This document shows positions 1 to 64,000 of a stretch of 64,000 nt of DNA, in pieces (position 1 is the stretch's first letter; every line of letters begins with the position of its first letter). The DNA is from Algoriphagus machipongonensis (lineage in GTDB: Bacteria; Bacteroidota; Bacteroidia; Cytophagales; Cyclobacteriaceae). A program made the translations under genes and the position numbers. Below the pieces are notes generated by a model that saw nothing but the letters and a program-made list of their open reading frames with translations, was not told the DNA's origin and searched no databases. The stretch is from NCBI RefSeq assembly GCF_000166275.1, contig NZ_CM001023.1, positions 930,001-994,000 on the forward strand, in the 5' to 3' direction.

Positions 1-863
1 GGGAAAGCTTCAATTTTACCGACTGTTGCAACCTGCGCTCCCTCAAAGGACTTGACTATTTCATTGACAGCCAAAATCAGTTTAGCAGCAGGAATCATCG
101 GGTCTTTGCGCATATTCATCGGAGTAGTTCCAGCATGGTTTGCAAACCCCTTGAAAGTAAACTCCCACCATTCGATTGCTACAATTCCTTCCACAACCCC
201 AATATCTAGGCCTTCACGGTCTAAATTGCCTCCTTGTTCAATATGTAGCTCTAAGAATGCAGCTATATCACCAGGAGCTCTTTCCATTTCAGAGATCCTA
301 TCTGGATTGCCTCCTAATGCAAGGATTCCCTCGTATTGTGTAAGCCCACTGCTACTTTTTACCTTCAGTGCTTCTTCGGTTAATTGGCCTACAATAGCTC
401 GACTTCCCACAACTCCCCCTTCTTCATTACTAAAAATGATTACTTCCAGAGGATGTTTTGTTTGTATTTTCTGATCATTTAAAGTCTGTATGACCTCGAT
501 AGCACTCATAGATCCTACGGGTCCATCATAATCTCCTCCATTGGGTACTTCATCTATGTGAGAACCAAAAGCTATGGCCTTTAAACCTGCTTCAGTTCCA
601 TTTCTTTTCCCAATGATATTGCCAGCAAAATCCACAGAAACTTCCATGTCTGCGGCTTCCATCAATTCCATGACATAGGCTCTACCTTCAATATCGTATT
701 CACTAAAAGCGATTCGGTCCGAACCTCCAGCTTCATTTTTTCCAAAAGTGGCGAGCTTTTGAATAGAGCTGTTTAATCTATTGGCGTTGACTTGTAGCTT
801 AGATTGAGCGGCTGAAGTGCTAATAGAAGCAATGAATAAAAGGGCGATAAAAAGTTTAGACAT
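1..863 (-). CDS. Zn-dependent amidase/hydantoinase-carbamoylase family (M20), secreted, 3' end cut by window edge
   Basis: I translated this from the reverse strand; the ATG is at 861-863 and the frame is open to base 1, so about 287 residues of a family usually near 410-430 are visible. The N-terminus (MSKLFIALLFIASISTSAAQ) is a Sec signal peptide. Family motifs follow in order: GSHIDEVPNGGDYDG (metal ligands His and Asp), SNEEGG (catalytic and ligand Glu), ELHIEQG and HAGTTPM. The family (allantoate amidohydrolase, N-carbamoyl amino acid hydrolase, beta-ureidopropionase) hydrolyses C-N bonds of ureido or amide substrates using two zinc ions. A periplasmic location is inferred from the signal peptide, and the substrate cannot be told. 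The C-terminal metal ligand lies outside the window. Confidence 0.9.
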   Translation of the reverse strand, partial: MSKLFIALLFIASISTSAAQSKLQVNANRLNSSIQKLATFGKNEAGGSDRIAFSEYDIEGRAYVMELMEAADMEVSVDFAGNIIGKRNGTEAGLKAIAFGSHIDEVPNGGDYDGPVGSMSAIEVIQTLNDQKIQTKHPLEVIIFSNEEGGVVGSRAIVGQLTEEALKVKSSSGLTQYEGILALGGNPDRISEMERAPGDIAAFLELHIEQGGNLDREGLDIGVVEGIVAIEWWEFTFKGFANHAGTTPMNMRKDPMIPAAKLILAVNEIVKSFEGAQVATVGKIEAF

Positions 864-920
864 AATCGTTTTGTATTTCTTCAATTTCAAGAATTCTTAC
901 TTATGTTCAAATAAACCATA

Positions 921-952
921 AAAAAAACCTCTTCAGGTTTGAAGAGGTTTTT
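921..952 (-). terminator. Rho-independent terminator of the desaturase gene
   Basis: AACCTCTTC (926-934) pairs with GAAGAGGTT (941-949) across a 6-nt loop. On the minus strand the stem is followed by a T run (complement of 921-927). It lies just beyond the stop of the minus-strand desaturase gene; a shorter T run on the plus side makes it possibly bidirectional. Confidence 0.8.
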
Positions 953-967
953 GCTGTTCGATTGGCA

Positions 968-1969
968 TTACTTAAGCCAAGCAAGCTGAATTTCATCTGG
1001 AGCTTTAATTCTATCCGCTACTCTCATGTATCTATCAGAGAGTTTAGCAAGGTAGACTTGGGCTTTTGAAGCGGCATCATTCAAGCCCGTTAAGCTTTCG
1101 ATCTTCCATAAGCTAACCAAGTGGTCTATTATTCTTGCATAATCCCAGCCTGTGTAGATTCCCACTTTTTGTGTAATCTCCGAAAATCTTGTGTAGATCG
1201 ATGGGTTAGGACCACCTTCTCCCATTAAGACTGCAGGCATCACAATTTGTTTTTTCATCATTTTTTCAAAAGCGAGAATGGCTCCGTTAGGGTCAATCTC
1301 AAAGATTTTTGACATAAATGATTTGTAAGCCTTTTCATGTCTAGCTTCATCTCCAGCAATTGTTTTACAAATTCTGGAAAGTACAGGGTCTCCTGCCTTG
1401 TCTGCAAGTTTTCCTGTGTTGACGTGTGATATTTTTGTTGCTCTTTCCTGGAAAGAGGTATAAATCATGGCTTGATATGGATCGCTTTCTGATTTTGGAT
1501 CGAAACCATTGGATAAAAGTCTGTGAATCGTGATTTCAACAGCCTTCATGTCCACCCGGCCAGTCATGTATAAATATTTGTTTAGAAGGTCTCCATGACG
1601 GTTTTCCTCTGCCGTCCAGGATTTAGACCACCTTACCCAGCCTGATGGGGAAAGAAGGCTTCTTTCTTCATTGATTCCTTCAAGAAGGTTGAAGTATGTT
1701 TGATAAGAAGGTAAAGCTTCCTCTGTGATCATATTTCCCACTAGGGAAGTTAGGACAGTGTCTGGAATGCCTTCAGCTCTCTTTTGCAATAGCTTGATTT
1801 CATCATGAATATCAGGATTGCTAAAATCAGGTAAGAAATCTGTTGGTTGCCAGCAAGTCTCAGGATCAACCAAGATATTGTCAACAGCATCTCCCACAAA
1901 GTCATCTAATTGGCTGATAACCTCCATGTTTTTCTCCAGCTCGTAATCTATAGGTTTTGAATTTCTCAT
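968..1969 (-). CDS. Acyl-ACP desaturase (ferritin-like di-iron family)
   Basis: This 333-residue soluble protein carries both di-iron signatures of plant-type stearoyl-ACP desaturases: EENRH at residues 121-125 and DEARH at 207-211. Further helical Glu ligands are likely near residues 83-84 (TEEALPSY) and 175 (FQER). Family members insert a cis double bond into an acyl chain on acyl carrier protein, using O2 and ferredoxin electrons. There is no signal peptide, so it should be cytoplasmic and serve membrane-lipid unsaturation. The gene is monocistronic with an ATG start and its own terminator. The position of the double bond cannot be inferred. Confidence 0.92.
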   Translation of the reverse strand: MRNSKPIDYELEKNMEVISQLDDFVGDAVDNILVDPETCWQPTDFLPDFSNPDIHDEIKLLQKRAEGIPDTVLTSLVGNMITEEALPSYQTYFNLLEGINEERSLLSPSGWVRWSKSWTAEENRHGDLLNKYLYMTGRVDMKAVEITIHRLLSNGFDPKSESDPYQAMIYTSFQERATKISHVNTGKLADKAGDPVLSRICKTIAGDEARHEKAYKSFMSKIFEIDPNGAILAFEKMMKKQIVMPAVLMGEGGPNPSIYTRFSEITQKVGIYTGWDYARIIDHLVSLWKIESLTGLNDAASKAQVYLAKLSDRYMRVADRIKAPDEIQLAWLK

Positions 1970-2138
1970 TGTCTAAAATTCTTTGGTTGAAGTATTTTGA
2001 GTTCGGTCTTAGTATATTTTCTGCAGAAGCAGATTGATATAATATATCTAACGGCTAATTCAATGGCAAGATACAGACAAATTATCAGATTAGGGAGATT
2101 GCCGCTTATACTGATACTAGTTTCTACCGCTAAAAAAT

Positions 2139-2165
2139 GAAAAAAGCCTCCAATAGGAGGCTTTC
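2139..2165 (-). terminator. Rho-independent terminator of the lipoprotein operon
   Basis: AAAGCCTCC (2143-2151), loop AATA, then GGAGGCTTT (2156-2164). On the minus strand the hairpin runs into a T tract, about 20 bases after the stop of the beta-propeller lipoprotein gene. Confidence 0.8.
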
Positions 2166-2182
2166 AGTGGGTTTTTCTTGAA

Positions 2183-3067
2183 TTAGTAGTCCAATTTATA
2201 GGCGACAACTTTATTTTTCATAAAAGTTGGTACCAAGACTAAATTTTCCTCTGGAATAAATCCTACATCGGCCGTATTGGATTCTTCAGCTTTTGTGTCA
2301 AGCAGTAAGGTTTGGCCATCGCCAGAAACAAAATAAATTTCACCAGCCCATCTTGAAGCAACATAGTTATCATCGCCCAAGATGATCAGACCATCTCCTC
2401 CGGTCACCGTGCTGTTTAATACAGAGGATGAGCCATCTGCATTGAACATCTTTAATCCCGATCCATCCAGTCCGTAAATAGAACCATTGCTGGAAACGGC
2501 TACACCATTGAGTGAAGCATTTTCTTCAGAGATCGTAGAGATTTCTCCTCCTTCCATCACATGAAGTAAACCTTTGTTCATGTCAGTAAAATAAATCTTT
2601 CCATCATGAGCGTCAGCATCATTTAAGAATTCCGCTCCCTCTACCAGATATTTATTGGTAACCTCTCCTGTACCTAAATCAATTTCTACTAATTCATCAA
2701 TGTCGGTTACATATAACTTTCCGTTAGAGATCGCCATACCCTTAGGTGCATTCAACCCTGTAACAAACTCTTGATTAACGATATTTCCTTCTTTATCAAT
2801 AATTGAAATCGATCCCTTACCGTCCTTTTCTGTTGGGGAACCTTCAATATTGGAAACATACAGATTTCCAGAGTTTTTATCGTATAAGACGGATTCACAG
2901 GTGGTCAAAGTGGCTTCTGTTTCCCAGACCTTGGTTAAGGTTGGGGTTTTAACATCTTCCACCACGATCTCTTCTTCAGAGCTTTCTTCAGTTTTTTGAG
3001 GGCCACATTGGGCAAATAGTAAGGTTGCAGACAATCCTAGTAAGCTGCTTTTTAAAAGGGTTTTCAT
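2183..3067 (-). CDS. Lipoprotein with SMP-30/gluconolactonase-like beta-propeller
   Basis: This 294-residue protein starts with a lipoprotein signal (LSATLLFAQC, Cys about residue 21) and an acidic linker (EESSEEE). The rest consists of repeated blades of the type NGKLYVTDIDELVEIDL, GKIYFTDMNKGLLHVM and SNGSIYGLDGSGLKMF, typical of six-bladed SMP-30/NHL-like propellers. Members bind metal or act as lactonases, but I see no decisive active-site set, so only the fold is called. The start codon lies 6 bases after the stop of the upstream esterase gene, so the two are almost certainly co-transcribed. The lipid anchor suggests periplasm or outer membrane. Confidence 0.78.
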   Translation of the reverse strand: MKTLLKSSLLGLSATLLFAQCGPQKTEESSEEEIVVEDVKTPTLTKVWETEATLTTCESVLYDKNSGNLYVSNIEGSPTEKDGKGSISIIDKEGNIVNQEFVTGLNAPKGMAISNGKLYVTDIDELVEIDLGTGEVTNKYLVEGAEFLNDADAHDGKIYFTDMNKGLLHVMEGGEISTISEENASLNGVAVSSNGSIYGLDGSGLKMFNADGSSSVLNSTVTGGDGLIILGDDNYVASRWAGEIYFVSGDGQTLLLDTKAEESNTADVGFIPEENLVLVPTFMKNKVVAYKLDY

Positions 3068-3073
3068 TTTTCG

Positions 3074-4804
3074 TTAGTTTTTGGTTAGTGTCCAATTTTG
3101 TTGATTAAATCCTGCCGGAGCAGTTTCAAGTAATCTTTCTTCAATTTTGTCAAGGTACATCGTATTGTACCTTAGGCGGGTGATGTAGTTGGGTAAATCA
3201 GGGTCTCCATTCCAACAATGTTCAGCCCTGTCTCCGTAGGCTACTTCCCCTTTATAATACGGATTTTGTGTTTGTTCTAAAAAATTCTCGGTCAAATAAA
3301 CTGCATTGTTTAGGTAATAGTTATCCATGTCGCCACAGTAGATGTTTACTTTTCCTTCCAGCTTTGGACCGAGCTCCTTCCAGTCTCGTTCCATGATGTA
3401 TCGAAGATCGTAATTTTCCTTCCAATATGAAGCTACAGAAGGATCAATTACACCAGTTTTTTTATCCCAGATAGGCTTGGGGTACCCGTCATCGCCCACT
3501 GGAGAATAAACTGCTTGCCAAATATCAAATTGCTCACCGGATCTAGAAAGGGGGCCACCTATCGCGAGTTCACGATGGTTCATGTCTTGGACAGTAGAGG
3601 AAACATGCCCTAAATAATCCCTATGTCCAGGACGTAGCGTCTTTCTGAACTCACCTTCCTGATAGTATGCGTTTTGATCCTCATATAAATTAATGGTAGT
3701 AAATGCCCTAAAATCAATTGGGTCTGGACAAGCAGCAAAACAACCATTGTATTCATCTGGGTAAAGAACCTGTGCGGCTAAAGCTTCCCAGCCCCCAGTG
3801 GATCCACCGTAAAGAAACCTGGACCAACCTTCCCCAATTCCTCTAAATTCCTTCTCTATAAAAGGGATCAATTCATAAGTCAAAGCATCACCATATGGGC
3901 CTAAGTTTTCAGAATTGACTGCATAGCTATCATCATAAAATGGATTGGCATGCTGTATCTCAATGATGATGAATCTTTTAAAGTCTGGAGAAATCCATTT
4001 TTGGTAAAAATCATAGGCTTCTTGTTGCTGAATTTTTTGATAGCCATAAATTCCAAACCTTTCCGAATATTCATCTTCAGGCAAATCTGGATCTGGTGGG
4101 CTGGTTCTAAAGCCTCCAAAATCATCTGGGAAATGGCCATGAAAAATCATCAAAGGATAATGTTGATTGGGGTTTTCTTCGAAACCTTCGGGAAGTAATA
4201 CGTGGGCGCCTAAAAACATATCTCTACCCCAGAATTCGGAAAGCATTTCAGATTTCATTTTGATATGCTTGATATATTCAGTGTCCTCAGCTACCGAGAT
4301 AGGTGGGATTATTTGATCGATAGTTAATTCAATAGTAGCCCCTTTTTTTAACCTAACAGAAATTGGTTTGGAATATAGGTTTCCCGGAGTTCTTCCCCAT
4401 TTTCTTCCTTCACCTTGATCCATCGCAAGTTTCACGGTATGACCATCGGATCTATTAAATGTTTCATATTTGATGATGAAAGCTTGCATCATATATTCAC
4501 CTTCAGGCACTTCTTGAATGCTTTTCAATGGATAGCCAAAGCTGTCGGTGTCAAATTTTATCACATCACCAGCCTGATAGTTTTCTAAATCCATTCCAAA
4601 AACTTGGGCTGTTCCTACATTATCAGAAATCGAAAATCTGGGTTCTTGATCCCTTTTATCTGAAAAAATTAGAAGTAACCTTCCGTCTTTAAGATCTGAA
4701 GCGAGTGTTGGGTCAACCTTAATAAGAAAAGGACTTCCTTTTTCGGGCTGATTGCAGGCGAAGACCAGGCTAGCAATCACTAGGTGAAATAAAAACTTCT
4801 TCAT
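3074..4804 (-). CDS. Putative esterase-family lipoprotein (alpha/beta hydrolase)
   Basis: This 576-residue protein is read from the ATG at 4804. A TTG 18 bases upstream would give a longer form but would put six extra residues before the signal peptide. The signal MKKFLFHLVIASLVFAC ends in a lipobox Cys. A beta-sandwich-like N-terminal part of about 190 residues precedes an esterase domain with PLMIFHGHFPDDFGG and the nucleophile elbow GGSTGGWEA (Ser near residue 335). A His in AEHCWNGDP near the C-terminus may complete the triad. Homologues are usually annotated only as putative esterases, and the substrate is unknown. It forms an operon with the beta-propeller lipoprotein, 6 bases apart. 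Confidence 0.75.
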   Translation of the reverse strand: MKKFLFHLVIASLVFACNQPEKGSPFLIKVDPTLASDLKDGRLLLIFSDKRDQEPRFSISDNVGTAQVFGMDLENYQAGDVIKFDTDSFGYPLKSIQEVPEGEYMMQAFIIKYETFNRSDGHTVKLAMDQGEGRKWGRTPGNLYSKPISVRLKKGATIELTIDQIIPPISVAEDTEYIKHIKMKSEMLSEFWGRDMFLGAHVLLPEGFEENPNQHYPLMIFHGHFPDDFGGFRTSPPDPDLPEDEYSERFGIYGYQKIQQQEAYDFYQKWISPDFKRFIIIEIQHANPFYDDSYAVNSENLGPYGDALTYELIPFIEKEFRGIGEGWSRFLYGGSTGGWEALAAQVLYPDEYNGCFAACPDPIDFRAFTTINLYEDQNAYYQEGEFRKTLRPGHRDYLGHVSSTVQDMNHRELAIGGPLSRSGEQFDIWQAVYSPVGDDGYPKPIWDKKTGVIDPSVASYWKENYDLRYIMERDWKELGPKLEGKVNIYCGDMDNYYLNNAVYLTENFLEQTQNPYYKGEVAYGDRAEHCWNGDPDLPNYITRLRYNTMYLDKIEERLLETAPAGFNQQNWTLTKN

Positions 4805-4978
4805 GATATGGTGGTTTTTCAATTAAAAGTTAATCAATAACAGTCAAATGTTTTGATTACAGGGTTTTAATTCATTGAAATTGAGATAAAAATTTGCGTT
4901 TCATCTCTTTTAAGGAATTTCTTTCCAGTAGTGCGCAAAAGGGATTATCTTACTTGCTTAATTAAACCACCAACATTT

Positions 4979-6229
4979 ATGAAAAGAAACTATTCCTACC
5001 TATTAATCGGGCTGATGGCCTGGGCTTGTCAACCCAAACAAGTTGCTGTTGACTACACTCAAATGAGTGATGCAGAACGACTAAAAGCTGCAACTGAAAT
5101 TGCTCACAATACCATCATGGTTGATGGCCACGTGGATTTACCTTATAGAATGAAAGTAGGCGGATTTACACTTCAAAGAGAAATTCTCGATGTATCTGTA
5201 AGAACCGATGGAGGTAATTTTGATTACCCGAGAACCAAAGAGGGAGGGCTAGATGCTCCTTTTATGTCCATTTATATTCCAGCTTCGAATCAGCAAATTC
5301 CAGGTGCTTCGAAGGCATTGGCTGATTCGCTTATTTTAATGACGGAAAGACTGACGGAAACTTTCCCAGACAAGTTTGCCATGGCTTATAGCCCTGCGGA
5401 CATAGAAGCAAATTTTGCAGAGGGAAAAATTTCTCTCCCTATGGGAATGGAAAATGGAGCAGGTTTGGAAGATGATATTTCAAACGTAGAGTATTTTTAT
5501 AATCGTGGAATCCGCTACATCACATTGACGCATGGCAAAGCAAACTTGATTGGAGACAGTAGTTACGATACGGTTAGGCTATACAATGGATTGAGCGAAT
5601 ATGGAAAGCAGGTAGTGAAGGAAATGAATAGGGTAGGAATCATGGTAGATGTATCCCATGTTTCAGATGATACATTCTTAGATGCTTTGGCTACGACTGA
5701 AGTTCCAGTAATTGCTTCCCACTCATCCGTAAGGGCATTTACTCCTGGGTTTGAAAGAAATATGAGTGATGAGTTGATAAAAGCTATGGCAGACAATGGT
5801 GGTGTCATGATGATCAATTTTGGGGGAAGCTTTATTGATTCTGCTTATGCTTCTGGAAGTGCCAAAGTTAGAGAACACCTTGTCAACTGGCTGGCTGAAA
5901 ATGAGCTAAGTAGAAGCGACTCGGCAGCTCAGGCCTACATCGCTGAATATACAGCTGCTAATAACCCATTTCCGACAGTTCAAAAAGTAGCAGATCACAT
6001 TGATCATGTGGTGGCTTTGGTAGGTGTTGACTATGTGGGGTTAGGTTCTGACTTTGATGGAGTAGGAGATTCTCTACCTACAGGCTTAAAGGATGTTTCA
6101 ATGTACCCTAATTTGATTGCAGAATTGTTGAAAAGAGGTTATTCTGAGGAGGATATAAAAAAGATTTGTTCTGGTAATATCTTTAGAGTCTGGAAAGCTG
6201 TGGAGGATTACGCTGCTTCTCAATCTTGA
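4979..6229 (+). CDS. Membrane dipeptidase, M19 (renal dipeptidase) family lipoprotein
   Basis: I chose the ATG at 4979 over an in-frame GTG 48 bases upstream, because the lipoprotein signal MKRNYSYLLIGLMAWAC starts there. The protein has about 416 residues. M19 metal-site motifs are present in order: DGHVDLP (H51, D53), the zone GRLxxVE-like MGMENGAGLED, DVSHVSDDTF (His about 227), ASHSSVRAF (His about 248) and GSDFDG (Asp about 358). The family hydrolyses dipeptides, including some D-amino-acid dipeptides, with a di-zinc centre. As a lipoprotein it should act in the periplasm on peptides. It is transcribed away from the esterase operon and has no obvious partner. Confidence 0.92.
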   Translation: MKRNYSYLLIGLMAWACQPKQVAVDYTQMSDAERLKAATEIAHNTIMVDGHVDLPYRMKVGGFTLQREILDVSVRTDGGNFDYPRTKEGGLDAPFMSIYIPASNQQIPGASKALADSLILMTERLTETFPDKFAMAYSPADIEANFAEGKISLPMGMENGAGLEDDISNVEYFYNRGIRYITLTHGKANLIGDSSYDTVRLYNGLSEYGKQVVKEMNRVGIMVDVSHVSDDTFLDALATTEVPVIASHSSVRAFTPGFERNMSDELIKAMADNGGVMMINFGGSFIDSAYASGSAKVREHLVNWLAENELSRSDSAAQAYIAEYTAANNPFPTVQKVADHIDHVVALVGVDYVGLGSDFDGVGDSLPTGLKDVSMYPNLIAELLKRGYSEEDIKKICSGNIFRVWKAVEDYAASQS

Positions 6230-6346
6230 GGGCTTTAACCAACTGAACAATATAAAATTCAGAGAATTGATTTTTTTTAAATTAAAAAAGAATCATTTTC
6301 ATCCTGGAAATTTTTAAAAATTAAACTTGAATTTAAAAAATAGATT

Positions 6347-6841
6347 ATGAAAATAGTTTGTACACTTGCGATGTTTTTTCTTATGCTTTCAGGGGTTTTT
6401 GCTCAGGAGAAAAGTATCTTTTCACAGGGAGTGGAAGGTTGCTATGAGGATTATTACATCGCTTTTCATGAGCGGGGTGCTGATCCAATTCCAGACGGTG
6501 AGCATGAGGTAGTATTCGTTGTGTTGAACCAAGGAAAAAGTGACTGTTTCATGGGTAAAGCTACTGTGAAAGATGGGAAAGTAGCTTTACCTGTTTATAT
6601 TCAGAAAGATGATGAAGCTTACGTTCCAGCTGAAAGAATGTTTAAGAGTTTAGATATGGAATGGGTAGCTAAGCAGGATATTAATAGGTTGTACGAAATT
6701 ACAGATGGAATGACCAATATTTTCCAGACCCAGGAGAAATATCATATACGCTTGTTCTTTCACACTTTTATCCATCCTGACCATAGAAATAACAAGAAGG
6801 CACCACCTGCTCAAGAGCTCCTAAAAGAAGAGGAAAATTGA
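6347..6841 (+). CDS. Secreted protein of unknown function
   Basis: The 164-residue product has a clear Sec signal (MKIVCTLAMFFLMLSGVFAQ) and a mature part of about 145 residues with two Cys (in EGCYEDY and SDCFMGK) that could form a disulfide. No domain is recognised. The C-terminus is charged (QELLKEEEN) and the region HTFIHPDHRNN is His-rich. The gene stands alone between the dipeptidase and clpB and is followed by a good terminator. It is probably a periplasmic protein. Confidence 0.7.
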   Translation: MKIVCTLAMFFLMLSGVFAQEKSIFSQGVEGCYEDYYIAFHERGADPIPDGEHEVVFVVLNQGKSDCFMGKATVKDGKVALPVYIQKDDEAYVPAERMFKSLDMEWVAKQDINRLYEITDGMTNIFQTQEKYHIRLFFHTFIHPDHRNNKKAPPAQELLKEEEN

Positions 6842-6864
6842 TCAGTATTATCTGACTATTTGAG

Positions 6865-6893
6865 GGCTCTACTTTATAGGTAGAGCCTTTTTT
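6865..6893 (+). terminator. Rho-independent terminator
   Basis: GGCTCTAC (6865-6872) pairs with GTAGAGCC (6880-6887), followed by six T. It ends the transcript of the small secreted protein ahead of clpB. Confidence 0.85.
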
Positions 6894-7023
6894 ATGTCAT
6901 TATTTCCGAAATGTCTATAAAAAAGGTCAAAATACAGTCATTTTGGCTTGAAGTTAAGCTTGGCGAAAGATTTGATTAATAGCTGTCAAATACAACCACG
7001 TAAAAAAACGACTAGCAATACAT

Positions 7024-9642
7024 ATGGACTTTAAACAATTCACAATAAAATCTCAGGAGGCGATACAAAAGGCAGTAGAGTTGGCTTCAGCTTCGGGACA
7101 ACCGAATATTGAGCCCTCGCATTTGCTGAAAGGTATTTTCTCAGAGGATGAGAATGTCACCGACTTTCTCTTTAAAAAGCTCGGTACAAATAAGCAGTTG
7201 CTCAGCCAGAAAGTTGATGAGCAATTAGATAAATTACCAAAGGTAAGTGGGGGGCAGCAGCCTTATTTAAGTAATGCTTCCAATCAGGTTTTAAACAAAG
7301 CTAAAGATTATCTCAAGTCCTTTGGTGATGAATATGTAGCCATTGAACATTTACTCTTAAGTATTTTGGCGGCAGGAGACCCTGCATCAAAGATTTTGAA
7401 AGATCAGGGGATTACTGAAAAACCTTTGATCGAAGCGATAAAAGAACTTAGAAAAGGTAATAAAGTGACCGATCCAAACGCAGAAAGCAAATATCAGGCA
7501 TTGGAAAAATATTCCAAGAACCTGAACGAAATGGCCAAAAAAGGGAAGATAGACCCTGTCATTGGTCGAGATGAAGAAATCAGGAGGGTACTTCAGATTT
7601 TGGCTAGAAGAACCAAAAACAATCCGATCCTTTTGGGTGAACCCGGTGTGGGTAAGACGGCGATTGTAGAAGGTTTAGCACAGCGAATTGTATCTGGAGA
7701 TGTTCCCGAAAATCTAAAATCCAAGACTTTGATCTCTTTGGACATGGGATTGCTAGTGGCAGGTGCCAAGTATAAAGGTGAATTCGAGGAAAGATTAAAA
7801 GCCGTTATCAAAGAGGTGACCGATGCCGAAGGAGAGATAATTCTCTTTATCGATGAAATCCATACGTTGATTGGTGCTGGAGGCGGAGGAGAAGGAGCTA
7901 TGGATGCAGCGAACTTACTAAAGCCTGCTTTGGCTAGAGGTGAATTGCATGCAATCGGCGCGACTACCCTGAAAGAATACCAGAAGTATATTGAGAAGGA
8001 TAAGGCTTTGGAGCGTAGATTCCAGGCTGTTATCGTTGATGAACCAGATGCTGCAGATGCAATTTCAATCTTGAGAGGTATCAAGGACAAATATGAATTG
8101 CACCATGGAGTGCGAATCAAAGATGATGCTGTGATTGCAGCCGTTGAGCTGTCTCAGAGATATATTTCTGATCGATTCTTGCCAGATAAAGCGATTGATT
8201 TGATGGATGAGGCTGGAGCAAAGTTGAGAATGGAGATTGACTCCTTACCTCAGGAACTCGATGAGCTGAATCGTCGAATCATGCAGTTGGAAATCGAAAG
8301 AGAGGCCATTCGCAGAGAGAAGAACAAGGATAAGGAAACTGTCCTAAGTAAGGAATTAGCTGAGTTGGCTGAGAAGCGTGATAGTGTCAAAGCCAAATGG
8401 GAAAGCGAAAAGGCAGTGATTACTGGAATTCAGCGCGAGAAAGAACGAATTGATAATTATAAGGTGGAAGCCGAGCAGGCGGAACGTTCCGGGGATTTCG
8501 GCAAGGTAGCTGAAATCAGATATGGTAAAATCGGTGAAGCAGAGCAAAAACTGGAGTCTTTCAAATCTCAGTTGGCAGAAATGCAGGCCGGTTCGCCATT
8601 GCTAAAAGAAGAGGTGGATCAGGAAGATATTGCAGCGGTAGTTTCTAAATGGACAGGAATTCCACTTTCCAAAATGATCCAATCTGAGCGCGAGAAGTTG
8701 TTGCACTTGGAGGAAGAGTTAGGAAAGCGTGTGGCTGGGCAGAAAGAAGCGATTACTGCGCTTTCAGATGCAGTAAGAAGGAGCCGTGCAGGTTTACAAG
8801 ATCCAAAGAGACCTATTGGTAGCTTTATCTTTATGGGAACCACTGGGGTCGGTAAAACTGAATTGGCGAAAGCTTTGGCGGAGTACCTCTTCAATGATGA
8901 AAATGCCATGGTAAGAATAGACATGTCTGAGTATCAGGAAAGACATGCGGTCAGCCGATTGGTAGGAGCGCCTCCAGGATATGTAGGTTATGATGAAGGT
9001 GGACAATTAACAGAAGCGGTAAGAAGAAAGCCTTATTCTGTAGTGCTCTTGGACGAGATAGAAAAAGCCCACCCAGATGTCTTTAATATTCTCTTGCAGG
9101 TCTTGGATGATGGAAGGTTGACTGATAACAAAGGTCGTATAGCAAGCTTCAAAAACACCATCATCATCCTGACTACAAATATTGGTTCCAGCTTAATTCA
9201 AGAGCGATTTGCTGAGATTGAAGAGTGGAATAAGGAGGAAATAATGGACAAAACTAAAACAGAAGCTTTTGATTTATTAAAGCAATCTGTGCGTCCTGAA
9301 TTCCTTAATCGAATTGATGAAGTGATCATGTTCGAGCCGTTGAATAAGCAAATCATCCGTAAAATCGTGGACATCCAATGGGGAGAAATCCAAAAGCGAT
9401 TATCGGAGGCTAATATTGAGATTGAAGCAACGAAAGAAGTCTTGGATTATCTAGGAGAGGTTGGGTTTGACCCAAACTTCGGAGCGAGACCTTTGAAGAG
9501 AACCATGCAAAGATTGGTATTAAATGAATTATCGAAACAGATTTTGTCTGGATATATCAAAAACGATTCTGCTGTATTAGTGGATTTGGATGCCGATAAG
9601 CAAGTTTACTTCAAGAATATCGATACACCAGTGGAAGTATAA
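7024..9642 (+). CDS. clpB: Disaggregase chaperone ClpB
   Basis: This 872-residue HSP100 protein has the full ClpB order: an N-terminal double Clp repeat (about 1-145), NBD1 with Walker A GEPGVGKT near residues 205-212 and Walker [15 protein letters not shown], a coiled-coil M-domain (about 410-530; [20 protein letters not shown] and on), and NBD2 with GTTGVGKTE near 605-613 and [15 protein letters not shown]. The M-domain separates it from ClpA and ClpC. With DnaK it extracts and refolds aggregated proteins in the cytoplasm, powered by ATP. It is monocistronic with a terminator at both ends. I saw no CIRCE element upstream. Confidence 0.98.
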
Positions 9643-9658
9643 AAAATAGTAATTCGGT

Positions 9659-9692
9659 AAAACCCTCGGAGAGTTTAGGCTTCGAGGGTTTT
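9659..9692 (+). terminator. Rho-independent terminator of clpB
   Basis: AAAACCCTCG (9659-9668) pairs with CGAGGGTTTT (9683-9692) across a 14-nt loop, and the T-rich tract continues to about 9700. Confidence 0.85.
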
Positions 9693-9714
9693 TTATTTTT
9701 AATTAACTTGTCAT

Positions 9715-9897
9715 ATGCTCGAACATTTCTTTCAATGCCCTTATTGTCTTGCAGAAATCTCCATGTTGGTTGATCCCTCAGTCTCCTCGCAAAAGTACAT
9801 TGAGGATTGCGAGGTTTGCTGTAATCCTATAGAAATTCAAGTCTCAATAGACGAAGGGGAAATCATTATTTTCGAAGCAAATTCAATTGAACAATAA
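9715..9897 (+). CDS. CPXCG-motif cysteine-rich small protein
   Basis: This 60-residue protein has the pattern QCPYC near residues 8-11 and DCEVCC near 32-37, a two-knuckle zinc-ribbon arrangement followed by an acidic tail. It matches the small family annotated as CPXCG-motif cysteine-rich protein, although the usual Gly after the first knuckle is Leu here (CPYCL). The function of the family is unknown to me. The stop lies 1 base from the end of the convergent gene, so the two 3' ends abut with no visible terminator between them. Confidence 0.75.
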   Translation: MLEHFFQCPYCLAEISMLVDPSVSSQKYIEDCEVCCNPIEIQVSIDEGEIIIFEANSIEQ

Positions 9898-9898
9898 A

Positions 9899-10303
9899 TT
9901 ACTTTGCTTCTTTTTTTAAAGTGATTTTACCCAAATCCTTAGGCAAGTTTTTTGTCTTTAAGACTACATCAGTTGATTCGTGATCAATCATGGAAATTTG
10001 TAAGGTTATCTCTTCCGATGTGAAATCTTCTAAATCTAAATAAAAGTTCCCTTTTATATCGGTAACAGTTCCTGTGTCTTCATTTTTGACGATAATGATT
10101 GCGCCCGGGAGTGGACTTTTATCCTGGGAAAGAACAATGCCTTTTACTATTTTTTTTGCTTCTAAATACGCTCCATCCCCGGCAGATGTAAGCTGGGTTA
10201 TTGAAAACGCTAAGCCTCCTAGGAAGAGAAAGAGCACTGTGAGAATACTAAACTTTAATTTTCTCTGGTAGAGTTTGTGGGCCTTGTTGATTGAGTTTTT
10301 CAT
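9899..10303 (-). CDS. Membrane-anchored protein with carboxypeptidase-regulatory-like domain
   Basis: I start at the ATG at 10303; the longer frame uses TTG at 10327. The product (about 134 residues) has a basic N-terminus (KAHKLYQRKLK), a hydrophobic anchor or uncleaved signal (FSILTVLFLFLGGLAFSITQL), then a CarboxypepD_reg-like beta-sandwich: VKGIVLSQDKSPLPGAIIIV...GTVTDIKGNFYLDL. These domains occur at the N-terminus of TonB-dependent receptors, but here the domain stands alone. A paralogue with the same C-terminal pattern (LPKxxGxIxL) lies at 12730-13104, on the other side of the DPP IV gene. The function is unknown. Confidence 0.72.
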   Translation of the reverse strand: MKNSINKAHKLYQRKLKFSILTVLFLFLGGLAFSITQLTSAGDGAYLEAKKIVKGIVLSQDKSPLPGAIIIVKNEDTGTVTDIKGNFYLDLEDFTSEEITLQISMIDHESTDVVLKTKNLPKDLGKITLKKEAK

Positions 10304-10366
10304 ATCATTACGAAATTTTAATAACAATATGATATAATTAGTTTTTAAATCCTAATTACCTGAAAA

Positions 10367-12601
10367 TTAATTCACTGGAGTGTGCTTCATCAAATAGTTA
10401 GTAAGCAAAGTATATAAATGAAGTGAGGTTCCTTCACCTTCCCTAATCCCATGTGACCTGTTAGGGTAAGGCATCATCTGGAATTGCTTGTTATGCTTAA
10501 TCAATTCGTTGATCAGCATTTCTGCACTTTGATAGTGTACGTTATCATCACCAGTTCCATGGACAACCAATAAATTTCCTTCCAGATTTTTGGCATACGT
10601 AATTGGAGATCCGTTCACAAAATCTTCCATGTTTTCCTGAGGAAGTCCCATGTAGCGCTCTTGATAGATGTTGTCATAAATCAACTGATTTGAAACTGAG
10701 GCGACAGACATACCAGTCTGATAAACTTCCGGGAATTTAAACATCAGGTTCAAAGTCATGGATCCACCACCACTCCAGCCCCAAACTGCTACTCTTTCCT
10801 CATCTAAATAAGGGAGCTTTAATAATTCTTTTGCTGCCAAACCTTGATCTTGGGCATTGATCACACCGATTTTTCTATAAATGATTTTTCTCCAATCGCT
10901 ACCTTTGAGAGTCGGCGTACCTCGATTATCCATGTCGATGATGAAATAACCCTTTTGCGCCAGCATAATATTGAAAAGACCGACCTGTGTATCTGTAGCC
11001 ACGGTACTCCAAGGTTCGCCATAGACGTGGAAAAGCACTGGATATTTCTTCGATTCATCAAAATCCACTGGATAGATTACCCGTGCATCCATAGTAACTC
11101 CTTCAGAAGTAGTCACAGTGGTAAACTTGATTTCAGGCGTTTTAAGAGAAGCCAGTTTGGTTTTGTAAGCCTGATTCTCTACCAATGATTTCAGCACCTC
11201 ATGCTTCGGCAAAGAGACCAATCTCGTGGTCAATGGATCCGAAGTGCTTTGATGATTATGTACTGCAAATTCACCGTTTGGAGCGATATCATAAGTATTT
11301 ACTCCTTCAAAAGCCTCTGGAGTCACACGTCGAAGTTTTCCTTTTCCTGCCAAATCAATGGCATACAGATAGCGCTGCGTCGCATTTTCAGGAGAAGCGA
11401 TAAAGAAGACTTCTTTGTCAGAAAGGCCTCCAAAAGAAGCAACATCATATTCTCCTGGAGTAAGTAAGGTCTTGTTTCCAGTGGAGATATCGACTTTATA
11501 AAGATGTCTCCAGCCATCATTTTCGGTCATGCGGAGAAAAGCTTTTCCATCATCTACCAGTGGCAAACTATTATCACTCCAGCCATATCTGGATAAGTCA
11601 GGATAAGCCAAATCCACCCAAGTCTTTTCAGTTTCTACATAAACCTTCTTTAGTTCTTCATTGGATGGTTTATAGGTCCAGATAGTCAATTGATTTTGCT
11701 TTCTATTCATCTGCTGAATCAAGAGTAGATCCTCATTGATCCACTGCATGCCAGGCAGGTAATTTTCTTTTTCGCCTCCGGGAATAGGAAGCCATTTGGT
11801 CTTTTTGGAAGCAATGTCGACTAGGCCAATTTTCGCTCCGGCAGGTTCTTCACCCACTTTTGGGTATTGTAAGGGAATCGGTCTGGAATAGACTGAATCC
11901 GTATTGTTGATCATGTAAAAGGTTCCGATTTTGGAGGCATCGATTTGCCAAAAAGAAATGAACTTGGCATCTGGACTCCAAGCAAAACCATCCCGTTTTC
12001 CAAACTCTTCTTCATAAGCCCAGTCGAAAGTTCCGTTAATGATTTTGTCAGTCCCATCAGAGGTCAATTGAGTGACTTCCCCTGTTTTAAAGTCCTCTAA
12101 ATACAAATTGAATTTCTGCACATAAGCGACTTTGGAATTGTCTGAAGAGAACTTCGCAAACATCAAGGAGGAAGATTCAAATTGTGCCCCCAACTTCTTC
12201 AGAAGTTTTGTATCCAGATCATAAACGTAATAGTCTCCTTTGGTATTGGATCTCCAGACCCTGCTGGAATTGGTGAAAATCAAGACCTTGCTACCGTCTT
12301 CTGAAAGGCTGAAAGATTCGATTCGTATAGGCTTACCATTGCTTTGTAAAGCAGATCCCGGCACAAAAACGCTCTTCTCTAAACTTTTGCTATCCCATCT
12401 TGCCAGTTCATTTCCATTCTCCACAGTGACATAAGCCGCTCCATTTTCAATCCATTGGATCGGCTGGAGCCTTTCTTGGCTGAATTCATTGGAAGCGTAG
12501 ATTCTCTCTAGTGTGAGAATATCAGAAGTTTGGGCTTGGATGCTTTGAGTGAAAACAGAAAAAAGGATTCCTAAAAAAAGGAGGTGAATGGGACGTTTCA
12601 T
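10367..12601 (-). CDS. Dipeptidyl peptidase IV family serine peptidase (S9B), secreted
   Basis: The protein has 744 residues with a Sec signal (ILFSVFTQSIQAQ). The N-terminal half is an eight-bladed propeller containing DWAYEEEFG, the double-Glu motif that holds the substrate amino terminus in DPP IV. The C-terminal alpha/beta hydrolase has GWSGGG (Ser about 610; GWSYGG in most homologues), GTGDDNVHYQ (Asp about 685) and RSHGIREG (His about 717). DPP IV removes Xaa-Pro or Xaa-Ala dipeptides from peptides. A periplasmic location and peptide scavenging are inferred. Small carboxypeptidase-regulatory-like paralogues flank it on both sides in the same orientation, so it may be part of a minus-strand transcription unit. 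Confidence 0.93.
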   Translation of the reverse strand: MKRPIHLLFLGILFSVFTQSIQAQTSDILTLERIYASNEFSQERLQPIQWIENGAAYVTVENGNELARWDSKSLEKSVFVPGSALQSNGKPIRIESFSLSEDGSKVLIFTNSSRVWRSNTKGDYYVYDLDTKLLKKLGAQFESSSLMFAKFSSDNSKVAYVQKFNLYLEDFKTGEVTQLTSDGTDKIINGTFDWAYEEEFGKRDGFAWSPDAKFISFWQIDASKIGTFYMINNTDSVYSRPIPLQYPKVGEEPAGAKIGLVDIASKKTKWLPIPGGEKENYLPGMQWINEDLLLIQQMNRKQNQLTIWTYKPSNEELKKVYVETEKTWVDLAYPDLSRYGWSDNSLPLVDDGKAFLRMTENDGWRHLYKVDISTGNKTLLTPGEYDVASFGGLSDKEVFFIASPENATQRYLYAIDLAGKGKLRRVTPEAFEGVNTYDIAPNGEFAVHNHQSTSDPLTTRLVSLPKHEVLKSLVENQAYKTKLASLKTPEIKFTTVTTSEGVTMDARVIYPVDFDESKKYPVLFHVYGEPWSTVATDTQVGLFNIMLAQKGYFIIDMDNRGTPTLKGSDWRKIIYRKIGVINAQDQGLAAKELLKLPYLDEERVAVWGWSGGGSMTLNLMFKFPEVYQTGMSVASVSNQLIYDNIYQERYMGLPQENMEDFVNGSPITYAKNLEGNLLVVHGTGDDNVHYQSAEMLINELIKHNKQFQMMPYPNRSHGIREGEGTSLHLYTLLTNYLMKHTPVN

Positions 12602-12729
12602 GATGATCTCTGAGATATGATGTTCTCAAAAATAAAGGAATATCCCAAGACTTCTCATAGAAGGTTAATACAAAGAATAAACAGGTCAATTTGACCTGTT
12701 TATTAAAGTTAGTTTGAAATATTTCTCTG

Positions 12730-13104
12730 TTATTCTTTGAATGCTGCGTCTGCCAGTTTTATCTGTCCATAGGACTTTGGTAAATCCTTTATCACCACCT
12801 CCATAGTTTTTCGGGCATGTTCCCAATGGCTAAAAACCAAGGTTACTTTCTTTTCTGTAAATTGGCTGAGATCCAATTCAAAAAATCCATTTGCATCGGA
12901 CACTATTCCTTTGGTTGTTCCGTCCACTATTACGGCGACCCCTATAATAGGAGAACCATTTTTGGTGACAAACTGAGCTCGCACAATGGGTTTTGAAGGC
13001 GGTTTAATATGTTTTTCTTGTTGTGCACTGACCTCATGAGTCAATGTCAAGAAAAAAAACGAACTAAAAATCAGGAATAACCGAAAGAAATTGGAGGAAT
13101 TCAT
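12730..13104 (-). CDS. Secreted small protein with carboxypeptidase-regulatory-like domain
   Basis: This 124-residue protein has a signal peptide (FFRLFLIFSSFFFLTLTHEVSAQ) followed by a single CarboxypepD_reg-like domain: RAQFVTKNGSPIIGVAVIVDGTTKGIVSDANGFFELDL. Its end (IKDLPKSYGQIKLADA) parallels the end of the protein at 9899-10303 (KNLPKDLGKITLKKEA), so the two are paralogues. Unlike the paralogue it appears fully secreted. It lies 128 bases upstream of the DPP IV gene on the same strand. The function is unknown. Confidence 0.7.
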   Translation of the reverse strand: MNSSNFFRLFLIFSSFFFLTLTHEVSAQQEKHIKPPSKPIVRAQFVTKNGSPIIGVAVIVDGTTKGIVSDANGFFELDLSQFTEKKVTLVFSHWEHARKTMEVVIKDLPKSYGQIKLADAAFKE

Positions 13105-13192
13105 CTGATAGAAATTTAGAAACTAAAAAAGATTTAATATCAATTAACTAATTCTATCTCAGAAAATCAATTTTCATTTTTTTATTTAATGA

Positions 13193-15370
13193 TCAAATAT
13201 TCCACCAATAAGTAAATTTCAATACCACAGATCGGTTCTTAGTGTAGAATGGCGCTGGTAAATAGTTATCCGTATAGACTAAGAAAATGTCTGATGCCGG
13301 CTTAAATCTCCATTGAAACCTCGTGTTCAGGTTGATGTTTTCGATTTGCTCATTGTATTGTACAAATGCCGTAAAGAAAAGCGTATTGGTCATCGTGACA
13401 TCAACTCTTGGTCCCACCAACCAGAAGTTGGTATTGTACCAAGGCTCAGGCAAATGAATGGAATTATAATTGGCACTTAAGGCAATGCTGACATAGGGTT
13501 GAAACCTGTAGCCGATATCTGCAGTGACATTATACCGCTTGCCATCCGCATAATATCCTCCCAATCGGGTAGTGAAGGCATAGGTAAATACACTTTGTGG
13601 CTTGGAAGTAAACTCTGCACCTGTGGCATACCATTGATGTTCTGTACCTCTGGCAAGTGTATCACCGCTGTAATTTGTCGGGTCAAATGGGCGCTGAAGT
13701 AATACATAGTCCGTAGAGACCCATGCTTGAAACGTACTTTGACTCCTCCATTTGATGTTATAGGCAAGAAAAGTGGTATTATCTGTTTTCTCACCATCGG
13801 TATTGAAGAAATAACGTACCCCAACTTTGGGTCCGTGATTCAGGATTTTTTCACTTTTAGGAAAGAACAAGTAACTCGCTTCCGGATTGATTTTATAAAA
13901 TCCGTTTCTAGGAACGTAGCCTACTTCTGCGGTATAATTTTTAGAGACATATTGATGCTCCCAGTTCCAAGTCAGGTTTCCGGAACTGTATTTCAAGTTC
14001 GCTGCATGGACAAATCCATCGCCAACCTGGTTAGGAGCAAAGCTCTTCATAAACATGGCTTTTCCAGTCCAAAGATTGTTGGAAGAAGCCAAGTTGTATT
14101 CCAGTCCAGCATTTCGATTGAATTGGGAATAAATGGGTTGTTCCGCGTCAGGATCCGGATTGTAGTTCAGAGACTGCTTATTGATAAACATCCCGGTTAT
14201 ATTGGATCTGGCACCAACTTGTCTCTGTAAAGCAAAAACGGTAAAGTTTTGAGAAGGTAATCCGTCTTCCTCCACTTCTCCGGTTTGCATGTTCATTGCC
14301 CCGATTCGCCAGTCCTTATTGATTTTTCCGCTCAATCTTGCTCCAAACTGAATAGGTGCATTTAAGCCAATTCTTCTGGAGAAAAACGGACGGATAGTCT
14401 CGTATCCAAAGCTGGCAAAGAGATCTCCATTTTCTAGAAAGAACTGCCTTCTCTCGGGAAAGAAAAGTTCAAATCGATCCAAGTTTGTGACCTGCCTATC
14501 CACTTCTACCTGAGAAAAATCAGGATTCACGGTCAAGTCGAGATTAAGAGAGGAAGTCAAGCCAATTTTGGCATCCAGGCCTACTTCTCTTCTGTATTCG
14601 GTATCCTCATTTCCTTCAATATTTTTTCTAATGCCACCTAAAGCATAAGGGATTAAAGAGACGTTCGCACCTGCTTGTGGCGGGGGCTGATCCCAAATCA
14701 AACTTCCTGTGTAGGCTAAGGATGCTGAAGGGAACTGTCTCGGTACAGGAGCCCAACCAGATTTCTCAGTAGCTTTGAGATCCAATCTTGAGAAGTTGAT
14801 TCCCCATTCTGTAATGCCTTTTTTATACCGAATAGATTTGAATGGGATTGCTGCCTCAAAAACCCATTTGTCATCGTAGTTGGTGACTTTTGATCGCCAC
14901 TTATTATCCCAGCTCAAATCCACACTTCCTCCATTGTACATAATTCCGTCCCACTGAGCTCCCGCTGCATTGGCGCCAAAAGTAAACCCATTGGTCTGGT
15001 CATCAAAAGGGTCCATGAAGAGCAGGAAGTTGTCATTTTTGCCAAAGGAAAAGTCTCTCCGTAAGGACTCTACCATATAAGGACCTGGAAGTAGGTGGAA
15101 ATTTTCTACAATGAGGTAAAGGTTTTCATCATCGTAGGTCATTCTTACATCTGTTCTCACTTGGGCAAAACTGGTGTCCATCGGGGTGATCATAAAAAAG
15201 TCAGTTGCAACTTCAGCATCCATCCAAGCCTTTTCATCTAAGACACCATCGATGATGATTTCAGAGCTCGCTTTTTTGATATTTAGCTGATAGGAGGAAT
15301 TGATTTTCTGTGCCGATAGGTAGAAAGAATTTGCAATGCCAAGGAGCAATAAAAGAATAAGTTTACGCAT
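13193..15370 (-). CDS. DUF5916 outer-membrane protein with CBM9-like N-domain
   Basis: The 725-residue protein has a signal peptide (LILLLLLGIANSFYLSAQ) and then the CBM9-like opening IIDGVLDEKAWMDAEVATDFF...VRTDVRMTYDDENLYL (residues about 37-100). The DUF5916 part follows, with FFPERRQFFLENGDLF near residue 300 and a long stretch of alternating aromatic beta strands that ends in FTYWWNI, an outer-membrane beta-barrel type C-terminus. The family is common in Bacteroidota and its molecular role is not established. It sits next to a TonB-receptor-like barrel gene on the same strand, 94 bases away, suggesting joint transcription. Confidence 0.85.
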   Translation of the reverse strand: MRKLILLLLLGIANSFYLSAQKINSSYQLNIKKASSEIIIDGVLDEKAWMDAEVATDFFMITPMDTSFAQVRTDVRMTYDDENLYLIVENFHLLPGPYMVESLRRDFSFGKNDNFLLFMDPFDDQTNGFTFGANAAGAQWDGIMYNGGSVDLSWDNKWRSKVTNYDDKWVFEAAIPFKSIRYKKGITEWGINFSRLDLKATEKSGWAPVPRQFPSASLAYTGSLIWDQPPPQAGANVSLIPYALGGIRKNIEGNEDTEYRREVGLDAKIGLTSSLNLDLTVNPDFSQVEVDRQVTNLDRFELFFPERRQFFLENGDLFASFGYETIRPFFSRRIGLNAPIQFGARLSGKINKDWRIGAMNMQTGEVEEDGLPSQNFTVFALQRQVGARSNITGMFINKQSLNYNPDPDAEQPIYSQFNRNAGLEYNLASSNNLWTGKAMFMKSFAPNQVGDGFVHAANLKYSSGNLTWNWEHQYVSKNYTAEVGYVPRNGFYKINPEASYLFFPKSEKILNHGPKVGVRYFFNTDGEKTDNTTFLAYNIKWRSQSTFQAWVSTDYVLLQRPFDPTNYSGDTLARGTEHQWYATGAEFTSKPQSVFTYAFTTRLGGYYADGKRYNVTADIGYRFQPYVSIALSANYNSIHLPEPWYNTNFWLVGPRVDVTMTNTLFFTAFVQYNEQIENINLNTRFQWRFKPASDIFLVYTDNYLPAPFYTKNRSVVLKFTYWWNI

Positions 15371-15464
15371 TGGATTACAATACTTTAGAATTAGGGTTCA
15401 TTAATGGAATGTGGACGAGGTATTAAATGATATCTCAAATCATGGTCTGAAATATCTGTTTACC

Positions 15465-17858
15465 TTATTGCTTCAATCGATAGCTTACAGTTAATATAAT
15501 TTGTCTTCTTTGGTACTGTGAATTCCCTTCAGTAAAGAAATTTTCTCCCTCGCTGATGTATCGGTTTCTTCGGGAATTGAAAATATCGGTGGCATTGAAA
15601 ACCAAATTTCCTCTGTCCTGAAAGATACTTTTACTGGCAGAAAGATCCATAAAGAATATTCCTTTTCTAACTCCTTGAACAGTTTTTTGACGGGCATCGT
15701 AATTTGCTCGAACTTGGATATCAAAACCTTCTGCCACAGTAAATCTGGATGTCTGGCGGAATAGCCAGGAGGTCGTTTTAGTTTCGTAGCCATTTTGAAA
15801 ATTAGTTCCATCGATTTTAGCATGGAAAAAATTCAGATTGAAATCTATTTTCCACCAATCACGGATTTGATAGTCACTGGTAAGCTCTACGCCAAATGAG
15901 TTTTCACCATTGAGGTTATAGGGCAATGTTCTGGAGTTTCCATTTTCATCAACCGTGCGAAGTCTCTCAATTTTGTCATCTGTACTTCGGTAATAAACTG
16001 TCGTAAATAAGGTTCCTTTATCAAAGTATTTGATGTGACCTAACTCGAAAGCATTTGTATACTCTGGATTAAGGTCTGGATTTCCACTGAAAAAATTTCT
16101 AGCGTCTGAAAGTGTGACATAAGGACTGAGGTCATTGTAAACCGGTCTGCGAACGCGTCGACTGTAGCTAACCTGAAAGGCATTTTCAGGAGTAATGTTA
16201 TAAGTCAGGTGGGCACTTGGGAAGAGGTTGGTGTATTTTCTGGGATTCACTTCATTCGTTTCTTCCAAAGTGGTCTTTACATCGGTATGTTCTACACGGA
16301 GTCCCCCCTGGTAGCTCCACTTTCCTGATGTATTCCCTACTATCCCATAGGCTGCCAGTATGTTTTCATCGTAAAGAAAAATATTATCCAATCCAGGAAC
16401 TGGTTCGAATTCCCCCGATTCATTTTCTTCCTCTACCAAGTAATCATTTTTCATTTCCCGAAAACTTGTTCTAAAACCTGTTTCAAACTTTCCTTCTTTG
16501 GCAAAAGGCTGAACATAATCCAGCATGGCCAGGTATTGGTTTTCGTACTCATCATTCAGGGAGGTTTGGACCAGAGAGGAACCCGCTAGTGATGTGCCAT
16601 CAGGTAAATAGGAACTTTGGGTAAAGGTCTGGTCAGAATTTTCCCAATAATTAAGATAAGTGAGGGTTCCGGTCAATTCATGCCCTTCACGTTCAAAGCT
16701 TTTCTTGTAATTCATGGAGATTTCCGAGTTGGGCTCCTGCTCCGTTTCGTCTTGATTTCTCAAAGTATAGCCCTGCAGGTTTTCAAGAGTATTCCATGAA
16801 TCCTCGTATCGAATATCGGTATTTCTATGTGCATCAGATCTTCTCCATAAGTAGGAAAGCGTAAGGATGCTGTTTTCGCTGAAATAGTAATCCAAACCTC
16901 CTCTGATGTTATTGTTCATGCTTTTTACTAAGCCTTCATTCGTTTGATTGAGGATAAAAGTGGTGTCTTCACCATAAGTTTCTTGATAAAGCTCGCCCAC
17001 ATTTGGAGAATGTCTGTAGGTAAGTCCGTAGTTGATAAACCAGTTGATTCGCTTATGACGGTAATTCAGGTTGGCGGTAAAACCAAGATTGGTAGGTGTT
17101 CCTCCTACTAATTCAAAGGAGCCATTAAACCCTTGATTGTTGTCTTTTTTCAGAATAATGTTGATCACCCCGGCCATTCCTTCTGCCTCGTATCGTGCGG
17201 AAGGGTTGGTGATCACTTCTACCCGCTCGATCATATTGGCAGGCAATTGACGAAGTCCTGCACTACCTTTGAAACTAACCAATCCGGATGGTTTTCCATC
17301 GATCAGAATTCGAACGTTTTGCGATCCTCTCAACCGTACATTTCCTTCGGGATCCACGGCAATGGAAGGTAGATTCATTAGAATGTCACTGGCATTTCCT
17401 CCCGCATTTGCCAGATCTTTACCCACATTGAAAATCCGCTTGTCCAGTGAAAGCTCCATAGTTGTTTTTTCTCCTTGGACGACCACCTCGTCTAGATCTC
17501 CTGCTGTCGACTCAAGTGAAATAATACCTAGATCAATTTGATTGTTTGCCCTTGAAAAATCGATTACTTCTGTTTGATGGGGTTCAAATCCCATAAACTC
17601 CACCAAAACATAAAAATTACCATAGGGAAGATCTACAGAGAATTTCCCTTCCTCATCAGATATTCCTCCAGCAACCAAGCTGTCAAGAGAGGTGTAAACT
17701 GCCACTGTCGCAAAGCCTAAAGGGTTTTCAGTAGACTTTTCTTGAATCGATCCTGTGATTCTAGCTTTATTTTGTTGGGAATATCCGGTACTAATGCTGA
17801 AAAAAACAAAAAGAAGTATTCCGAAAATCCCAGAGCGAATTCTTGAGGAGGTATACAT
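15465..17858 (-). CDS. TonB-dependent receptor-like outer-membrane barrel (OMP_b-brl_3 type)
   Basis: The 797-residue protein has a signal peptide (FGILLFVFFSISTGYSQ), a carboxypeptidase-regulatory domain (ARITGSIQEKSTENPLGFAT, about 32-110), a plug domain (DILMNLPSIAVDPEGNVRLR; NMIERVEVITNPSARYEAEG; GVINIIL, about 130-235) and a 22-strand-type barrel ending QIILTVSYRLKQ. The plug and barrel match the outer membrane protein beta-barrel family of TonB-linked receptors. A typical N-terminal TonB box is not obvious. The ligand is unknown. The neighbouring DUF5916 and peptidase genes are compatible with envelope nutrient uptake, but no SusD partner is nearby, so it is not a standard SusCD unit. 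Confidence 0.88.
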   Translation of the reverse strand: MYTSSRIRSGIFGILLFVFFSISTGYSQQNKARITGSIQEKSTENPLGFATVAVYTSLDSLVAGGISDEEGKFSVDLPYGNFYVLVEFMGFEPHQTEVIDFSRANNQIDLGIISLESTAGDLDEVVVQGEKTTMELSLDKRIFNVGKDLANAGGNASDILMNLPSIAVDPEGNVRLRGSQNVRILIDGKPSGLVSFKGSAGLRQLPANMIERVEVITNPSARYEAEGMAGVINIILKKDNNQGFNGSFELVGGTPTNLGFTANLNYRHKRINWFINYGLTYRHSPNVGELYQETYGEDTTFILNQTNEGLVKSMNNNIRGGLDYYFSENSILTLSYLWRRSDAHRNTDIRYEDSWNTLENLQGYTLRNQDETEQEPNSEISMNYKKSFEREGHELTGTLTYLNYWENSDQTFTQSSYLPDGTSLAGSSLVQTSLNDEYENQYLAMLDYVQPFAKEGKFETGFRTSFREMKNDYLVEEENESGEFEPVPGLDNIFLYDENILAAYGIVGNTSGKWSYQGGLRVEHTDVKTTLEETNEVNPRKYTNLFPSAHLTYNITPENAFQVSYSRRVRRPVYNDLSPYVTLSDARNFFSGNPDLNPEYTNAFELGHIKYFDKGTLFTTVYYRSTDDKIERLRTVDENGNSRTLPYNLNGENSFGVELTSDYQIRDWWKIDFNLNFFHAKIDGTNFQNGYETKTTSWLFRQTSRFTVAEGFDIQVRANYDARQKTVQGVRKGIFFMDLSASKSIFQDRGNLVFNATDIFNSRRNRYISEGENFFTEGNSQYQRRQIILTVSYRLKQ

Positions 17859-18044
17859 TGGTAATAGGCAAGATCAAATTTTGGGTTCTTCCAAATCAGA
17901 AATCGAGATGGCTTAATTAATTGAAAAGATATTCTGAAAAGCTGGAAAATACAGTTATTTATTTACTAAAGGTGGAATATCACGGTTGAATAGATTAAAG
18001 GTAGTAGTACCTTAGGAGTAAACGCTTTTTACTATCAAATGGGC

Positions 18045-19001
18045 TTATAATTCTTTGCTAACCAAATAAGCTATGTAGACTAGATAAGTGAGGAGTAAAA
18101 TTCCCGCTTCCCATCTATCCAAACTTTTCCTTTTTCCGGTAAACATCGCCAGAAAGAGGAAAATTGTTCCTCCCAATAAGATGTAAAGGTCTTTGTTGAA
18201 AGAAAGCTGATAATCCAAGGGATTAATTATTGAGCTGACACCTAGAATTAGAAAAATATTAAAAATATTAGATCCGATGATGTTTCCGATTGCGATGTCA
18301 TTGTTCTTTTTTAAAGATGCCACTACTGAGGTTGCCAGTTCGGGTAGAGAAGTTCCCGCTGCTACAATTGTTAAACCTATTATTTTTTCGCTGACTCCAA
18401 AAGATTGCGCCATCACTACAGCATTATCTACAACAAGTTTACCTCCTATAACAAGCCCTGCTAATCCAGCTAAAATCAGTCCCCAGATTTTTAGATTGGA
18501 ATAATCTTTAATGATGATTTCACTTTCATTTGGCTCTGACTTGAGCTGGGTAAAAACATAATATAGGAATCCCACGAAAAAGACTATCAGAATGAAACCA
18601 TCTAAATGGGAAAGGGATAGAGCATAATTGTGGAAGTAACCATTAGCTAGGATTAACAGCAGGATAATAGCTAAAAAAGAGAAGGGGATCTCTTTCCAAA
18701 CTGTGCTTGACTGAACGGATAATGGGGCGATTAGCCCTGCAATACCCAAAATGATAAATAAATTGAAATTATTTGAGCCGATGACGTTTCCGAAAACTAG
18801 GTCTGGTAAATGATCAGAGGAAGCAATAGAATTAACCACTAGTTCAGGGGCGGAAGTACCAAAAGCGACGATTGTCAAGCCGATTGCTAAGTCAGAAACT
18901 TTGTGCGTTTTTGCTAAAACAGATGCTCCATCCACAAGCCAATCCGCTCCTTTTACTAAAAGAAGTAAACCACCAATTAAAAGAATTACAGAAAGGGTCA
19001 T
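18045..19001 (-). CDS. Calcium/sodium antiporter (CaCA family, YrbG type)
   Basis: This 318-residue inner-membrane protein has about ten hydrophobic segments and the two inverted alpha repeats of the family: VAFGTSAPELVVN...GNVIGSNNFNLFIILG near residues 45-90 and VAAGTSLPELATS...GNIIGSNIFNIFLILG near residues 205-250. Members exchange Ca2+ for Na+ or H+. The Glu residues in APE and LPE are the ion ligands. It appears monocistronic and is not functionally linked to its neighbours. Confidence 0.93.
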   Translation of the reverse strand: MTLSVILLIGGLLLLVKGADWLVDGASVLAKTHKVSDLAIGLTIVAFGTSAPELVVNSIASSDHLPDLVFGNVIGSNNFNLFIILGIAGLIAPLSVQSSTVWKEIPFSFLAIILLLILANGYFHNYALSLSHLDGFILIVFFVGFLYYVFTQLKSEPNESEIIIKDYSNLKIWGLILAGLAGLVIGGKLVVDNAVVMAQSFGVSEKIIGLTIVAAGTSLPELATSVVASLKKNNDIAIGNIIGSNIFNIFLILGVSSIINPLDYQLSFNKDLYILLGGTIFLFLAMFTGKRKSLDRWEAGILLLTYLVYIAYLVSKEL

Positions 19002-19220
19002 TGCAGATATTTAGTATAATGATGAGTTGATTTTACTAATTAAGTTTAGGGAAATCAGACAAATGTAGCGTTAAACTGACCCAATAAATCCAGAGGTTCA
19101 TTAATTATTTTAGGACATTTTTTATCCGAACCTAGCCTTGAAATTGAACGAGTTTATGCTAAAAAATTGTTTTGCGAAAATTTATAATTAGTTTTCTAAA
19201 CAACTTCAAATCAAATTTTT

Positions 19221-19802
19221 ATGAAAAAGTTACTTGCACCTTTATTCATGATGTTTTTTTTATCATGCATGACATGTTTTGCCCAAGGAGAAATACCACC
19301 CCATATTAAAGAACATATTACTTATCCGGTATTGGATTTTCATCCTTGGGTGGGAGTGATGCCTGTAGATAATCCGAAAATGCCATATGATCCTTCTTTG
19401 GAATATAAGGTTGCAATCGACTTATATGGCTCGTTAAAGGATTCTACTGAGATTCATTCTACCTTTTTGGAAGTGGCAAGAACATATAACTTGAATATTG
19501 CCAACGGTGTCCCGGCAGATAAAATAAAAATTGCCGCGGTCATCCATGGGGGATTGATCCAAGCGATTTTAAATGAAAGTGAGTACGAAAGCAAATACAG
19601 TACGGAAAACCCAAATTTGGCTGCTATCAAAGCATTGGAAGAGGTGGGGGTGAAGTTTTATGTTTGCGGGCAAAGTATGGGATTCTATAACATGAAAGCT
19701 TCACAAATCACACCTATGGTTAATATGGCTGTTTCTGCAAAGACTACATTTATCACTTTAGACCAAATGGGATACTCTTACCTCAACGTGAGCGAGGATT
19801 AA
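19221..19802 (+). CDS. Secreted DsrE/DsrF-like family protein
   Basis: This 193-residue protein has a signal peptide (LLAPLFMMFFLSCMTCFAQ). The mature part resembles DsrE-like sulfur-relay folds: YKVAIDLYGSLKD near residue 70, KIKIAAVIHGGLIQAIL near 115-131 and GVKFYVCGQSMGFYNM near 155-170, with a single conserved-position Cys in YVCGQ that in cytoplasmic relatives carries sulfur. Export is unusual for classic DsrE but common for the Bacteroidota DsrE-family proteins. The C-terminus ends convergent with the next gene, 29 bases apart. The role is unknown. Confidence 0.78.
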   Translation: MKKLLAPLFMMFFLSCMTCFAQGEIPPHIKEHITYPVLDFHPWVGVMPVDNPKMPYDPSLEYKVAIDLYGSLKDSTEIHSTFLEVARTYNLNIANGVPADKIKIAAVIHGGLIQAILNESEYESKYSTENPNLAAIKALEEVGVKFYVCGQSMGFYNMKASQITPMVNMAVSAKTTFITLDQMGYSYLNVSED

Positions 19803-19831
19803 TTTGTCTTCGATAAATTGGGTAAATAAAA

Positions 19832-20413
19832 TTATGAATTTTCTAAAATCGCCTTTCTCACATTTCCATGAAATTCATTGATGGCTTTGGTGTGGAAATA
19901 TGGATAAATGATCTTATCCCTGAACCAGGAGCCACTTCTATAAAACGTTTTATGAGAAACTTCGGTCTTTCCATTGGCCAATGTTTTAAAACGAATAAAC
20001 TGACTTCCTTCGGATTTTGAGTTTTCTAAATAGCATGTTCGGATTAATCTTTTATCCGCATCTACATCCATAACTTCATGGCCCACGGTAAGCTTGATCG
20101 CACCTCCAAAAACATGCAGGTTAAGTATGATGACTTGACCAACTCCCATTCCATCCAAATACACTTCCCCCGGAAAAACTTCTTCACCAGTTTCTCGAGA
20201 ATAAAGCTGATTGAAATGGATCATTTTTCCCGACCAGGCCCTTTCAGGATCTATTTCTACATAAGCTTTCCATACCTCATCAATTGATTGATCGTATTCG
20301 TACTTTTCGAAATGCACATGGTAATCAGGATCAGATTCCGAATAACAAATGGAATTCATTTGAGAGTAGGCTGAGCTGTGCTCAAGCTCTTGGGCTGGTG
20401 TTGAAGTACTCAT
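19832..20413 (-). CDS. SRPBCC-like protein of unknown function
   Basis: This 193-residue protein lacks a signal peptide. The pattern of a charged N-terminal strand (YHVHFEKYEYDQSIDEVWKA), internal strands (QVIILNLHVFGGAIKLTVGH, RLIRTCYLEN, QFIRFKTLANGKTEVSHKT) and a final helix (KAINEFHGNVRKAILEN) is what one expects of a START/SRPBCC lipid-binding fold. I infer this from the sequence pattern only. The start Met at 20413 is the first ATG. It is the terminal gene on this strand after the S9 peptidase terminator. Confidence 0.55.
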   Translation of the reverse strand: MSTSTPAQELEHSSAYSQMNSICYSESDPDYHVHFEKYEYDQSIDEVWKAYVEIDPERAWSGKMIHFNQLYSRETGEEVFPGEVYLDGMGVGQVIILNLHVFGGAIKLTVGHEVMDVDADKRLIRTCYLENSKSEGSQFIRFKTLANGKTEVSHKTFYRSGSWFRDKIIYPYFHTKAINEFHGNVRKAILENS

Positions 20414-20485
20414 GAAGGGGGAAATCCTTTAGAAAATGGATTTAAATAAAGGGCTTGCGAACGGTTTTGACAAGTGAAAATAAAA

Positions 20486-20514
20486 AAAAAGAGGCTTTTT
20501 AAAAGCCTCTTTTT
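20486..20514 (-). terminator. Strong bidirectional-type terminator hairpin
   Basis: GAGGCTTTT (20491-20499) and AAAAGCCTC (20501-20509) flank a single central T, extended by A5 and T5 arms. On the minus strand it follows the stop of the S9 peptidase gene by 6 bases. Confidence 0.85.
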
Positions 20515-20519
20515 GATTC

Positions 20520-23441
20520 TTAAAATGCTCTTTCTTTTAGATGTTCCTCAAGGTCAACTTTGTCAATGCCCTTGGATAGCCATTCTGGCGCCTCTTCACC
20601 TTTTAGGTGGTGGTTAAAGAATTCCATCATTCGAACGCTATAATCTTTTCTGTTTTCCGGTTTGCCCAATCCATGGTTTTCACCTTTGTATTGAACTAAA
20701 ACAACTGGTTTTTTCAAACGTCTAAGAGCTGAGTAATATTCAATTCCCTGGGTGAAATCTACTGCACCATCTTTATCATTGTGTAGCATCAGAAGTGGTG
20801 TATTTACATTTTTCACATGGTAGACAGGGCTATTTCGCTCATAGGAATCCCAGTTCTCCCAAGGTCCTCCAGTAAATCTTCCTTGCGAAGCTTCGAAGAT
20901 GGACATGTTTCCGCCTCCAGAGTTCCAATAGATCAAGTCATACATGGATATCATGTTCGTCAATGGAGCTCCAGCAGCAGCAGCTTTAAACATATCCGTT
21001 TGGGTAATCAAGAATGCGGTCTGATAGCCGCCCCAAGAGTGCCCGTGAATACCGATGTTGTCTTCGTCTATTACACCTGTTTTAATGGCTTCTTTAACTG
21101 CCGGGATTACACACCAAACTGCAGACATTCCTGGGTCATCCATGGTGTAGACGATATCTGGAATAAATACTGCGAAACCATTGCTCGTATAGACATTAGG
21201 ATTCCATCCAGTACCACTAAATGACGGTTCGGACCAATTATGTCTGGTTTGAGAAAGTTTCTCATAATAATATACCATGGTAGGGTATTTTTTTCCTTCC
21301 ACATAACCAGCTGGAAGGAATAGAGTTCCTTGAAGGCTATCCCCCTTATCTGAAACATAATCTACAAGTCGAGTTCCTGCTGACCAAGAGTACTTAGATG
21401 CATCAGGGGCATTTTCTGTCACCTGTTTTGCATCACTTAAATCAGCATCTGCAAGGTAATACTGAGTAGGCTCGTTAAATTTTTCTTTGGTGTAAAGATA
21501 AACTGGAGCTTTGTCAGCTTTTTGAAGAGAACCAATGGCTGCATCCTCCCAAATAAGTTTTTCAGCTCCTGGCTCCAATCCTTTTTTAGCTGGATCTAAC
21601 TTGGCAATACCACTTTTTTTAGTCCACTCTCCGTAAATTCTAAAATATTGAGGCTTACTCAAGTCAAAGCCTTTTTCATCAGGATCTAATCTAAAACGAT
21701 ATTGATATCTGATCTTTTCAGATCTTCCATCCTGCGTCAAGTTAACGGGACTTTCTTTGCCTCCCTCTACTGGAACCTGCCAGATATCCCATCCATCACT
21801 GATCAATACATATTTGCTGTCCGAAGACCAACCTAATAAGTTGTGTAATGGTTTTTTGACATTATGATCATCTTCTACGTCGACTACAGAAACTGGAAGA
21901 CTTGCAGTTAAATTAGTCTCTTCTCCGCTGGCAATATCATAAACATAGTAATTGCCATCATACCCATAATTAAGCTTTGTTCCATCAGGGGAAGGTCTTG
22001 GGTAGGAAGAATAACTTGGTAAATAGAAGTTTGTAAATAAGGTTGATTTCTCACCTGTTTTTAAGTCAACTACATAAAAATCACGATAATTTTGACCATT
22101 TAAATTCGTCTCTAGCTCGTATTTCTGTAAGTCTGAACCCAAAGCGAAATGTTGCTTTGGAAGTAAGCTTAAGTCTTTCATGGAACTGTCCTGTAGGGCA
22201 GTGTGCTTTTTAGAAGCGACATCATACATAGCCCAAAAACTATAATTCTTGTCCATGTTTTCCATGACTTGTTGTCTGGACTGAAGTCTGCTATCATTCC
22301 AATGCCAAATGGTCATGTCAGGAGTGTCGGCATCTTTTTTCTTCGCTTCAGTTTTGGTTGTGTCAAGGTTGGCAATGGCCTTCTTAAGATCTTTGATAGA
22401 ATGGATAGATGTGTCAGCCATGATTTTTTTCATAGCTTCAGATTCTGCCATAGCTACAGAATCTTTATCCAATTCTTTCTTGGCTTCCTCTTTTTTCGCT
22501 AGCACCAGCGGGTGAATTCCGTAAAATAGTCGAGTCAAATCTTCAGACCACATAGGACGTCTGTTAGGACTGATAGTATAAGCCTGGTCAAATCCAGTAG
22601 AATCTTTTTGAGGATCATACACCGTCACTTGAGGAGCTGTTAAATTTTTCACGCCAATGATCTTGCCTTGATCCTGCTTGTACTTTTTATCTTCTACCAT
22701 TTTCAAAGCAGCAAAAGCATCACCTTTTTCTGTCCAGCTTAGTGATTTGTAGCTGGCTTTGTCATTGTCAAGAATCTGCGTGCTATTGTTTGCAAGGTTG
22801 AGAAGGTAAATGCCATTCCCGGATTTATTGCTGGCGTCAACGGTATATGCCAAATAAGTTCCTGGTTTGTTAAATGAGAACTCCAAAACATTCCCCAGGT
22901 TTAGTGCTTTTTCTGTCGATAGGTTATAAATCAATAAATCTGAACCTTTTCCTTCTCCATTACCATCTTTGGGTAGGTTAATGGCTAATACAGAAGAACC
23001 CTCATTATTGAATGAAAATGTACCCACCTTTTCAAAAGTCTTTTTCTCATCTGTACCTAATTTTATTAGATGAAGCTTATCATGTAAAGGCTTGCCTTTG
23101 GATTTTTTATTTTTCTCGGCTTCTTCAAACTTAGGGTCTTCCTTAAATGCTAACCATTTGGAGTCCTTACTGAAAACCACTTGTTGGCTTCTTACACCAC
23201 CAATATCATAGGTTTTTTCACTTTCAGGATCACCAACTTTCTTCACATAAAGCTTGCCGTCTCCTTCCATTTGGACAATGGTGTATGCGATCCATTGTCC
23301 ATCTGGAGAAATATCAAAACCTCCTCGGTTTAAATATTTCCAGGTGGGGATATCCTGCCAGGTAATGGGTTTTAAGTCTTGGGCTTGGGCACTAATAGCC
23401 AGAAAGGCAAGAACCCAAAAAGCGAGTAAGTGTTTACGCAT
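20520..23441 (-). CDS. Secreted prolyl-oligopeptidase family peptidase (S9)
   Basis: This large, 973-residue protein has a signal peptide (LLAFWVLAFLAISAQAQ). The long N-terminal propeller (about 30-700) includes a Lys-rich insertion around residues 310-370 (AKKEEAKKELDKDS). The C-terminal hydrolase has GHSWGGYQTAF (Ser about 802), NDKDGAVDF (Asp about 890) and ENHGLG (His about 930), the S9 triad in order. The closest known groups are the S9C/acylaminoacyl-peptidase-like secreted enzymes of Bacteroidota; the specificity is unclear. With DPP IV and the M19 dipeptidase it gives three exported peptidases in 25 kb, fitting peptide nutrition. It is monocistronic with its own terminator. Confidence 0.9.
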   Translation of the reverse strand: MRKHLLAFWVLAFLAISAQAQDLKPITWQDIPTWKYLNRGGFDISPDGQWIAYTIVQMEGDGKLYVKKVGDPESEKTYDIGGVRSQQVVFSKDSKWLAFKEDPKFEEAEKNKKSKGKPLHDKLHLIKLGTDEKKTFEKVGTFSFNNEGSSVLAINLPKDGNGEGKGSDLLIYNLSTEKALNLGNVLEFSFNKPGTYLAYTVDASNKSGNGIYLLNLANNSTQILDNDKASYKSLSWTEKGDAFAALKMVEDKKYKQDQGKIIGVKNLTAPQVTVYDPQKDSTGFDQAYTISPNRRPMWSEDLTRLFYGIHPLVLAKKEEAKKELDKDSVAMAESEAMKKIMADTSIHSIKDLKKAIANLDTTKTEAKKKDADTPDMTIWHWNDSRLQSRQQVMENMDKNYSFWAMYDVASKKHTALQDSSMKDLSLLPKQHFALGSDLQKYELETNLNGQNYRDFYVVDLKTGEKSTLFTNFYLPSYSSYPRPSPDGTKLNYGYDGNYYVYDIASGEETNLTASLPVSVVDVEDDHNVKKPLHNLLGWSSDSKYVLISDGWDIWQVPVEGGKESPVNLTQDGRSEKIRYQYRFRLDPDEKGFDLSKPQYFRIYGEWTKKSGIAKLDPAKKGLEPGAEKLIWEDAAIGSLQKADKAPVYLYTKEKFNEPTQYYLADADLSDAKQVTENAPDASKYSWSAGTRLVDYVSDKGDSLQGTLFLPAGYVEGKKYPTMVYYYEKLSQTRHNWSEPSFSGTGWNPNVYTSNGFAVFIPDIVYTMDDPGMSAVWCVIPAVKEAIKTGVIDEDNIGIHGHSWGGYQTAFLITQTDMFKAAAAGAPLTNMISMYDLIYWNSGGGNMSIFEASQGRFTGGPWENWDSYERNSPVYHVKNVNTPLLMLHNDKDGAVDFTQGIEYYSALRRLKKPVVLVQYKGENHGLGKPENRKDYSVRMMEFFNHHLKGEEAPEWLSKGIDKVDLEEHLKERAF

Positions 23442-23679
23442 AATTTTGATCTTTTTTTAGAATCTGAAAATAGGGAAAAATACTTAATTAAGATTGTTAA
23501 GGTTTCTTTAATGCCACAATGTGTCAAGTAAATAGGGATAGCAGATCGAATTATTTAAATAGTTAGTTATATTTATCAGAAAAGTGCCAGTTATGAAAAA
23601 GTTTACATTTTTTTCATTGCTTTACAGATGGCGAAGTGATTCTAATTCCTTTTATTTTAAAAGTTAAATCGGTATTGAT

Positions 23680-24471
23680 ATGATTAAAAAGTATCCTTTT
23701 TGCCTGCTTATTTTGATTCTATTTTCATGTAATCAAAATAGATATCCCGTAGGTCATTTCCCTGATAAGGCGGTGAATTTAGATGTTCTTAATTCTGCAA
23801 AAGATGATATCAACTCGGATATTATCACAATTAACCATGAAGTAGAGCTGGTTTTTTCATCTAACAGAATTGGTTCTAATCCAAATCACTTCAACCTGGT
23901 TGAGGGAAGGTTAGTTTTTTATTGGGATAGAAAAGAAGGTTTTTTGAGTGTAAGTGAAGGGGACAATTTATTCGATACAGAACTGAGAGATTGGGTAAGA
24001 AAAACAGAAACTCCCTTTAATGAAAAAGGCCCTTATAGCTTTCAAACGCCTGAGGGAAATCGAATTTTGTTGTTTAGTCGAGATAATGATCAAGGTTTTT
24101 ATTCTATCCATGTTGAACCTCAAGTTTCCAATTCTTCCGAACTGGAACTTCAAAACGTTAGAATCATGGATGAATCATCCAATGAAATGTATCCGAGTTT
24201 TTACGGGGCTGACTATTTGAAAGGGGGGAATGTAGAAACCCAAGGAATCCCTGAAAAACTATTGTTTAGCTCAGATAGAGATGGGCAATTTGATGTTTAT
24301 GAAATGGATATTCCTTCAGATCAAAGCCCGGTTCCTTATTTAATCGGAGAAACAGAAAAGAATATTCAAAAAATTTCTATCAATTCTTCCGCTTCTGACC
24401 ACATGCCATTTGTTTATGGTGAGATGTTGGTTTTCTCTTCGGATCGAGTTGGAGGGATTAGGTGGTTTTGA
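23680..24471 (+). pseudogene. PD40/TolB-like propeller lipoprotein, apparently 3'-truncated by frameshift
   Basis: The open frame encodes 263 residues: a lipoprotein signal (FCLLILILFSC) and propeller repeats (VELVFSSNRIG, KLLFSSDRDGQFDVYEMDI, MLVFSSDRVGG). The frame ends VGGIRWF-stop at 24469-24471. Dropping the A at 24460 restores the usual PD40 continuation GGFDLYYV, but a second stop follows at 24500. The gene therefore looks broken inside a propeller blade, with the rest missing. It directly precedes an AT-rich islet with a degenerate repeat, fitting decay after an insertion or deletion. A sequencing error cannot be excluded, but it would not explain the second stop. Confidence 0.6.
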
Positions 24472-24867
24472 TTTGTATTATGTGGGAATTCCGAAATTCT
24501 GATTAAAGTTCTTTCCTATGGTCAATAGCTCGAGAGATTTTCTTTGGTATTTTGGCTTGATCCAAAAGAACCCCGCCTACTGAAAAGCAAAAGGTCAAGA
24601 CGAAGTCCCGATAGCTTTCCGTGTACTCCTGCCGCACAAATATGGGCGATGGCTCAATGCTGCGTCAGCCCACCTAGTACTAAAATATAATATTGTATGG
24701 TTAATTTTTAGATGAATAGAAATGGCTCTTTAGGCCATTTCATATTGGAGTGTTTAGGTTTGGGGCTTTAGCCAAAGATTTTCGTTAAAAATAAAGAGGT
24801 GGAAATTCAGGATTGAAAATTCTTAAGAGCAAGATATTTGGTTGACCAATGTTTGAAACTTTGGTTT
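24472..24867. other. Gene-free stretch with degenerate inverted repeats
   Basis: No credible ORF was seen. It holds an inverted repeat TTTTGG-CTTGAT-CCAAAA (24550-24567), the motif GTCCCGATAGCT (near 24605-24617) that recurs at about 36391-36405 on the other strand, and a second hairpin AAATGGC-loop-GCCATTT (24721-24741). The composition suggests the remains of an intergenic repeat element. Confidence 0.5.
24605..24617 (+). repeat. Dispersed short motif GTCCCGATAGCT, copy 1
   Basis: The 12-base core matches, in reverse complement, the palindromic insert TAGCTATCGGGAC inside the tRNA-Ala fragment near 36391-36404. Only two copies were noticed by eye in the window. Confidence 0.45.
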
Positions 24868-25503
24868 TTAATCTAGAAAATGAAAAACTAGATTTATTGT
24901 TAAGCCTGTAAAATTTATTAATGAATGTAGTATTATAGAATGAATGACGTTATACCTAATAGCTACAATGCCAAAGATAAAACCCGAGAAAATATAAGGT
25001 ATAATAGATATTAATAGGAAAAGAGGGCTATTAAATTGATAATTAAGACCCGAATGAAAGATTCCAAAAATAAGGGAGGAAATAATTAATATAATTATTC
25101 TTTTTCTTTTTAATAATTCCTGATCAATTGAAATATTTTTGCTGATGAGGTAAATAGAAACAGCTATTAAATAGGTTAGGGTTATATCTATCCAAAAATT
25201 AATATTTAAAAAATACTCTAACACTTTAAATACAAAAACAACTAGAAAAAATGAAAAGCCAAGTTTAACCAGTTCCTTGTTTTTCGAAAAAACGGCACGA
25301 AAAGATAGTTCCTCCAGAACTGGAGTTAGTATACAAAATGCGGCAAAGGAACTAAGTATGCCAAAAAGGTTGAATTCAGAAAAGAATACCCTCTCTATTT
25401 TAGTTAGATAGCTGGATCCTGTAAATTCTTTAAGAAAAAAATTAAATAATGAAGTGAAAAAAATGATGTACAGATAAAAAGGATATATTTTTTTTAAAAT
25501 CAT
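24868..25503 (-). CDS. CPBP-family intramembrane metalloprotease (CAAX/Abi type), likely immunity or processing protein
   Basis: The 211-residue, very hydrophobic protein has six to eight membrane segments. All three CPBP motifs are present: EExxxR as EELSFR near residue 64, FxxxH as FGIFH near residue 147, and HxxxN as HSLIN near residue 192. CPBP proteins include prenyl-protein proteases and the Abi-type proteins that sit next to bacteriocin genes and confer self-immunity (for example in plantaricin and sakacin loci). Here it follows two double-glycine-leader peptide genes on the same strand, so immunity is the best inference. Codon and base use is clearly more AT-rich than in the neighbours, suggesting transfer. 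The start codon abuts a terminator hairpin. Confidence 0.82.
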   Translation of the reverse strand: MILKKIYPFYLYIIFFTSLFNFFLKEFTGSSYLTKIERVFFSEFNLFGILSSFAAFCILTPVLEELSFRAVFSKNKELVKLGFSFFLVVFVFKVLEYFLNINFWIDITLTYLIAVSIYLISKNISIDQELLKRKRIIILIISSLIFGIFHSGLNYQFNSPLFLLISIIPYIFSGFIFGIVAIRYNVIHSIILHSLINFTGLTINLVFHFLD

Positions 25504-25530
25504 AAAAAGGTGGGAGCCTTAATCTCCCAC
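25504..25530 (-). terminator. Intrinsic terminator/attenuator between peptide genes and CPBP gene
   Basis: On the minus strand GTGGGAG (25530-25524), a 7-nt loop and CTCCCAC (25516-25510) are followed by C and five T, immediately before the CPBP start codon (25503). It should reduce read-through into the membrane protein and may also hide its ribosome-binding region. Confidence 0.75.
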
Positions 25531-25547
25531 ATTAAGATTAATTAAGT

Positions 25548-25739
25548 TTAACTTTTTAAATCTTTAATCGCTTGTACCCCTTCTTTTACCCCATCAGCAA
25601 ATGCTACCATTGCATTTACTGCATTTGAGGTCATGGCACCTAAGAAATAACCGATATTATATCCTAATGTATAGGATTCCTCTGATCCTCCATGAATAAT
25701 GAGGAGCTCATTTTGACTTAAGTTTTCGAATTTTTTCAT
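25548..25739 (-). CDS. Double-glycine-leader peptide B (putative class IIb bacteriocin subunit)
   Basis: I start at the ATG at 25739, not the upstream in-frame start at 25775, because it lies 4 bases after the stop of peptide A and begins the leader. The 63-residue precursor has leader MKKFENLSQNELLIIHGG (Gly17-Gly18), matching the pattern LSxxELxxIxGG. Cleavage after Gly18 would give 45 residues containing G26xxxG30xxxG34 (GYNIGYFLG), a helix-packing motif seen in two-peptide bacteriocins. The mature peptide is slightly acidic, unusual for a bacteriocin. Leader processing normally needs a C39-peptidase ABC transporter; none is in this window. A pheromone or another exported peptide is the main alternative. 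Confidence 0.72.
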   Translation of the reverse strand: MKKFENLSQNELLIIHGGSEESYTLGYNIGYFLGAMTSNAVNAMVAFADGVKEGVQAIKDLKS

Positions 25740-25743
25740 CTCT

Positions 25744-25941
25744 TTACCATTTTTGGTTTGTGTCCTTAAAGCCATTTACAAATCCATCACCAAAACCAGA
25801 AATTGAATCAGCTATATTATTCATTGCATTCAAAATGTCATAGGCCCAATGATCAAATATTTTATCTGTGAAAAAATAATCATCTTGACCGCCACCTATT
25901 TCAATCAATTCTATGTTTTTCAATTCTTTAAACTTTTCCAT
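25744..25941 (-). CDS. Double-glycine-leader peptide A (putative class IIb bacteriocin subunit)
   Basis: This 65-residue precursor has leader MEKFKELKNIELIEIGGG with Gly17-Gly18 aligned to those of peptide B; nine of the 18 leader positions are identical (M1, K3, F4, L7, E11, L12, I15, G17, G18). The 47-residue mature part begins QDDYFF and contains G49xxxG53xxxG57 (GFGDGFVNG). It is strongly acidic (about 8 Asp against 3 Lys). The two peptide genes are 4 bases apart and surely co-transcribed. The paired GxxxG motifs, similar mature lengths and CPBP neighbour are the hallmark of two-peptide systems. It has no resemblance to other genes in the window. Confidence 0.72.
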   Translation of the reverse strand: MEKFKELKNIELIEIGGGQDDYFFTDKIFDHWAYDILNAMNNIADSISGFGDGFVNGFKDTNQKW

Positions 25942-26272
25942 AAGTTTATAGCATTTTCGTTCCCTCGAAATTTAACAGTATTCGAATAAACTCATCACAG
26001 CCCTTCTATGATCGTTAACTAGCATTGGATCAATGTGACTGATCATATTTCTAATTAAAGTTCCTTCCGTCTAAAATAATGGACGGAAGAAAATAAAAGT
26101 ATTTTTCACCTGCATTTTTTAGTAAAAGGTTAATGCACCAAGATTATTCAAATGAACCTTGCTTTTAATTTTAAATGCTTAACCATTGTTTCTATTGGTT
26201 TTGATTAAAATTAAGACTTTCTTCCTCTGAAACCTGCAACTGCTTTACGGGACTGAAACACTGTTTACATTC
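25942..26272. other. AT-rich upstream region of the peptide operon
   Basis: No ORF is supported. It should hold the promoter of the peptide operon, reading leftwards; no exact TAnnTTTG box was found (the nearest is TAAATTTC on the minus strand, around 25965). It also contains the 8-bp inverted repeat described separately. Confidence 0.5.
26064..26089. promoter_or_regulatory. Inverted repeat, possible operator upstream of peptide operon
   Basis: CTTCCGTC (26064-26071) and GACGGAAG (26082-26089) are separated by 10 bases. The arms extend to 10 of 11 matching positions. No T run follows on either strand, so a terminator is unlikely. It lies about 120-150 bases upstream of the peptide A start, a position suited to a regulator site. 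Confidence 0.4.
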
Positions 26273-27976
26273 CTACTGAAGACTGTAAACAATTTTTCCA
26301 CCCATAACAGTCATCATGACTTTGCTATTTAAAATCTCCGATTCTGGGATTTCCATAATGTTTTTATCAAAAACAGTGAAATCCGCTGCTTTTCCTACTT
26401 CTATAGAACCTTTAAAATCTTCTTCGAATTCAGCATAAGCTCCATCCAAGGTGTAAGACTTTAAAGCCTCTTCTCGGGTCATTTTTTGACTCGATTCATA
26501 ACCACCCTCTGGAGTGCCTTCCAATGTTTGTCGACTTACTGAAGCAAAAAAGGAAGGTGTCGGATCTACTGGTTCCACTGGTGCATCTGTTCCATTGGTT
26601 ACTACAGCACCGCTTTGCATTAATTTTTGCCAAACATAAGCTCCATCCACAATTCTTTTTTCTCCCAATCGATCGATCGCCCAAGGTCTGTCTGAACTCA
26701 AATGAATCGCCTGCATGGCGGCAATTACGCCCAATTCCCCGAATCTTGGAATGTCTTCTGGATCGATATGTTGAGAATGTTCAATTCGGAATCTCAAGTC
26801 TTTCGCATCCGGAAATTTTGCAAATGCCGCTTCGTATTGATCTAAAACTTCCCTGTTTGCACGATCTCCAATAGCATGGGAATTAACCTGGAATCCTGCT
26901 GGAATGGCTTTTTCGGATACTTGTCCTACGACTTCCATTGGAAGCGTCTCATGTCCAAAATGCCCAGGCCTGTCAGTATATTCTTCCAAAAGCCAAGCTC
27001 CTCTAGAACCTAAAGCTCCATCACAGAATAATTTGATGGATCTTACAGAAAATAAATGATCTACGCTGTCGATCATGGGACCTCTTTTGTACCAGTTTTC
27101 TAAAAGTTCAGGCTCACTTCCCGCCAGCATCATGTAGTGCCGAGAAGTCAATTTCCCTTCGTTCTTAAATTTCAACAATAAATCTATTGTCTCCTGACCA
27201 CTTCCTGCATCATGAAAACTGGTGATCCCCTTTTCTGCCAATTCTTTCAATGCCAAAGTCAAGGCTTGTTCGGCTCTTTCTGGCGTTTCCTCAGGAACCA
27301 ACTTGCCTACTAACCAAGAGGCTCTTTCTGTCAAAACACCTGTTGGATTTCCTAGTTCATCCAAAATGATTTCACCTCCTTCGACTTCACCAGGTCTTTC
27401 TCCTTTGAGATTACTGATGCCTGCCAGTTCCAACGCTTTCGAATTTGCAAAAGAAGCATGACCTGAAGCATGTCTTAGAAATACCGGATTGTCGGGTGAA
27501 ACTTCATTCAAAAGGTCATTGGTCTGAAAGCCTTTCACCATTTTTTCCGGCTTTTCGATCCATTTGTCTTGATGCCAACCTCTTCCTGTGATCCAGTCTC
27601 CAGGTTTTGCTTTGGCTACAGCCTCAGCCACTTTTTCCACAAGTTCGTCGTAGGTTTTGACATACATCAGGTCAAGTTCGAGTTTATTATAGCCGATTCC
27701 CATCAAGTGTGCATGGGATTCGATCAGCCCCGGAGTCATGGTCATTCCGAGGAGGTTCACTAGTTGAGTTTCCTCAGAGAGGTATTCATTAATTTCCAGG
27801 GAGCTTCCCAAAGCCAAAATCATCCCGTCTTTCACTGCGACAGCTTCAACTTTAGGGTTGGAGGCATCAACTGTGTAAATTGTGCCATTGGTGAAGATCA
27901 TATCAGCAGACTCTTTTTGTTGAAGACAACTTTGAAAAAGGAGAGTTGCGAGAAGAAGTGTAAAAAGATTTTTCAT
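26273..27976 (-). CDS. Amidohydrolase family 3 lipoprotein (YtcJ-like)
   Basis: The 567-residue protein has a lipoprotein signal (TLLLATLLFQSC). Amidohydrolase-3 landmarks are present in order: GTIYTVD, MTPGLIESHAHL (metal His pair), GRGWHQDKW, TSFHDAG, CDGALGSRGA, NSHAIGDRAN, RIEHSQHI and NGTDAPVEPVDP (metal Asp near residue 475), followed by the C-terminal beta-sandwich return with VGKAADFTVFD. Members hydrolyse amide bonds of varied substrates with one or two metals. The true substrate is unknown. The lipid anchor suggests the periplasm or outer-membrane face. It is monocistronic and flanks the bacteriocin-like islet on its right side. Confidence 0.9.
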   Translation of the reverse strand: MKNLFTLLLATLLFQSCLQQKESADMIFTNGTIYTVDASNPKVEAVAVKDGMILALGSSLEINEYLSEETQLVNLLGMTMTPGLIESHAHLMGIGYNKLELDLMYVKTYDELVEKVAEAVAKAKPGDWITGRGWHQDKWIEKPEKMVKGFQTNDLLNEVSPDNPVFLRHASGHASFANSKALELAGISNLKGERPGEVEGGEIILDELGNPTGVLTERASWLVGKLVPEETPERAEQALTLALKELAEKGITSFHDAGSGQETIDLLLKFKNEGKLTSRHYMMLAGSEPELLENWYKRGPMIDSVDHLFSVRSIKLFCDGALGSRGAWLLEEYTDRPGHFGHETLPMEVVGQVSEKAIPAGFQVNSHAIGDRANREVLDQYEAAFAKFPDAKDLRFRIEHSQHIDPEDIPRFGELGVIAAMQAIHLSSDRPWAIDRLGEKRIVDGAYVWQKLMQSGAVVTNGTDAPVEPVDPTPSFFASVSRQTLEGTPEGGYESSQKMTREEALKSYTLDGAYAEFEEDFKGSIEVGKAADFTVFDKNIMEIPESEILNSKVMMTVMGGKIVYSLQ

Positions 27977-28038
27977 GGAGAAGGTGGTTAACCTAAGTAA
28001 GCTAGCCTAATTCCTTCAATTCACAAAGAAAGCAATGC

Positions 28039-30123
28039 CTACTGCATCCAAACTTTTCTAGAAGTGGTGAACTTGCCATCAATTTGTAGGTGAAGGATAT
28101 ACAGCCCCGGATTTAAAAAACCACTTTGTATTTCAAGGGGTATGTTGGCTTCAATTGCGATATTCTCTAACATCACTTGACCCAAAGAAGTGATGAGGGT
28201 TGCTTTTGCAGGTAAATTAGAGAGGACCTTGATTGGGCCATCGCTTGGGTTGGGATAAACTTTAATCCTAAATTCATTTTCTCCTGGACTTTGAGAATCT
28301 TCCGTATTTAAGTAAATCAATCCTCCTGCTCTTGTTCCAAGGATTAAATCTGGTGCTTCCTCAAAGAGAGGGTTGACAATGCTTATCCAAGTGTTCCTTC
28401 CCAATCTTGTTGGGAAATTCTGATTAGCTGTTTCTATTAGAACCTCAGAACGTATAGCCAAATTCATGAAATCTGTAATCTTGATGATTTGCCCATTTTG
28501 GTCAACAGCAAACAAGTCGGGATTGGGTTTTTTATGGACAGCAACACTGAGGTTTCTGTTGGCAGGATTATCTGAAAAATCCAGGAAATTTTCCTCCTGA
28601 ATACTAGCTGTAAAGGTGCTGAAATCTGTTTGATATAAATCCAAACTTCCGTTTTGAGCTGCGACGAGCATAAAGTCTTCTCCTTCGTAATGGAATAGCT
28701 GCAAATAATCGCTTCGACTTGGCTCATAACCTGTGAGTTCAAAAGGGAGGTACTCTGTTTGGGACTCATTTAACTCAAAAAGCTTTTGACTAGGAATATT
28801 ATCCGAGATGGAAATACCTGAGATAATATTATGATGCTTACCCTGCAGATCATTGAACAATAAGTTTTGTACATCAATCAGATTTAGCTCATCCAATAAG
28901 TTATTGGATACATCAACTCTATTGAAAGTGCCATTCTCTAAATGAAAGATAGATTGTTTACTGATCACCTCGCCATTAACCAATTGGTTGGAAGTGACGA
29001 AGACTGAGCCTTCACTTTTGTTTCCTATGTACAATGGGTTGCTGTTTTCCCCTAAGTCAATCATCTGATTTTGTAGAAAAGTGAAATCAGAGTTTCCTTC
29101 TGGGGTTATTTTTACGATTGAGTTTTCGAAATCAACTCCATAATTGATTGATATTTCATTGGTGTTTAAACCAATAATCAGGTTTTCGTCAATTACCTGT
29201 GCTGTATGAAAAATTGGAAATTCAGGAAGGGTGCCGTATTCGGGAAGCTGTTGTTCAATTTCTGTGAAAATAGGGGTGTTTAAAGTCCCCGTGTTCGGTA
29301 AAAAATACAGCGAGCTGCATTCATCTCTTCCTAATAAAAGATCGGGAATCCCATCTGAGTTAAAATCGCGATAAAGAATAGAATGTCCACCTGCGTGTTG
29401 GATTTTACCATTAATGTCTTCTGCTATTCTCAAATCTATCCCACTGCAGGTTCTTCCCACTGCTATCTCTCCACAACCACAAAACTCAAAATTTCCCCAA
29501 TGGGTAATTGGGAAAGCAAAACCGTCCACATCTGGACTGTCTTTTCGGTCCATGCTTGTGTTTTCATAAAACTCCAAATAATCCCCTGAAGCAAAATTGA
29601 AAATGACTAAATCTAAATCTCCATCGCCATCCAAATCCTTGATCAAAGGCGTGTCCAGATTATTGGCTTGAATATTCCCTGAACCATCAATTTTTAGGAA
29701 ATTCTGGGCTACTTCCCATGAAATCTGACCATTTGATGAGGTGTTTTTATATGCTTTTATCCCCAAAGGAGTTGAAGTGAATAGGTCTTTTTTGCCATCC
29801 AGATCAAAATCTTCCAGAATCAAAAAACCTGCAATATCACTAGGAAAAAAATAACTTAGCTCTGGTAAGTGGATCATCATTTCCCCCTCTTTTTTATAAA
29901 CCTGAAGTTGTCTTGAATTGATATCCCAAATCACCCACTCATCTACTTGATCTTCATCAAGATCTATGGTTTGAATCTGGGAAGAATTAATTCCCCCGCT
30001 AAATGGAGCGCTTAGGTTAATGCCGTCTTGAGTGACCTCAGGGCTGTTTTTAAAAGAATAAATTTCTTGTGCTTGGGTGCGAAAAGCCAAAAGAAGAAAA
30101 AGGTATATATAGAGTTTTCGCAT
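28039..30123 (-). CDS. FG-GAP/VCBS repeat protein with type IX secretion sorting domain
   Basis: The 694-residue protein has a signal peptide (LYIYLFLLLAFRTQAQ) and many integrin-like repeats with Asp-rich calcium loops (DLDEDQVDEWVIWD, DFDLDGKKDLF, DLDGDGDLDLVIF, DFNSDGIPDLLLG). The C-terminal ~75 residues are a typical T9SS type A domain: KVYPNPSDGPIKV...LPAKATLITSLGQVM...LNPGLYILHLQIDGK...KVWMQ. It should be exported to the cell surface or medium by the Por/type IX machinery, whose genes are not in this window. The target is unknown; adhesion or polymer binding is only a guess. Confidence 0.9.
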   Translation of the reverse strand: MRKLYIYLFLLLAFRTQAQEIYSFKNSPEVTQDGINLSAPFSGGINSSQIQTIDLDEDQVDEWVIWDINSRQLQVYKKEGEMMIHLPELSYFFPSDIAGFLILEDFDLDGKKDLFTSTPLGIKAYKNTSSNGQISWEVAQNFLKIDGSGNIQANNLDTPLIKDLDGDGDLDLVIFNFASGDYLEFYENTSMDRKDSPDVDGFAFPITHWGNFEFCGCGEIAVGRTCSGIDLRIAEDINGKIQHAGGHSILYRDFNSDGIPDLLLGRDECSSLYFLPNTGTLNTPIFTEIEQQLPEYGTLPEFPIFHTAQVIDENLIIGLNTNEISINYGVDFENSIVKITPEGNSDFTFLQNQMIDLGENSNPLYIGNKSEGSVFVTSNQLVNGEVISKQSIFHLENGTFNRVDVSNNLLDELNLIDVQNLLFNDLQGKHHNIISGISISDNIPSQKLFELNESQTEYLPFELTGYEPSRSDYLQLFHYEGEDFMLVAAQNGSLDLYQTDFSTFTASIQEENFLDFSDNPANRNLSVAVHKKPNPDLFAVDQNGQIIKITDFMNLAIRSEVLIETANQNFPTRLGRNTWISIVNPLFEEAPDLILGTRAGGLIYLNTEDSQSPGENEFRIKVYPNPSDGPIKVLSNLPAKATLITSLGQVMLENIAIEANIPLEIQSGFLNPGLYILHLQIDGKFTTSRKVWMQ

Positions 30124-30213
30124 ACGGGATGAAGGGGAAATCTAAAATTAATACGGAAGTATCAGTCCAAAGATGTGAATGATTCATTTATTTTGGAGTA
30201 AAATAAGTCGAAA

Positions 30214-31509
30214 ATGAATATTTCTATCCTGTACAGCCTTTTCAAAAAAAGTACCGGTGTCAGCACAGATACCAGAAAAATTGGGAAGGGGAATGTCTTT
30301 TTTGCCCTTAAGGGGCCGAATTTTGATGCCAATGAGTTTGCCCCCAAAGCATTGGAGCAAGGAGCTTCATTAGTAGTGATTGATGATCCTAAGTACTTTA
30401 TAGAGGATGATGAACGCTATTTTTTGGCTAAGGATGCCTTGAAAATGTTGCAGGATTTAGCTAATTATCACAGGAAGCAATTGACGATACCTATTATTGG
30501 ATTGACGGGTTCTAATGGGAAAACCACCTCCAAAGAATTGCTTCATGCTGTACTACAAACCAAATTTAAAACTGTAGCCACGGTCGGTAATCTGAATAAT
30601 CATATTGGTGTTCCGCTTACTTTACTTTCTATTCCTGAGGATGCAGAAATGGCAATCGTTGAGATGGGAGCAAATAAACAGGGTGATATTGAGGAGTTAT
30701 GCGAAATAGCTGAACCAACGCACGGATTTATTACCAATATTGGGAGAGCTCACCTAGAAGGGATGGGTGGTCCTGCGGGAGTTTTGAAAACCAAGACTGA
30801 ATTATTCCAGTTTTTAAGAGCGAATAAAGGGACGGTTTTCATCAATTCTCAGGACCCTGTATTGTCGAATATGGCGAAGAGATTTGATAAGCCTGTTTTG
30901 TACCCTGCAAAAGGAGATTTTTGTGAAGTAGGTTTCGTGGAGGCAAATCCTTTTGTCAAATTCACAGTGGAAGGTACAGAAGAAGTTTATTTGAGTTCAC
31001 TAATCGGCGCCTATAATTTTGGGAATATTGCCAATGCATTGGCAGTAGGGAAGTATTTTGAAGTAGAAATGAAAGGCGCAATTGAAGCGATCGTGAACTA
31101 CCAGCCTTCAAATATGCGATCTCAACTTCTTGAAAAGAGGAGCAATCTGATTATTCTAGATGCTTATAATGCAAATCCATCAAGTATGGAGGTAGCTATC
31201 CGAACATTTGGTGAAATGACCGGGAAAAAGCATAAAATGATAATCTTGGGAGATATGTTTGAATTGGGAGAGCATGCAGAAGAGGAACACGCAAAGCTTG
31301 GTGAGATTATCAGTGAATATGAGATTGAAAAGGTGTGTTTCACTGGTAAACTGATCGTTTCCGCTTTAGCCAGATACCCTAAAGCACTTTATTTTCCTGA
31401 TCCATTTTCTTTTAGAAATTGGCTTCAGGATAGCCAATTAGAGGACTATTTAATTTTGATCAAAGGAAGCCGGGGAATGAAGCTAGAAGGTCTGGTTGAC
31501 TTTATTTAA
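30214..31509 (+). CDS. murF: UDP-N-acetylmuramoyl-tripeptide--D-alanyl-D-alanine ligase
   Basis: The 431-residue Mur ligase has an N-terminal substrate domain (about 1-85), the ATP loop GLTGSNGKTT near residues 95-105, NNHIGVPLTLL, EMGANKQGDIEELCEIAEPT and NIGRAHLEGMG, with the C-terminal domain opening LDAYNANPSSM near residue 310. The MurF-type NNxIGVPLT and DAYNANPxSM motifs separate it from MurC, D and E. It adds D-Ala-D-Ala to the UDP-MurNAc-tripeptide in the cytoplasm. It lies outside a dcw cluster, as is frequent in this phylum, and diverges from the FG-GAP gene. Confidence 0.95.
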   Translation: MNISILYSLFKKSTGVSTDTRKIGKGNVFFALKGPNFDANEFAPKALEQGASLVVIDDPKYFIEDDERYFLAKDALKMLQDLANYHRKQLTIPIIGLTGSNGKTTSKELLHAVLQTKFKTVATVGNLNNHIGVPLTLLSIPEDAEMAIVEMGANKQGDIEELCEIAEPTHGFITNIGRAHLEGMGGPAGVLKTKTELFQFLRANKGTVFINSQDPVLSNMAKRFDKPVLYPAKGDFCEVGFVEANPFVKFTVEGTEEVYLSSLIGAYNFGNIANALAVGKYFEVEMKGAIEAIVNYQPSNMRSQLLEKRSNLIILDAYNANPSSMEVAIRTFGEMTGKKHKMIILGDMFELGEHAEEEHAKLGEIISEYEIEKVCFTGKLIVSALARYPKALYFPDPFSFRNWLQDSQLEDYLILIKGSRGMKLEGLVDFI

Positions 31510-31573
31510 ACCAAAACCAGAATCTGCTTGTTTAAAATGACCAAATTCGATTTTAACCAATTCCAATAAATTC

Positions 31574-32251
31574 ATGAGACCTTACCTGAAGTTTTTATCT
31601 GAGCTAGCCAATCATAATTCTAAGGAATGGATGGATGCGAATAAGAAATGGTATCTCGAATGCAGAGGTGAATTTTTAGAAGATGTACAGGTGATTTTAA
31701 AAGGTTTGTCGGAATGGGAACCTGCATTCGAAGTTTTTCAACCAAAAGATTGTGTTTTCAGACAGAACAGAGATATCAGGTTTTCGGCAAATAAGGCTCC
31801 TTATAAAGTCAATTTTGCTGCCTATTTTTCTCCAAAAGGAAAAAAATCAGAGGGACCGGGATACTATCTTCATATTCAACCAGGAGAATCATTTATTGGT
31901 GGGGGGATCTGGAATCCCATGGGAGAAACGCTCAAAAAAATCAGAAAGGAAATTGATTATTCAGGAGCAGAAATGGAACAGATTTTAGCAGACCCAAACT
32001 TTAATAAAACCTTTGGAGAGATGAGAGGGGATAAGCTTAAAACTAGTCCTCGAGAATATGAAGCGGATCACCCATACATAGAATTACTTAGGATGAAGAG
32101 TTTCACAGTGATGACTTCTTTGATGGATTCCCAAATTGACAATGGCCAATTTATCCAGCTGGCATTGGAGAAATTCAAGATCATGCTTCCGTTTCAGGAA
32201 TTCTTAACAAAAGCTGTGGAAGAAGTAGAAGACGGCTCAGGGATTTTGTAA
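31574..32251 (+). CDS. DUF2461 (TIGR02453) family protein
   Basis: The 225-residue cytoplasmic protein matches the family pattern: the opening LKFLSELANHNSKEWMDANKKWY, then FRQNRDIRFSANKAPYKVNFAAYF near residues 60-83, GPGYYLHIQPGESFIGGGIW near 95-115, and a C-terminal helical stretch. The molecular function is not established. The last 15 bases overlap the end of the convergent HAD gene, so no terminator fits between them. It is 64 bases after murF, perhaps in the same transcript. Confidence 0.88.
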   Translation: MRPYLKFLSELANHNSKEWMDANKKWYLECRGEFLEDVQVILKGLSEWEPAFEVFQPKDCVFRQNRDIRFSANKAPYKVNFAAYFSPKGKKSEGPGYYLHIQPGESFIGGGIWNPMGETLKKIRKEIDYSGAEMEQILADPNFNKTFGEMRGDKLKTSPREYEADHPYIELLRMKSFTVMTSLMDSQIDNGQFIQLALEKFKIMLPFQEFLTKAVEEVEDGSGIL

Positions 32252-33055
32252 AAATAATTTTTCTAAAACTATTGCTACGCCATCCTCTTTATTGGTTGTG
32301 GTGATTTCTTTCGCAACTGCTTTTACCTCAGGTCTGGCATTCCCAACGGCCACTCCATAACCAACAGATTGAAGCAAATCAATGTCATTGTAGTTATCCC
32401 CGAAAGCTATCACTGACTCCATTCCGAAGTCAAAAGCATGGTCCAGGATTTTGATCAAACCAGTCGCTTTTGAAATGGATCTAGGTGCGATTTCCAAGTA
32501 AGTGTCACTAGATCGATAAAGATGGAGATCGTTTCCATGTTCGAAATGCAACTCCCCAAATAGCCAAGAGATCTCTTGTGAATCCCCCATGCACATCACT
32601 TTATGAGCTCCTGAGTCTCCTTTTGACCATAGCTGAACTACTTCATTTCCAGGCAGCCAAGTGCAATTTGTTTTGGTGTTTCTAATTTCTCGTTGGGACC
32701 AATAATCGTCCTTTTCTTCATACCAGTCCTCTCCTTGATAAAGGCTGACATGGATATTGGTATTTTTACAGAGGTCCAAAATCTTCGCGACCAATGGTAC
32801 AGGGATCGTTACAGAATCTAAGATTTCTCCTTCAGCGCTGATCACATAGCCTCCATTATAGCAAATCAAAGGTTGCTCAGGTTTCTGCAAATCTCTGACC
32901 AGATGACGCATAGCATTTGGCATTCTAGAGCTTGCAAGAATTACAGGGAAATCTGAAGGAAATTTGTTGACCACAGATTTCAGTCTAGGGGATAGATCAC
33001 GATCAGCATTGAGGAGGGTGCCGTCAATGTCTGAACAAAAAGCTTTAATATTCAT
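32237..33055 (-). CDS. Cof-type HAD-IIB sugar-phosphate phosphatase
   Basis: The 272-residue protein has HAD motif I as CSDIDGTLLNADRD (residues 8-17, nucleophile Asp of DIDGT), motif II at VILASSRM, a C2-type cap (about 85-190) and motif IV at AFGDNYNDIDLL near residues 215-226. Cof/IIB members dephosphorylate sugar phosphates, nucleotides or flavin precursors; the substrate cannot be told. Its ATG overlaps the stop of the upstream small membrane protein by one base (TAATG), so translation is probably coupled. Confidence 0.9.
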   Translation of the reverse strand: MNIKAFCSDIDGTLLNADRDLSPRLKSVVNKFPSDFPVILASSRMPNAMRHLVRDLQKPEQPLICYNGGYVISAEGEILDSVTIPVPLVAKILDLCKNTNIHVSLYQGEDWYEEKDDYWSQREIRNTKTNCTWLPGNEVVQLWSKGDSGAHKVMCMGDSQEISWLFGELHFEHGNDLHLYRSSDTYLEIAPRSISKATGLIKILDHAFDFGMESVIAFGDNYNDIDLLQSVGYGVAVGNARPEVKAVAKEITTTNKEDGVAIVLEKLFLQNP

Positions 33056-33327
33056 TAATCAAATTCTGACCAGTCAATATCATTAGCAAAGTTGGTGAAA
33101 AAGCCAAAGCCAATGATAGCAATGAAAATCATTACAGCTGCGAAAATAATAAGTTTTACTATTAACTCAGCCTTCGCCCAATTGGCCTTATCTGGATCAG
33201 TGCTTTTATCAGTTGCCCAAATGATGAGCATAACTAGTCCAATTAATGGAAGGCGCTTGATTAGTACTGCAATCACCCATTCTCCCAGCGAGGTAGGTTG
33301 TTTCTTGAATTCAGGTGGCATTTCCAT
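33055..33327 (-). CDS. Small membrane protein of unknown function
   Basis: This 90-residue protein has two hydrophobic segments, LPLIGLVMLIIWA near residues 26-40 and LIVKLIIFAAVMIFIAIIGF near 55-75, separated by a charged loop (DKSTDPDKANWAK). No family is recognised. It overlaps the HAD phosphatase gene by one base and lies 15 bases downstream of a lipoprotein gene, so three genes (33777 to 32237) probably form one operon. Confidence 0.65.
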   Translation of the reverse strand: MEMPPEFKKQPTSLGEWVIAVLIKRLPLIGLVMLIIWATDKSTDPDKANWAKAELIVKLIIFAAVMIFIAIIGFGFFTNFANDIDWSEFD

Positions 33328-33342
33328 AATTATAGGTTTTGT

Positions 33343-33777
33343 TTAAAAGTCTTTGGTCTCAAAAGTGTATTCCTGCATAGCAATATTCTCTGGGTTATTC
33401 GGATCACTCTGAATAAATTGAACCGTAATTTGCCGGTAATTTTCAGAGTTTTCGAAATCATGCAAGTAGATTTCGGCGCATTTTCGGGCTAGAATTTCAG
33501 GCTGACTCCCAATTTTGACAGGGTCTCCATTTTCAAGTTTAAGAAAAATGGTGGATTCGACGTGATTTTCAGCTTTGGAACTGTTAAGTGAAACGCTCAT
33601 TCCTCTAAAATCACCTAATGCACGAATTTCTTCAGAGGGCATAAAGCCTTCTCCCATCATGCTTTCCATTCCCTTAAAAGCAAATTTTGCAATGTTTTCA
33701 GGGTTGCATGAGCAGGAAGAAAATAAACTTATGATGCTGGCAAATAGAAAAACCAGTAAGAAATTCTTATTAAACAT
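33343..33777 (-). CDS. Lipoprotein of unknown function
   Basis: The 144-residue protein has the signal LLVFLFASIISLFSSC with the lipobox Cys near residue 22 (SSCSC). The mature part carries alternating strands (STIFLKLENGDPVKIG, YRQITVQFIQSD, MQEYTFETKDF). I recognise no domain. The gene leads the small operon that includes the membrane protein and the HAD phosphatase. A short gap separates it from another lipoprotein gene upstream on the same strand. Confidence 0.65.
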   Translation of the reverse strand: MFNKNFLLVFLFASIISLFSSCSCNPENIAKFAFKGMESMMGEGFMPSEEIRALGDFRGMSVSLNSSKAENHVESTIFLKLENGDPVKIGSQPEILARKCAEIYLHDFENSENYRQITVQFIQSDPNNPENIAMQEYTFETKDF

Positions 33778-33803
33778 TTGAAAAGATTTAAAGCAAGATA
33801 CAA

Positions 33804-34229
33804 TTACTCGCTTGTCTTTTCAACTAACATCTGAATAGAGTAGTCCTTTTCTTTGTGTGAGACTTTGGTGTTTGGATATGGGCTGACTCCCTCTAATTTA
33901 AAAATATAGCCTTTAAAAGTTACTTCTGAGGGTACATCCTGAAAAGTTGGGAAGGTGCTTAAAAGGTATTTTTCTTCAGAACCATTTACCTCTATCAGCA
34001 GCTCCACTTCGGCTAAGCCTTGCCAAATACACACCACATCTTCTGGGCATCTAGAGTCTTGGGTGACCTTTGTAAATGTGATGCTCACTGCTCTTTCACA
34101 AAAGGTCGCAGTTTCCTGAAAATTGACATCAAAGACTTTGTCTAACTGATAGCTAGTACAAGGCTCTTCATTTTGACAGGAGAGTAGCAATAGGATGATT
34201 GCAGAAATAAAAAGCTTGCTTGTTTTCAC
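33804..34229 (-). CDS. Lipoprotein of unknown function
   Basis: The 141-residue protein is read from a GTG start (KTSKLFISAIILLLLSC). The mature part has four further Cys, in EPCTSY, ATFCERA, SRCPEDVVC, likely making disulfides, and a beta-rich pattern (CIWQGLAEVELLIEV, YLLSTF, VTFKGYIFKLEGV). The CIWQG stretch recurs in small Bacteroidota lipoproteins I have seen described only as hypothetical. It lies 26 bases upstream of the next lipoprotein gene and probably shares a transcript with it. Confidence 0.65.
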   Translation of the reverse strand: MKTSKLFISAIILLLLSCQNEEPCTSYQLDKVFDVNFQETATFCERAVSITFTKVTQDSRCPEDVVCIWQGLAEVELLIEVNGSEEKYLLSTFPTFQDVPSEVTFKGYIFKLEGVSPYPNTKVSHKEKDYSIQMLVEKTSE

Positions 34230-34390
34230 TTTTATGATGTCTTATTGGAGTGTTTGTTTTTTGTCATTAAGACGGATAAATAGTTGCTTATGCAACAGGA
34301 TTTGAAGAGTGAAATTTTGATTGTCTGAGAAAGTTGGTAAATTCTAGTGCTTTTTAAAAATCAATTTTTTGCCTTCTAAATCAAATTGTT

Positions 34391-36343
34391 ATGCCTAAAA
34401 TTAAATTTAAGTTTGAGGGGACTATCGAAATAGAGTCTTCCGATGTTTTAAATCTAAAGAAGAATCAGAAATACAGAGTTAATGCCATCTTAGGTCCAGA
34501 GAGTATTGAGATCACAGAAATAAAACCAGAGATAGCGCATGATCCACCTGAAGAAAAAGAAGTAAAGGAGAAACAGAAAGATGAAAGCACCGTTGTTGTT
34601 CCTATTAATGAAGAAAAAGTTACCGAAGAAATTGAAATGGATAAACCCTGGAGTTCTGAATATGTAAGCCTTGAGCAATATGGTGGTGAAGGATATTATA
34701 AATTGATCGAAGAAGGTTTAAAATATGAGGGGAATAAAGTAAAAAGTAATCAGCCTGTTTTTTCGCCAGAAGATGAGGGGAAAAGTTTTTGTGGGTTGTT
34801 TGCGCATAAAAATCCAAATACTCCATCAAAAGATGAGTATTATCCTGGGATTATAGGTTCAAGGTATTCTATTATTACATCCTATATCTCACCAAATGAA
34901 ATAGAGGTTAATTTTAATTACAATCATCAAAGCGACAAAGGTTATGTGTTTTTTGATAACACGATGGCATTTAAGCTTGCTGTTGATGCTACTAAAAGGT
35001 CAGCTTCCAAAGTGCTGGAACTTCAAGATGGAAAAACTTATGTTGTTCCCCAATATGAAAAGGCAGATGTTCGAAGTGATTTTTACCTCATAGCTAAAAA
35101 TGAAGCAAATCTTAAAATTGGATGGGAAGACTTTTTTCAATGGTCAGATATACATACGATTAAGCAGTCAGCTCATTTGTTTGAAGTGGGTGGGAATTCT
35201 CTGGATTTCGGAATCAGAAATGTAAATTTTTTACCACCACATAGGCGGGTTAGTGGAGCACAGTTGTTTTTTGCTAGTTTGTTTAAGGGACAACCGAATC
35301 CTGATCAGCAGCTTAATATTGTTGTTGACAACATGGATACGACCAAAGAAGTCAATGAAAAAGATGCCAGGTACAATCAGTTTGGTTTTGGTTATGGATT
35401 TCTTTACTCAAGCGAAAAAGGGAATTATGTCATAGGAAAGAACCTCAAGCATAGAGGACCTGGATTCATGGATTTTAAAGCCAATTTTGGAGGAGGTTTA
35501 TATGCGATTTTTGAAAATGTTGAAACCAACTTTAAAGATGAAAATAAGTTTGCTTCAACCAAGGTGAAGGTGAAAGGTAAATTAGAAAATAATGTCTTTA
35601 CAATTACCTCTGATAACACAGTGTTTCAAATTTATAGCTATGATTTTGGAAGGGGGAATGTGGCACATATTCTGCATTTTGACCGTTTTACGTTTATGAT
35701 TGATGGAAAGGACGCGATCCTTAATGCCAATCAATTTAAAGTGAGACCCTTTGCCAAAGGAAAAATAAAACTGAAGGTGAAAAACAATCAGTTTGTTTAT
35801 GCTAAAGAGGTAGAGCTTCATGCTGGTGATACATTGACGTACAATGGGGTTACGTATAAGATCATTGAAAAAACACGAACTTATGTGACTGAATGGATGG
35901 AGGGTGATGAAAATACCCAATACGCAATGGGCTTAAAATTGGATAAGCCAATGCCTGTGGATTCAGGGATTGTTGAATTTGACGTCAACTCTATTGGAGA
36001 GAGACTGGATAATGGGCAAGAAGTTGAAGCTTACCTAATTTATAAAGCAAATTATGAATTCAGGTCCTATGAAAACACCAAGTTTGAGGATAGAGAAATA
36101 TTAGATTCTACCCCTGTAGGCCATCTTTCCTATAACCACAAAGAAATTACACTTTGGGCCAAGAATTTTAAACATAACGGCTTTTACAGGCAATCGCTAA
36201 GTCATGTGGGAAAAAGTAATGGATATACATTGATTGATTGTGAAGGTTTTGGAGGACAGTTTTCGCCAGAAATAGAAGTTAAAAAAGAGGGTGTATTACC
36301 AAAAAAAGCAGAAGAGCTAATTAGAAATTTAGAAAAAAGGTAA
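34391..36343 (+). CDS. Beta-helix-like protein (pectate-lyase-superfamily N-terminal pattern) without signal peptide
   Basis: This 650-residue protein is not recognised by name. The N-terminus is a short beta domain (KIKFKFEGTIEIESSDVLNL) followed by a Lys/Glu-rich linker (about 50-85). Residues about 110-220 resemble the opening of right-handed beta-helix proteins and tail spikes: SPEDEGKSFCG, then DNTMAFKLAVDATKRS followed by VLELQDGKTYVV, the usual TAAxQxAIDxA / xLPxGxY pattern. Later parts show short repeated strands. No Sec or T9SS signal is visible, odd for such a fold. The gene is AT-rich and stops exactly at a duplicated tRNA-Ala fragment, suggesting acquisition. A polysaccharide-binding or spike-like role is a guess. 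Confidence 0.55.
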   Translation: MPKIKFKFEGTIEIESSDVLNLKKNQKYRVNAILGPESIEITEIKPEIAHDPPEEKEVKEKQKDESTVVVPINEEKVTEEIEMDKPWSSEYVSLEQYGGEGYYKLIEEGLKYEGNKVKSNQPVFSPEDEGKSFCGLFAHKNPNTPSKDEYYPGIIGSRYSIITSYISPNEIEVNFNYNHQSDKGYVFFDNTMAFKLAVDATKRSASKVLELQDGKTYVVPQYEKADVRSDFYLIAKNEANLKIGWEDFFQWSDIHTIKQSAHLFEVGGNSLDFGIRNVNFLPPHRRVSGAQLFFASLFKGQPNPDQQLNIVVDNMDTTKEVNEKDARYNQFGFGYGFLYSSEKGNYVIGKNLKHRGPGFMDFKANFGGGLYAIFENVETNFKDENKFASTKVKVKGKLENNVFTITSDNTVFQIYSYDFGRGNVAHILHFDRFTFMIDGKDAILNANQFKVRPFAKGKIKLKVKNNQFVYAKEVELHAGDTLTYNGVTYKIIEKTRTYVTEWMEGDENTQYAMGLKLDKPMPVDSGIVEFDVNSIGERLDNGQEVEAYLIYKANYEFRSYENTKFEDREILDSTPVGHLSYNHKEITLWAKNFKHNGFYRQSLSHVGKSNGYTLIDCEGFGGQFSPEIEVKKEGVLPKKAEELIRNLEKR

Positions 36344-36416
36344 AGCTCCACATTTCTGTGAAGCTTTGAAGTGGAGAATACCGGTCTGCGATAGCTATCG
36401 GGACGAACCGGTGGCC
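36342..36416 (-). repeat. Partial duplicate of tRNA-Ala 3' part plus terminator, with palindromic insert
   Basis: Bases 36342-36384 match 36442-36484 at a 100-base offset, and 36404-36416 match 36488-36500. Where the tRNA has ATT in the T-loop strand (36485-36487), this copy has 19 bases (36385-36403) containing the palindromic core of GTCCCGATAGCTATCGGGAC. The copy retains the acceptor 3' strand, the T-arm and the terminator hairpin, but not the anticodon half. It looks like an integration scar or local duplication. Confidence 0.75.
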
Positions 36417-36441
36417 AAGAGTTTGGGAAGGTTATAAAAAG

Positions 36442-36467
36442 AAAGCTCCACATTTCTGCGAAGCTTT
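36442..36467 (-). terminator. Rho-independent terminator of tRNA-Ala
   Basis: On the minus strand AAAGCTTCGCA, tetraloop GAAA and TGTGGAGCTTT pair over 11 positions (two G-T wobbles) and are followed by CTTTTT. The copy at 36342-36367 keeps the pairing with a G-T to A-T change. Confidence 0.75.
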
Positions 36468-36471
36468 GGAG

Positions 36472-36545
36472 TGGAGAATACCGGATTCGAACCGGTGGCC
36501 TCTACACTGCCAGTGTAGCGCTCTAGCCAACTGAGCTAATCCCCC
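36472..36545 (-). tRNA. tRNA-Ala (anticodon GGC)
   Basis: On the reverse strand the 74-nt sequence folds as a cloverleaf: acceptor GGGGGAT with ATTCTCC (including the G3-U70 pair that marks alanine tRNAs), D-arm GCTCAGTTGGCTAGAGC, anticodon stem CTACA/TGTAG with loop CTGGCAG (anticodon GGC), variable loop, and T-arm ACCGG-TTCGAAT-CCGGT. The discriminator is A and CCA is not encoded. It lies 81 bases after recR on the same strand. Confidence 0.95.
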
Positions 36546-36626
36546 ATTATTATTTTGCTCCTTAAGAGCTACCCGCTTAAGGGTCTGCAAATATAGAAAG
36601 GGCTTTCATTTGTGCAAAGGAATAAA

Positions 36627-37244
36627 TTACTCTGAGGAATAATTAATCCTGGTCATGATGCTTCTTCCCAAAGTGATTTCATCTGTATATTCTAATTCAC
36701 CGCCAACGGGGATTCCTCTTGCAATGGTACTGACTTTTATGCCTTTCTCATGAAGACGTTTTGCCAAGTAGAATGAAGTGGTGTCCCCTTCCATTGTCCC
36801 GCTTAAAGCCATGATAACTTCTTTTACGGGTTCCTCTGAGTCAGTACTGACGCGTTCGATTAGGGATTCTATAGTCAATTCCTCTGGTCCTATTCCTTGA
36901 ATCGGAGAAATAACTCCTCCCAGCACATGGTATAAACCTTGGTATTGATCTGTGTTTTCTATAGCTAAAACATCTCTTATGTCTTCAACGACACAAATTA
37001 CCCCATGATCTCTTCTGTGACTTTTGCAAATGCTGCAATGCTCATCATCTGAGATATTATGGCAAATTTTGCAGTATTGGACTTCTTCCCTCATGCGAGT
37101 CAAAGCTAAAGTAAGTGCTTCAGTATGAACTTCGCTTTGTTTCAATAAATGTAGGGCAAGTCGCAATGCAGTTTTCTTTCCTATTCCTGGAAGTCTAGAT
37201 ATTTCTGTAACTGCGTCTTCAATAAGTTTGGAAGGGATATTCAC
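36627..37244 (-). CDS. recR: Recombination mediator protein RecR
   Basis: The 205-residue protein starts at GTG (VNIPSKLIEDAV). It has the N-terminal HhH motif (SRLPGIGKKTALRLALHLL), a C4 zinc finger (CKICHNISDDEHCSIC, about residues 57-72), a Toprim domain (ICVVEDIRDVLAIENT...YHVLGG) and the C-terminal TIARGIPVGGELEYTDEITLGRSI. RecR loads RecA onto gapped DNA with RecO and RecF. It follows clpS by 9 bases on the same strand, so the two are probably one transcript. Confidence 0.97.
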   Translation of the reverse strand: MNIPSKLIEDAVTEISRLPGIGKKTALRLALHLLKQSEVHTEALTLALTRMREEVQYCKICHNISDDEHCSICKSHRRDHGVICVVEDIRDVLAIENTDQYQGLYHVLGGVISPIQGIGPEELTIESLIERVSTDSEEPVKEVIMALSGTMEGDTTSFYLAKRLHEKGIKVSTIARGIPVGGELEYTDEITLGRSIMTRINYSSE

Positions 37245-37253
37245 GCTTTTTTA

Positions 37254-37547
37254 TTAAACGATGGCTGCTTGGATTCCGGCATCTAGAATTGCCTCACACA
37301 TAGGTTTTAACTCCTCAATACTCCCTTTTTTTACGGCGCATTTTCCTTTAAAATGGATAATTAGGGTGCACTGCTCCGCCTGTTCGGGAGAATGTTTGCA
37401 GACTTTAATCAGGATAGTTGATACGTGGTCGAAAGTATTGACATCGTCATTGTAAACAATTAGGTCAGAGGAATCTAAATCTACCACTTCCTCCAATAAT
37501 ACTTCTGACTCTTCTTGATATGGATGTGTCATGCTCAATCGATTCAT
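37254..37547 (-). CDS. clpS: ATP-dependent Clp protease adaptor ClpS
   Basis: The 97-residue protein matches ClpS: an acidic flexible N-tail, then LIVYNDDVNTFDHVSTILIKVC (the DDxxTF/xxV binding pocket), PEQAEQCTLIIHFKGKCAVKKG, and a C-terminal helix (LKPMCEAILDAGIQAAIV). ClpS delivers N-end-rule substrates to ClpAP or ClpCP in the cytoplasm. The ATG lies next to a candidate minus-strand promoter box (37552-37559), so the message may be near-leaderless. It heads the clpS-recR unit. Confidence 0.94.
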   Translation of the reverse strand: MNRLSMTHPYQEESEVLLEEVVDLDSSDLIVYNDDVNTFDHVSTILIKVCKHSPEQAEQCTLIIHFKGKCAVKKGSIEELKPMCEAILDAGIQAAIV

Positions 37548-37551
37548 TTTG

Positions 37552-37559
37552 CAAAATTA
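37552..37559 (-). promoter_or_regulatory. Candidate Bacteroidota -7 box (TAATTTTG) of clpS-recR
   Basis: TAATTTTG on the minus strand fits the TAnnTTTG consensus and ends 5 bases before the clpS ATG. A TTG -33 element at the right spacing was not seen, so the call is weak. Confidence 0.35.
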
Positions 37560-37599
37560 ATAATAATAGACAACTTAGCGGCTAATCCAAGCTGCATTT

Positions 37600-39042
37600 A
37601 TGAATTCGCAAGTAGTTCTGCTCGTTATTTCCTGCTACTTTTTACTGCTCTTTTTGATTTCATGGTTTACTTCCCGTAAAGTATCCGAAGATACTTTTTT
37701 TACAGGAGACCGTCAATCCCCTTGGTTCCTAGTGGCTTTTGGAATGATTGGAGCATCACTTTCAGGTGTGACCTTTATTTCTGTACCAGGGGAGGTTGGT
37801 AATTCTAACTTCTTTTACTTCGAAGTTGTTTTAGGCTATACTCTTGGTTACTTCACGATTGCCAAAGTTTTACTCCCTCTTTATTACCGTCTAAATCTCG
37901 TTTCTATTTATTCTTACCTAGAGGATAGGTTTGGGTTTTGGTCCTATAAAACAGGGGCTTTCTTTTTTATTCTTTCTAGGACAGTAGGCTCATCCTTACG
38001 AGTGTTTTTGGTAGCTTCTGTATTACAGTTGATCCTATTTGATTCTTTAGGTATACCTTTCTGGGTTTCCGTGTTAATTACTGTGGCTTTGATCTGGCTT
38101 TATACCTTTAGAGGGGGGATTAAGACTGTAGTGTGGACAGATACACTCCAGACATTTTTTATGCTGGCAGCAGTAGTAGTCAGTATTGTATTGATTGGAA
38201 GAGAATTAGAGCTTTCCAGCCTTGGAGAATATTTTAAGGTGGTTTCTGATGACCCTCGATCTACCATCTTTAATTGGGACTGGAAAGACGGGACGAATTT
38301 CTTCAAGCAATTTATTTCTGGAGCATTTATTACCATAGTAATGACTGGGCTGGATCAAGATATGATGCAGAAAAATCTGACTTGTAGAAATATCGGGGAT
38401 GCTCAGAAAAACATGTTTTGGTTCACTACCAGTCTTGTGATTGTCAACTTATTGTTTTTAGGACTAGGTGTAATGCTTTACCTATTTGCAGAGACGAAAG
38501 GGATTCCGCTTCCAGAAAGAACTGATGAATTGTTTCCTCTTTTAGCTACCCAATATTTCACCCCTTTTGCAGGAATAGTCTTCGTCTTAGGAATCACGGC
38601 GGCAGCTTATTCAAGCGCTGATTCTACACTTACTGCCTTGACAACATCCTTCTGTGTGGATTTCTTAGAGTTGGAAAAAAAATACCCCAAGGAAAAGCGA
38701 GTATGGATAAGACAGCGCGTTCATATCGCATTTACCTTTGTGATGTATTTTGTGATTCTGGCATTTTATTGGGTCAATGACCAAAGTGTAATCAACTCCG
38801 TTTTTGTGATTGCAGGCTATACCTATGGGCCTTTGCTAGGGCTCTATTCCTTTGGTTTATTTACAAAAATGAAAGTGCAGGATAAATGGGTGCCATACTT
38901 AGCGGTGCTAGCTCCCACGGTCACATATATTTTGGCTTCAAATTCTGAAGAACTCTTTTGGGGTTACAAGTTTGGGTTTGAAGCTTTAATATTGAATGGA
39001 CTTCTCATGTTTATTGGACTTTGGCTTCTACGGAAAAAATAA
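37600..39042 (+). CDS. Sodium:solute symporter (SSS family)
   Basis: The 480-residue inner-membrane protein has about thirteen hydrophobic helices. SSS features include the N-terminal FTGDRQSPWFLVAFGMIGASLSGVTFIS, the segment WTDTLQTFFMLAAVVVSI near residue 185 and GITAAAYSSADSTLTALTTSFCVDF near residue 330, with the Ser-rich sodium site (YSSADSTLTALTTS). The substrate is unknown; relatives carry sugars, amino acids, carboxylates or pantothenate. It is monocistronic and ends 1 base before the convergent alkyltransferase-like gene. Confidence 0.93.
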   Translation: MNSQVVLLVISCYFLLLFLISWFTSRKVSEDTFFTGDRQSPWFLVAFGMIGASLSGVTFISVPGEVGNSNFFYFEVVLGYTLGYFTIAKVLLPLYYRLNLVSIYSYLEDRFGFWSYKTGAFFFILSRTVGSSLRVFLVASVLQLILFDSLGIPFWVSVLITVALIWLYTFRGGIKTVVWTDTLQTFFMLAAVVVSIVLIGRELELSSLGEYFKVVSDDPRSTIFNWDWKDGTNFFKQFISGAFITIVMTGLDQDMMQKNLTCRNIGDAQKNMFWFTTSLVIVNLLFLGLGVMLYLFAETKGIPLPERTDELFPLLATQYFTPFAGIVFVLGITAAAYSSADSTLTALTTSFCVDFLELEKKYPKEKRVWIRQRVHIAFTFVMYFVILAFYWVNDQSVINSVFVIAGYTYGPLLGLYSFGLFTKMKVQDKWVPYLAVLAPTVTYILASNSEELFWGYKFGFEALILNGLLMFIGLWLLRKK

Positions 39043-39043
39043 G

Positions 39044-39382
39044 TCAGATGCTTAATTCAGTTTCTGGATCCCAAAAAACTTTATCAAAGTCTTTTATCTG
39101 ATCATTTTCAATTTTTACACCTTCGCTTTCTAAGGCTTCTTGCATTGCTGTAGGTGTAGAGAAATGATGTCTGCCTGTAAGCATGCCAAGTCTATTGACT
39201 ACTCGGTGAGCTGGAACATCTGGTAAGGCATGAGCGGCATTCATGGCATAACCTACCATTCTTGCCCCACTTTTTAAGCCCAAATAATGAGCGATGGCTC
39301 CATAACTGGTTGCTCTTCCAGTTGGGATTTCTCTTACAACTTGATATACTAAGTCAAAATAATTAGGCTTCTCCTTTGGCAT
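39044..39382 (-). CDS. Alkyltransferase-like (ATL) protein, MGMT-fold without the active cysteine
   Basis: This 112-residue protein is the DNA-binding part of the O6-methylguanine methyltransferase family: VREIPTGRATSYGAIAHYLG, GARMVGYAMN (Arg finger R41) and VPAHRVVN. The methyl acceptor of real MGMT is the Cys of PCHR; here it is Ala58 (PAHR, residues 57-60). It therefore cannot transfer alkyl groups but should bind and flip O6-alkylguanine, as ATL proteins do to guide excision repair. Its start overlaps the 3' end of the mscS-like gene by 20 bases, so they are co-transcribed. Confidence 0.9.
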   Translation of the reverse strand: MPKEKPNYFDLVYQVVREIPTGRATSYGAIAHYLGLKSGARMVGYAMNAAHALPDVPAHRVVNRLGMLTGRHHFSTPTAMQEALESEGVKIENDQIKDFDKVFWDPETELSI

Positions 39383-40256
39383 GATTCAGGTTTAAAATAG
39401 CTTGATTGATCAATTTTCTGATTTCTTTCTCGGTGACCTTTTCTCCGGTTTTAATAGGGAATTGGAAACGGAGTAAGTTATGTTCAGCTTTCCTATCCAG
39501 CACTGTAAGTTGAGAGCCTTTGAGAAACACCAAGTTTGAAAAGGGCTCCAGTTCTTTTGTAAGGCTTTTTTCTAATTCATCCAATGGCGTTTGGAGTGAG
39601 TTATTAAGCTCAAAATCAAAAATCATTTGATGCGAATTATTTCGTGAATAATTGGTGATTTCTGATGAGAGCACCATTGAATTAGGTACTATCACTGTTT
39701 CTCCCGTCTCACTTTTCAAAACTAAATTTATCAATGTGATATCCCGAATGAAACCCGTGGTTTTACTGATTTGTATTTTATCCCCTATTTCCAATTGATC
39801 TGAAAACATGATGATCAAGCCATTGGCGATATTGGTAATGTAATCCTTGGTGAGTAAAGCAATTGCGGCAGCCACAATAGTGATACTGGTCAAGAACTCC
39901 AAAGGCTTAATTCCAAATGCGAGCATTAATGAAATCAGGAAGATCAGAACATTTAGTATCCAAGAAATACGATTTATTCCAATAACAAAATTAGGCTGTA
40001 CTCTCTCTTCCTTGGTTTTATTTAAGTAAAACCTCAACGCAGCAAACCTTCCCAAAGAAATGATCAGGTTACTACTCAACAAAAAGATAGTTGCTGAAAG
40101 AAGGTTATTCAGTACAGGGTATTTTTCTAGAATTGGACTTAGCATGGTGTTACCAACAAAGACGTATTCCAATAATAGTAGCAGGATCAATTTGAAAACG
40201 AAGTTCCTCCGTTTGGCGTTTTCTTTGGTTTGGATGCTGCTTTTTAAGTGATTCAT
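39363..40256 (-). CDS. Mechanosensitive ion channel of the MscS family
   Basis: The 297-residue protein has about four membrane segments, the last being the pore-lining helix (PLEFLTSITIVAAAIALLTKDYITNIANG). The MscS beta-domain follows: DQLEIGDKIQISKTTGFIRDITLINLVLKSETGETVIVPNSMVLSSEITNYS is its recognisable core (about 150-210). A cytoplasmic alpha/beta C-terminal part ends the protein. It should open under membrane tension to relieve hypo-osmotic shock. The gene overlaps the downstream ATL gene by 20 bases and its start region overlaps that of a plus-strand frame that I regard as too long. Confidence 0.9.
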   Translation of the reverse strand: MNHLKSSIQTKENAKRRNFVFKLILLLLLEYVFVGNTMLSPILEKYPVLNNLLSATIFLLSSNLIISLGRFAALRFYLNKTKEERVQPNFVIGINRISWILNVLIFLISLMLAFGIKPLEFLTSITIVAAAIALLTKDYITNIANGLIIMFSDQLEIGDKIQISKTTGFIRDITLINLVLKSETGETVIVPNSMVLSSEITNYSRNNSHQMIFDFELNNSLQTPLDELEKSLTKELEPFSNLVFLKGSQLTVLDRKAEHNLLRFQFPIKTGEKVTEKEIRKLINQAILNLNHAKGEA

Positions 40257-40314
40257 GTCTTATTCAAAAATTAAAGGTAATTTTAAGGATTATCAGATAG
40301 AATTTTCCAAAAGT

Positions 40315-40992
40315 ATGAGTAGAAATATAATAATTACAGGAGCGAGTGGAAATTTAGGAAAAGCCGTTGTTGAAAAATTTAAACGAGAGGGATATCATAT
40401 CATCGTCTTGACCCGGCCTGATGCCGAAGAATTTATTGAAGAAGCTGATGATAGTTACGAAGTAGACGTCACAGATGAAGAACAGGTAAAAGCTTTTGTT
40501 TCGGAATTCCAGCTTCAGTATGGTGAATTAGATGCTTTAGCATTATTGGTAGGAGGATTTAGTATGGGTGGATTTGATAAAACGAGCCATACGGATATCG
40601 AAAAAATGTTTCAGCTGAATTTTTTCAGCGCATTTCATCTTGTCAAAGGATTTCTTCCCTTTATGAAAAAACAAGATCGAGGTACTTTCCTTTTTGTTGG
40701 AGCAAGGCCAGCACTAGAATTAGAGTCTGGAAAGGATATGCTTGCATATTCCTTGAGTAAAAGGTTAGTGATCACCTTAACAGAGATTCTTGGAGAAGAA
40801 ATCAAAGATTCTTCTGTTCGTTCTCATGTATTTGTTCCAAGTGTAATTGATACACCTCAAAATAGAGAAGCCATGCCTGATGCAGATTTTTCCAAGTGGG
40901 TGCGTGCGGATGAGATTGCTGAAGCGATGCATTATTCTGTAAATACCTCAGCTTTGAGAAACATGACTTTTAAACTGTATGGAGAGGTTTAA
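40315..40992 (+). CDS. Short-chain dehydrogenase/reductase (SDR family)
   Basis: I start at the ATG at 40315; the frame extends to 40255, but those 20 extra residues precede the nucleotide-binding strand and overlap the divergent gene. The product (225 residues) has a Rossmann fold with NIIITGASGNLGK (residues 3-15), the core LVGG in place of NAG near residue 72, and the catalytic YSLSKRL (Tyr-x3-Lys) near residues 142-148. The cofactor is NAD(P)H; the substrate is unknown. It ends 10 bases before the start of the NTF2-like gene and is likely in the same transcript. Confidence 0.85.
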   Translation: MSRNIIITGASGNLGKAVVEKFKREGYHIIVLTRPDAEEFIEEADDSYEVDVTDEEQVKAFVSEFQLQYGELDALALLVGGFSMGGFDKTSHTDIEKMFQLNFFSAFHLVKGFLPFMKKQDRGTFLFVGARPALELESGKDMLAYSLSKRLVITLTEILGEEIKDSSVRSHVFVPSVIDTPQNREAMPDADFSKWVRADEIAEAMHYSVNTSALRNMTFKLYGEV

Positions 40993-41002
40993 TTTGAATT
41001 TT

Positions 41003-41464
41003 ATGAAATCTAAATTCTCAGGTATTCTTTGTTTACTCCTCCTTGTAAGCACAGTCAGTTTTTCTCAGTCCGAACCCGAGCAAATCAAAGAAGTTATCAA
41101 TGCCATGTTTGATGGGATGCGAGATAAAAATGCTGATCAAATCAAAGCGGCATTTTCTGAGCAGGCAATAATGCAGACTATTGTGAAAAAGCCCGAAGGG
41201 ACCAGCATTGCCAGTAATTCTGTGGAGGAATTTGCAACTCAAATCGGAAAAATACCAGAGAGTACCCAGTTGGATGAACGATTAACTGATTACATAATTC
41301 AGGTGGACGGGGATATGGCTACGGCCTGGACCCCTTACGAATTTTATGTGAATGAGGAGTTTAGCCATTGTGGTGTTAACTCATTTCAATTGGTGAAGTT
41401 TGATGGGAAATGGAAAATCGTTTACATCATCGATACTCGTAGAAAAGAAGCTTGCGTAGAATAG
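41003..41464 (+). CDS. Secreted NTF2-like (SnoaL-type) protein
   Basis: I chose the ATG at 41003 because a signal peptide (SGILCLLLLVSTVSFSQ) begins there. The 153-residue product has the NTF2-like pattern of an initial helix (IKEVINAMFDGMRDKNADQIKAAFSEQAIMQTI), a middle helix (VEEFATQIGKIP) and C-terminal strands (MATAWTPYEFYVNEEFSHCGVNSFQLVKFDGKWKIVYIIDTR). Such domains bind small molecules or act as isomerases; the role here is unknown. It is followed directly, with 0 bases between, by the GreA-like gene. Confidence 0.82.
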   Translation: MKSKFSGILCLLLLVSTVSFSQSEPEQIKEVINAMFDGMRDKNADQIKAAFSEQAIMQTIVKKPEGTSIASNSVEEFATQIGKIPESTQLDERLTDYIIQVDGDMATAWTPYEFYVNEEFSHCGVNSFQLVKFDGKWKIVYIIDTRRKEACVE

Positions 41465-41920
41465 ATGAACGAGTTTAAATCCTCTGTATATCAGTCAGTT
41501 TTTGACCTTTTGACTGAAAGAGAGAAACTTCTTTCCGAAGAATTAACCTCTTTAAACCTTAGTATAAGCGAGGATACAAAGAGTTCCGCAGGGGATAAGT
41601 ATGAAACGGGAAGGGAAATGATCCGTCAGGAAATCGGGAAGGTTCAAAAGCAGCATCATCAGACAAAAATCTTCAAACAAAAGATACAGCAATTTTTTGA
41701 ACAAGAGAAATCGAGTTCTCAAGTAAATGAAGGTAGTCTGCTTCAATATGGGGGAGATTGGCTGTTTATCTCGGTGAGTTTAGGTCAGGTTAAAGTAAAT
41801 GATGAAAAAGTATTTTTACTGAGCAAAGCTTCTCCATTAGGTCAGGCTCTGCTTGGGAAAAACAAGTTGGATCAAGTCAATTTTAGAGGCAAAACAAAAC
41901 AGATTGAAGAGCTATTTTAA
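41465..41920 (+). CDS. GreA/GreB-like protein (often called 3-oxoacyl-ACP synthase)
   Basis: This 151-residue protein has a helical N-terminal part with the conserved stretch SAGDKYETGREM (41-52) and a coiled-coil (about 53-82). The C-terminal domain looks like the FKBP-like domain of GreA: YGGDWLFISVSLGQVKVN then SPLGQALLGK (123-132). Homologues in Bacteroidota databases carry the label 3-oxoacyl-ACP synthase, for which there is no Cys-His-His active site here. A role at RNA polymerase is the more likely reading, inferred only from the C-domain. It forms part of the 40315-41920 gene string. Confidence 0.65.
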   Translation: MNEFKSSVYQSVFDLLTEREKLLSEELTSLNLSISEDTKSSAGDKYETGREMIRQEIGKVQKQHHQTKIFKQKIQQFFEQEKSSSQVNEGSLLQYGGDWLFISVSLGQVKVNDEKVFLLSKASPLGQALLGKNKLDQVNFRGKTKQIEELF

Positions 41921-41922
41921 CT

Positions 41923-42342
41923 CTAATCCTTTGGGGTAAAACTCATCAAGGTGCCGGCTTCTCCCAATAGATCAATTTTATTTTTTGAGCCAGTGAATTT
42001 TGTGACTTTCTGTAGAGCCTCGATAAAGTCATTTTCATCAATTCCGGGACAGGCTTTTTCTGTCATCGCCCCAGGATTTAATTTAAGGTCTTTACCTTCT
42101 AAGCTGTAGATGCCGCTAAAGTTGTTGCAACCTGTAAACCCTGCAAGGTAGCCGGCTTCCTTAAATTCTAAGGTAGGTAGTCCGTTTGGAAAGTTCTCTG
42201 TATTTATGGCAGTTTCTCCTAAGGTCTCTAATTCCCAAGTTTTATTGCTAAGCAAACCCATTTGGGTTTTATAGATAGTTTTACATTGAGTGAATACCAA
42301 TACCAAAAAAACGATTGAAATTGACCTAAATACATTCATCAT
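41923..42342 (-). CDS. META-domain (HslJ-like) lipoprotein
   Basis: I start near the double ATG at 42342-42337 (MMNVFRS), which gives a lipoprotein signal (IVFLVLVFTQC). The mature part has the META pattern: WELETLGE, LPTLEFKEAGYLAGFTGCNNFSGIYSLEGKDLKL and ACPGIDENDFIEALQKVTKF, with a typical end LMSFTP. META-domain proteins such as HslJ are heat-induced envelope proteins of uncertain biochemistry. It is monocistronic and convergent with the GreA-like gene, whose stop is 2 bases away. Confidence 0.85.
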   Translation of the reverse strand: MMNVFRSISIVFLVLVFTQCKTIYKTQMGLLSNKTWELETLGETAINTENFPNGLPTLEFKEAGYLAGFTGCNNFSGIYSLEGKDLKLNPGAMTEKACPGIDENDFIEALQKVTKFTGSKNKIDLLGEAGTLMSFTPKD

Positions 42343-42635
42343 GTTTTGTTTTTGTTCGATTGATAATTTAGAAATTTTTTCAACCAAATACTCTTTTGTC
42401 TTTTAGGGAATCTGTAGTGTTTCGAATAATTGTTTTGGATAAAAACTTGATTTTTGATCTATTTTTCAAAGAATATGACAGTTTTCTGAAAATCTCTATT
42501 GGATTGTTTGGCTTATAAAATTTTTGGCAGTAAGATTGCCCTGTCAATTCTCCAGATATGGTATTTGCAGCAAACATTTCATTCACAGAACCCCTGTATA
42601 TTTTACGTGGAACAGTTGCGCGTACATCTTTTTTC
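42343..42635. other. Intergenic region holding the thr operon promoter area
   Basis: No real gene is seen; a 93-residue minus-strand frame here is judged spurious. The sequence near 42515-42535 (CTTATAAAATTTTTGG) is AT-rich and could be a promoter, but no exact TAnnTTTG box was found. Confidence 0.4.
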
Positions 42636-42686
42636 ATGTCAACAGGGATGGACACCACCATGACGGGGTTTCCCGTTATACTTTAA
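42636..42686 (+). CDS. thrL: Putative threonine operon leader peptide
   Basis: A short ORF, ATG 42636 to TAA 42686, encodes MSTGMDTTMTGFPVIL: 16 residues with four Thr, one Ile and one Val. It lies 65 bases upstream of thrA, where Thr/Ile-sensing leader peptides occur in other bacteria. Hairpins follow the expected plan: ACGGG-GTTT-CCCGT (42663-42676) inside the ORF and GGTCT-ATTT-AGACC (42705-42718) after it, the latter followed by a broken T-rich tract. It is too short for homology, so this rests on position and composition alone. The symbol is by analogy. Confidence 0.5.
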   Translation: MSTGMDTTMTGFPVIL

Positions 42687-42704
42687 AATACTCCCGCCTC
42701 ATTT

Positions 42705-42735
42705 GGTCTATTTAGACCCATTTTAGTTTTAAAAA
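42705..42735 (+). promoter_or_regulatory. Possible attenuator hairpin before thrA
   Basis: GGTCTATTTAGACC (42705-42718) forms a 5-6 bp stem and is followed by CATTTTAGTTTT. It is weak as a terminator, but its place between the leader ORF and thrA fits attenuation. Confidence 0.35.
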
Positions 42736-42751
42736 CATTCCAAGATTCTTT

Positions 42752-45202
42752 ATGAAAGTTCTCAAGTTTGGAGGTTCATCCGTAGCGAACCCCGAAAACA
42801 TCAGCAAGGTATTTTCCATCATTCAGGATAAGCTTAAAAGACATGAAGTAACCATCGTTTTTTCTGCCTTTGGTGGTGTCACGGAGAGTCTTCTCAAAAT
42901 TTCACAGTTGGCCAGAGAAGGGGATCAGGCTTATAGAGATACCCTACAAAGCTTAGAAGAAAAGCATTTGGAGATGGTTAGGCAGTTGATCGCAGTACAA
43001 AATCAATCCACAGTGATGACTTATGTAAAAGTGCGATTCAAAGAGCTTGAAGACCTTTTTCATGGGATATTCCTGATCAAAGAAAACTCCGCCAGAACAT
43101 TAGATTATGTAGCAAGTTTTGGAGAGCGTTTGTCAGCCTTTATTCTTGCTGAATCCCTTGCAGGTAAAGGGTTAAAAACTCAGTTTTTGGATGCTAGAGA
43201 GGTAATCCGAACCAATGATAGATTTGGTCAGGCAAGAGTAGATTTTGACACTACAAATGCTTTGATAAGAAGTTATTTTGCTAAAAATGACGGTATAAAA
43301 GTAGTGACTGGGTTTATTGCTTCCACGGCAAAAGGAGAAACCACGACACTGGGTCGATCTGGATCTGATTACACTGCTTCCATTCTCGCTGGAGCACTTG
43401 AAGCGGAGGATATGGAAATTTGGACTGATGTGTCAGGAGTTTTGACCTCCGACCCTACATTGGTTTATACTGCGTTTACAGTGCCTCAATTAAGTTATAA
43501 TGAGGCAATGGAGCTTTCTCATTTCGGAGCCAAAGTGATATTCCCTGCGACTATGCAGCCGGCAATGAAACGGGATATTCCGATTTATATCAAGAATACA
43601 TTTGATCCTGAAAACCCAGGTACTAAGATTAATTCTGACGTCACTAAAGAGGCCTTGATCAAAGGGGTGAGCTCGATGTCAAATATTTCGATCGTAACCG
43701 TTCAGGGGGCAGGGCTTATCGAATCAGTTTCTGGAACTAGCCGTGTTTTTAAAGCTTTGGCTGATGCCCAGGTTAATATTGTATTGATTTCACAGGCTTC
43801 TTCTGAACACAGTGTTTGTTTAGCGATAAAAACTGATGAGGCTTATTTGGCAAAAGAGGCCGTAGAAAAGGAGTTTCACTATGAAATCAAATCTGGTGAA
43901 ATGGAAGAAGTAGTGCTGATGCATGGCTTTTCTACAGTGGCAGTTGTCGGCGAAAATATGAAGCATAACCCCGGAGCTTCTGGACGCATGTTTAGAGCTT
44001 TAGGTAGAAATAATATCAATGTTGCAGCAATTGCACAGGGAAGTTCAGAATTGAATATATCTGCAGTAATCCCACAGGCGGATTTACAAAAAGCACTTAA
44101 TGCGCTTCATGAAGCTTTCTTCCTTTCTGAAAATAAAGTGTTACACGTCTTTTTGATCGGAACTGGCTTGATTGGCCAGGCCTTGATAAAGATGATTGCC
44201 TCTCAGCAAGAAAAGTTGCAGCAGGACAGTATGCTGGATATTCAGATTCACGGCCTTGCCAATAGTAGGTATATGGCCTTTCATGAGGATGGGTTCGATT
44301 TAAAAAATCCTTATCAATTGAGTGATAAGGATGAAAAAATGGATTTGAATGCATTTATCGAAACCATGGATCAGATGAACTTCTCTAACTCTGTGATGGT
44401 GGATTGTACTGCTTCTCAGGAAGTGGCAGATTCCTACAAGCAGATATTGGAAGCTAAGATTGGGATCGTAACGCCTAATAAAAAAGCAAATTCCGGTTCT
44501 ATGGATCAGTATTTGGCTTTGAAGAAAATAGCGAAAAAGCGAGGCGTAAAATTCCTTTATGAAACGAACGTGGCTGCAGGTCTTCCTGTGATCAACACGC
44601 TGCAAGATTTAATGCTTTCAGGAGATCGAGTGATTAGAATAGAAGCTGTTTTGAGTGGTTCTATGAACTTTATTTTCTCTGAATTTGAAAAAGGAGCTTC
44701 ATTTTCCGAAGTGGTAAGAGTAGCCAAAGAGAAAGGGTATACAGAGCCTGACCCAAGGGATGATTTGAGTGGAATGGATGTGGCGAGAAAGATTTTGATC
44801 CTGGGGAGAGAAGCAGAACAACACCTTGAGTTTGACGCTGTGTCAATAGAAGGTATGGTTCCTGAAGATTGCGTGAATACGGCATCTGTTGATGAGTTTT
44901 TTGAAAAACTCAAAGGTCATGATGCAAGTTTCTCAGAAATAAGAGCGAAGGCTAAAGAAAAAGGAGAAGCCCTTCGATTTATGGCTACGCTAGAAAAAGG
45001 TGCTGCTAAGGTTGGGCTTAACTCGTTAAAAGAAGAACATCCATTCAGTAGCTTACAAGGGAGTGATAATATGATCTTGCTCACTACCGAGCGCTACCAT
45101 GATTTCCCAATGATCATTAGAGGTCCAGGTGCTGGAGCAGATGTTACTGCTGCCGGAGTTTTTGCAGATGTCATTAGAATCGGTAACTATACTCGGGAGT
45201 GA
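42752..45202 (+). CDS. thrA: Bifunctional aspartokinase/homoserine dehydrogenase I
   Basis: The 816-residue fusion has an N-terminal aspartokinase (KFGGSSVANPENI at 4-16; TLGRSGSDYTASILAGAL near 205; WTDVSGVLTSDP), paired ACT regulatory domains (about 310-460; IVTVQGAGLIESVSGTSRVF and VAVVGENM) and a C-terminal homoserine dehydrogenase from about residue 465 (LIGTGLIGQAL; VTPNKKANSGS; YETNVAAGLPVINTL; GMDVARKILIL). It phosphorylates aspartate and, later, reduces aspartate semialdehyde to homoserine, the committed route to Thr (and Met). It overlaps thrB by one base (TGATG), giving coupled translation. Confidence 0.97.
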   Translation: MKVLKFGGSSVANPENISKVFSIIQDKLKRHEVTIVFSAFGGVTESLLKISQLAREGDQAYRDTLQSLEEKHLEMVRQLIAVQNQSTVMTYVKVRFKELEDLFHGIFLIKENSARTLDYVASFGERLSAFILAESLAGKGLKTQFLDAREVIRTNDRFGQARVDFDTTNALIRSYFAKNDGIKVVTGFIASTAKGETTTLGRSGSDYTASILAGALEAEDMEIWTDVSGVLTSDPTLVYTAFTVPQLSYNEAMELSHFGAKVIFPATMQPAMKRDIPIYIKNTFDPENPGTKINSDVTKEALIKGVSSMSNISIVTVQGAGLIESVSGTSRVFKALADAQVNIVLISQASSEHSVCLAIKTDEAYLAKEAVEKEFHYEIKSGEMEEVVLMHGFSTVAVVGENMKHNPGASGRMFRALGRNNINVAAIAQGSSELNISAVIPQADLQKALNALHEAFFLSENKVLHVFLIGTGLIGQALIKMIASQQEKLQQDSMLDIQIHGLANSRYMAFHEDGFDLKNPYQLSDKDEKMDLNAFIETMDQMNFSNSVMVDCTASQEVADSYKQILEAKIGIVTPNKKANSGSMDQYLALKKIAKKRGVKFLYETNVAAGLPVINTLQDLMLSGDRVIRIEAVLSGSMNFIFSEFEKGASFSEVVRVAKEKGYTEPDPRDDLSGMDVARKILILGREAEQHLEFDAVSIEGMVPEDCVNTASVDEFFEKLKGHDASFSEIRAKAKEKGEALRFMATLEKGAAKVGLNSLKEEHPFSSLQGSDNMILLTTERYHDFPMIIRGPGAGADVTAAGVFADVIRIGNYTRE

Positions 45203-46140
45203 TGAAATCAGTAAAAGCTTTTGCACCGGCTACTGTTGCTAACGTTTCCTGCGGATTTGATATCCTTGGGTTTGCGATAGACGCCATGGGAGATTATGTA
45301 GAGGTATTTCGTAAGGAAGAACCTGGCTTGAAAGTGATTTCAATAGAAGATGATGGAGGAAAGCTTCCTTGGGAAGTAGAGAAGAATACTTGTGCGGTAG
45401 CCATCCAAGCAATGCTGGATGATTATGGACAGGAAATAGGGATGGATATTGCTTTAAAAAAAGGTTTGCCACTTGGCTCGGGAATGGGTTCAAGTGCTGC
45501 AAGTGCTGTAGCTGCTTTAGTGGCTGCCAACCGACTTTTAGGTGATCCATACGAAAGAAAAGATTTGTTGCCATTCGCTATTGTAGCAGAAAAAGCTGCT
45601 TGTGGCGCAGGGCATGCTGATAATGTAGCTCCCAGTTTATTAGGTGGATTTGTTTTGATCAGAGATTATCATCCTTTAGATGTGATCAAATTACACGTGC
45701 CAGATAGCTTGTATTGTACCTTGTTGCACCCACATTTTCAGTTGAATACTTCTGATTCAAGAAGTGTGTTAAGAGATGCCATTCCTTTGAAGCATTCTAC
45801 CATACAGTCTGGAAATGTGGCGGGATTTGTCTCAGGATTGTATCAGGAGGATTATGAATTGATTTCCAGATCTATGCGGGATGTGATTGCAGAACCGTAT
45901 CGTGCGGTTTTGATTCCAGGGTTTTATGAAGTTCGAGAAGCGCTTAAAGCTGCTGGAGCCCTAGGTATGGGGATTTCAGGTTCGGGCCCAACTCTTTTCG
46001 CACTTTCAAAGGGTGCAGAAAAATCAAAAGAAATAGCAAAGGCTGCAGAAGAGATTTACCAAAATATTGGGCTTGGGGTAGATGTGTATTATTCTGCCAT
46101 CAATACCAGAGGGGCTTATGTTCTTGAAGAAAATAAGTGA
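45202..46140 (+). CDS. thrB: Homoserine kinase
   Basis: I prefer the ATG at 45202 (the frame opens at a GTG 3 bases earlier). The 312-residue GHMP kinase has APATVANVSCGFDILGFA near the N-terminus, the ATP loop PLGSGMGSSAASAVAALVAAN near residues 90-110 and the GHMP C-motif GAGALGMGISGSGPTLFAL near residue 255 (sequence GALGMGISGSGPT). It phosphorylates homoserine for ThrC. It is the middle gene of thrABC, 3 bases before thrC. Confidence 0.96.
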   Translation: MKSVKAFAPATVANVSCGFDILGFAIDAMGDYVEVFRKEEPGLKVISIEDDGGKLPWEVEKNTCAVAIQAMLDDYGQEIGMDIALKKGLPLGSGMGSSAASAVAALVAANRLLGDPYERKDLLPFAIVAEKAACGAGHADNVAPSLLGGFVLIRDYHPLDVIKLHVPDSLYCTLLHPHFQLNTSDSRSVLRDAIPLKHSTIQSGNVAGFVSGLYQEDYELISRSMRDVIAEPYRAVLIPGFYEVREALKAAGALGMGISGSGPTLFALSKGAEKSKEIAKAAEEIYQNIGLGVDVYYSAINTRGAYVLEENK

Positions 46141-46143
46141 TAG

Positions 46144-47445
46144 ATGAGATATTACAGTACCAATAATCCAGAGCACAAAGTCAGTTTAGAAGAAGCAGTT
46201 GTCAAAGGGCTAGCTTCTGATCAGGGGCTTTATATGCCAGAAAAGATTCCTTCTTTATCAAAGGAATTGATTGAGCAATTTTCTGAGATGAGTTTTCAAG
46301 AGATCGGGTACCGTGTCATGGGAGCCCTTTTTTCTGAAGATTTGACAGAAAAGCAGATTCGTGATCTAGTGGATCATACGCTGGTTTTTGATGCACCCAT
46401 CGTTGAAGTAGAAGAGGGTGTTTATAGTCTTGAGCTTTTTCATGGTCCTACCTTAGCATTTAAGGATTTTGGAGCCCGTTTTTGCTCTAAATTGATGAGC
46501 TTACTTCTTACCGATTCAGAAAAGAAAGTTCGTGTTTTAGTCGCTACTTCTGGAGACACTGGTAGTGCAGTAGCCAATGGTTTTTTAGGGGTGAAGGGAG
46601 TAGAGGTGATCATTCTTTTTCCAAAAGGAAAAGTAAGCGAATTGCAAGAAAAGCAGTTTACAACCTTGGGGCAAAATATTACTGCGCTAGAAGTAGATGG
46701 GGTATTTGATGATTGCCAGAGAATGGTAAAACAAGCTTTCTTAGATGAAGAGCTCAATCAGAGCTTGCTTTTGACATCGGCTAATTCCATCAATATTGCC
46801 AGATGGATTCCTCAGGCATTGTATTATTTCTATGCTTATTCCAGACTTCCCAAAAACGGTAAAAAATCGGCTTTTGCTGTGCCTAGTGGGAATTTCGGAA
46901 ATATTGCGGCTGGAATTTTAGCTCAGAAAATGGGCTTGCCTATTGATCATTTTGTTGCGGCAACAAACGTAAATAAAGTAGTTCCTGAATTTTTGAATGG
47001 AGAATCATTTAAAGCAATGCCTTCAATTGCAACCATCAGTAATAGTATGGATGTAGGAAACCCTAGTAATTTCCCAAGGCTTTTGGCGCTTTATGACAAT
47101 AGTGAAGAACTTCTAAAAAGTCATGTGACAGGGTATTATTATTCTGACGAAGAGACGAAAAAAGTGATGCAGGAAGTAAAGACCAAAGGCTATACATTAG
47201 ACCCTCATGGAGCGGTCGGTTACCTTGGTTTAAAGAATTTTATGAAGAATTATCCTGACTACCAAGGTGTCTTTTTAGAGACGGCTCACCCGGGTAAATT
47301 TAGAGATGTAGTGGAGGAGACATTGGATGAGAAGGTGGTATTGCCAGAACGACTGGAAGCATTTATGGTTGGAGTTAAAAAATCCGAACCTCTGGCAAAT
47401 GATTATTCAGCGTTCAAGGATTTTCTGAAGTCCCTGGAGGATTGA
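46144..47445 (+). CDS. thrC: Threonine synthase
   Basis: The 433-residue PLP enzyme begins MRYYSTNNPEHKVSLEEAV and has the lysine loop GPTLAFKDFGARF (Lys near residue 107), the phosphate-binding VATSGDTGSAVANGFLG and PSGNFGNIAAG, and DPHGAVGYLG near residue 355. This is the long, ThrC-E. coli-like class. It turns O-phosphohomoserine into threonine. It ends the thr operon; no clear terminator is visible downstream before the convergent prenyl synthase gene. Confidence 0.96.
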   Translation: MRYYSTNNPEHKVSLEEAVVKGLASDQGLYMPEKIPSLSKELIEQFSEMSFQEIGYRVMGALFSEDLTEKQIRDLVDHTLVFDAPIVEVEEGVYSLELFHGPTLAFKDFGARFCSKLMSLLLTDSEKKVRVLVATSGDTGSAVANGFLGVKGVEVIILFPKGKVSELQEKQFTTLGQNITALEVDGVFDDCQRMVKQAFLDEELNQSLLLTSANSINIARWIPQALYYFYAYSRLPKNGKKSAFAVPSGNFGNIAAGILAQKMGLPIDHFVAATNVNKVVPEFLNGESFKAMPSIATISNSMDVGNPSNFPRLLALYDNSEELLKSHVTGYYYSDEETKKVMQEVKTKGYTLDPHGAVGYLGLKNFMKNYPDYQGVFLETAHPGKFRDVVEETLDEKVVLPERLEAFMVGVKKSEPLANDYSAFKDFLKSLED

Positions 47446-47481
47446 GTCTTAGGTTAGCGGTGTGTGAGAGGTATTGAAAAA

Positions 47482-48456
47482 TTATTTCTTTCTCTCAATG
47501 GTATAGCTCACTAAATCTTCTAGAGAGGTTTTGTACTGCGAGTCAGGGAACTGGTTTAGTATGGCTAAAGCCTCTTGGAAGAACATGTTCATTTTTTCCT
47601 TTGCATACTCTAAACCACCACTCTTTTTCACAAAAGTAATTACTTGGTTCACCGCCTTTTTATCATCTGATTTATTTCTGATCAGGCTGATAATTCTTCT
47701 TTTTTCAAGCCAATCGGTATTGTTTAGAGCAAAAATTAAAGGAAGAGTCATCTTTTTCTCTTTGATGTCTATTCCTACAGGCTTGCCTATTTCTTCTTCT
47801 CCATAATCAAATAAATCATCTTTGATCTGAAAAGCCATACCCACTTTTTCGCCAAACTCCTGCATTTTGCTTACTACCTCGATGTTACCTTCCACGCTGG
47901 AAGCTCCCACTGCACAACAAGAAGCAATTAGGCTAGCCGTCTTTTGACGAATGATTTGATAGTAAACTTCCTCTGTAATATCCAATTTTCTAGCTTTCGC
48001 TATCTGTAGAAGTTCGCCTTCAGACATTTCCTTTACGGCGTTGGATACAATTTGAAGTAATTTAAAATCTCCATTGTCCACAGAAAGCAGCAAACCTCTG
48101 GATAAGAGGTAGTCACCTACCAAAACAGCGATTTTGTTTTTCCAAAGTGCATTGACAGAAAAGAAACCTCTTCGGTAGTTGGCGTCATCCACCACATCAT
48201 CATGAACGAGAGTCGCTGTATGTAATAATTCAATCAAAGCAGCACCTCTGTGCGTGGACTCATTGATTTCACCACATACTCCAGCAGTCAAAAAAACAAA
48301 CATCGGGCGCATTTGCTTGCCTTTGCGCTTCACGATGTAATTCATGATATGGTCTAAAAGTTTGACCTTACTTTTCATCAAGCCCCTAAACTTGAGTTCA
48401 AACTCAGTCATTTCTGATGCAATGGGGACTTGTATTTGTTTGAGGTCTGCTTTCAT
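47482..48456 (-). CDS. Polyprenyl diphosphate synthase (trans-isoprenyl family)
   Basis: The 324-residue protein has both Asp-rich motifs: LVHDDVVDDANYRRG (first DDxxD, near residue 85) and FQIKDDLFDYGEEEIGKPVG (second, near residue 215), with KGKQMRPMFVFLTAGVCGE near residue 45 for IPP binding and IRQKTASLIASCC. It condenses isopentenyl diphosphate units to a long-chain all-trans product for menaquinone side chains. The chain length cannot be set by eye. Convergent with thrC; monocistronic. Confidence 0.93.
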   Translation of the reverse strand: MKADLKQIQVPIASEMTEFELKFRGLMKSKVKLLDHIMNYIVKRKGKQMRPMFVFLTAGVCGEINESTHRGAALIELLHTATLVHDDVVDDANYRRGFFSVNALWKNKIAVLVGDYLLSRGLLLSVDNGDFKLLQIVSNAVKEMSEGELLQIAKARKLDITEEVYYQIIRQKTASLIASCCAVGASSVEGNIEVVSKMQEFGEKVGMAFQIKDDLFDYGEEEIGKPVGIDIKEKKMTLPLIFALNNTDWLEKRRIISLIRNKSDDKKAVNQVITFVKKSGGLEYAKEKMNMFFQEALAILNQFPDSQYKTSLEDLVSYTIERKK

Positions 48457-48607
48457 CCGGTGAATTATGCCGTAAAAATAATACCCTTTCTTTCATGGGC
48501 AAGAGAATATCGCTACAGAGATTAAGTTTCCTAAGGATAGTCCAATCTTTTTTACTTTTTTGTATTTTGTGTAGTGAAGTTTCTGTTTAAACCTTTTTAT
48601 CGCGTCT

Positions 48608-49093
48608 ATGAAAAATATAACTATCGAAATTAAATGGGCTGTAATTTTTGCTGTCACCGCCCTGGCATGGATGGTTCTCGAGAAATCTCTTGGCTGGCAT
48701 GATGTTCATATTGATCAGCATGCTACACTAACAAATATTTTCGCTGTTCCGGCGATCGTAATTTATGTTCTCGCATTGCTGGATAAGAAGAAGAACTACT
48801 ACAAGGGAGAAATGACTTACCTACAAGGATTCTTGTCAGGCGTGATAATTTCTGTCATAGTTGCAGTTTTAAGTCCATTCACTCAATATATTACCCTGAC
48901 GTACATTACTCCTCAATATTTTGAAAACATAATTGAATATTCAGTAACTACAGGAGAACTGACAAGAGAACAAGCCGAGGATTGGTTCAACATGCAAAGT
49001 TATATTGTCCAATCTGTCATAGGAGCCTTAATTATGGGGGTGATTACTTCTGCTATCGTGGCGATTTTTGTAAAATCCAAGAAGCAATCTTGA
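48608..49093 (+). CDS. DUF4199 membrane protein
   Basis: The 161-residue protein has four hydrophobic segments (AVIFAVTALAWMVLE; LTNIFAVPAIVIYVLALL; FLSGVIISVIVAVLSPF; GALIMGVITSAIVAIFV) and matches the DUF4199 pattern with a periplasmic-side loop containing YITPQYFENII...TREQAEDWF. The family is typical of Bacteroidota and its function is unknown. A weak hairpin follows, so it may be separate from the acyltransferase gene 70 bases downstream. Confidence 0.85.
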   Translation: MKNITIEIKWAVIFAVTALAWMVLEKSLGWHDVHIDQHATLTNIFAVPAIVIYVLALLDKKKNYYKGEMTYLQGFLSGVIISVIVAVLSPFTQYITLTYITPQYFENIIEYSVTTGELTREQAEDWFNMQSYIVQSVIGALIMGVITSAIVAIFVKSKKQS

Positions 49094-49095
49094 GT

Positions 49096-49127
49096 AAGCC
49101 TTGAAAGTGAAGTCTAAGCCAAGGCTT
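49096..49127 (+). terminator. Weak terminator-like hairpin
   Basis: AAGCCTTG (49096-49103) and CAAGGCTT (49120-49127) flank a 16-nt loop, with TTTG following. The stem is good but the T tract is poor. Confidence 0.4.
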
Positions 49128-49131
49128 TTGT

Positions 49132-49139
49132 TATCTTTG
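49132..49139 (+). promoter_or_regulatory. Candidate -7 box (TATCTTTG) of the acyltransferase-gpsA unit
   Basis: TATCTTTG exactly matches TAnnTTTG and lies about 24 bases before the TTG start of the acyltransferase. A TTG at the usual -33 spacing is not obvious. Confidence 0.4.
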
Positions 49140-49162
49140 TGGTGTTTTAAACCAGCATCCAC

Positions 49163-50860
49163 TTGGAGGAAAAATATATAAAACATAAGTACGAGCCGAT
49201 TATTCCGAGTAAGAATGAATGGCCTGTGGTAAAACTGGCAAGAGAAAGGAAAGACTTTGTGATAAAAGTTTCCAATCTCGCAGAAGAACGAATTTTAAAA
49301 CTCGCCGATAATAATCCTGAAATTTTAAAAGAAGAGTTGGAGACGACTCTTTACCGAGAAAAGCTTCGAATTAAACAGAATCCTTGGGTCGTTGATCCGG
49401 ATGATGAAAGTAGTTTTTGGGGTGAGGTGAAAGCTTCCATGCTTCAAATAAATTCTGCTACAGAGCTTACCAAAGAGAAAAAGGTGCAGCAATACAAAGA
49501 AGTTTTGCACCGCATCACTTCTCGTTATGCAGAGGAAATAGCAAGTAATTTTAACCATTCTCATTACAAGTTCACCAGAAGAGTAGTGACTTATGGATTT
49601 TCCAGGCTACTGAATGCTGCAAGGGTAAAGGGTTTTCGGTCGATTTTTAGTAATCAATATAGCCTACAAGATAAAATTCAGATCACAGGAGAAACTGAGC
49701 AGTTGCGGGATTTGGCTACAAAAGGAACTATTGTAATGGTTCCTACTCATTTCAGTAATTTGGATAGTATTCTGATCGGATGGATTATCTCTGTTCTTGG
49801 CCTTCCTCCTTTTATATATGGGGCGGGACTCAACTTGTTTAATATCTCCATCTTCGCATATTTTATGAATTCTTTGGGGGCTTATAAAGTGGATAGAAGG
49901 AAGAAAAACCTCTTGTATCTAGAGACTTTAAAAACCTATTCAAAGGAAGCGATCCAGTTTGGTTGCCACAGTTTGTTTTTCCCTGGCGGCACTCGATCTA
50001 GAAGTGGGATGATTGAATCTAAGTTGAAATTAGGTTTGTTAAGCACCGCTATTGAAGCGCAGAGAGCGAATTATCAAAATGGAATCACAGATATTTCAGG
50101 AAAGATTTTCGTAGTGCCTGTTACGATCAATTATCATTTTGTTCTGGAGGCTCCAAGTTTAATTAGAGATCACCTCAGCATCACAGGGCAAGAGAGATAC
50201 TACAAAGAGAATGATGAATTCTCGAACTCATATAAAATCTCCAAGTTTCTTTTAAAGTTCTTTACCAAAGGTTCTGATATCTCAGTGTCAGTAGGTAAGG
50301 CCATGGATGTCCTAGGTAACTATGTAGATGAACATGGAGATAGTTTAGATAAGAATGGGAGGAAGATCAATACCCATGATTATTTTATTTCCGATGGGAA
50401 AGTGACTGTTGATCAGCAAAGGGAAGAGGAATATACTCATATGCTGGGAGGAAGGATTGTTGAGGAATTCCATAAAATAAATAGGGTCTTTAGTTCTCAT
50501 TTAGTAGCATTTACAGCTTTTGAAATGATCAAAGAGTCTAATAAAAAATTGGATTTATTTGACTTAATCCGATTGCCTGAGGAAGATATTGTGATTCCTT
50601 ACGATGAATTTAAACAGAATTGTAAACGGGTGATGGATCAAGTATACCTATTAAAAGAAAGAGGAATGATCAATGTGGCTCCTCACCTTCAAAATGATCT
50701 AGATACCATTATCAAACATGGTTTAGAAAATGTAGGTATGTATCATGCCAAACGTCCTTTGATCAAGGATCAAAATGGAAACATTGTAACTCAAGACATG
50801 AGCTTACTGTATTTTTATCATAATAGATTAACTGGATATGGTCTCGAAAAACTCTTCTGA
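49163..50860 (+). CDS. Glycerol-3-phosphate/1-acylglycerol-3-phosphate acyltransferase
   Basis: The 565-residue protein begins with a TTG start: the frame has no ATG until residue 93, and an in-frame stop at 49148 limits upstream choices. The acyltransferase motifs are present: HFSNLD (H-x4-D) near residue 196, GAYKVDRRKKN near residue 240 and FPGGTRSRSGM near residue 275. It is longer than simple PlsC proteins and resembles the PlsB/GPAT-like class. It esterifies glycerol phosphate for phospholipid synthesis. It overlaps gpsA by 23 bases, which makes its own substrate; co-translation is likely. Confidence 0.85.
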   Translation: MEEKYIKHKYEPIIPSKNEWPVVKLARERKDFVIKVSNLAEERILKLADNNPEILKEELETTLYREKLRIKQNPWVVDPDDESSFWGEVKASMLQINSATELTKEKKVQQYKEVLHRITSRYAEEIASNFNHSHYKFTRRVVTYGFSRLLNAARVKGFRSIFSNQYSLQDKIQITGETEQLRDLATKGTIVMVPTHFSNLDSILIGWIISVLGLPPFIYGAGLNLFNISIFAYFMNSLGAYKVDRRKKNLLYLETLKTYSKEAIQFGCHSLFFPGGTRSRSGMIESKLKLGLLSTAIEAQRANYQNGITDISGKIFVVPVTINYHFVLEAPSLIRDHLSITGQERYYKENDEFSNSYKISKFLLKFFTKGSDISVSVGKAMDVLGNYVDEHGDSLDKNGRKINTHDYFISDGKVTVDQQREEEYTHMLGGRIVEEFHKINRVFSSHLVAFTAFEMIKESNKKLDLFDLIRLPEEDIVIPYDEFKQNCKRVMDQVYLLKERGMINVAPHLQNDLDTIIKHGLENVGMYHAKRPLIKDQNGNIVTQDMSLLYFYHNRLTGYGLEKLF

Positions 50861-51902
50861 GACAAAAGATAAATGGATAGGCGTGATCGGGGTAGGAAGC
50901 TTCGGTACTGCGATTGCCAACATGCTGGCTGAAAAGAGTCCGGTGATGGTGTATGCCCGTAAGGAAGAAGTGGTTCATGAGATCAATGAAAAACATTCTG
51001 CTCAAGGGAAACCTTTAAACCCTAAGATTAAAGGAACTTATAGTCCGGCTGAAATCTGCGAAAATTGCGACATTCTTTTCATGATGATCTCTTCATCGGG
51101 ATTTCAGGATGTGGTGAAAACATTTGCACCTTTTTTATTCCCCTACCATCTGATTATTCACGGGACCAAAGGATTGTGTTTGAATTTAAATCCAGGAGAG
51201 ACACTCGATTCGGTTCAAAAGATTAAGAGATCTCAAATACTGACGATGAGTGAAGTGATCCTTCAGGAATCAGTTGTGGTAAGAGTAGGATGTCTTGCTG
51301 GGCCCAACCTTTCCAAAGAGCTGGTCAAAGGGCAACCTGCTGCTACTGTAATCGCCAGTAAGTACAACGAAGTGATTATTGAAGGCCAAAGTCTATTGAG
51401 GTCAGAGAAATTTCAAGTATATGGAAATTCCGATATCATTGGGGTGGAGTTAAGTGGGGTTTTGAAAAATATTATTGCAATTGCTTCAGGAGCATTAGCT
51501 GGACTTCAGTTAGGTGAAAATGCCAAAGGTCTTCTTATTTCCAGAGGAATGGTCGAGATGGTGCATTTGAGTAATGCCTTGGGAGGTAGTGTCAAATCCG
51601 TCATTGGCTTGGCAGGGATTGGTGATTTAGTAACTACTTGTAATTCTGTTGATTCCCGGAATTTTACCGTTGGATTTCGATTGGCAAAAGGAGAAAAATT
51701 AAACGAAATCTTAGCAGATATGGAAGAGGTGGCTGAAGGAATCAATACCATTCGAGTCATTAAAGCATTTTTAGAGACTGCTGATTTGAGAGCGCCAATT
51801 ACTGAATATTTGTACAGGGTTTTATTTGAGGATTTTGATATAAAAGAAGCTCTTCAATTCTTGATGAAATACCCATTCAATGTAGATATTGACTTTGTGT
51901 AA
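50838..51902 (+). CDS. gpsA: NAD(P)-dependent glycerol-3-phosphate dehydrogenase
   Basis: The 354-residue protein has the Rossmann start GVIGVGSFGTAIANMLAEKS near residue 15, SSSGFQDVV, HGTKGLCL, LAGPNLSKELVKGQPAATV and the active-site helix GVELSGVLKNIIAIASGAL near residue 210 (Lys in LKNI), GLAGIGDLVTTC and VAEGINTIRVI. It reduces dihydroxyacetone phosphate to sn-glycerol-3-phosphate, the backbone for the acyltransferase encoded just upstream with a 23-base overlap. A long hairpin terminator ends the unit. Confidence 0.95.
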   Translation: MVSKNSSETKDKWIGVIGVGSFGTAIANMLAEKSPVMVYARKEEVVHEINEKHSAQGKPLNPKIKGTYSPAEICENCDILFMMISSSGFQDVVKTFAPFLFPYHLIIHGTKGLCLNLNPGETLDSVQKIKRSQILTMSEVILQESVVVRVGCLAGPNLSKELVKGQPAATVIASKYNEVIIEGQSLLRSEKFQVYGNSDIIGVELSGVLKNIIAIASGALAGLQLGENAKGLLISRGMVEMVHLSNALGGSVKSVIGLAGIGDLVTTCNSVDSRNFTVGFRLAKGEKLNEILADMEEVAEGINTIRVIKAFLETADLRAPITEYLYRVLFEDFDIKEALQFLMKYPFNVDIDFV

Positions 51903-51925
51903 AAGTTTGCTTTCGAAGTAGTCAA

Positions 51926-51961
51926 AAAAAAGGCCTTTAAATTCAATTAAAGGCCTTTTTT
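51926..51961. terminator. Bidirectional terminator between gpsA and PQQ dehydrogenase genes
   Basis: A 15-bp stem, AAAAAAGGCCTTTAA (51926-51940) with TTAAAGGCCTTTTTT (51947-51961), 6-nt loop. Its A and T ends give a T run on both strands. Confidence 0.9.
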
Positions 51962-51975
51962 GATAGGTGTTTTAA

Positions 51976-53151
51976 TTACTTAACAGGGAGGATTTTCACT
52001 AATAATCCTGTTCCTTCTGTGATAGCGTAAAGGTAGCCGTCAGGGCTTTCTTTCACTTGTCTTACTCGACCAATGTCTTGAAGCATGATTTCTTGTGAAA
52101 GTGCTTCTGTTCCCTCCATATCAACTCTATTGATATGAGTTTTAGCTAGAGCTCCTATCAGAATGTCGCCTTTCCATGCTGGGTATCTATCAGAAGTAAC
52201 CATGGTAATACCTGCCGTAGCAATAGATGGCACATAATAGGTTGCTGGTTGCTCCATTCCTTCTTTTTCTGTGAATTCAGTTAAAACAGTTCCATCATAG
52301 TTGATTCCGTAGGAGATCTCTGGCCAGCCGTAGTTATTTCCTTTTTCAATAAGATTAAGCTCGTCTCCACCTTTAGGTCCATGCTCTGATTCCCACAAGC
52401 GATTGTTGGCTTTATCAAAATATAATCCCTGAGGATTTCTGTTTCCATATGCCCAAATAGAAGCAACTGCTCCTGGGGTATCTACAAATGGATTATCGGT
52501 AGGAATTCTTCCATCGTCATGAATTCTGTGGATTTTACCATGGGAGTTGGTTAAATCCTGGGCATTTCCAGGTGTGTCAAATCTATCTCCACTGGAATAG
52601 TATAAATACCCGTCATTGTCAAAAACGATACGACTCCCGAAGTGATTACCGCCTTTCCAAGCTGGTTGGGACATAATCAATTCTTCTTGGTCCACCGCAT
52701 TATTTCCGTCTAATCGGAAACGCATGATAGTGGTGGTGCCCTCTTCTTCCGTGACCTTTTTGGCGTAGCTTATATAGAGCCATCCATTTTCACCATAGTT
52801 GGGATGTGCTTGAATATCCAATAATCCGCCTTGTCCAATGGTACGAACTTCTGGTAGACCTTGGATTTTTTCTCCTGTAAACTCATCCTCTCTGAAAATG
52901 AGAATCTCTCCTTTCTTTTCAGTTACTAGTAAAGTTCCATCGGCAAGCCAAGTCATCCCCCAAGGGTTTTCAAGGCCGGTATGAAGCGTGTCTACAACAA
53001 TGGTCATTTTTTCAGTTGAAACGGAATAGGTGTCGTCTATTTCCTGTTCCGGGATTGTTGTGGATGCTTCCTCTTTTTGGCTACAAGCATACATTGAACA
53101 TGCAGTAATTGCCAAAAAGGAAATTTGTAAGAGTCTTTTGTGATAAGTCAT
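51976..53151 (-). CDS. PQQ-dependent sugar dehydrogenase lipoprotein
   Basis: The 391-residue protein has a lipoprotein-type N-terminus (two possible lipobox Cys, in LAITAC and SMYAC). Motifs of the soluble aldose sugar dehydrogenase family are in order: LENPWGMTWLADGTLLVTEK, GLLDIQAHPNYGENGWLYISYA, NHFGSRIVFDNDGYLYYSSGDR, YGNRNPQGLYFD, SEHGPKGGDELNLIEKGNNYGWP, and a late GDILIGALA. The six-bladed propeller binds PQQ and oxidises aldoses; the specificity is unknown. PQQ biosynthesis genes are not in the window. Periplasmic or outer-membrane location is inferred. Confidence 0.92.
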   Translation of the reverse strand: MTYHKRLLQISFLAITACSMYACSQKEEASTTIPEQEIDDTYSVSTEKMTIVVDTLHTGLENPWGMTWLADGTLLVTEKKGEILIFREDEFTGEKIQGLPEVRTIGQGGLLDIQAHPNYGENGWLYISYAKKVTEEEGTTTIMRFRLDGNNAVDQEELIMSQPAWKGGNHFGSRIVFDNDGYLYYSSGDRFDTPGNAQDLTNSHGKIHRIHDDGRIPTDNPFVDTPGAVASIWAYGNRNPQGLYFDKANNRLWESEHGPKGGDELNLIEKGNNYGWPEISYGINYDGTVLTEFTEKEGMEQPATYYVPSIATAGITMVTSDRYPAWKGDILIGALAKTHINRVDMEGTEALSQEIMLQDIGRVRQVKESPDGYLYAITEGTGLLVKILPVK

Positions 53152-53221
53152 AAGTGCTAATTAAAGCTCCAAGATACTATTTGTTACGCAATAAGTTTTT
53201 GAAATTTATACGAAGAGAGAA

Positions 53222-54253
53222 TCATTGACTTTTTATGGAAACAGATGCAAGGGTCATTGCCTCTTCAACCATCTTTTTGGATCCAATAAATAGTGGAGTT
53301 CTTTGGTGTAAGGATTCTGGTTTAATTTCTAAAATCCTTCGGTTCCCATCGGTAGCTACTGCACCTGCTTGTTCCGCGATAAAAGCCATAGCATTAGCTT
53401 CGTATAGTAGACGAAGCTTTCCATTTGGATTCTTTTGTGTAGCTGGATAAAGATAAATTCCTCCTTTTAGGAGATTTCTATGAAAGTCAGCAACCAGACT
53501 CCCTATATATCGAGCGGAATATTTTCTTGATTTGCAGGTATCAATGTAATCCTTTATCCCAAGCTCCCATTCGTCCTGAGTACCTTCATTGATCGAATAA
53601 ATCTGCCCATCTTCAGGGGATTTTATACATGGATGGGACAAGAAAAATTCTCCTAGGGATTGCTCATAAGTAAAACCATTGACCCCAAAACCTGTGGTAT
53701 AGACAAGCATCGTGGATGAGCCGTACAATACATATCCCGAGGCCACCTGCTCAGTGCCTGGTTGCATAATGTCTTCTTTTTGGATAGGGCTGCCCACCTG
53801 GGTTTTTCTTCTATAAATAGAGAAGATGGTTCCTATACTGATATTCACATCTATATTCGAACTACCATCCAAGGGATCGATGGCTACCACGTATTTTCCT
53901 GATTTATTTTGAAGATCTATCACTGCATCTTCTTCTTCAGAAACTATGGCACAGACTTCGCCCCCTTTACTCAAAGCTCTTATAAATCTAATATTAGCAA
54001 TGATGTCAAGTTTCTGCTGTTCTTCTCCTTGAATATTGGTTTGGCCGAATGCTCCTCCAATGTTAGATAAGCCGGCTCTGTTGGTTTCTCTATTGACTAT
54101 CTTTGAGGCCAATGCAATGTCTCTTAGCAATTGGGAAAGTTCTCCTGAAGCAAAAGGGAAGTCACTTTGCTTGGACTTGATAAATCGGTCTAGGGTAGTG
54201 CCGACAGAATAAGCAAGACCACTTTGATCTGGTTGGTAAGTTGAGATTTTCAT
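53222..54253 (-). CDS. fbp: Class I fructose-1,6-bisphosphatase
   Basis: The 343-residue protein has the active-site signature [14 protein letters not shown] near residue 125, [26 protein letters not shown] near residue 175, [25 protein letters not shown] near residue 235 and [19 protein letters not shown] near residue 275. It hydrolyses fructose-1,6-bisphosphate in gluconeogenesis, using Mg2+. It diverges from the aspartate kinase gene, with 57 bases between the starts. Confidence 0.96.
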
Positions 54254-54310
54254 GTATTGGAATAGTGCAATAAATGGTTTAGTATTTTAGAAAATTAGGA
54301 AATAATTTTT

Positions 54311-55588
54311 ATGTCAAAAACAATTGTTTACAAATTTGGTGGAGCTTCTGTGAAAGATGCTGATGCAATGAAAAATTTGCTTGATATTCTCCGTAATCGA
54401 TTGCGAAAAAATATGGTTATTGTTGTTTCGGCAATGGGGAAAACAACAAATTCATTGGAGGAGATTTTAAGATTGAAAATGGAGGGAGAAGATTTTTCTT
54501 CGAATTATACAATTTTAAAAGAGTTTCATTTGAGTATTTGTCATCAATTATTTCCTGATTCACATAGAGTTTTTGCAGTTCTGGATAATTTATTCACCAG
54601 TATGTCAAAGCAACTTAATGCTGAGCTTTCGGAAGATAATTATGATGAATACTATGACTCAATTATTGGGTTTGGAGAACTTTTTTCTTCCACGATAGTG
54701 ATGGAATATTTATGTGAAAATGACTTGCTGGTTTTATGGCAAGATGCCAGAGAACTGATTAAAACCAACAGTGATTTTAGGTTCGCGAAAATTGATTGGG
54801 CTAAAACACGTAAGAATTGCCAAACTAAATTGAAAGCTAAAATTGAAAATTTCCCTGTTGTTACGCAGGGGTTTATAGGTTCAGATTCTCAATCACGACC
54901 GACAACCCTAGGCCGTGAAGGGTCAGATTTTACTGCAGCAATTTTAGCTAGCTGTTTAAAAGCATCTTCGGTTACTATTTGGAAAGATGTTCCTGGGGTG
55001 TTGAATGCTGATCCAAAGAAATTTTCATCTTACTTTTTATTTGAAGAGCTCGATTACAAACAAGCTGCAGAAATGACTTATTATGGAGCCTCAGTGATTC
55101 ACCCAAAGACAATCATGCCTTTGGCGAATGCAAGGATTCCTTTATTTGTCAAATCCTTTATTAGCCCCGAAGATCCAGGGACAAAAATTCATTCTACAAG
55201 CAGTAACTCGAGCATCTCAACCTATGTGTTGAAGGAAAAACAGCTTTTGATCAGTTTTCGTGTTACCGATTTTACTTTTATTGAAGAGGAACAAATTCAT
55301 CGTGTTTATGAAGAGCTTAAATCACTAAAACTGCGGGTGAATATGCTTCAGATTTCAGCGATCAGTATCTCAATTGTATTGGATGAACAGCCTTTTAAGC
55401 TGGATAGGCTACTAAATCGATTAAAGAATGATTTTGAAATAAGGTATAATTCCAATTTAGAGCTACTGACCATTTTACATCCAGAAAAGTCCGGGATGGA
55501 TTCTGTTATGAAAGATTATGAAGTGTTTCTAGAGCAGCAAACGAGAAATACATTTCAAGTAGTTAGAAGAAAGAACATGTTGAGTTAG
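54311..55588 (+). CDS. lysC: Monofunctional aspartate kinase
   Basis: The 425-residue protein has KFGGASVKDADAM at residues 7-19, GRSG-like TLGREGSDFTAAILASCL near residue 205 and WKDVPGVLNADP near residue 225, with the ACT-like C-terminal region about 310-425 showing little obvious ligand signature (ISISIVLDEQPFKLDRLLNRL). It makes aspartyl phosphate for lysine, methionine and threonine. Together with ThrA it is the second aspartokinase in this window. The gene symbol is by function, not by close identity. Confidence 0.9.
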   Translation: MSKTIVYKFGGASVKDADAMKNLLDILRNRLRKNMVIVVSAMGKTTNSLEEILRLKMEGEDFSSNYTILKEFHLSICHQLFPDSHRVFAVLDNLFTSMSKQLNAELSEDNYDEYYDSIIGFGELFSSTIVMEYLCENDLLVLWQDARELIKTNSDFRFAKIDWAKTRKNCQTKLKAKIENFPVVTQGFIGSDSQSRPTTLGREGSDFTAAILASCLKASSVTIWKDVPGVLNADPKKFSSYFLFEELDYKQAAEMTYYGASVIHPKTIMPLANARIPLFVKSFISPEDPGTKIHSTSSNSSISTYVLKEKQLLISFRVTDFTFIEEEQIHRVYEELKSLKLRVNMLQISAISISIVLDEQPFKLDRLLNRLKNDFEIRYNSNLELLTILHPEKSGMDSVMKDYEVFLEQQTRNTFQVVRRKNMLS

Positions 55589-55657
55589 TTTTAACAATAT
55601 AAATTCTATGCATGTGGCTGGAATTCATTATTTTCAACAGACCTAAAATATCAACTT

Positions 55658-56776
55658 ATGAAAACCAGAAGAAACTTTCTTCAGAAAGCCAGTCTTTCTG
55701 CATTGGCACTTCATCTTTCACCTTTTACACCTATTTCAGCTATGTCCAAAGAGTTTTTAAATACCCAAAATGATGATACCCCATTAAGAGTTGCAATAAT
55801 GGGACTCGGGAGTTATGGTACGCGAGTTGCCAAAGCTATGAAGGATTGCAAAAGGGCTAAACTAGTGGGAGTTATCAGTGGGACGCCCTCCAAAATAGAG
55901 GCCTGGCAAAAGGAATATAATATTCCCGCTAAGAACTGTTATAATTATGAAAACTATCATCAGATAAAGGATAATCCAGATATAGACGCAGTTTATGTGA
56001 TTACTCCAAATGGACTTCATAAGGAACATGCGTTAGGAGCTGCCAAAGCTGGAAAACATGTGATCAGTGAAAAGCCCATGGCAACCAATGCAGCGGAAGC
56101 AAAAGAAATGGTAGACGGTTGTAAGGCTGCTGGTGTTAAGCTATTGGTAGGATATAGGATGCATTTTGAGCCAAAAACCCAAGCTGTAATCAATATGCGG
56201 AAAGATGGAGAGTTTGGTAAAGTTTTGTTTTTTCAAGGTTTGAGTGGGTTTGTAATTGGAGACCCTAGTCAATGGAGATTGAACTATGAGCTTTCCGGGG
56301 GAGGAGCAATGATGGATATCGGTATTTATTCTATTAATGGTGCTCGATATATGATTGGGGAGGAACCGATTTGGGTGACGGCTCAAGAGACGAAAAACAA
56401 TCCTGATAAATTTAAAGAAGGTGTAGATGAAACGATACAGTTTCAGCTTGGATTTCCTGGAGGAGCAGTGGCTTCTTGCCTTTCTACCTACAGCATGAAT
56501 AATCTGGATAAGTTCTTCCTAAACGGAACAAAAGGCTTTGCCGAAATGCAGCCTTCTACTGGCTATGGGCCTATTGAAGGGAGAACGAATAAAGGACCCT
56601 TGACTCAGCCTCATGTGACCCATCAAACACTTCAAATGGACGCTATGGCAGATATTATTTTGGATGGTAAGGAGCCTTTAGTACCTGTAGATGGTGAGGA
56701 AGGTCTTCGCGATATGGTGATCATCGACGCGATTTATAAAGCAGTGAAAACTGGAGGAAAAGTGAGTTTGATCTAA
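55658..56776 (+). CDS. Tat-exported Gfo/Idh/MocA family oxidoreductase
   Basis: The 372-residue protein has a twin-arginine signal (TRRNFLQKASLSALALHL), and then the NAD(P)-binding core MGLGSYGTRVAKAM near residue 50, GVISGTPSK, YVITPNGLHKEHALGAAKAGKHVISEKP near residue 115 (conserved EKP) and GGGAMMDIGIYSINGARYM near residue 210. It resembles glucose-fructose oxidoreductase, where the cofactor is carried through the Tat system. The sugar substrate is unknown. Monocistronic; convergent with the fructosamine kinase gene. Confidence 0.93.
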   Translation: MKTRRNFLQKASLSALALHLSPFTPISAMSKEFLNTQNDDTPLRVAIMGLGSYGTRVAKAMKDCKRAKLVGVISGTPSKIEAWQKEYNIPAKNCYNYENYHQIKDNPDIDAVYVITPNGLHKEHALGAAKAGKHVISEKPMATNAAEAKEMVDGCKAAGVKLLVGYRMHFEPKTQAVINMRKDGEFGKVLFFQGLSGFVIGDPSQWRLNYELSGGGAMMDIGIYSINGARYMIGEEPIWVTAQETKNNPDKFKEGVDETIQFQLGFPGGAVASCLSTYSMNNLDKFFLNGTKGFAEMQPSTGYGPIEGRTNKGPLTQPHVTHQTLQMDAMADIILDGKEPLVPVDGEEGLRDMVIIDAIYKAVKTGGKVSLI

Positions 56777-56806
56777 GGAATTAGCGAAACACATTTACAA
56801 ATTAAT

Positions 56807-57682
56807 CTATCGAATATACCGATGAATGATCCTTTCAATTCCAGGTAAATAGCCGGTTCCGAATAAATTAAGGTGGACAAGAAGGGGGTAGAGATTGTAT
56901 ATCCCCATTCTACTTTCGAATTCAGGTTCTAGTGGGATGACAGATTCATAGGACTCGTAAAACCTATTATCAAAACCTCCAAAAAGTCGACTAAAAGCAA
57001 TATCCATTTCTCTATGCCCAAAATAGACTGCCGGATCGATTAAGCAGGGTTGTCCTTCTGAATTACATAGCACATTGCCTGACCACAAATCCCCGTGAAG
57101 TAAGGCTGGTTTTTCCTTTGGGAGGATGTTTTCTATAACCTGATAAATGGATTGGAATTTCTTTAAAAAGTCAAGAGGAATCAATCGGTCAAAATAGGCC
57201 TTTCCTAATAGTGGTTCTAGCCTCTGTTGAATATAAAAGTCTGTCCAGTTACTGGCGTGAAGGTTTTTTTGCTCTAGAGAAGCGATGAAATTATCTTCAT
57301 TTAAACCGAATTCTGCCTGCGTTTTGAGATGTAAATCCGCTAGTCCGTATCCTAAAGTTTCCCAGTAATCCAGTTGAAATCTCCCCGAGGATACAAATTC
57401 TGAAAGAAGGTAATTATAGTCTCCAATTCGCCCATGTCCAAACGTCTCGGGTACGTGAATAAAAGTGTTTTTTCGCAGGTAATCGAGTCCTTGGGATTCT
57501 TTGGCCAATATATCTTTTTCATGGTCAAAGTTTAATTTGAGAAAGTAAGTGCCTTCTGTGGAATCTAATCGGATGCCTTGATTATGGTTTCCAGCAGCCA
57601 CAATAGATGCGGATTTTAGTTGAGCCTTGGGGCCTAGGCTCTGATATAGTACTCGTTCGTAGATTTCATTCAGATCATACAT
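56807..57682 (-). CDS. Fructosamine/ribulosamine kinase family protein
   Basis: The 291-residue protein has the protein-kinase-like fold of the FN3K family: YFLKLNFDHEKDILAKESQGLDYL near residue 40, HGDLWSGNVLCNSEGQPCLIDPAVYFGHREMDIAFSRLFGGF near residue 195-235 (catalytic HGDLWxGN and metal DPA). It phosphorylates ketosamine sugars attached to amino groups, leading to their loss. The start overlaps the end of the LMW phosphatase gene by 8 bases, so the two should be co-translated and likely act together. Confidence 0.9.
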   Translation of the reverse strand: MYDLNEIYERVLYQSLGPKAQLKSASIVAAGNHNQGIRLDSTEGTYFLKLNFDHEKDILAKESQGLDYLRKNTFIHVPETFGHGRIGDYNYLLSEFVSSGRFQLDYWETLGYGLADLHLKTQAEFGLNEDNFIASLEQKNLHASNWTDFYIQQRLEPLLGKAYFDRLIPLDFLKKFQSIYQVIENILPKEKPALLHGDLWSGNVLCNSEGQPCLIDPAVYFGHREMDIAFSRLFGGFDNRFYESYESVIPLEPEFESRMGIYNLYPLLVHLNLFGTGYLPGIERIIHRYIR

Positions 57683-58160
57683 AGAGTTGGTGAGTCTCCT
57701 TGATTTGGGCTAGAAAATGATCTAATGCCTCATCAAGAATCGTATAGATTTCCTCAAATCCTTCCTCACCTCCGTAATAGGGGTCCGGTACTGATTGACC
57801 TTTGGTTCCTGGTACAAAGTCTCTGATCAGGAAAATTTCTTTTTCATCAAAACCACACCTAGCCTTCATGTTGTTGAGGTTTCTGAGGTTATGGTCATCC
57901 ATGGCTAGGATATAATCGAAATCCCTAAAATCAGTTCTGTTTACCTGCCGGCCTCTATGCTGAATCGGTAAATTGTATTTTTTAGCAATGGATATTGTTC
58001 TTTCGTCCGGAAGTTCTCCAATATGGAAATCAGAAGTGCCAGCACTGTCGGATTTAAAAGCACTAGGGAGTTTTGCTTTTTTGATTTTTGCGTCAAAAAT
58101 TGCCTCGGCTAAAGGAGACCGACAAATATTACCTAAACAAACAAATAAAACTTTAATCAT
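57675..58160 (-). CDS. Low-molecular-weight protein-tyrosine phosphatase family
   Basis: The 161-residue protein has the P-loop CLGNICRS (C8 to R14, CX5R) and the general-acid loop VPDPYYGG near residue 125. It hydrolyses phosphotyrosine or small sugar phosphates. Being in the same overlapping unit as a fructosamine kinase suggests that its natural substrate is a sugar phosphate released in protein deglycation, or that it dephosphorylates the kinase product. The ATG at 58160 is the first Met. Confidence 0.92.
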   Translation of the reverse strand: MIKVLFVCLGNICRSPLAEAIFDAKIKKAKLPSAFKSDSAGTSDFHIGELPDERTISIAKKYNLPIQHRGRQVNRTDFRDFDYILAMDDHNLRNLNNMKARCGFDEKEIFLIRDFVPGTKGQSVPDPYYGGEEGFEEIYTILDEALDHFLAQIKETHQLYV

Positions 58161-58341
58161 ACTGAACTATACTCTCGGAATTTTTTTTTGATAACACAGC
58201 GCCCTTTGAAAGTAGTTAATTTTCAGATCAATTGCACGGGGCTGATTTTATTTTTCGCAGAGGAACTAAGAAATTTTGGCAATTTTGATGAATTGATTCC
58301 AGCTGGACTTTCATCATGACTTATAAGTCAGCTTGATTGGC

Positions 58342-58349
58342 TACTTTTG
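58342..58349 (+). promoter_or_regulatory. Candidate -7 box (TACTTTTG) before waaA
   Basis: TACTTTTG matches TAnnTTTG and ends 5 bases before the waaA ATG at 58354, implying a near-leaderless message. No TTG at the usual upstream spacing was seen. Confidence 0.35.
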
Positions 58350-58353
58350 GCAA

Positions 58354-59604
58354 ATGAAATTGCTCTATCGAATAGCACTTGCCTTTATTACATCACTCCT
58401 GCCTCTGGCGGCTTTGTTTAGTGCAAAGATTGACCATTTTTTGAAAGGAAGAAAAGGTTTAATGAAGAAACTACAGGATTTTAAGAGAAAGAATCCGGAG
58501 GAAATAGTTTGGTTTCACGTGGCTTCATTAGGAGAATATGAGCAAGCAAAACCAGTAATCGTCCAATGGAAAGAGAGGAATCCTCACACCAAGATCTGCC
58601 TAAGTTTCTTTAGTCCATCAGGTTATGATATTGCTGTAAGAAAGCCTCAGCCTCATATAGATTTCTTGACTTATATTCCTTTGGATAGAAAATCTTGGGC
58701 ATTTGACTTCGTTTCAGTGTTAAATCCAAAGCTTACTTTTTTTGTGAAATATGACCTTTGGTATCATCATATTTTGGCCTTAAAGCAAAATAATATACCT
58801 ATCATCTTATTTTCTGCTTCTTTCAGGAAGGACCAAAACTATTTTAAAAAGGATGGTTTTTTTAGAAATATCCTTTTTGACCTGGATTGGATTTTTACGC
58901 AAAATGAGGAAAGTATAAGGTTGCTGGATTCTATTGGATATGAGAATGCAGAGATGGCTGGAGATACAAGATTTGATAGGGTGAAAGAAACAGCAGAGTC
59001 TCCAAAAGATTTTCCTGAGATTAAAAAATGGGTTGAAGCCAAACCTGTGATGGTATTAGGGTCTGTTTGGGAAGAGGATATGCAACTATTAATTCCCTTG
59101 ATCAACAAGAATCCGGACTACCTTTGGATAATAGCTCCTCACGATTTGAGCCCTGAACCAATGGCTAAATGGCAGCAAGAAATTCAGTTTGAGGCCGTTT
59201 ATTATTCCAGAACAAATGAATTTAGGGATGCTCAAGTCTTGTTTATAGATAATATTGGGATGCTTTCATCCTTGTATCAATACGCTAGACTGGCTTATGT
59301 TGGGGGTGCATTTGGTAAAGGGCTTCACAATATTTTAGAGCCTTTGGGTTTTGGAGCTCCCGTTATTTTTGGTGATTTGAAAAATGTCTCCAAGTTTCCC
59401 GAGTCTCTTGAAGGTGTGAAATCGGGTTGTGCTTATTCGGTGAAGGATGAGGTGGAATTGATTCAGGTTTTTGATAGCTTGAAAGATAAGGAGGCTTATG
59501 AAAAGTCCCGAATAGCTGCAAATCAATGGGTCAATGCGAATTTGGGTGCAGCAGATAAAATAGTAAATAAGGTTTTAGTAAATTTCCCGTCCAATGGAAG
59601 GTAG
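58354..59604 (+). CDS. waaA: 3-deoxy-D-manno-octulosonic acid transferase
   Basis: I start at the ATG at 58354 rather than a TTG at 58333. The 416-residue product has an N-terminal hydrophobic anchor (LLYRIALAFITSLLPLAALF), WFHVASLGEYEQAKPVI near residue 55, FFVKYDLWYHHI near 135, GDTRFDRV near residue 210, VLGSVWEEDM, APHDLSP, and AYVGGAFGKGLHNILEPLGFGAPVIFG near residue 315. These are WaaA/KdtA glycosyltransferase landmarks. It adds Kdo to the lipid A precursor at the inner face of the cytoplasmic membrane. Overlaps rsgA by 11 bases. Confidence 0.94.
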   Translation: MKLLYRIALAFITSLLPLAALFSAKIDHFLKGRKGLMKKLQDFKRKNPEEIVWFHVASLGEYEQAKPVIVQWKERNPHTKICLSFFSPSGYDIAVRKPQPHIDFLTYIPLDRKSWAFDFVSVLNPKLTFFVKYDLWYHHILALKQNNIPIILFSASFRKDQNYFKKDGFFRNILFDLDWIFTQNEESIRLLDSIGYENAEMAGDTRFDRVKETAESPKDFPEIKKWVEAKPVMVLGSVWEEDMQLLIPLINKNPDYLWIIAPHDLSPEPMAKWQQEIQFEAVYYSRTNEFRDAQVLFIDNIGMLSSLYQYARLAYVGGAFGKGLHNILEPLGFGAPVIFGDLKNVSKFPESLEGVKSGCAYSVKDEVELIQVFDSLKDKEAYEKSRIAANQWVNANLGAADKIVNKVLVNFPSNGR

Positions 59605-60517
59605 AGTTATCAAATCAACAGGCAGCTGGTATGTGGTCAAGTGTGATCAAAAATATATTTCTGCAAGATTGAAAGGGAAATTTAAGCAAAGCGAACTCAA
59701 ATTGACTAATCCGATTGCTGTAGGAGATTGGGTGACTTTGGACTTAGAGCAAAACCAAGAAACAGCCGTAATTTCTGATATTCATCCCAGGGAAAACTAT
59801 GTAATCCGTAAATCCACCAGGAAGCAGCATTTCTCACATATCATCGCCAGTAATCTGGATCAAGCTATATTGGTGATCACCATGAAAAATCCCAGAACAT
59901 CCATGGGTTTCATAGATCGTTTTTTGGTGAGTACTGAAAGCTTCAGAATTCCAGCGATTTTGGTTGTTAATAAGACAGATTTATTGGATGGACCAAAGGC
60001 TGAAGAATGGCTGCAAGATATTCATGAGATTTATGAGCCTCTTGGCTATCAGGTCTTGGAAGTTTCAGCGCTTCAGGAAGATGATTTGCATGAAAAGTTT
60101 CAAACCTTGCTTCAAGATAAGTCGACTTTGATCGCTGGGCATTCCGGGGTAGGTAAATCAACACTGTTGAATAAATTGGTACCGGATGCAGAGCAGAGTA
60201 CCAAAGAAATTTCAAGCTTTAGTGATAAGGGAGTTCACACCACCACCTTTGCTGAACTTTTCAGTTTGAGTTATGGAGGGGATTTGATTGATACTCCAGG
60301 AATTAAGGAATTTGGAATTTTGGATGTAGAAGATGTGGAATTGTCCCATTACTTCCCTGAAATGCGAAACTATTTGGGGCAGTGCAAATACAATAATTGC
60401 CAGCACCTTCATGAACCAGGCTGTGTAGTTAGAGAAAAAGTTGAGGCAGGATATATTCACCCCTATAGATATCATAGTTATTTGAATATCTTGAATGAAG
60501 AGGATTCTCACCGATAA
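59594..60517 (+). CDS. rsgA: Ribosome small subunit-dependent GTPase A
   Basis: The 307-residue protein has an OB-fold N-terminus (VIKSTGSWYVVKC), a circularly permuted GTPase core in the order NKTD (near 126), GHSGVGKSTLLNKL (near 182) and DTPGIKEFG (near 235), then the zinc-binding CKYNNCQHLHEPGC near residue 265-278. It helps 30S subunit maturation. The start overlaps the waaA end by 11 bases, so translation may be coupled. Confidence 0.95.
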   Translation: MEGRVIKSTGSWYVVKCDQKYISARLKGKFKQSELKLTNPIAVGDWVTLDLEQNQETAVISDIHPRENYVIRKSTRKQHFSHIIASNLDQAILVITMKNPRTSMGFIDRFLVSTESFRIPAILVVNKTDLLDGPKAEEWLQDIHEIYEPLGYQVLEVSALQEDDLHEKFQTLLQDKSTLIAGHSGVGKSTLLNKLVPDAEQSTKEISSFSDKGVHTTTFAELFSLSYGGDLIDTPGIKEFGILDVEDVELSHYFPEMRNYLGQCKYNNCQHLHEPGCVVREKVEAGYIHPYRYHSYLNILNEEDSHR

Positions 60518-60578
60518 GAGGATTCTAATTTTGAAACCTTAGAGAATTGGCCTAATTTTCATTTTTCAATTCTATCCC

Positions 60579-61070
60579 ATGAGCGAAGTACTCAATCATC
60601 AACAAATCAAGAAGAAAATCACCCGTATGGCCTATGAGATTTACGAAAGGAATCTCCATTCGTCAGGAGTAGTTATTGCCGGAGTCACCGGAATGGGGAC
60701 AATATTGGCAGATCTATTGGTGCAAGAACTCAAGAAAATATCCACTTTAAATCTTGAGGAGGTGGAAGTCATATTAGATAAGAGTAATGTGGTTTCGGAA
60801 GAAATCGAGCTTTCCGAAGAAATCGAGTTGTCAGGAAAAACTCTGATTCTGGTAGATGATGTGTTGAATACAGGAAAAACCCTTGCTTATGCGATGAAGC
60901 CTTTTTTAGACAAAGAAGTCTTCAAAATGGAAATTGCCGTTTTGGTAAACAGAAGCAATGGTCTTTTCCCTTTAAAGCCTGATTATACCGGGTATGAACT
61001 TTCTACTACCCTCAACGAGCATATTAAAGTAGATTTCTCCGGAAATCAATATTCTGTTCATTTACACTAA
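60579..61070 (+). CDS. Phosphoribosyltransferase family protein (PyrR-like)
   Basis: The 163-residue protein has the PRPP-binding motif LILVDDVLNTGKTLAYAM near residues 89-106, an N-terminal helix that begins QIKKKITRMAYEIYERN, and GVVIAGVTGMGTILADLL near residue 30. This resembles PyrR and other type I phosphoribosyltransferases, but the product or RNA-binding target is not evident. A 6-residue repeat (EEIELS twice, near residues 73-84) is unusual. It lies 3 bases upstream of panB and shares its transcript. Confidence 0.8.
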   Translation: MSEVLNHQQIKKKITRMAYEIYERNLHSSGVVIAGVTGMGTILADLLVQELKKISTLNLEEVEVILDKSNVVSEEIELSEEIELSGKTLILVDDVLNTGKTLAYAMKPFLDKEVFKMEIAVLVNRSNGLFPLKPDYTGYELSTTLNEHIKVDFSGNQYSVHLH

Positions 61071-61073
61071 GAC

Positions 61074-61895
61074 ATGTCTGTTCATTCTTCAGCTAATATC
61101 AAAAGGATTACCACCCATATTCTTCAGGAAATGAAGTCCCGGGGTGAGAAGATTTCTATGCTTACAGCCTATGATTTTTCAATGGCTAAAATTGTTGATT
61201 CAGCAGGCATAGATATCATTTTGGTAGGTGATTCTGCCTCCAATGTGATGGCAGGCCATGAAACAACTCTGCCGATAACACTAGATCAAATGATTTATCA
61301 TGCGACTTCAGTGGTTAGGGCAGTAAGCAGAGCTTTTGTCGTGGTGGATATTCCTTTTGGATCTTACCAGGGAAATAGCTCTGAGGCGCTAAGATCTGCT
61401 ATCAGAATTATGAAAGAATCTGGAGCACATGCAATCAAGGTAGAAGGTGGAGCTGAGATTAAAGAGTCCGTAGTAAGGATTTTAAGTGCCGGTGTTCCAG
61501 TCATGGGGCACTTGGGATTGACTCCTCAATCAATTTATAAGTTTGGTACCTATAGCGTCCGAGCAAAGGAGGAATCTGAAGCTGAAAAACTTATAGAGGA
61601 TGCTAAGATTTTGGAAGAATGTGGCTGTTTTGCGATTGTACTCGAAAAGATTCCAGCTTCATTGGCTAAGAAAGTTGCTGAAACTGTTTCTATACCCGTG
61701 ATTGGAATCGGAGCAGGTGGTGATGTGGATGGCCAAGTCTTGGTTATGCATGACATGTTAGGAATTACTCAAGAATTTAAACCAAGATTTTTGCGACAGT
61801 ATGCAGATTTGCAATCCGTAATGATGGATGCTTTTGCCAATTATATTAAAGATGTGAAGAATAGGGATTTCCCTAATGAAAGAGAGAGCTATTAA
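61074..61895 (+). CDS. panB: 3-methyl-2-oxobutanoate hydroxymethyltransferase
   Basis: The 273-residue protein has the family start [36 protein letters not shown] near residues 25-60, [11 protein letters not shown] near 85, AIKVEGG near residue 122, [11 protein letters not shown] near residue 142, [22 protein letters not shown] near residue 210. It catalyses the first step of pantothenate biosynthesis, transferring a methylene from methylene-tetrahydrofolate to alpha-ketoisovalerate. It follows the phosphoribosyltransferase gene by 3 bases and has a strong terminator. Confidence 0.97.
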
Positions 61896-61899
61896 ATAT

Positions 61900-61932
61900 A
61901 AAACGGCCTATCACAATCGGATAGGCCGTTTT
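61900..61932 (+). terminator. Rho-independent terminator of panB
   Basis: AAAACGGCCTATC (61900-61912) pairs with GATAGGCCGTTTT (61920-61932) across a 7-nt loop, 13-bp stem. The A and T ends allow use on both strands. Confidence 0.9.
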
Positions 61933-61944
61933 ATTTTAAATTAT

Positions 61945-63030
61945 TTAATCCTTAATAAGATCCTTAAAATTAGTAATCCCACTGTCAATCATTTCCTTCA
62001 TAGAGCCTTTTGCAGCCGTAATGTATTTGTCATGATCGCAAGCCACATAATGTGAAGCAAGAGTCATCTCTCCTCCAGATACCATTACTAATTGGGGATA
62101 TGCAGTTTTGGAAAAAGTGGCAACCTCGGCAGATGAAACTTCCACTAGTTTGGTTTCAGCGAAAATTTCCTCAAAATGTACATCTCTTTTTAAGGATGTG
62201 GAGGAATCAAATAAAGGGGAACTTGCCATATGGCCAGCAAGGAATCGAACACGCGAAAAAATGTTTTCCTGAGTTGGAGAAGTTGTAAATCTTTTTGCAA
62301 TCTTATTTAATCCCATTTGTTCATTATCCGATGCTCCTACAGAAGCGGCTAGTCTCAAGCTAATGTCTGCCTTTACTTTTGAAGAGGCATAGTTTGCAAA
62401 GGAGGTAGAGCTTGCATCCAAATTGACGAAAGGGAAAATGAATGTAGCTTCGGCAACATAAGCATCATTGAGGTCTTTAGATAATTTAGAACTTGTATCT
62501 GTGAATGTACCTTTCTCACGGCCATTATTTGAGACTCCTTTTACCCAATACTCATAGCCTGTAGGGGTGACCATAACATATCCTGTTGCTTGATCTGTGG
62601 AAGAAGCTCCTCCTTGAATTTTTGTGTAGCCGGAATAATAATCCGTCTTTCCAGCCTCTTCCGCTGTAATTATTTCAAAGCCTTCTGATTCAAGTTGTGC
62701 CACAAAGTCAGCGTATGCCTCATCTACAATTTTCTGAAAATCGGGCACGTCTATGCCACTTAGCTGAACGCCCATGCTTGTTTTAGTACCAGAAACTGTT
62801 GTAGTTCTATTGGCACGTTCATTTTTAGAAGCCGAAGTTTTGGCCGATGCCTCTTCGTAAACTTCGAATAATGCTCTGAATTTTTGAATATAGACTCGTT
62901 TTGGAGATTTTGAAGATTGCTTTCCTCGATGGAATTTGTTGACATCATAGTCTTTTGAAGTGATGAATGGATCTGCTGTATTGATCATTCCCATGCAAAA
63001 AAGCAGAATAGTTAAAATAGAAGTTTTCAT
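61945..63030 (-). CDS. Secreted protein of unknown function
   Basis: I start at the ATG at 63030; the longer frame uses a TTG at 63045. The 361-residue product has a signal peptide (TSILTILLFCMGMINTAD) and a mature part with a Ser/Thr-rich middle (about 60-90; ASAKTSASKNERANRTTTVS) and a segment (about 120-240) that may bind a metal or fold as a beta sandwich. It is not recognised. The C-terminal ~60 residues include CDHDKYITAAKGSMKEMIDSG. It is monocistronic, opposing panB over a shared terminator. Confidence 0.65.
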   Translation of the reverse strand: MKTSILTILLFCMGMINTADPFITSKDYDVNKFHRGKQSSKSPKRVYIQKFRALFEVYEEASAKTSASKNERANRTTTVSGTKTSMGVQLSGIDVPDFQKIVDEAYADFVAQLESEGFEIITAEEAGKTDYYSGYTKIQGGASSTDQATGYVMVTPTGYEYWVKGVSNNGREKGTFTDTSSKLSKDLNDAYVAEATFIFPFVNLDASSTSFANYASSKVKADISLRLAASVGASDNEQMGLNKIAKRFTTSPTQENIFSRVRFLAGHMASSPLFDSSTSLKRDVHFEEIFAETKLVEVSSAEVATFSKTAYPQLVMVSGGEMTLASHYVACDHDKYITAAKGSMKEMIDSGITNFKDLIKD

Positions 63031-63045
63031 AAAATAGAGTTTCAA

Positions 63046-63311
63046 GCCTTACAATTTTTGTCATTTGTAACGATGAAATTAAATGATTAAAAAGGATAAT
63101 TTGGATCTGGGTGATTTTTGGGGATTGAAAGAAATAGCAAATTCAGTTTTGTAAATCCCTGTTAAATAGTCGGTTGTGGCGATTTGTTTTAAAAAGCTAG
63201 TTCGGTTTTCAGTGAAAAAATAGGGCAAATGGCGTATGAAAAAATATGATAAGAGGATCCAAAACCAATCAAAAAGAGAAAGTAAATCAGTGTTTAGATT
63301 GATTTTTAGAC
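63046..63311. other. AT-rich intergenic stretch, nothing seen
   Basis: No ORF, RNA or repeat is supported here. It should hold the promoter of the secreted-protein gene and the 3' flank of the GH57 gene. Confidence 0.5.
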
Positions 63312-63336
63312 AAAAAAAAGACCGAGAAACTCGGCC
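63312..63336 (-). terminator. Rho-independent terminator of the GH57 gene
   Basis: On the minus strand GGCCGAG, loop TTT and CTCGGTC form a 7-bp stem with one G-T wobble, followed by eight T (complement of 63312-63319). Confidence 0.85.
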
Positions 63337-63361
63337 TATCCAATTTTGATTAACTAATCCA

Positions 63362-64000
63362 TTAAACTTCTACTTTGATAGATTTTTCCTTTAGCCTGAT
63401 CATAAAATCGCTTAGCACATTCATGTAGTTAATAAAGGCATCATAGGGAGAATCGTATGGGCTAAAATAAGAGTGGATATCTCCGTCAGAGAAGAATTTC
63501 GTACACATATAATAAAAATGATCCGATGTCTGAAGGTATCTCCAATCCCTTTGGATTTCCTCATCATCGATCGTATTGACTAGTTTCTCTAAATCGTATA
63601 AACGATCAAAAGCTTCATCCTGTAAATCATTTCCGAGCCAAGCGGTTAAATCTCTTTCTTCATCGGCCCATGAAATAGGGATTGGAACGTGGATTTTTCC
63701 TACAGGTGAGATCTTTTTTGCCACTTCAGAAGGGGTGGAGAAATTGAAATCGGTTTTATTGAAAACTGCCTCAGGAAGGTGTTTCATGAAATCGAAAATT
63801 CCTGTTTCTGCCCATTGATGTTCCCCAAAAGTTTCATAATCCATAAATAGATTTAGTGTCTCGTCTTCTTTAGGGATCTCATTTATCCAATCAATAAACT
63901 TGTCGACCGTCAAAGGGTAATCATCCCAGCTCTTATTCCCAAATCGGAAAGCAATGTCATCACTAAGCTGGAAATTTTTAAGTAAAATTTTCAATTTGGG
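63362..64000 (-). CDS. Glycoside hydrolase family 57 protein, C-terminal part (5' end beyond window)
   Basis: The frame is open to the right edge of the window, reading PKLKILLKNFQLSDDIAFRF, so the apparent start at a TTG codon near 63994 is not real. The visible 212 residues match the C-terminal part of the Bacteroidota GH57 (alpha-amylase-like) proteins, with FMDYETFGEHQWAETGIFDFMKHLP (likely catalytic-domain Asp in MDYET) and a helical end (YFYMCTKFFSDGDIHSYFSPYDSPYDAFINYMNVLSDFM). Members act on alpha-glucans such as glycogen. The N-terminal catalytic Glu is not visible. Confidence 0.8.
   Translation of the reverse strand, partial: PKLKILLKNFQLSDDIAFRFGNKSWDDYPLTVDKFIDWINEIPKEDETLNLFMDYETFGEHQWAETGIFDFMKHLPEAVFNKTDFNFSTPSEVAKKISPVGKIHVPIPISWADEERDLTAWLGNDLQDEAFDRLYDLEKLVNTIDDEEIQRDWRYLQTSDHFYYMCTKFFSDGDIHSYFSPYDSPYDAFINYMNVLSDFMIRLKEKSIKVEV

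Follow-up and report, generated by a model that had tools for sequence, protein, structure and literature searches.

Two-peptide bacteriocins are known from Gram-positive bacteria. The class IIb peptides bear GxxxG or similar motifs, and the Abi-protein homologues SkkI, PlnI, and PlnL are linked to bacteriocin self-protection, according to the available portion of PMC8538875; in that of PMC10434283, lactococcin G has G7xxxG11 in both peptides, and acidicin P has A5xxxG9 in the alpha and S16xxxG20 in the beta peptide. For the Bacteroidota, class II bacteriocin candidates have already been reported in large-scale mining (PMC12648078, in excerpt), and the bacteroidetocins are described in the accessible part of PMC6671954 as GG-leader peptides with an ABC transporter that carries a double-glycine peptidase domain; the first two of these contain four cysteines, are somewhat basic, and lie in four-gene regions with a thiol oxidoreductase and, as far as that part of the source goes, with no obvious immunity gene. 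The kinds of component at issue here—peptides with GG leaders, exporters of the C39 type, and immunity by CPBP/Abi proteins—were already known.

We analysed a 64-kb stretch of the genome of Algoriphagus machipongonensis—hereafter the window, meaning that stretch at its full length—in which a sequence-only reading had proposed a class IIb-like bacteriocin locus with a CPBP immunity protein. What the window holds is a small acquired gene set, which most likely encodes a two-part antibacterial peptide together with a protection protein. The class IIb-like proposal stood in part: peptide pairs of this kind recur and an exporter exists, whereas no peptide of the window reaches the cut-off of a class IIb family.

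The cassette and its insertion

The three genes lie on the minus strand. Peptide A is encoded at 25744-25941 as a precursor of 65 residues, whose leader (MEKFKELKNIELIEIGGG, 25888-25941) precedes a mature part of 47 residues; peptide B is encoded at 25548-25739 as a precursor of 63 residues, with the leader MKKFENLSQNELLIIHGG (25686-25739) and a mature part of 45 residues. For the latter we took as the start the ATG at 25739, the mechanical ORF opening upstream at 25775, within A. Four bases (25740-25743) separate the two genes, and each leader is 18 residues long and ends in GG, with 9 of the 18 residues identical between them; in all these respects the ORFs and their translations agreed with what the sequence-only reading had described, as they also did for the lengths of the mature parts and for the presence of GxxxGxxxG in both peptides. 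In A, the GxxxG motifs start at residues 49 and 53; those of B start at 26 and 30, with an additional one at 50. Both mature parts are free of cysteine, and their net charges are -5 (A) and -2 (B). That acidity had been called odd; the peptides are indeed acidic, but the oddness did not hold, the summed charge being zero or negative in 17 of the 20 pairs of the group described below.

The tandem GG-leader pair with its CPBP gene is not a chance arrangement. A fixed leader rule applied to the 64 kb of the window returned exactly two ORFs, namely A and B; 60 Markov-1 simulated windows gave a mean of 0.48 leader-rule ORFs, and in none of the 60 did a tandem pair occur. Composition shuffles produced GxxxGxxxG in 0.9% (A) and 2.5% (B) of the instances.

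The third gene (24868-25503) encodes a membrane protein of 211 residues, a CPBP (Rce1-like) protein that we propose as the immunity protein and in which the motifs previously read there—EELSFR, FGIFH, and HSLIN—are all present. This protein scored 35.8 bits against Pfam PF02517 (gathering cut-off, 22.4), and its residues E64, E65, R69, H150, H193, and N197 were invariant across eight set-linked or homologous CPBPs. A PDB sequence search with the protein alone gave no match, a PDB search with a CPBP profile gave two matches, both irrelevant, and Foldseek returned nothing at E 0.001; nor was there a match at E 1e-5 in the 71 other genomes of the genus. Two metagenomic homologues with 41% identity were found, and when a profile of these three CPBP sequences was run against the 390 genomes of the family, 18 of them, the own genome counted, gave a match.

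Between B and the CPBP gene, and on the same strand, lies a terminator-like hairpin with its T run (25510-25530), composed of a 7-bp stem with five GC pairs and then CTTTTT. A scan for such sites found two, as compared to 1.1 expected from shuffles; and in the six loci examined (the window, L092, L096, L011, L210, and L230) every B-to-CPBP gap contained hairpins at least 3 SD below the mononucleotide-shuffle mean. This element suggests that more message might be made for the peptides than for the CPBP protein.

The cassette is held by an insertion with approximate borders at 24496-26252, whose flanks align in the relatives G016 and G047, the stretch itself being absent from both. In G016, which by the flanking amidohydrolase (92% identity) is the closest relative, the segments 20007-24481, 24427-24495, and 26287-30266 of the window have matches, and 24495-26287 is replaced by some 105 bases; in G047 both flanks align, and about 24 bases stand in place of the cassette stretch. 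Judged from these alignments, with a clean empty site in two relatives, the window cassette is an insertion. In G013, G014, and G070 the flanking genes align and the cassette does not, with 0.36 to 1.3 kb of unaligned DNA in between, so that a DNA match to the insertion was found in none of the five relatives checked. The G+C content of the cassette is 28.7% vs. 38.8% for the window, and none of 315 sliding stretches of equal size had a lower value. We also observed that the PD40-repeat gene adjoining the insertion (23680-24471) has a counterpart of 330 aa in G016, the match to which stops at residue 263, as though the gene were out of frame close to its end.

Relatives, peptide classes, and the exporter locus

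When A and B were searched against 5.8 billion proteins—by a method requiring shared five-letter words—each matched only itself, and the relatives were reached solely via the CPBP gene and the exporter. Peptide pairs do recur beside CPBP genes in other genomes, as the sequence-only proposal leads one to expect. in Echinicola salinicaeni (L092, L112) the genes for A, B, and CPBP follow one another as they do in the window, again with four bases between A and B, and the B peptide is 43% identical to that of the window, with GYFLGAMT in both; a metagenome-assembled genome of the Cyclobacteriaceae (L096, L111) likewise has A-B-CPBP, with GxxxGxxxG in both peptides; and at L098 a peptide set is followed directly by HlyD and a C39 exporter. 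Among 40 exporter loci (L204-L243), which were picked from the better-scoring exporter matches, 30 contained at least one GG peptide by manual reading (a rule match at L242 having been set aside) and 15 a CPBP by profile. Of the 26 loci that the set-CPBP profile retrieved outside the family sets (25 from the order, with flanks of about 1.5 kb, plus Larkinella L114), 5 held believable GG peptides, one further rule match looking spurious. As a control, the 30 best PF02517 loci of the genus yielded no GG ORF by the rule, a narrow control in that the frames are alike in length, which points for the most part to a single housekeeping orthologue.

The scan of 54 loci listed 21 tandem pairs, from which two belonging to a proline-rich array (L243) were set aside to leave 19; the Echinicola salinicaeni pair, whose A the rule had missed, was included by hand. 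A CPBP gene was present on the same strand of the retrieved stretch in 13 of the 19 pairs, the nearest CPBP being downstream in 10 of those 13, and no CPBP was within that stretch in the other 6, counts that do not come from a random sample because the loci had been selected for a related CPBP or exporter. We noted, in addition, GG pairs with no CPBP in the retrieved stretch at L217, L218, L219, L224, L235, and L237, where another membrane protein may serve; at L243 (11279-12061), next to a related exporter, four GG peptides in an array, of which three are rich in proline; and a different GG system of the genus (L042-L044, L046-L051, L054-L057), often with cysteine-rich peptides, whose long leaders are of the MKKLSLEMLRLS type and which adjoins another C39 exporter class.

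For the class profiles, the 19 pairs plus L158 and L160 made 21, the near-duplicates L218 and L219 both being counted. With leave-one-out profiles, trained without the tested pair and without rows at least 50% identical, the assignment was correct for 16 of the 21 first peptides and for as many of the 21 second peptides, five of each being misassigned or tied. Mature A of the window scored 12.2 bits with the first-peptide profile from the other loci vs. 2.0 with the second-peptide profile, and window B scored 12.6 bits with the second-peptide profile vs. 11.0 with the first, a narrow margin. These assignments support a division into two profile classes, first and second peptides, in a fixed order. 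Within 20 pairs (L219 dropped), 10 of the 11 GxxxG motifs of the first peptides were in the C-terminal half and 20 of the 28 of the second peptides in the N-terminal half, a difference in placement with p 0.0008 (Fisher) and p 0.008 (Mann-Whitney); in the eight pairs with GxxxG in both peptides, the motif was further C-terminal in the first peptide in seven. GxxxG was present in 9 of 20 first peptides, and so absent from 11, and in 17 of 20 second peptides, while GxxxG-like motifs, a weakly specific feature, were found in 18 of 20 and 20 of 20, respectively.

A and B could also be two bacteriocins that each act alone, or that antagonise different targets, and share an operon, a leader RNA, and an exporter. 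In favour of this, the rule—which misses some peptides, such as A at L092—finds a single GG peptide at L216 and L222 and three at L059 and L213; moreover, Echinicola shivajiensis, at the corresponding site with the same neighbours, has other GG peptides along with the apparent end of a B gene. The fixed order, the short gaps, and the two profile classes with their differing GxxxG placement argue instead for a pair, and we consider separate action unlikely.

The genome consists of one contig of 4.79 Mb and gave a single C39 peptidase match at E 0.001 (C1:4199066-4199458), 3.2 Mb away from the window, so that the sequence-only reading was right in seeing no C39 exporter there. That match belongs to the locus L011, the sole C39-ABC plus HlyD pair found in the genome, which adjoins a second, diverged peptide-peptide-CPBP set. 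In order of transcription, the locus comprises HlyD (C1:4199481-4200680), the C39-ABC exporter in two overlapping frames (C1:4198385-4199470 and 4197316-4198413), an HTH protein of 120 aa (C1:4196936-4197298), a first GG peptide of 56 aa (C1:4196691-4196861), a second of 55 aa (C1:4196512-4196679), and a CPBP of 215 aa (C1:4195785-4196432). The genome-wide search for a C39 transporter with an HlyD partner thus did find one such pair, but the reading frame of its exporter is broken, which break makes export in the present strain uncertain. Compared with an intact relative of 716 residues, one exporter part is 82% identical to residues 1-358 and the other 83% identical to residues 354-716, the two together spanning its whole length, so that the break is either very recent or an assembly error; the intact relative itself scored 532.8 bits with the NCBIfam peptide cleavage/export model (cut-off, 523.85). 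In the coordinates of L011 the exporter gene with its two frames spans 9317-11471, and we observed that the exporter of G328 (L240) is broken at nearly the same place, its HlyD gene being in two pieces as well.

A broken exporter, as the only one of the C39 kind, would also be in keeping with a decaying immunity island, kept for its CPBP gene while the peptides remain unexported, and the incomplete match of the neighbouring PD40 gene could be read in the same direction. The high identity of the exporter parts over the whole length of the intact relative, the open frames of A, B, and CPBP in the window, and the retention of the RNA fold described below speak against decay, which strikes us as quite unlikely.

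As to the relation between the two sets of the genome, the sequence MEKFKEL is common to both first peptides, and the full-length peptides of the window and L011 scored above all 2000 shuffles; with the mature parts alone they were not distinguished from shuffles, of which 242 of 2000 reached the A1-A2 score and 81 of 2000 the B1-B2 score. The two CPBPs are clearly related (0 of 2000 shuffles reaching their score), and a profile of 22 first peptides, run against the whole genome at E up to 1, retrieved only window A and both L011 peptides. An exporter of the L011 type may serve the window cassette.

The explanation that we favour, as being somewhat probable on balance, is that of a mobile cassette of immunity and two peptides, that is, a class IIb-like two-peptide bacteriocin with CPBP immunity, which interpretation the sequence evidence supports but does not prove. 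One transcript would begin with the folded leader RNA and go on to encode the two peptides; an exporter like the C39 one at C1:4.197-4.199 Mb would cut the GG leaders and, with HlyD, secrete the mature parts as helices; by way of the GxxxG surfaces that each of them has, A and B would act jointly as one membrane-active bacteriocin against related Bacteroidota; and the CPBP protein, made at a lower level past the attenuator-like hairpin, would protect the producer. In its favour we count the position of the only C39-ABC and HlyD pair found, next to a second GG-GG-CPBP set; the recurrence of the gene order and gap in Echinicola salinicaeni; the two peptide classes with their GxxxG placement; the weak lactococcin G-beta matches of some mature first peptides; the leader element before both sets of the genome; and the published link of Abi homologues to self-protection. 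We count against this explanation the broken exporter frame, the acidic peptides, the curated cut-offs that were not reached, the mature window peptides' want of a match to any bacteriocin model, the identical motif placement in both lactococcin G peptides, the six of 19 pairs without CPBP, the misassigned or tied peptides of both classes, the marginal assignment of window B, and the first peptides that have no GxxxG.

Leader RNA and HTH proteins

A stretch of about 135 nt directly upstream of many first peptides is common to several genera. In the window, this 5' leader element occupies 25942-26077 on the minus strand, ends at the start codon of A, and scored 93.9 bits (E 5e-21) with the covariance model R1, for which it was one of the 25 training rows. 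On the evidence of covariation, the element folds into an H-type pseudoknot, with its core at 25960-25996: stem a pairs 25990-25992 with 25977-25979, stem b pairs 25981-25986 with 25964-25969, and the former crosses the latter. RNAalifold, with the alignment as sole input, predicted a single helix, which is stem b. Over 25 copies (24 distinct), 92.4% of the 144 cells of that stem were paired and 16 cells were double-changed, neither value being reached in any of 500 shuffles; upon sliding the partner by one to three columns the pairing fell to 22 to 68%. The 33 model-fitted rows gave 94.8% of 191 cells and 19 double-changed cells, figures that the fitting biases upward. All 72 cells of stem a (GGG with CCC) were paired; three distinct sequences have an A-U pair there, and one, that of the window, has U-A. 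This result is dependent on the alignment by hand of the short-loop class, in which MAFFT had placed the gap elsewhere. The window forms all nine pairs of the two stems, and five of these use letters that differ from those in the second copy of the genome.

We dropped the notion that the stretch is the decayed 3' end of an HTH gene because the HTH stop codon of L058 falls inside it, ahead of the most conserved boxes, and because of the compensatory changes in the fold. A DNA dyad operator at stem b was held less likely, since the two copies of the genome differ in five of nine pairs and stem a crosses stem b. For an upper hairpin with a AUGCUAGCUAA loop, the 26 distinct segments gave a mean z of -1.07, and 11 of them were under -1, with 7 of 33 rows off-pattern or cut off; this hairpin is suggestive, and we do not claim it. 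In Rfam 15 the L206 copy had no match at E 5, and the window copy had four weak matches, all far below the gathering score.

At E 0.01 the model found 33 copies in 74 sources (1.13 Mb), of which 25 were the training rows and 8 were new, the weakest of the latter (E 0.0023) being possibly due to chance; the 64-kb window contained one copy, the one described above. Under stricter filters and at E 1e-5, 390 genomes of the order gave 30 copies in 16 genomes, all within the own family. The own genome has two, one before window A and the other before the first peptide of L011. Of the 30 copies, 16 are followed within 0-3 nt by the ATG of a GG peptide that satisfies the rule and 6 more by that of one recognised by eye, two of the remaining copies looking damaged and six having no GG peptide; by place, 11 of the 30 had been training rows, and a GG peptide stands behind 11 of the 19 others. 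The element precedes the first peptide in 13 of the 19 pairs, the remaining six (L096, L098, L218, L219, L235, and L237) having no match at E 0.01. As separate observations, L211 (10623-14042) has three leader RNA matches in a locus with several CPBP genes, the first match preceding a GG peptide gene that partly coincides with a CPBP gene; and at L295, L296, L307, L308, L309, and L310 the leader RNA has no GG peptide right behind it, so that these copies may be relics or belong to other gene types.

Because stem b of the window ends 22 nt upstream of the start codon of A, control of translation is a plausible role for the leader RNA, which raises the question of what the pseudoknot senses. The window peptides having no homologue in the protein database, the leader RNA moreover provides a means of finding more such sets at the DNA level.

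Of the 54 loci scanned, 35 encode, next to the exporter, a small HTH protein resembling the one of L011 or L058. All 35 proteins have an LxxxExxxI.GG-like stretch near the C-terminus; in most it lies at about residue 88, and 11 to 41 residues come after it. The stretch ends in GG in 29 and in AG in 6, that of the own genome being AG. With a matrix of 63 peptide leaders and a background of 1242 [GA]G sites in other proteins, 35 of 35 motifs were above the 95th and 33 of 35 above the 99th percentile, the counts being the same with an earlier matrix of 69 leaders; the reduction to 63 removed one HTH-derived leader and five not fitting [LI]...[EDQN], a filter that favours the motif, and since the HTH proteins are homologous (30 distinct motifs) the 35 cases are not independent. 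We know of no HTH regulator of such build, and none with a C-terminal GG-leader mimic was found in the open-licence literature. The motif suggests that a transcription factor may be a substrate or a decoy of the exporter.

The frequency of that HTH gene would also suit peptides that are signals (pheromones), which the CPBP protein would process or receive and in whose response the HTH protein would take part. CPBP proteins can act as maturation proteases, and the ComC and EntF induction-factor models were among the weak leader matches. Signals, however, fit poorly with mature peptides of 27-49 aa that are paired and fast-diverging, with a site content that differs between two Echinicola species, and with the several different CPBP genes of some loci, a pattern that resembles toxin-immunity turnover; furthermore, we saw no HTH gene next to the set of the window. 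To signalling we accordingly give little credence, and we retain the bacteriocin as the preferred reading.

To that reading a regulatory circuit might be added, though we hold it as a tentative and rather doubtful extension: a two-peptide regulon of the Cyclobacteriaceae in which the pseudoknot RNA would stand on linked and orphan cassettes alike, the GG-mimic of the HTH protein would be bound or cut by the C39 domain, and the occupancy of the exporter would set expression. If this were true, an orphan cassette would become part of the regulon through having that leader RNA as well. As far as our searches of the open-licence literature reach, no circuit of such kind has been described.

Comparison with described systems

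The cerein-7B/lactobin-type models, to which the sequence-only reading had pointed, did not recognise the peptides, window A and B being below the cut-off or without a match; neither of them reached a curated cut-off of the named class IIb families TIGR03949, NF038034, and NF038035, and the mature A and B alone matched no bacteriocin model. Being below every class IIb model cut-off, the window peptides cannot be claimed as members of a named class IIb family. With leaders on and at E 0.01, the lactococcin G-beta model was matched by 3 of 22 first peptides and the G-alpha model by 6 of 18 second peptides; with leaders off and at E 5, G-beta was matched weakly by 3 of 10 first peptides, and 0 of 10 second peptides matched. 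The NF038034 and NF038035 matches being thus partly a matter of the leader, we do not claim a kinship with lactococcin G. The matches in PDB profile searches with the peptides were likewise set aside, for they fall on the leaders. Several relatives match NF047798 (leader_Chryseo) and TIGR03949 (lactobin A/cerein 7B), with the matches shown by residue falling in the leader, and window A and B gave no match to these at E 0.01.

New, as far as the open-licence literature reaches, are the two-class pairing with CPBP in the Cyclobacteriaceae, the pseudoknot leader on linked and orphan sets, and the leader mimic of the HTH proteins. If the preferred reading is true, a fast-changing two-peptide/CPBP system would constitute a new arm of Gram-negative warfare in the Cyclobacteriaceae, and the acidic peptides call into question the custom of seeking cationic bacteriocins.

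Among described proteins, the CPBP of the window is like the Rce1-like members of PF02517 in its score above the cut-off and in its E-E-R, H, and H-N residues, and it is similar to the M949_0222 family (NF052640; E 1.1e-9) but with 38.5 bits against a cut-off of 220. With the bacteroidetocins, as the accessible part of their description presents them, the system has in common the GG-leader peptides, the Bacteroidota host, and an ABC transporter with a double-glycine peptidase, whereas the window differs in that mature A and B have no cysteine and that a CPBP gene adjoins them. The split placement of the acidicin P motifs, as excerpted, resembles the split of GxxxG between first and second peptides in our group; from the same excerpt, the G7xxxG11 of both lactococcin G peptides indicates that opposite GxxxG placement is no rule of class IIb. 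To class IIb systems of the lactococcin G and plantaricin EF/JK type, finally, the likeness consists in adjacent genes, GG leaders, GxxxG in both peptides, and one membrane protein downstream, while the set described here is distinguished by its Bacteroidota host, its acidic peptides, its folded RNA leader, and an exporter that is not adjacent.
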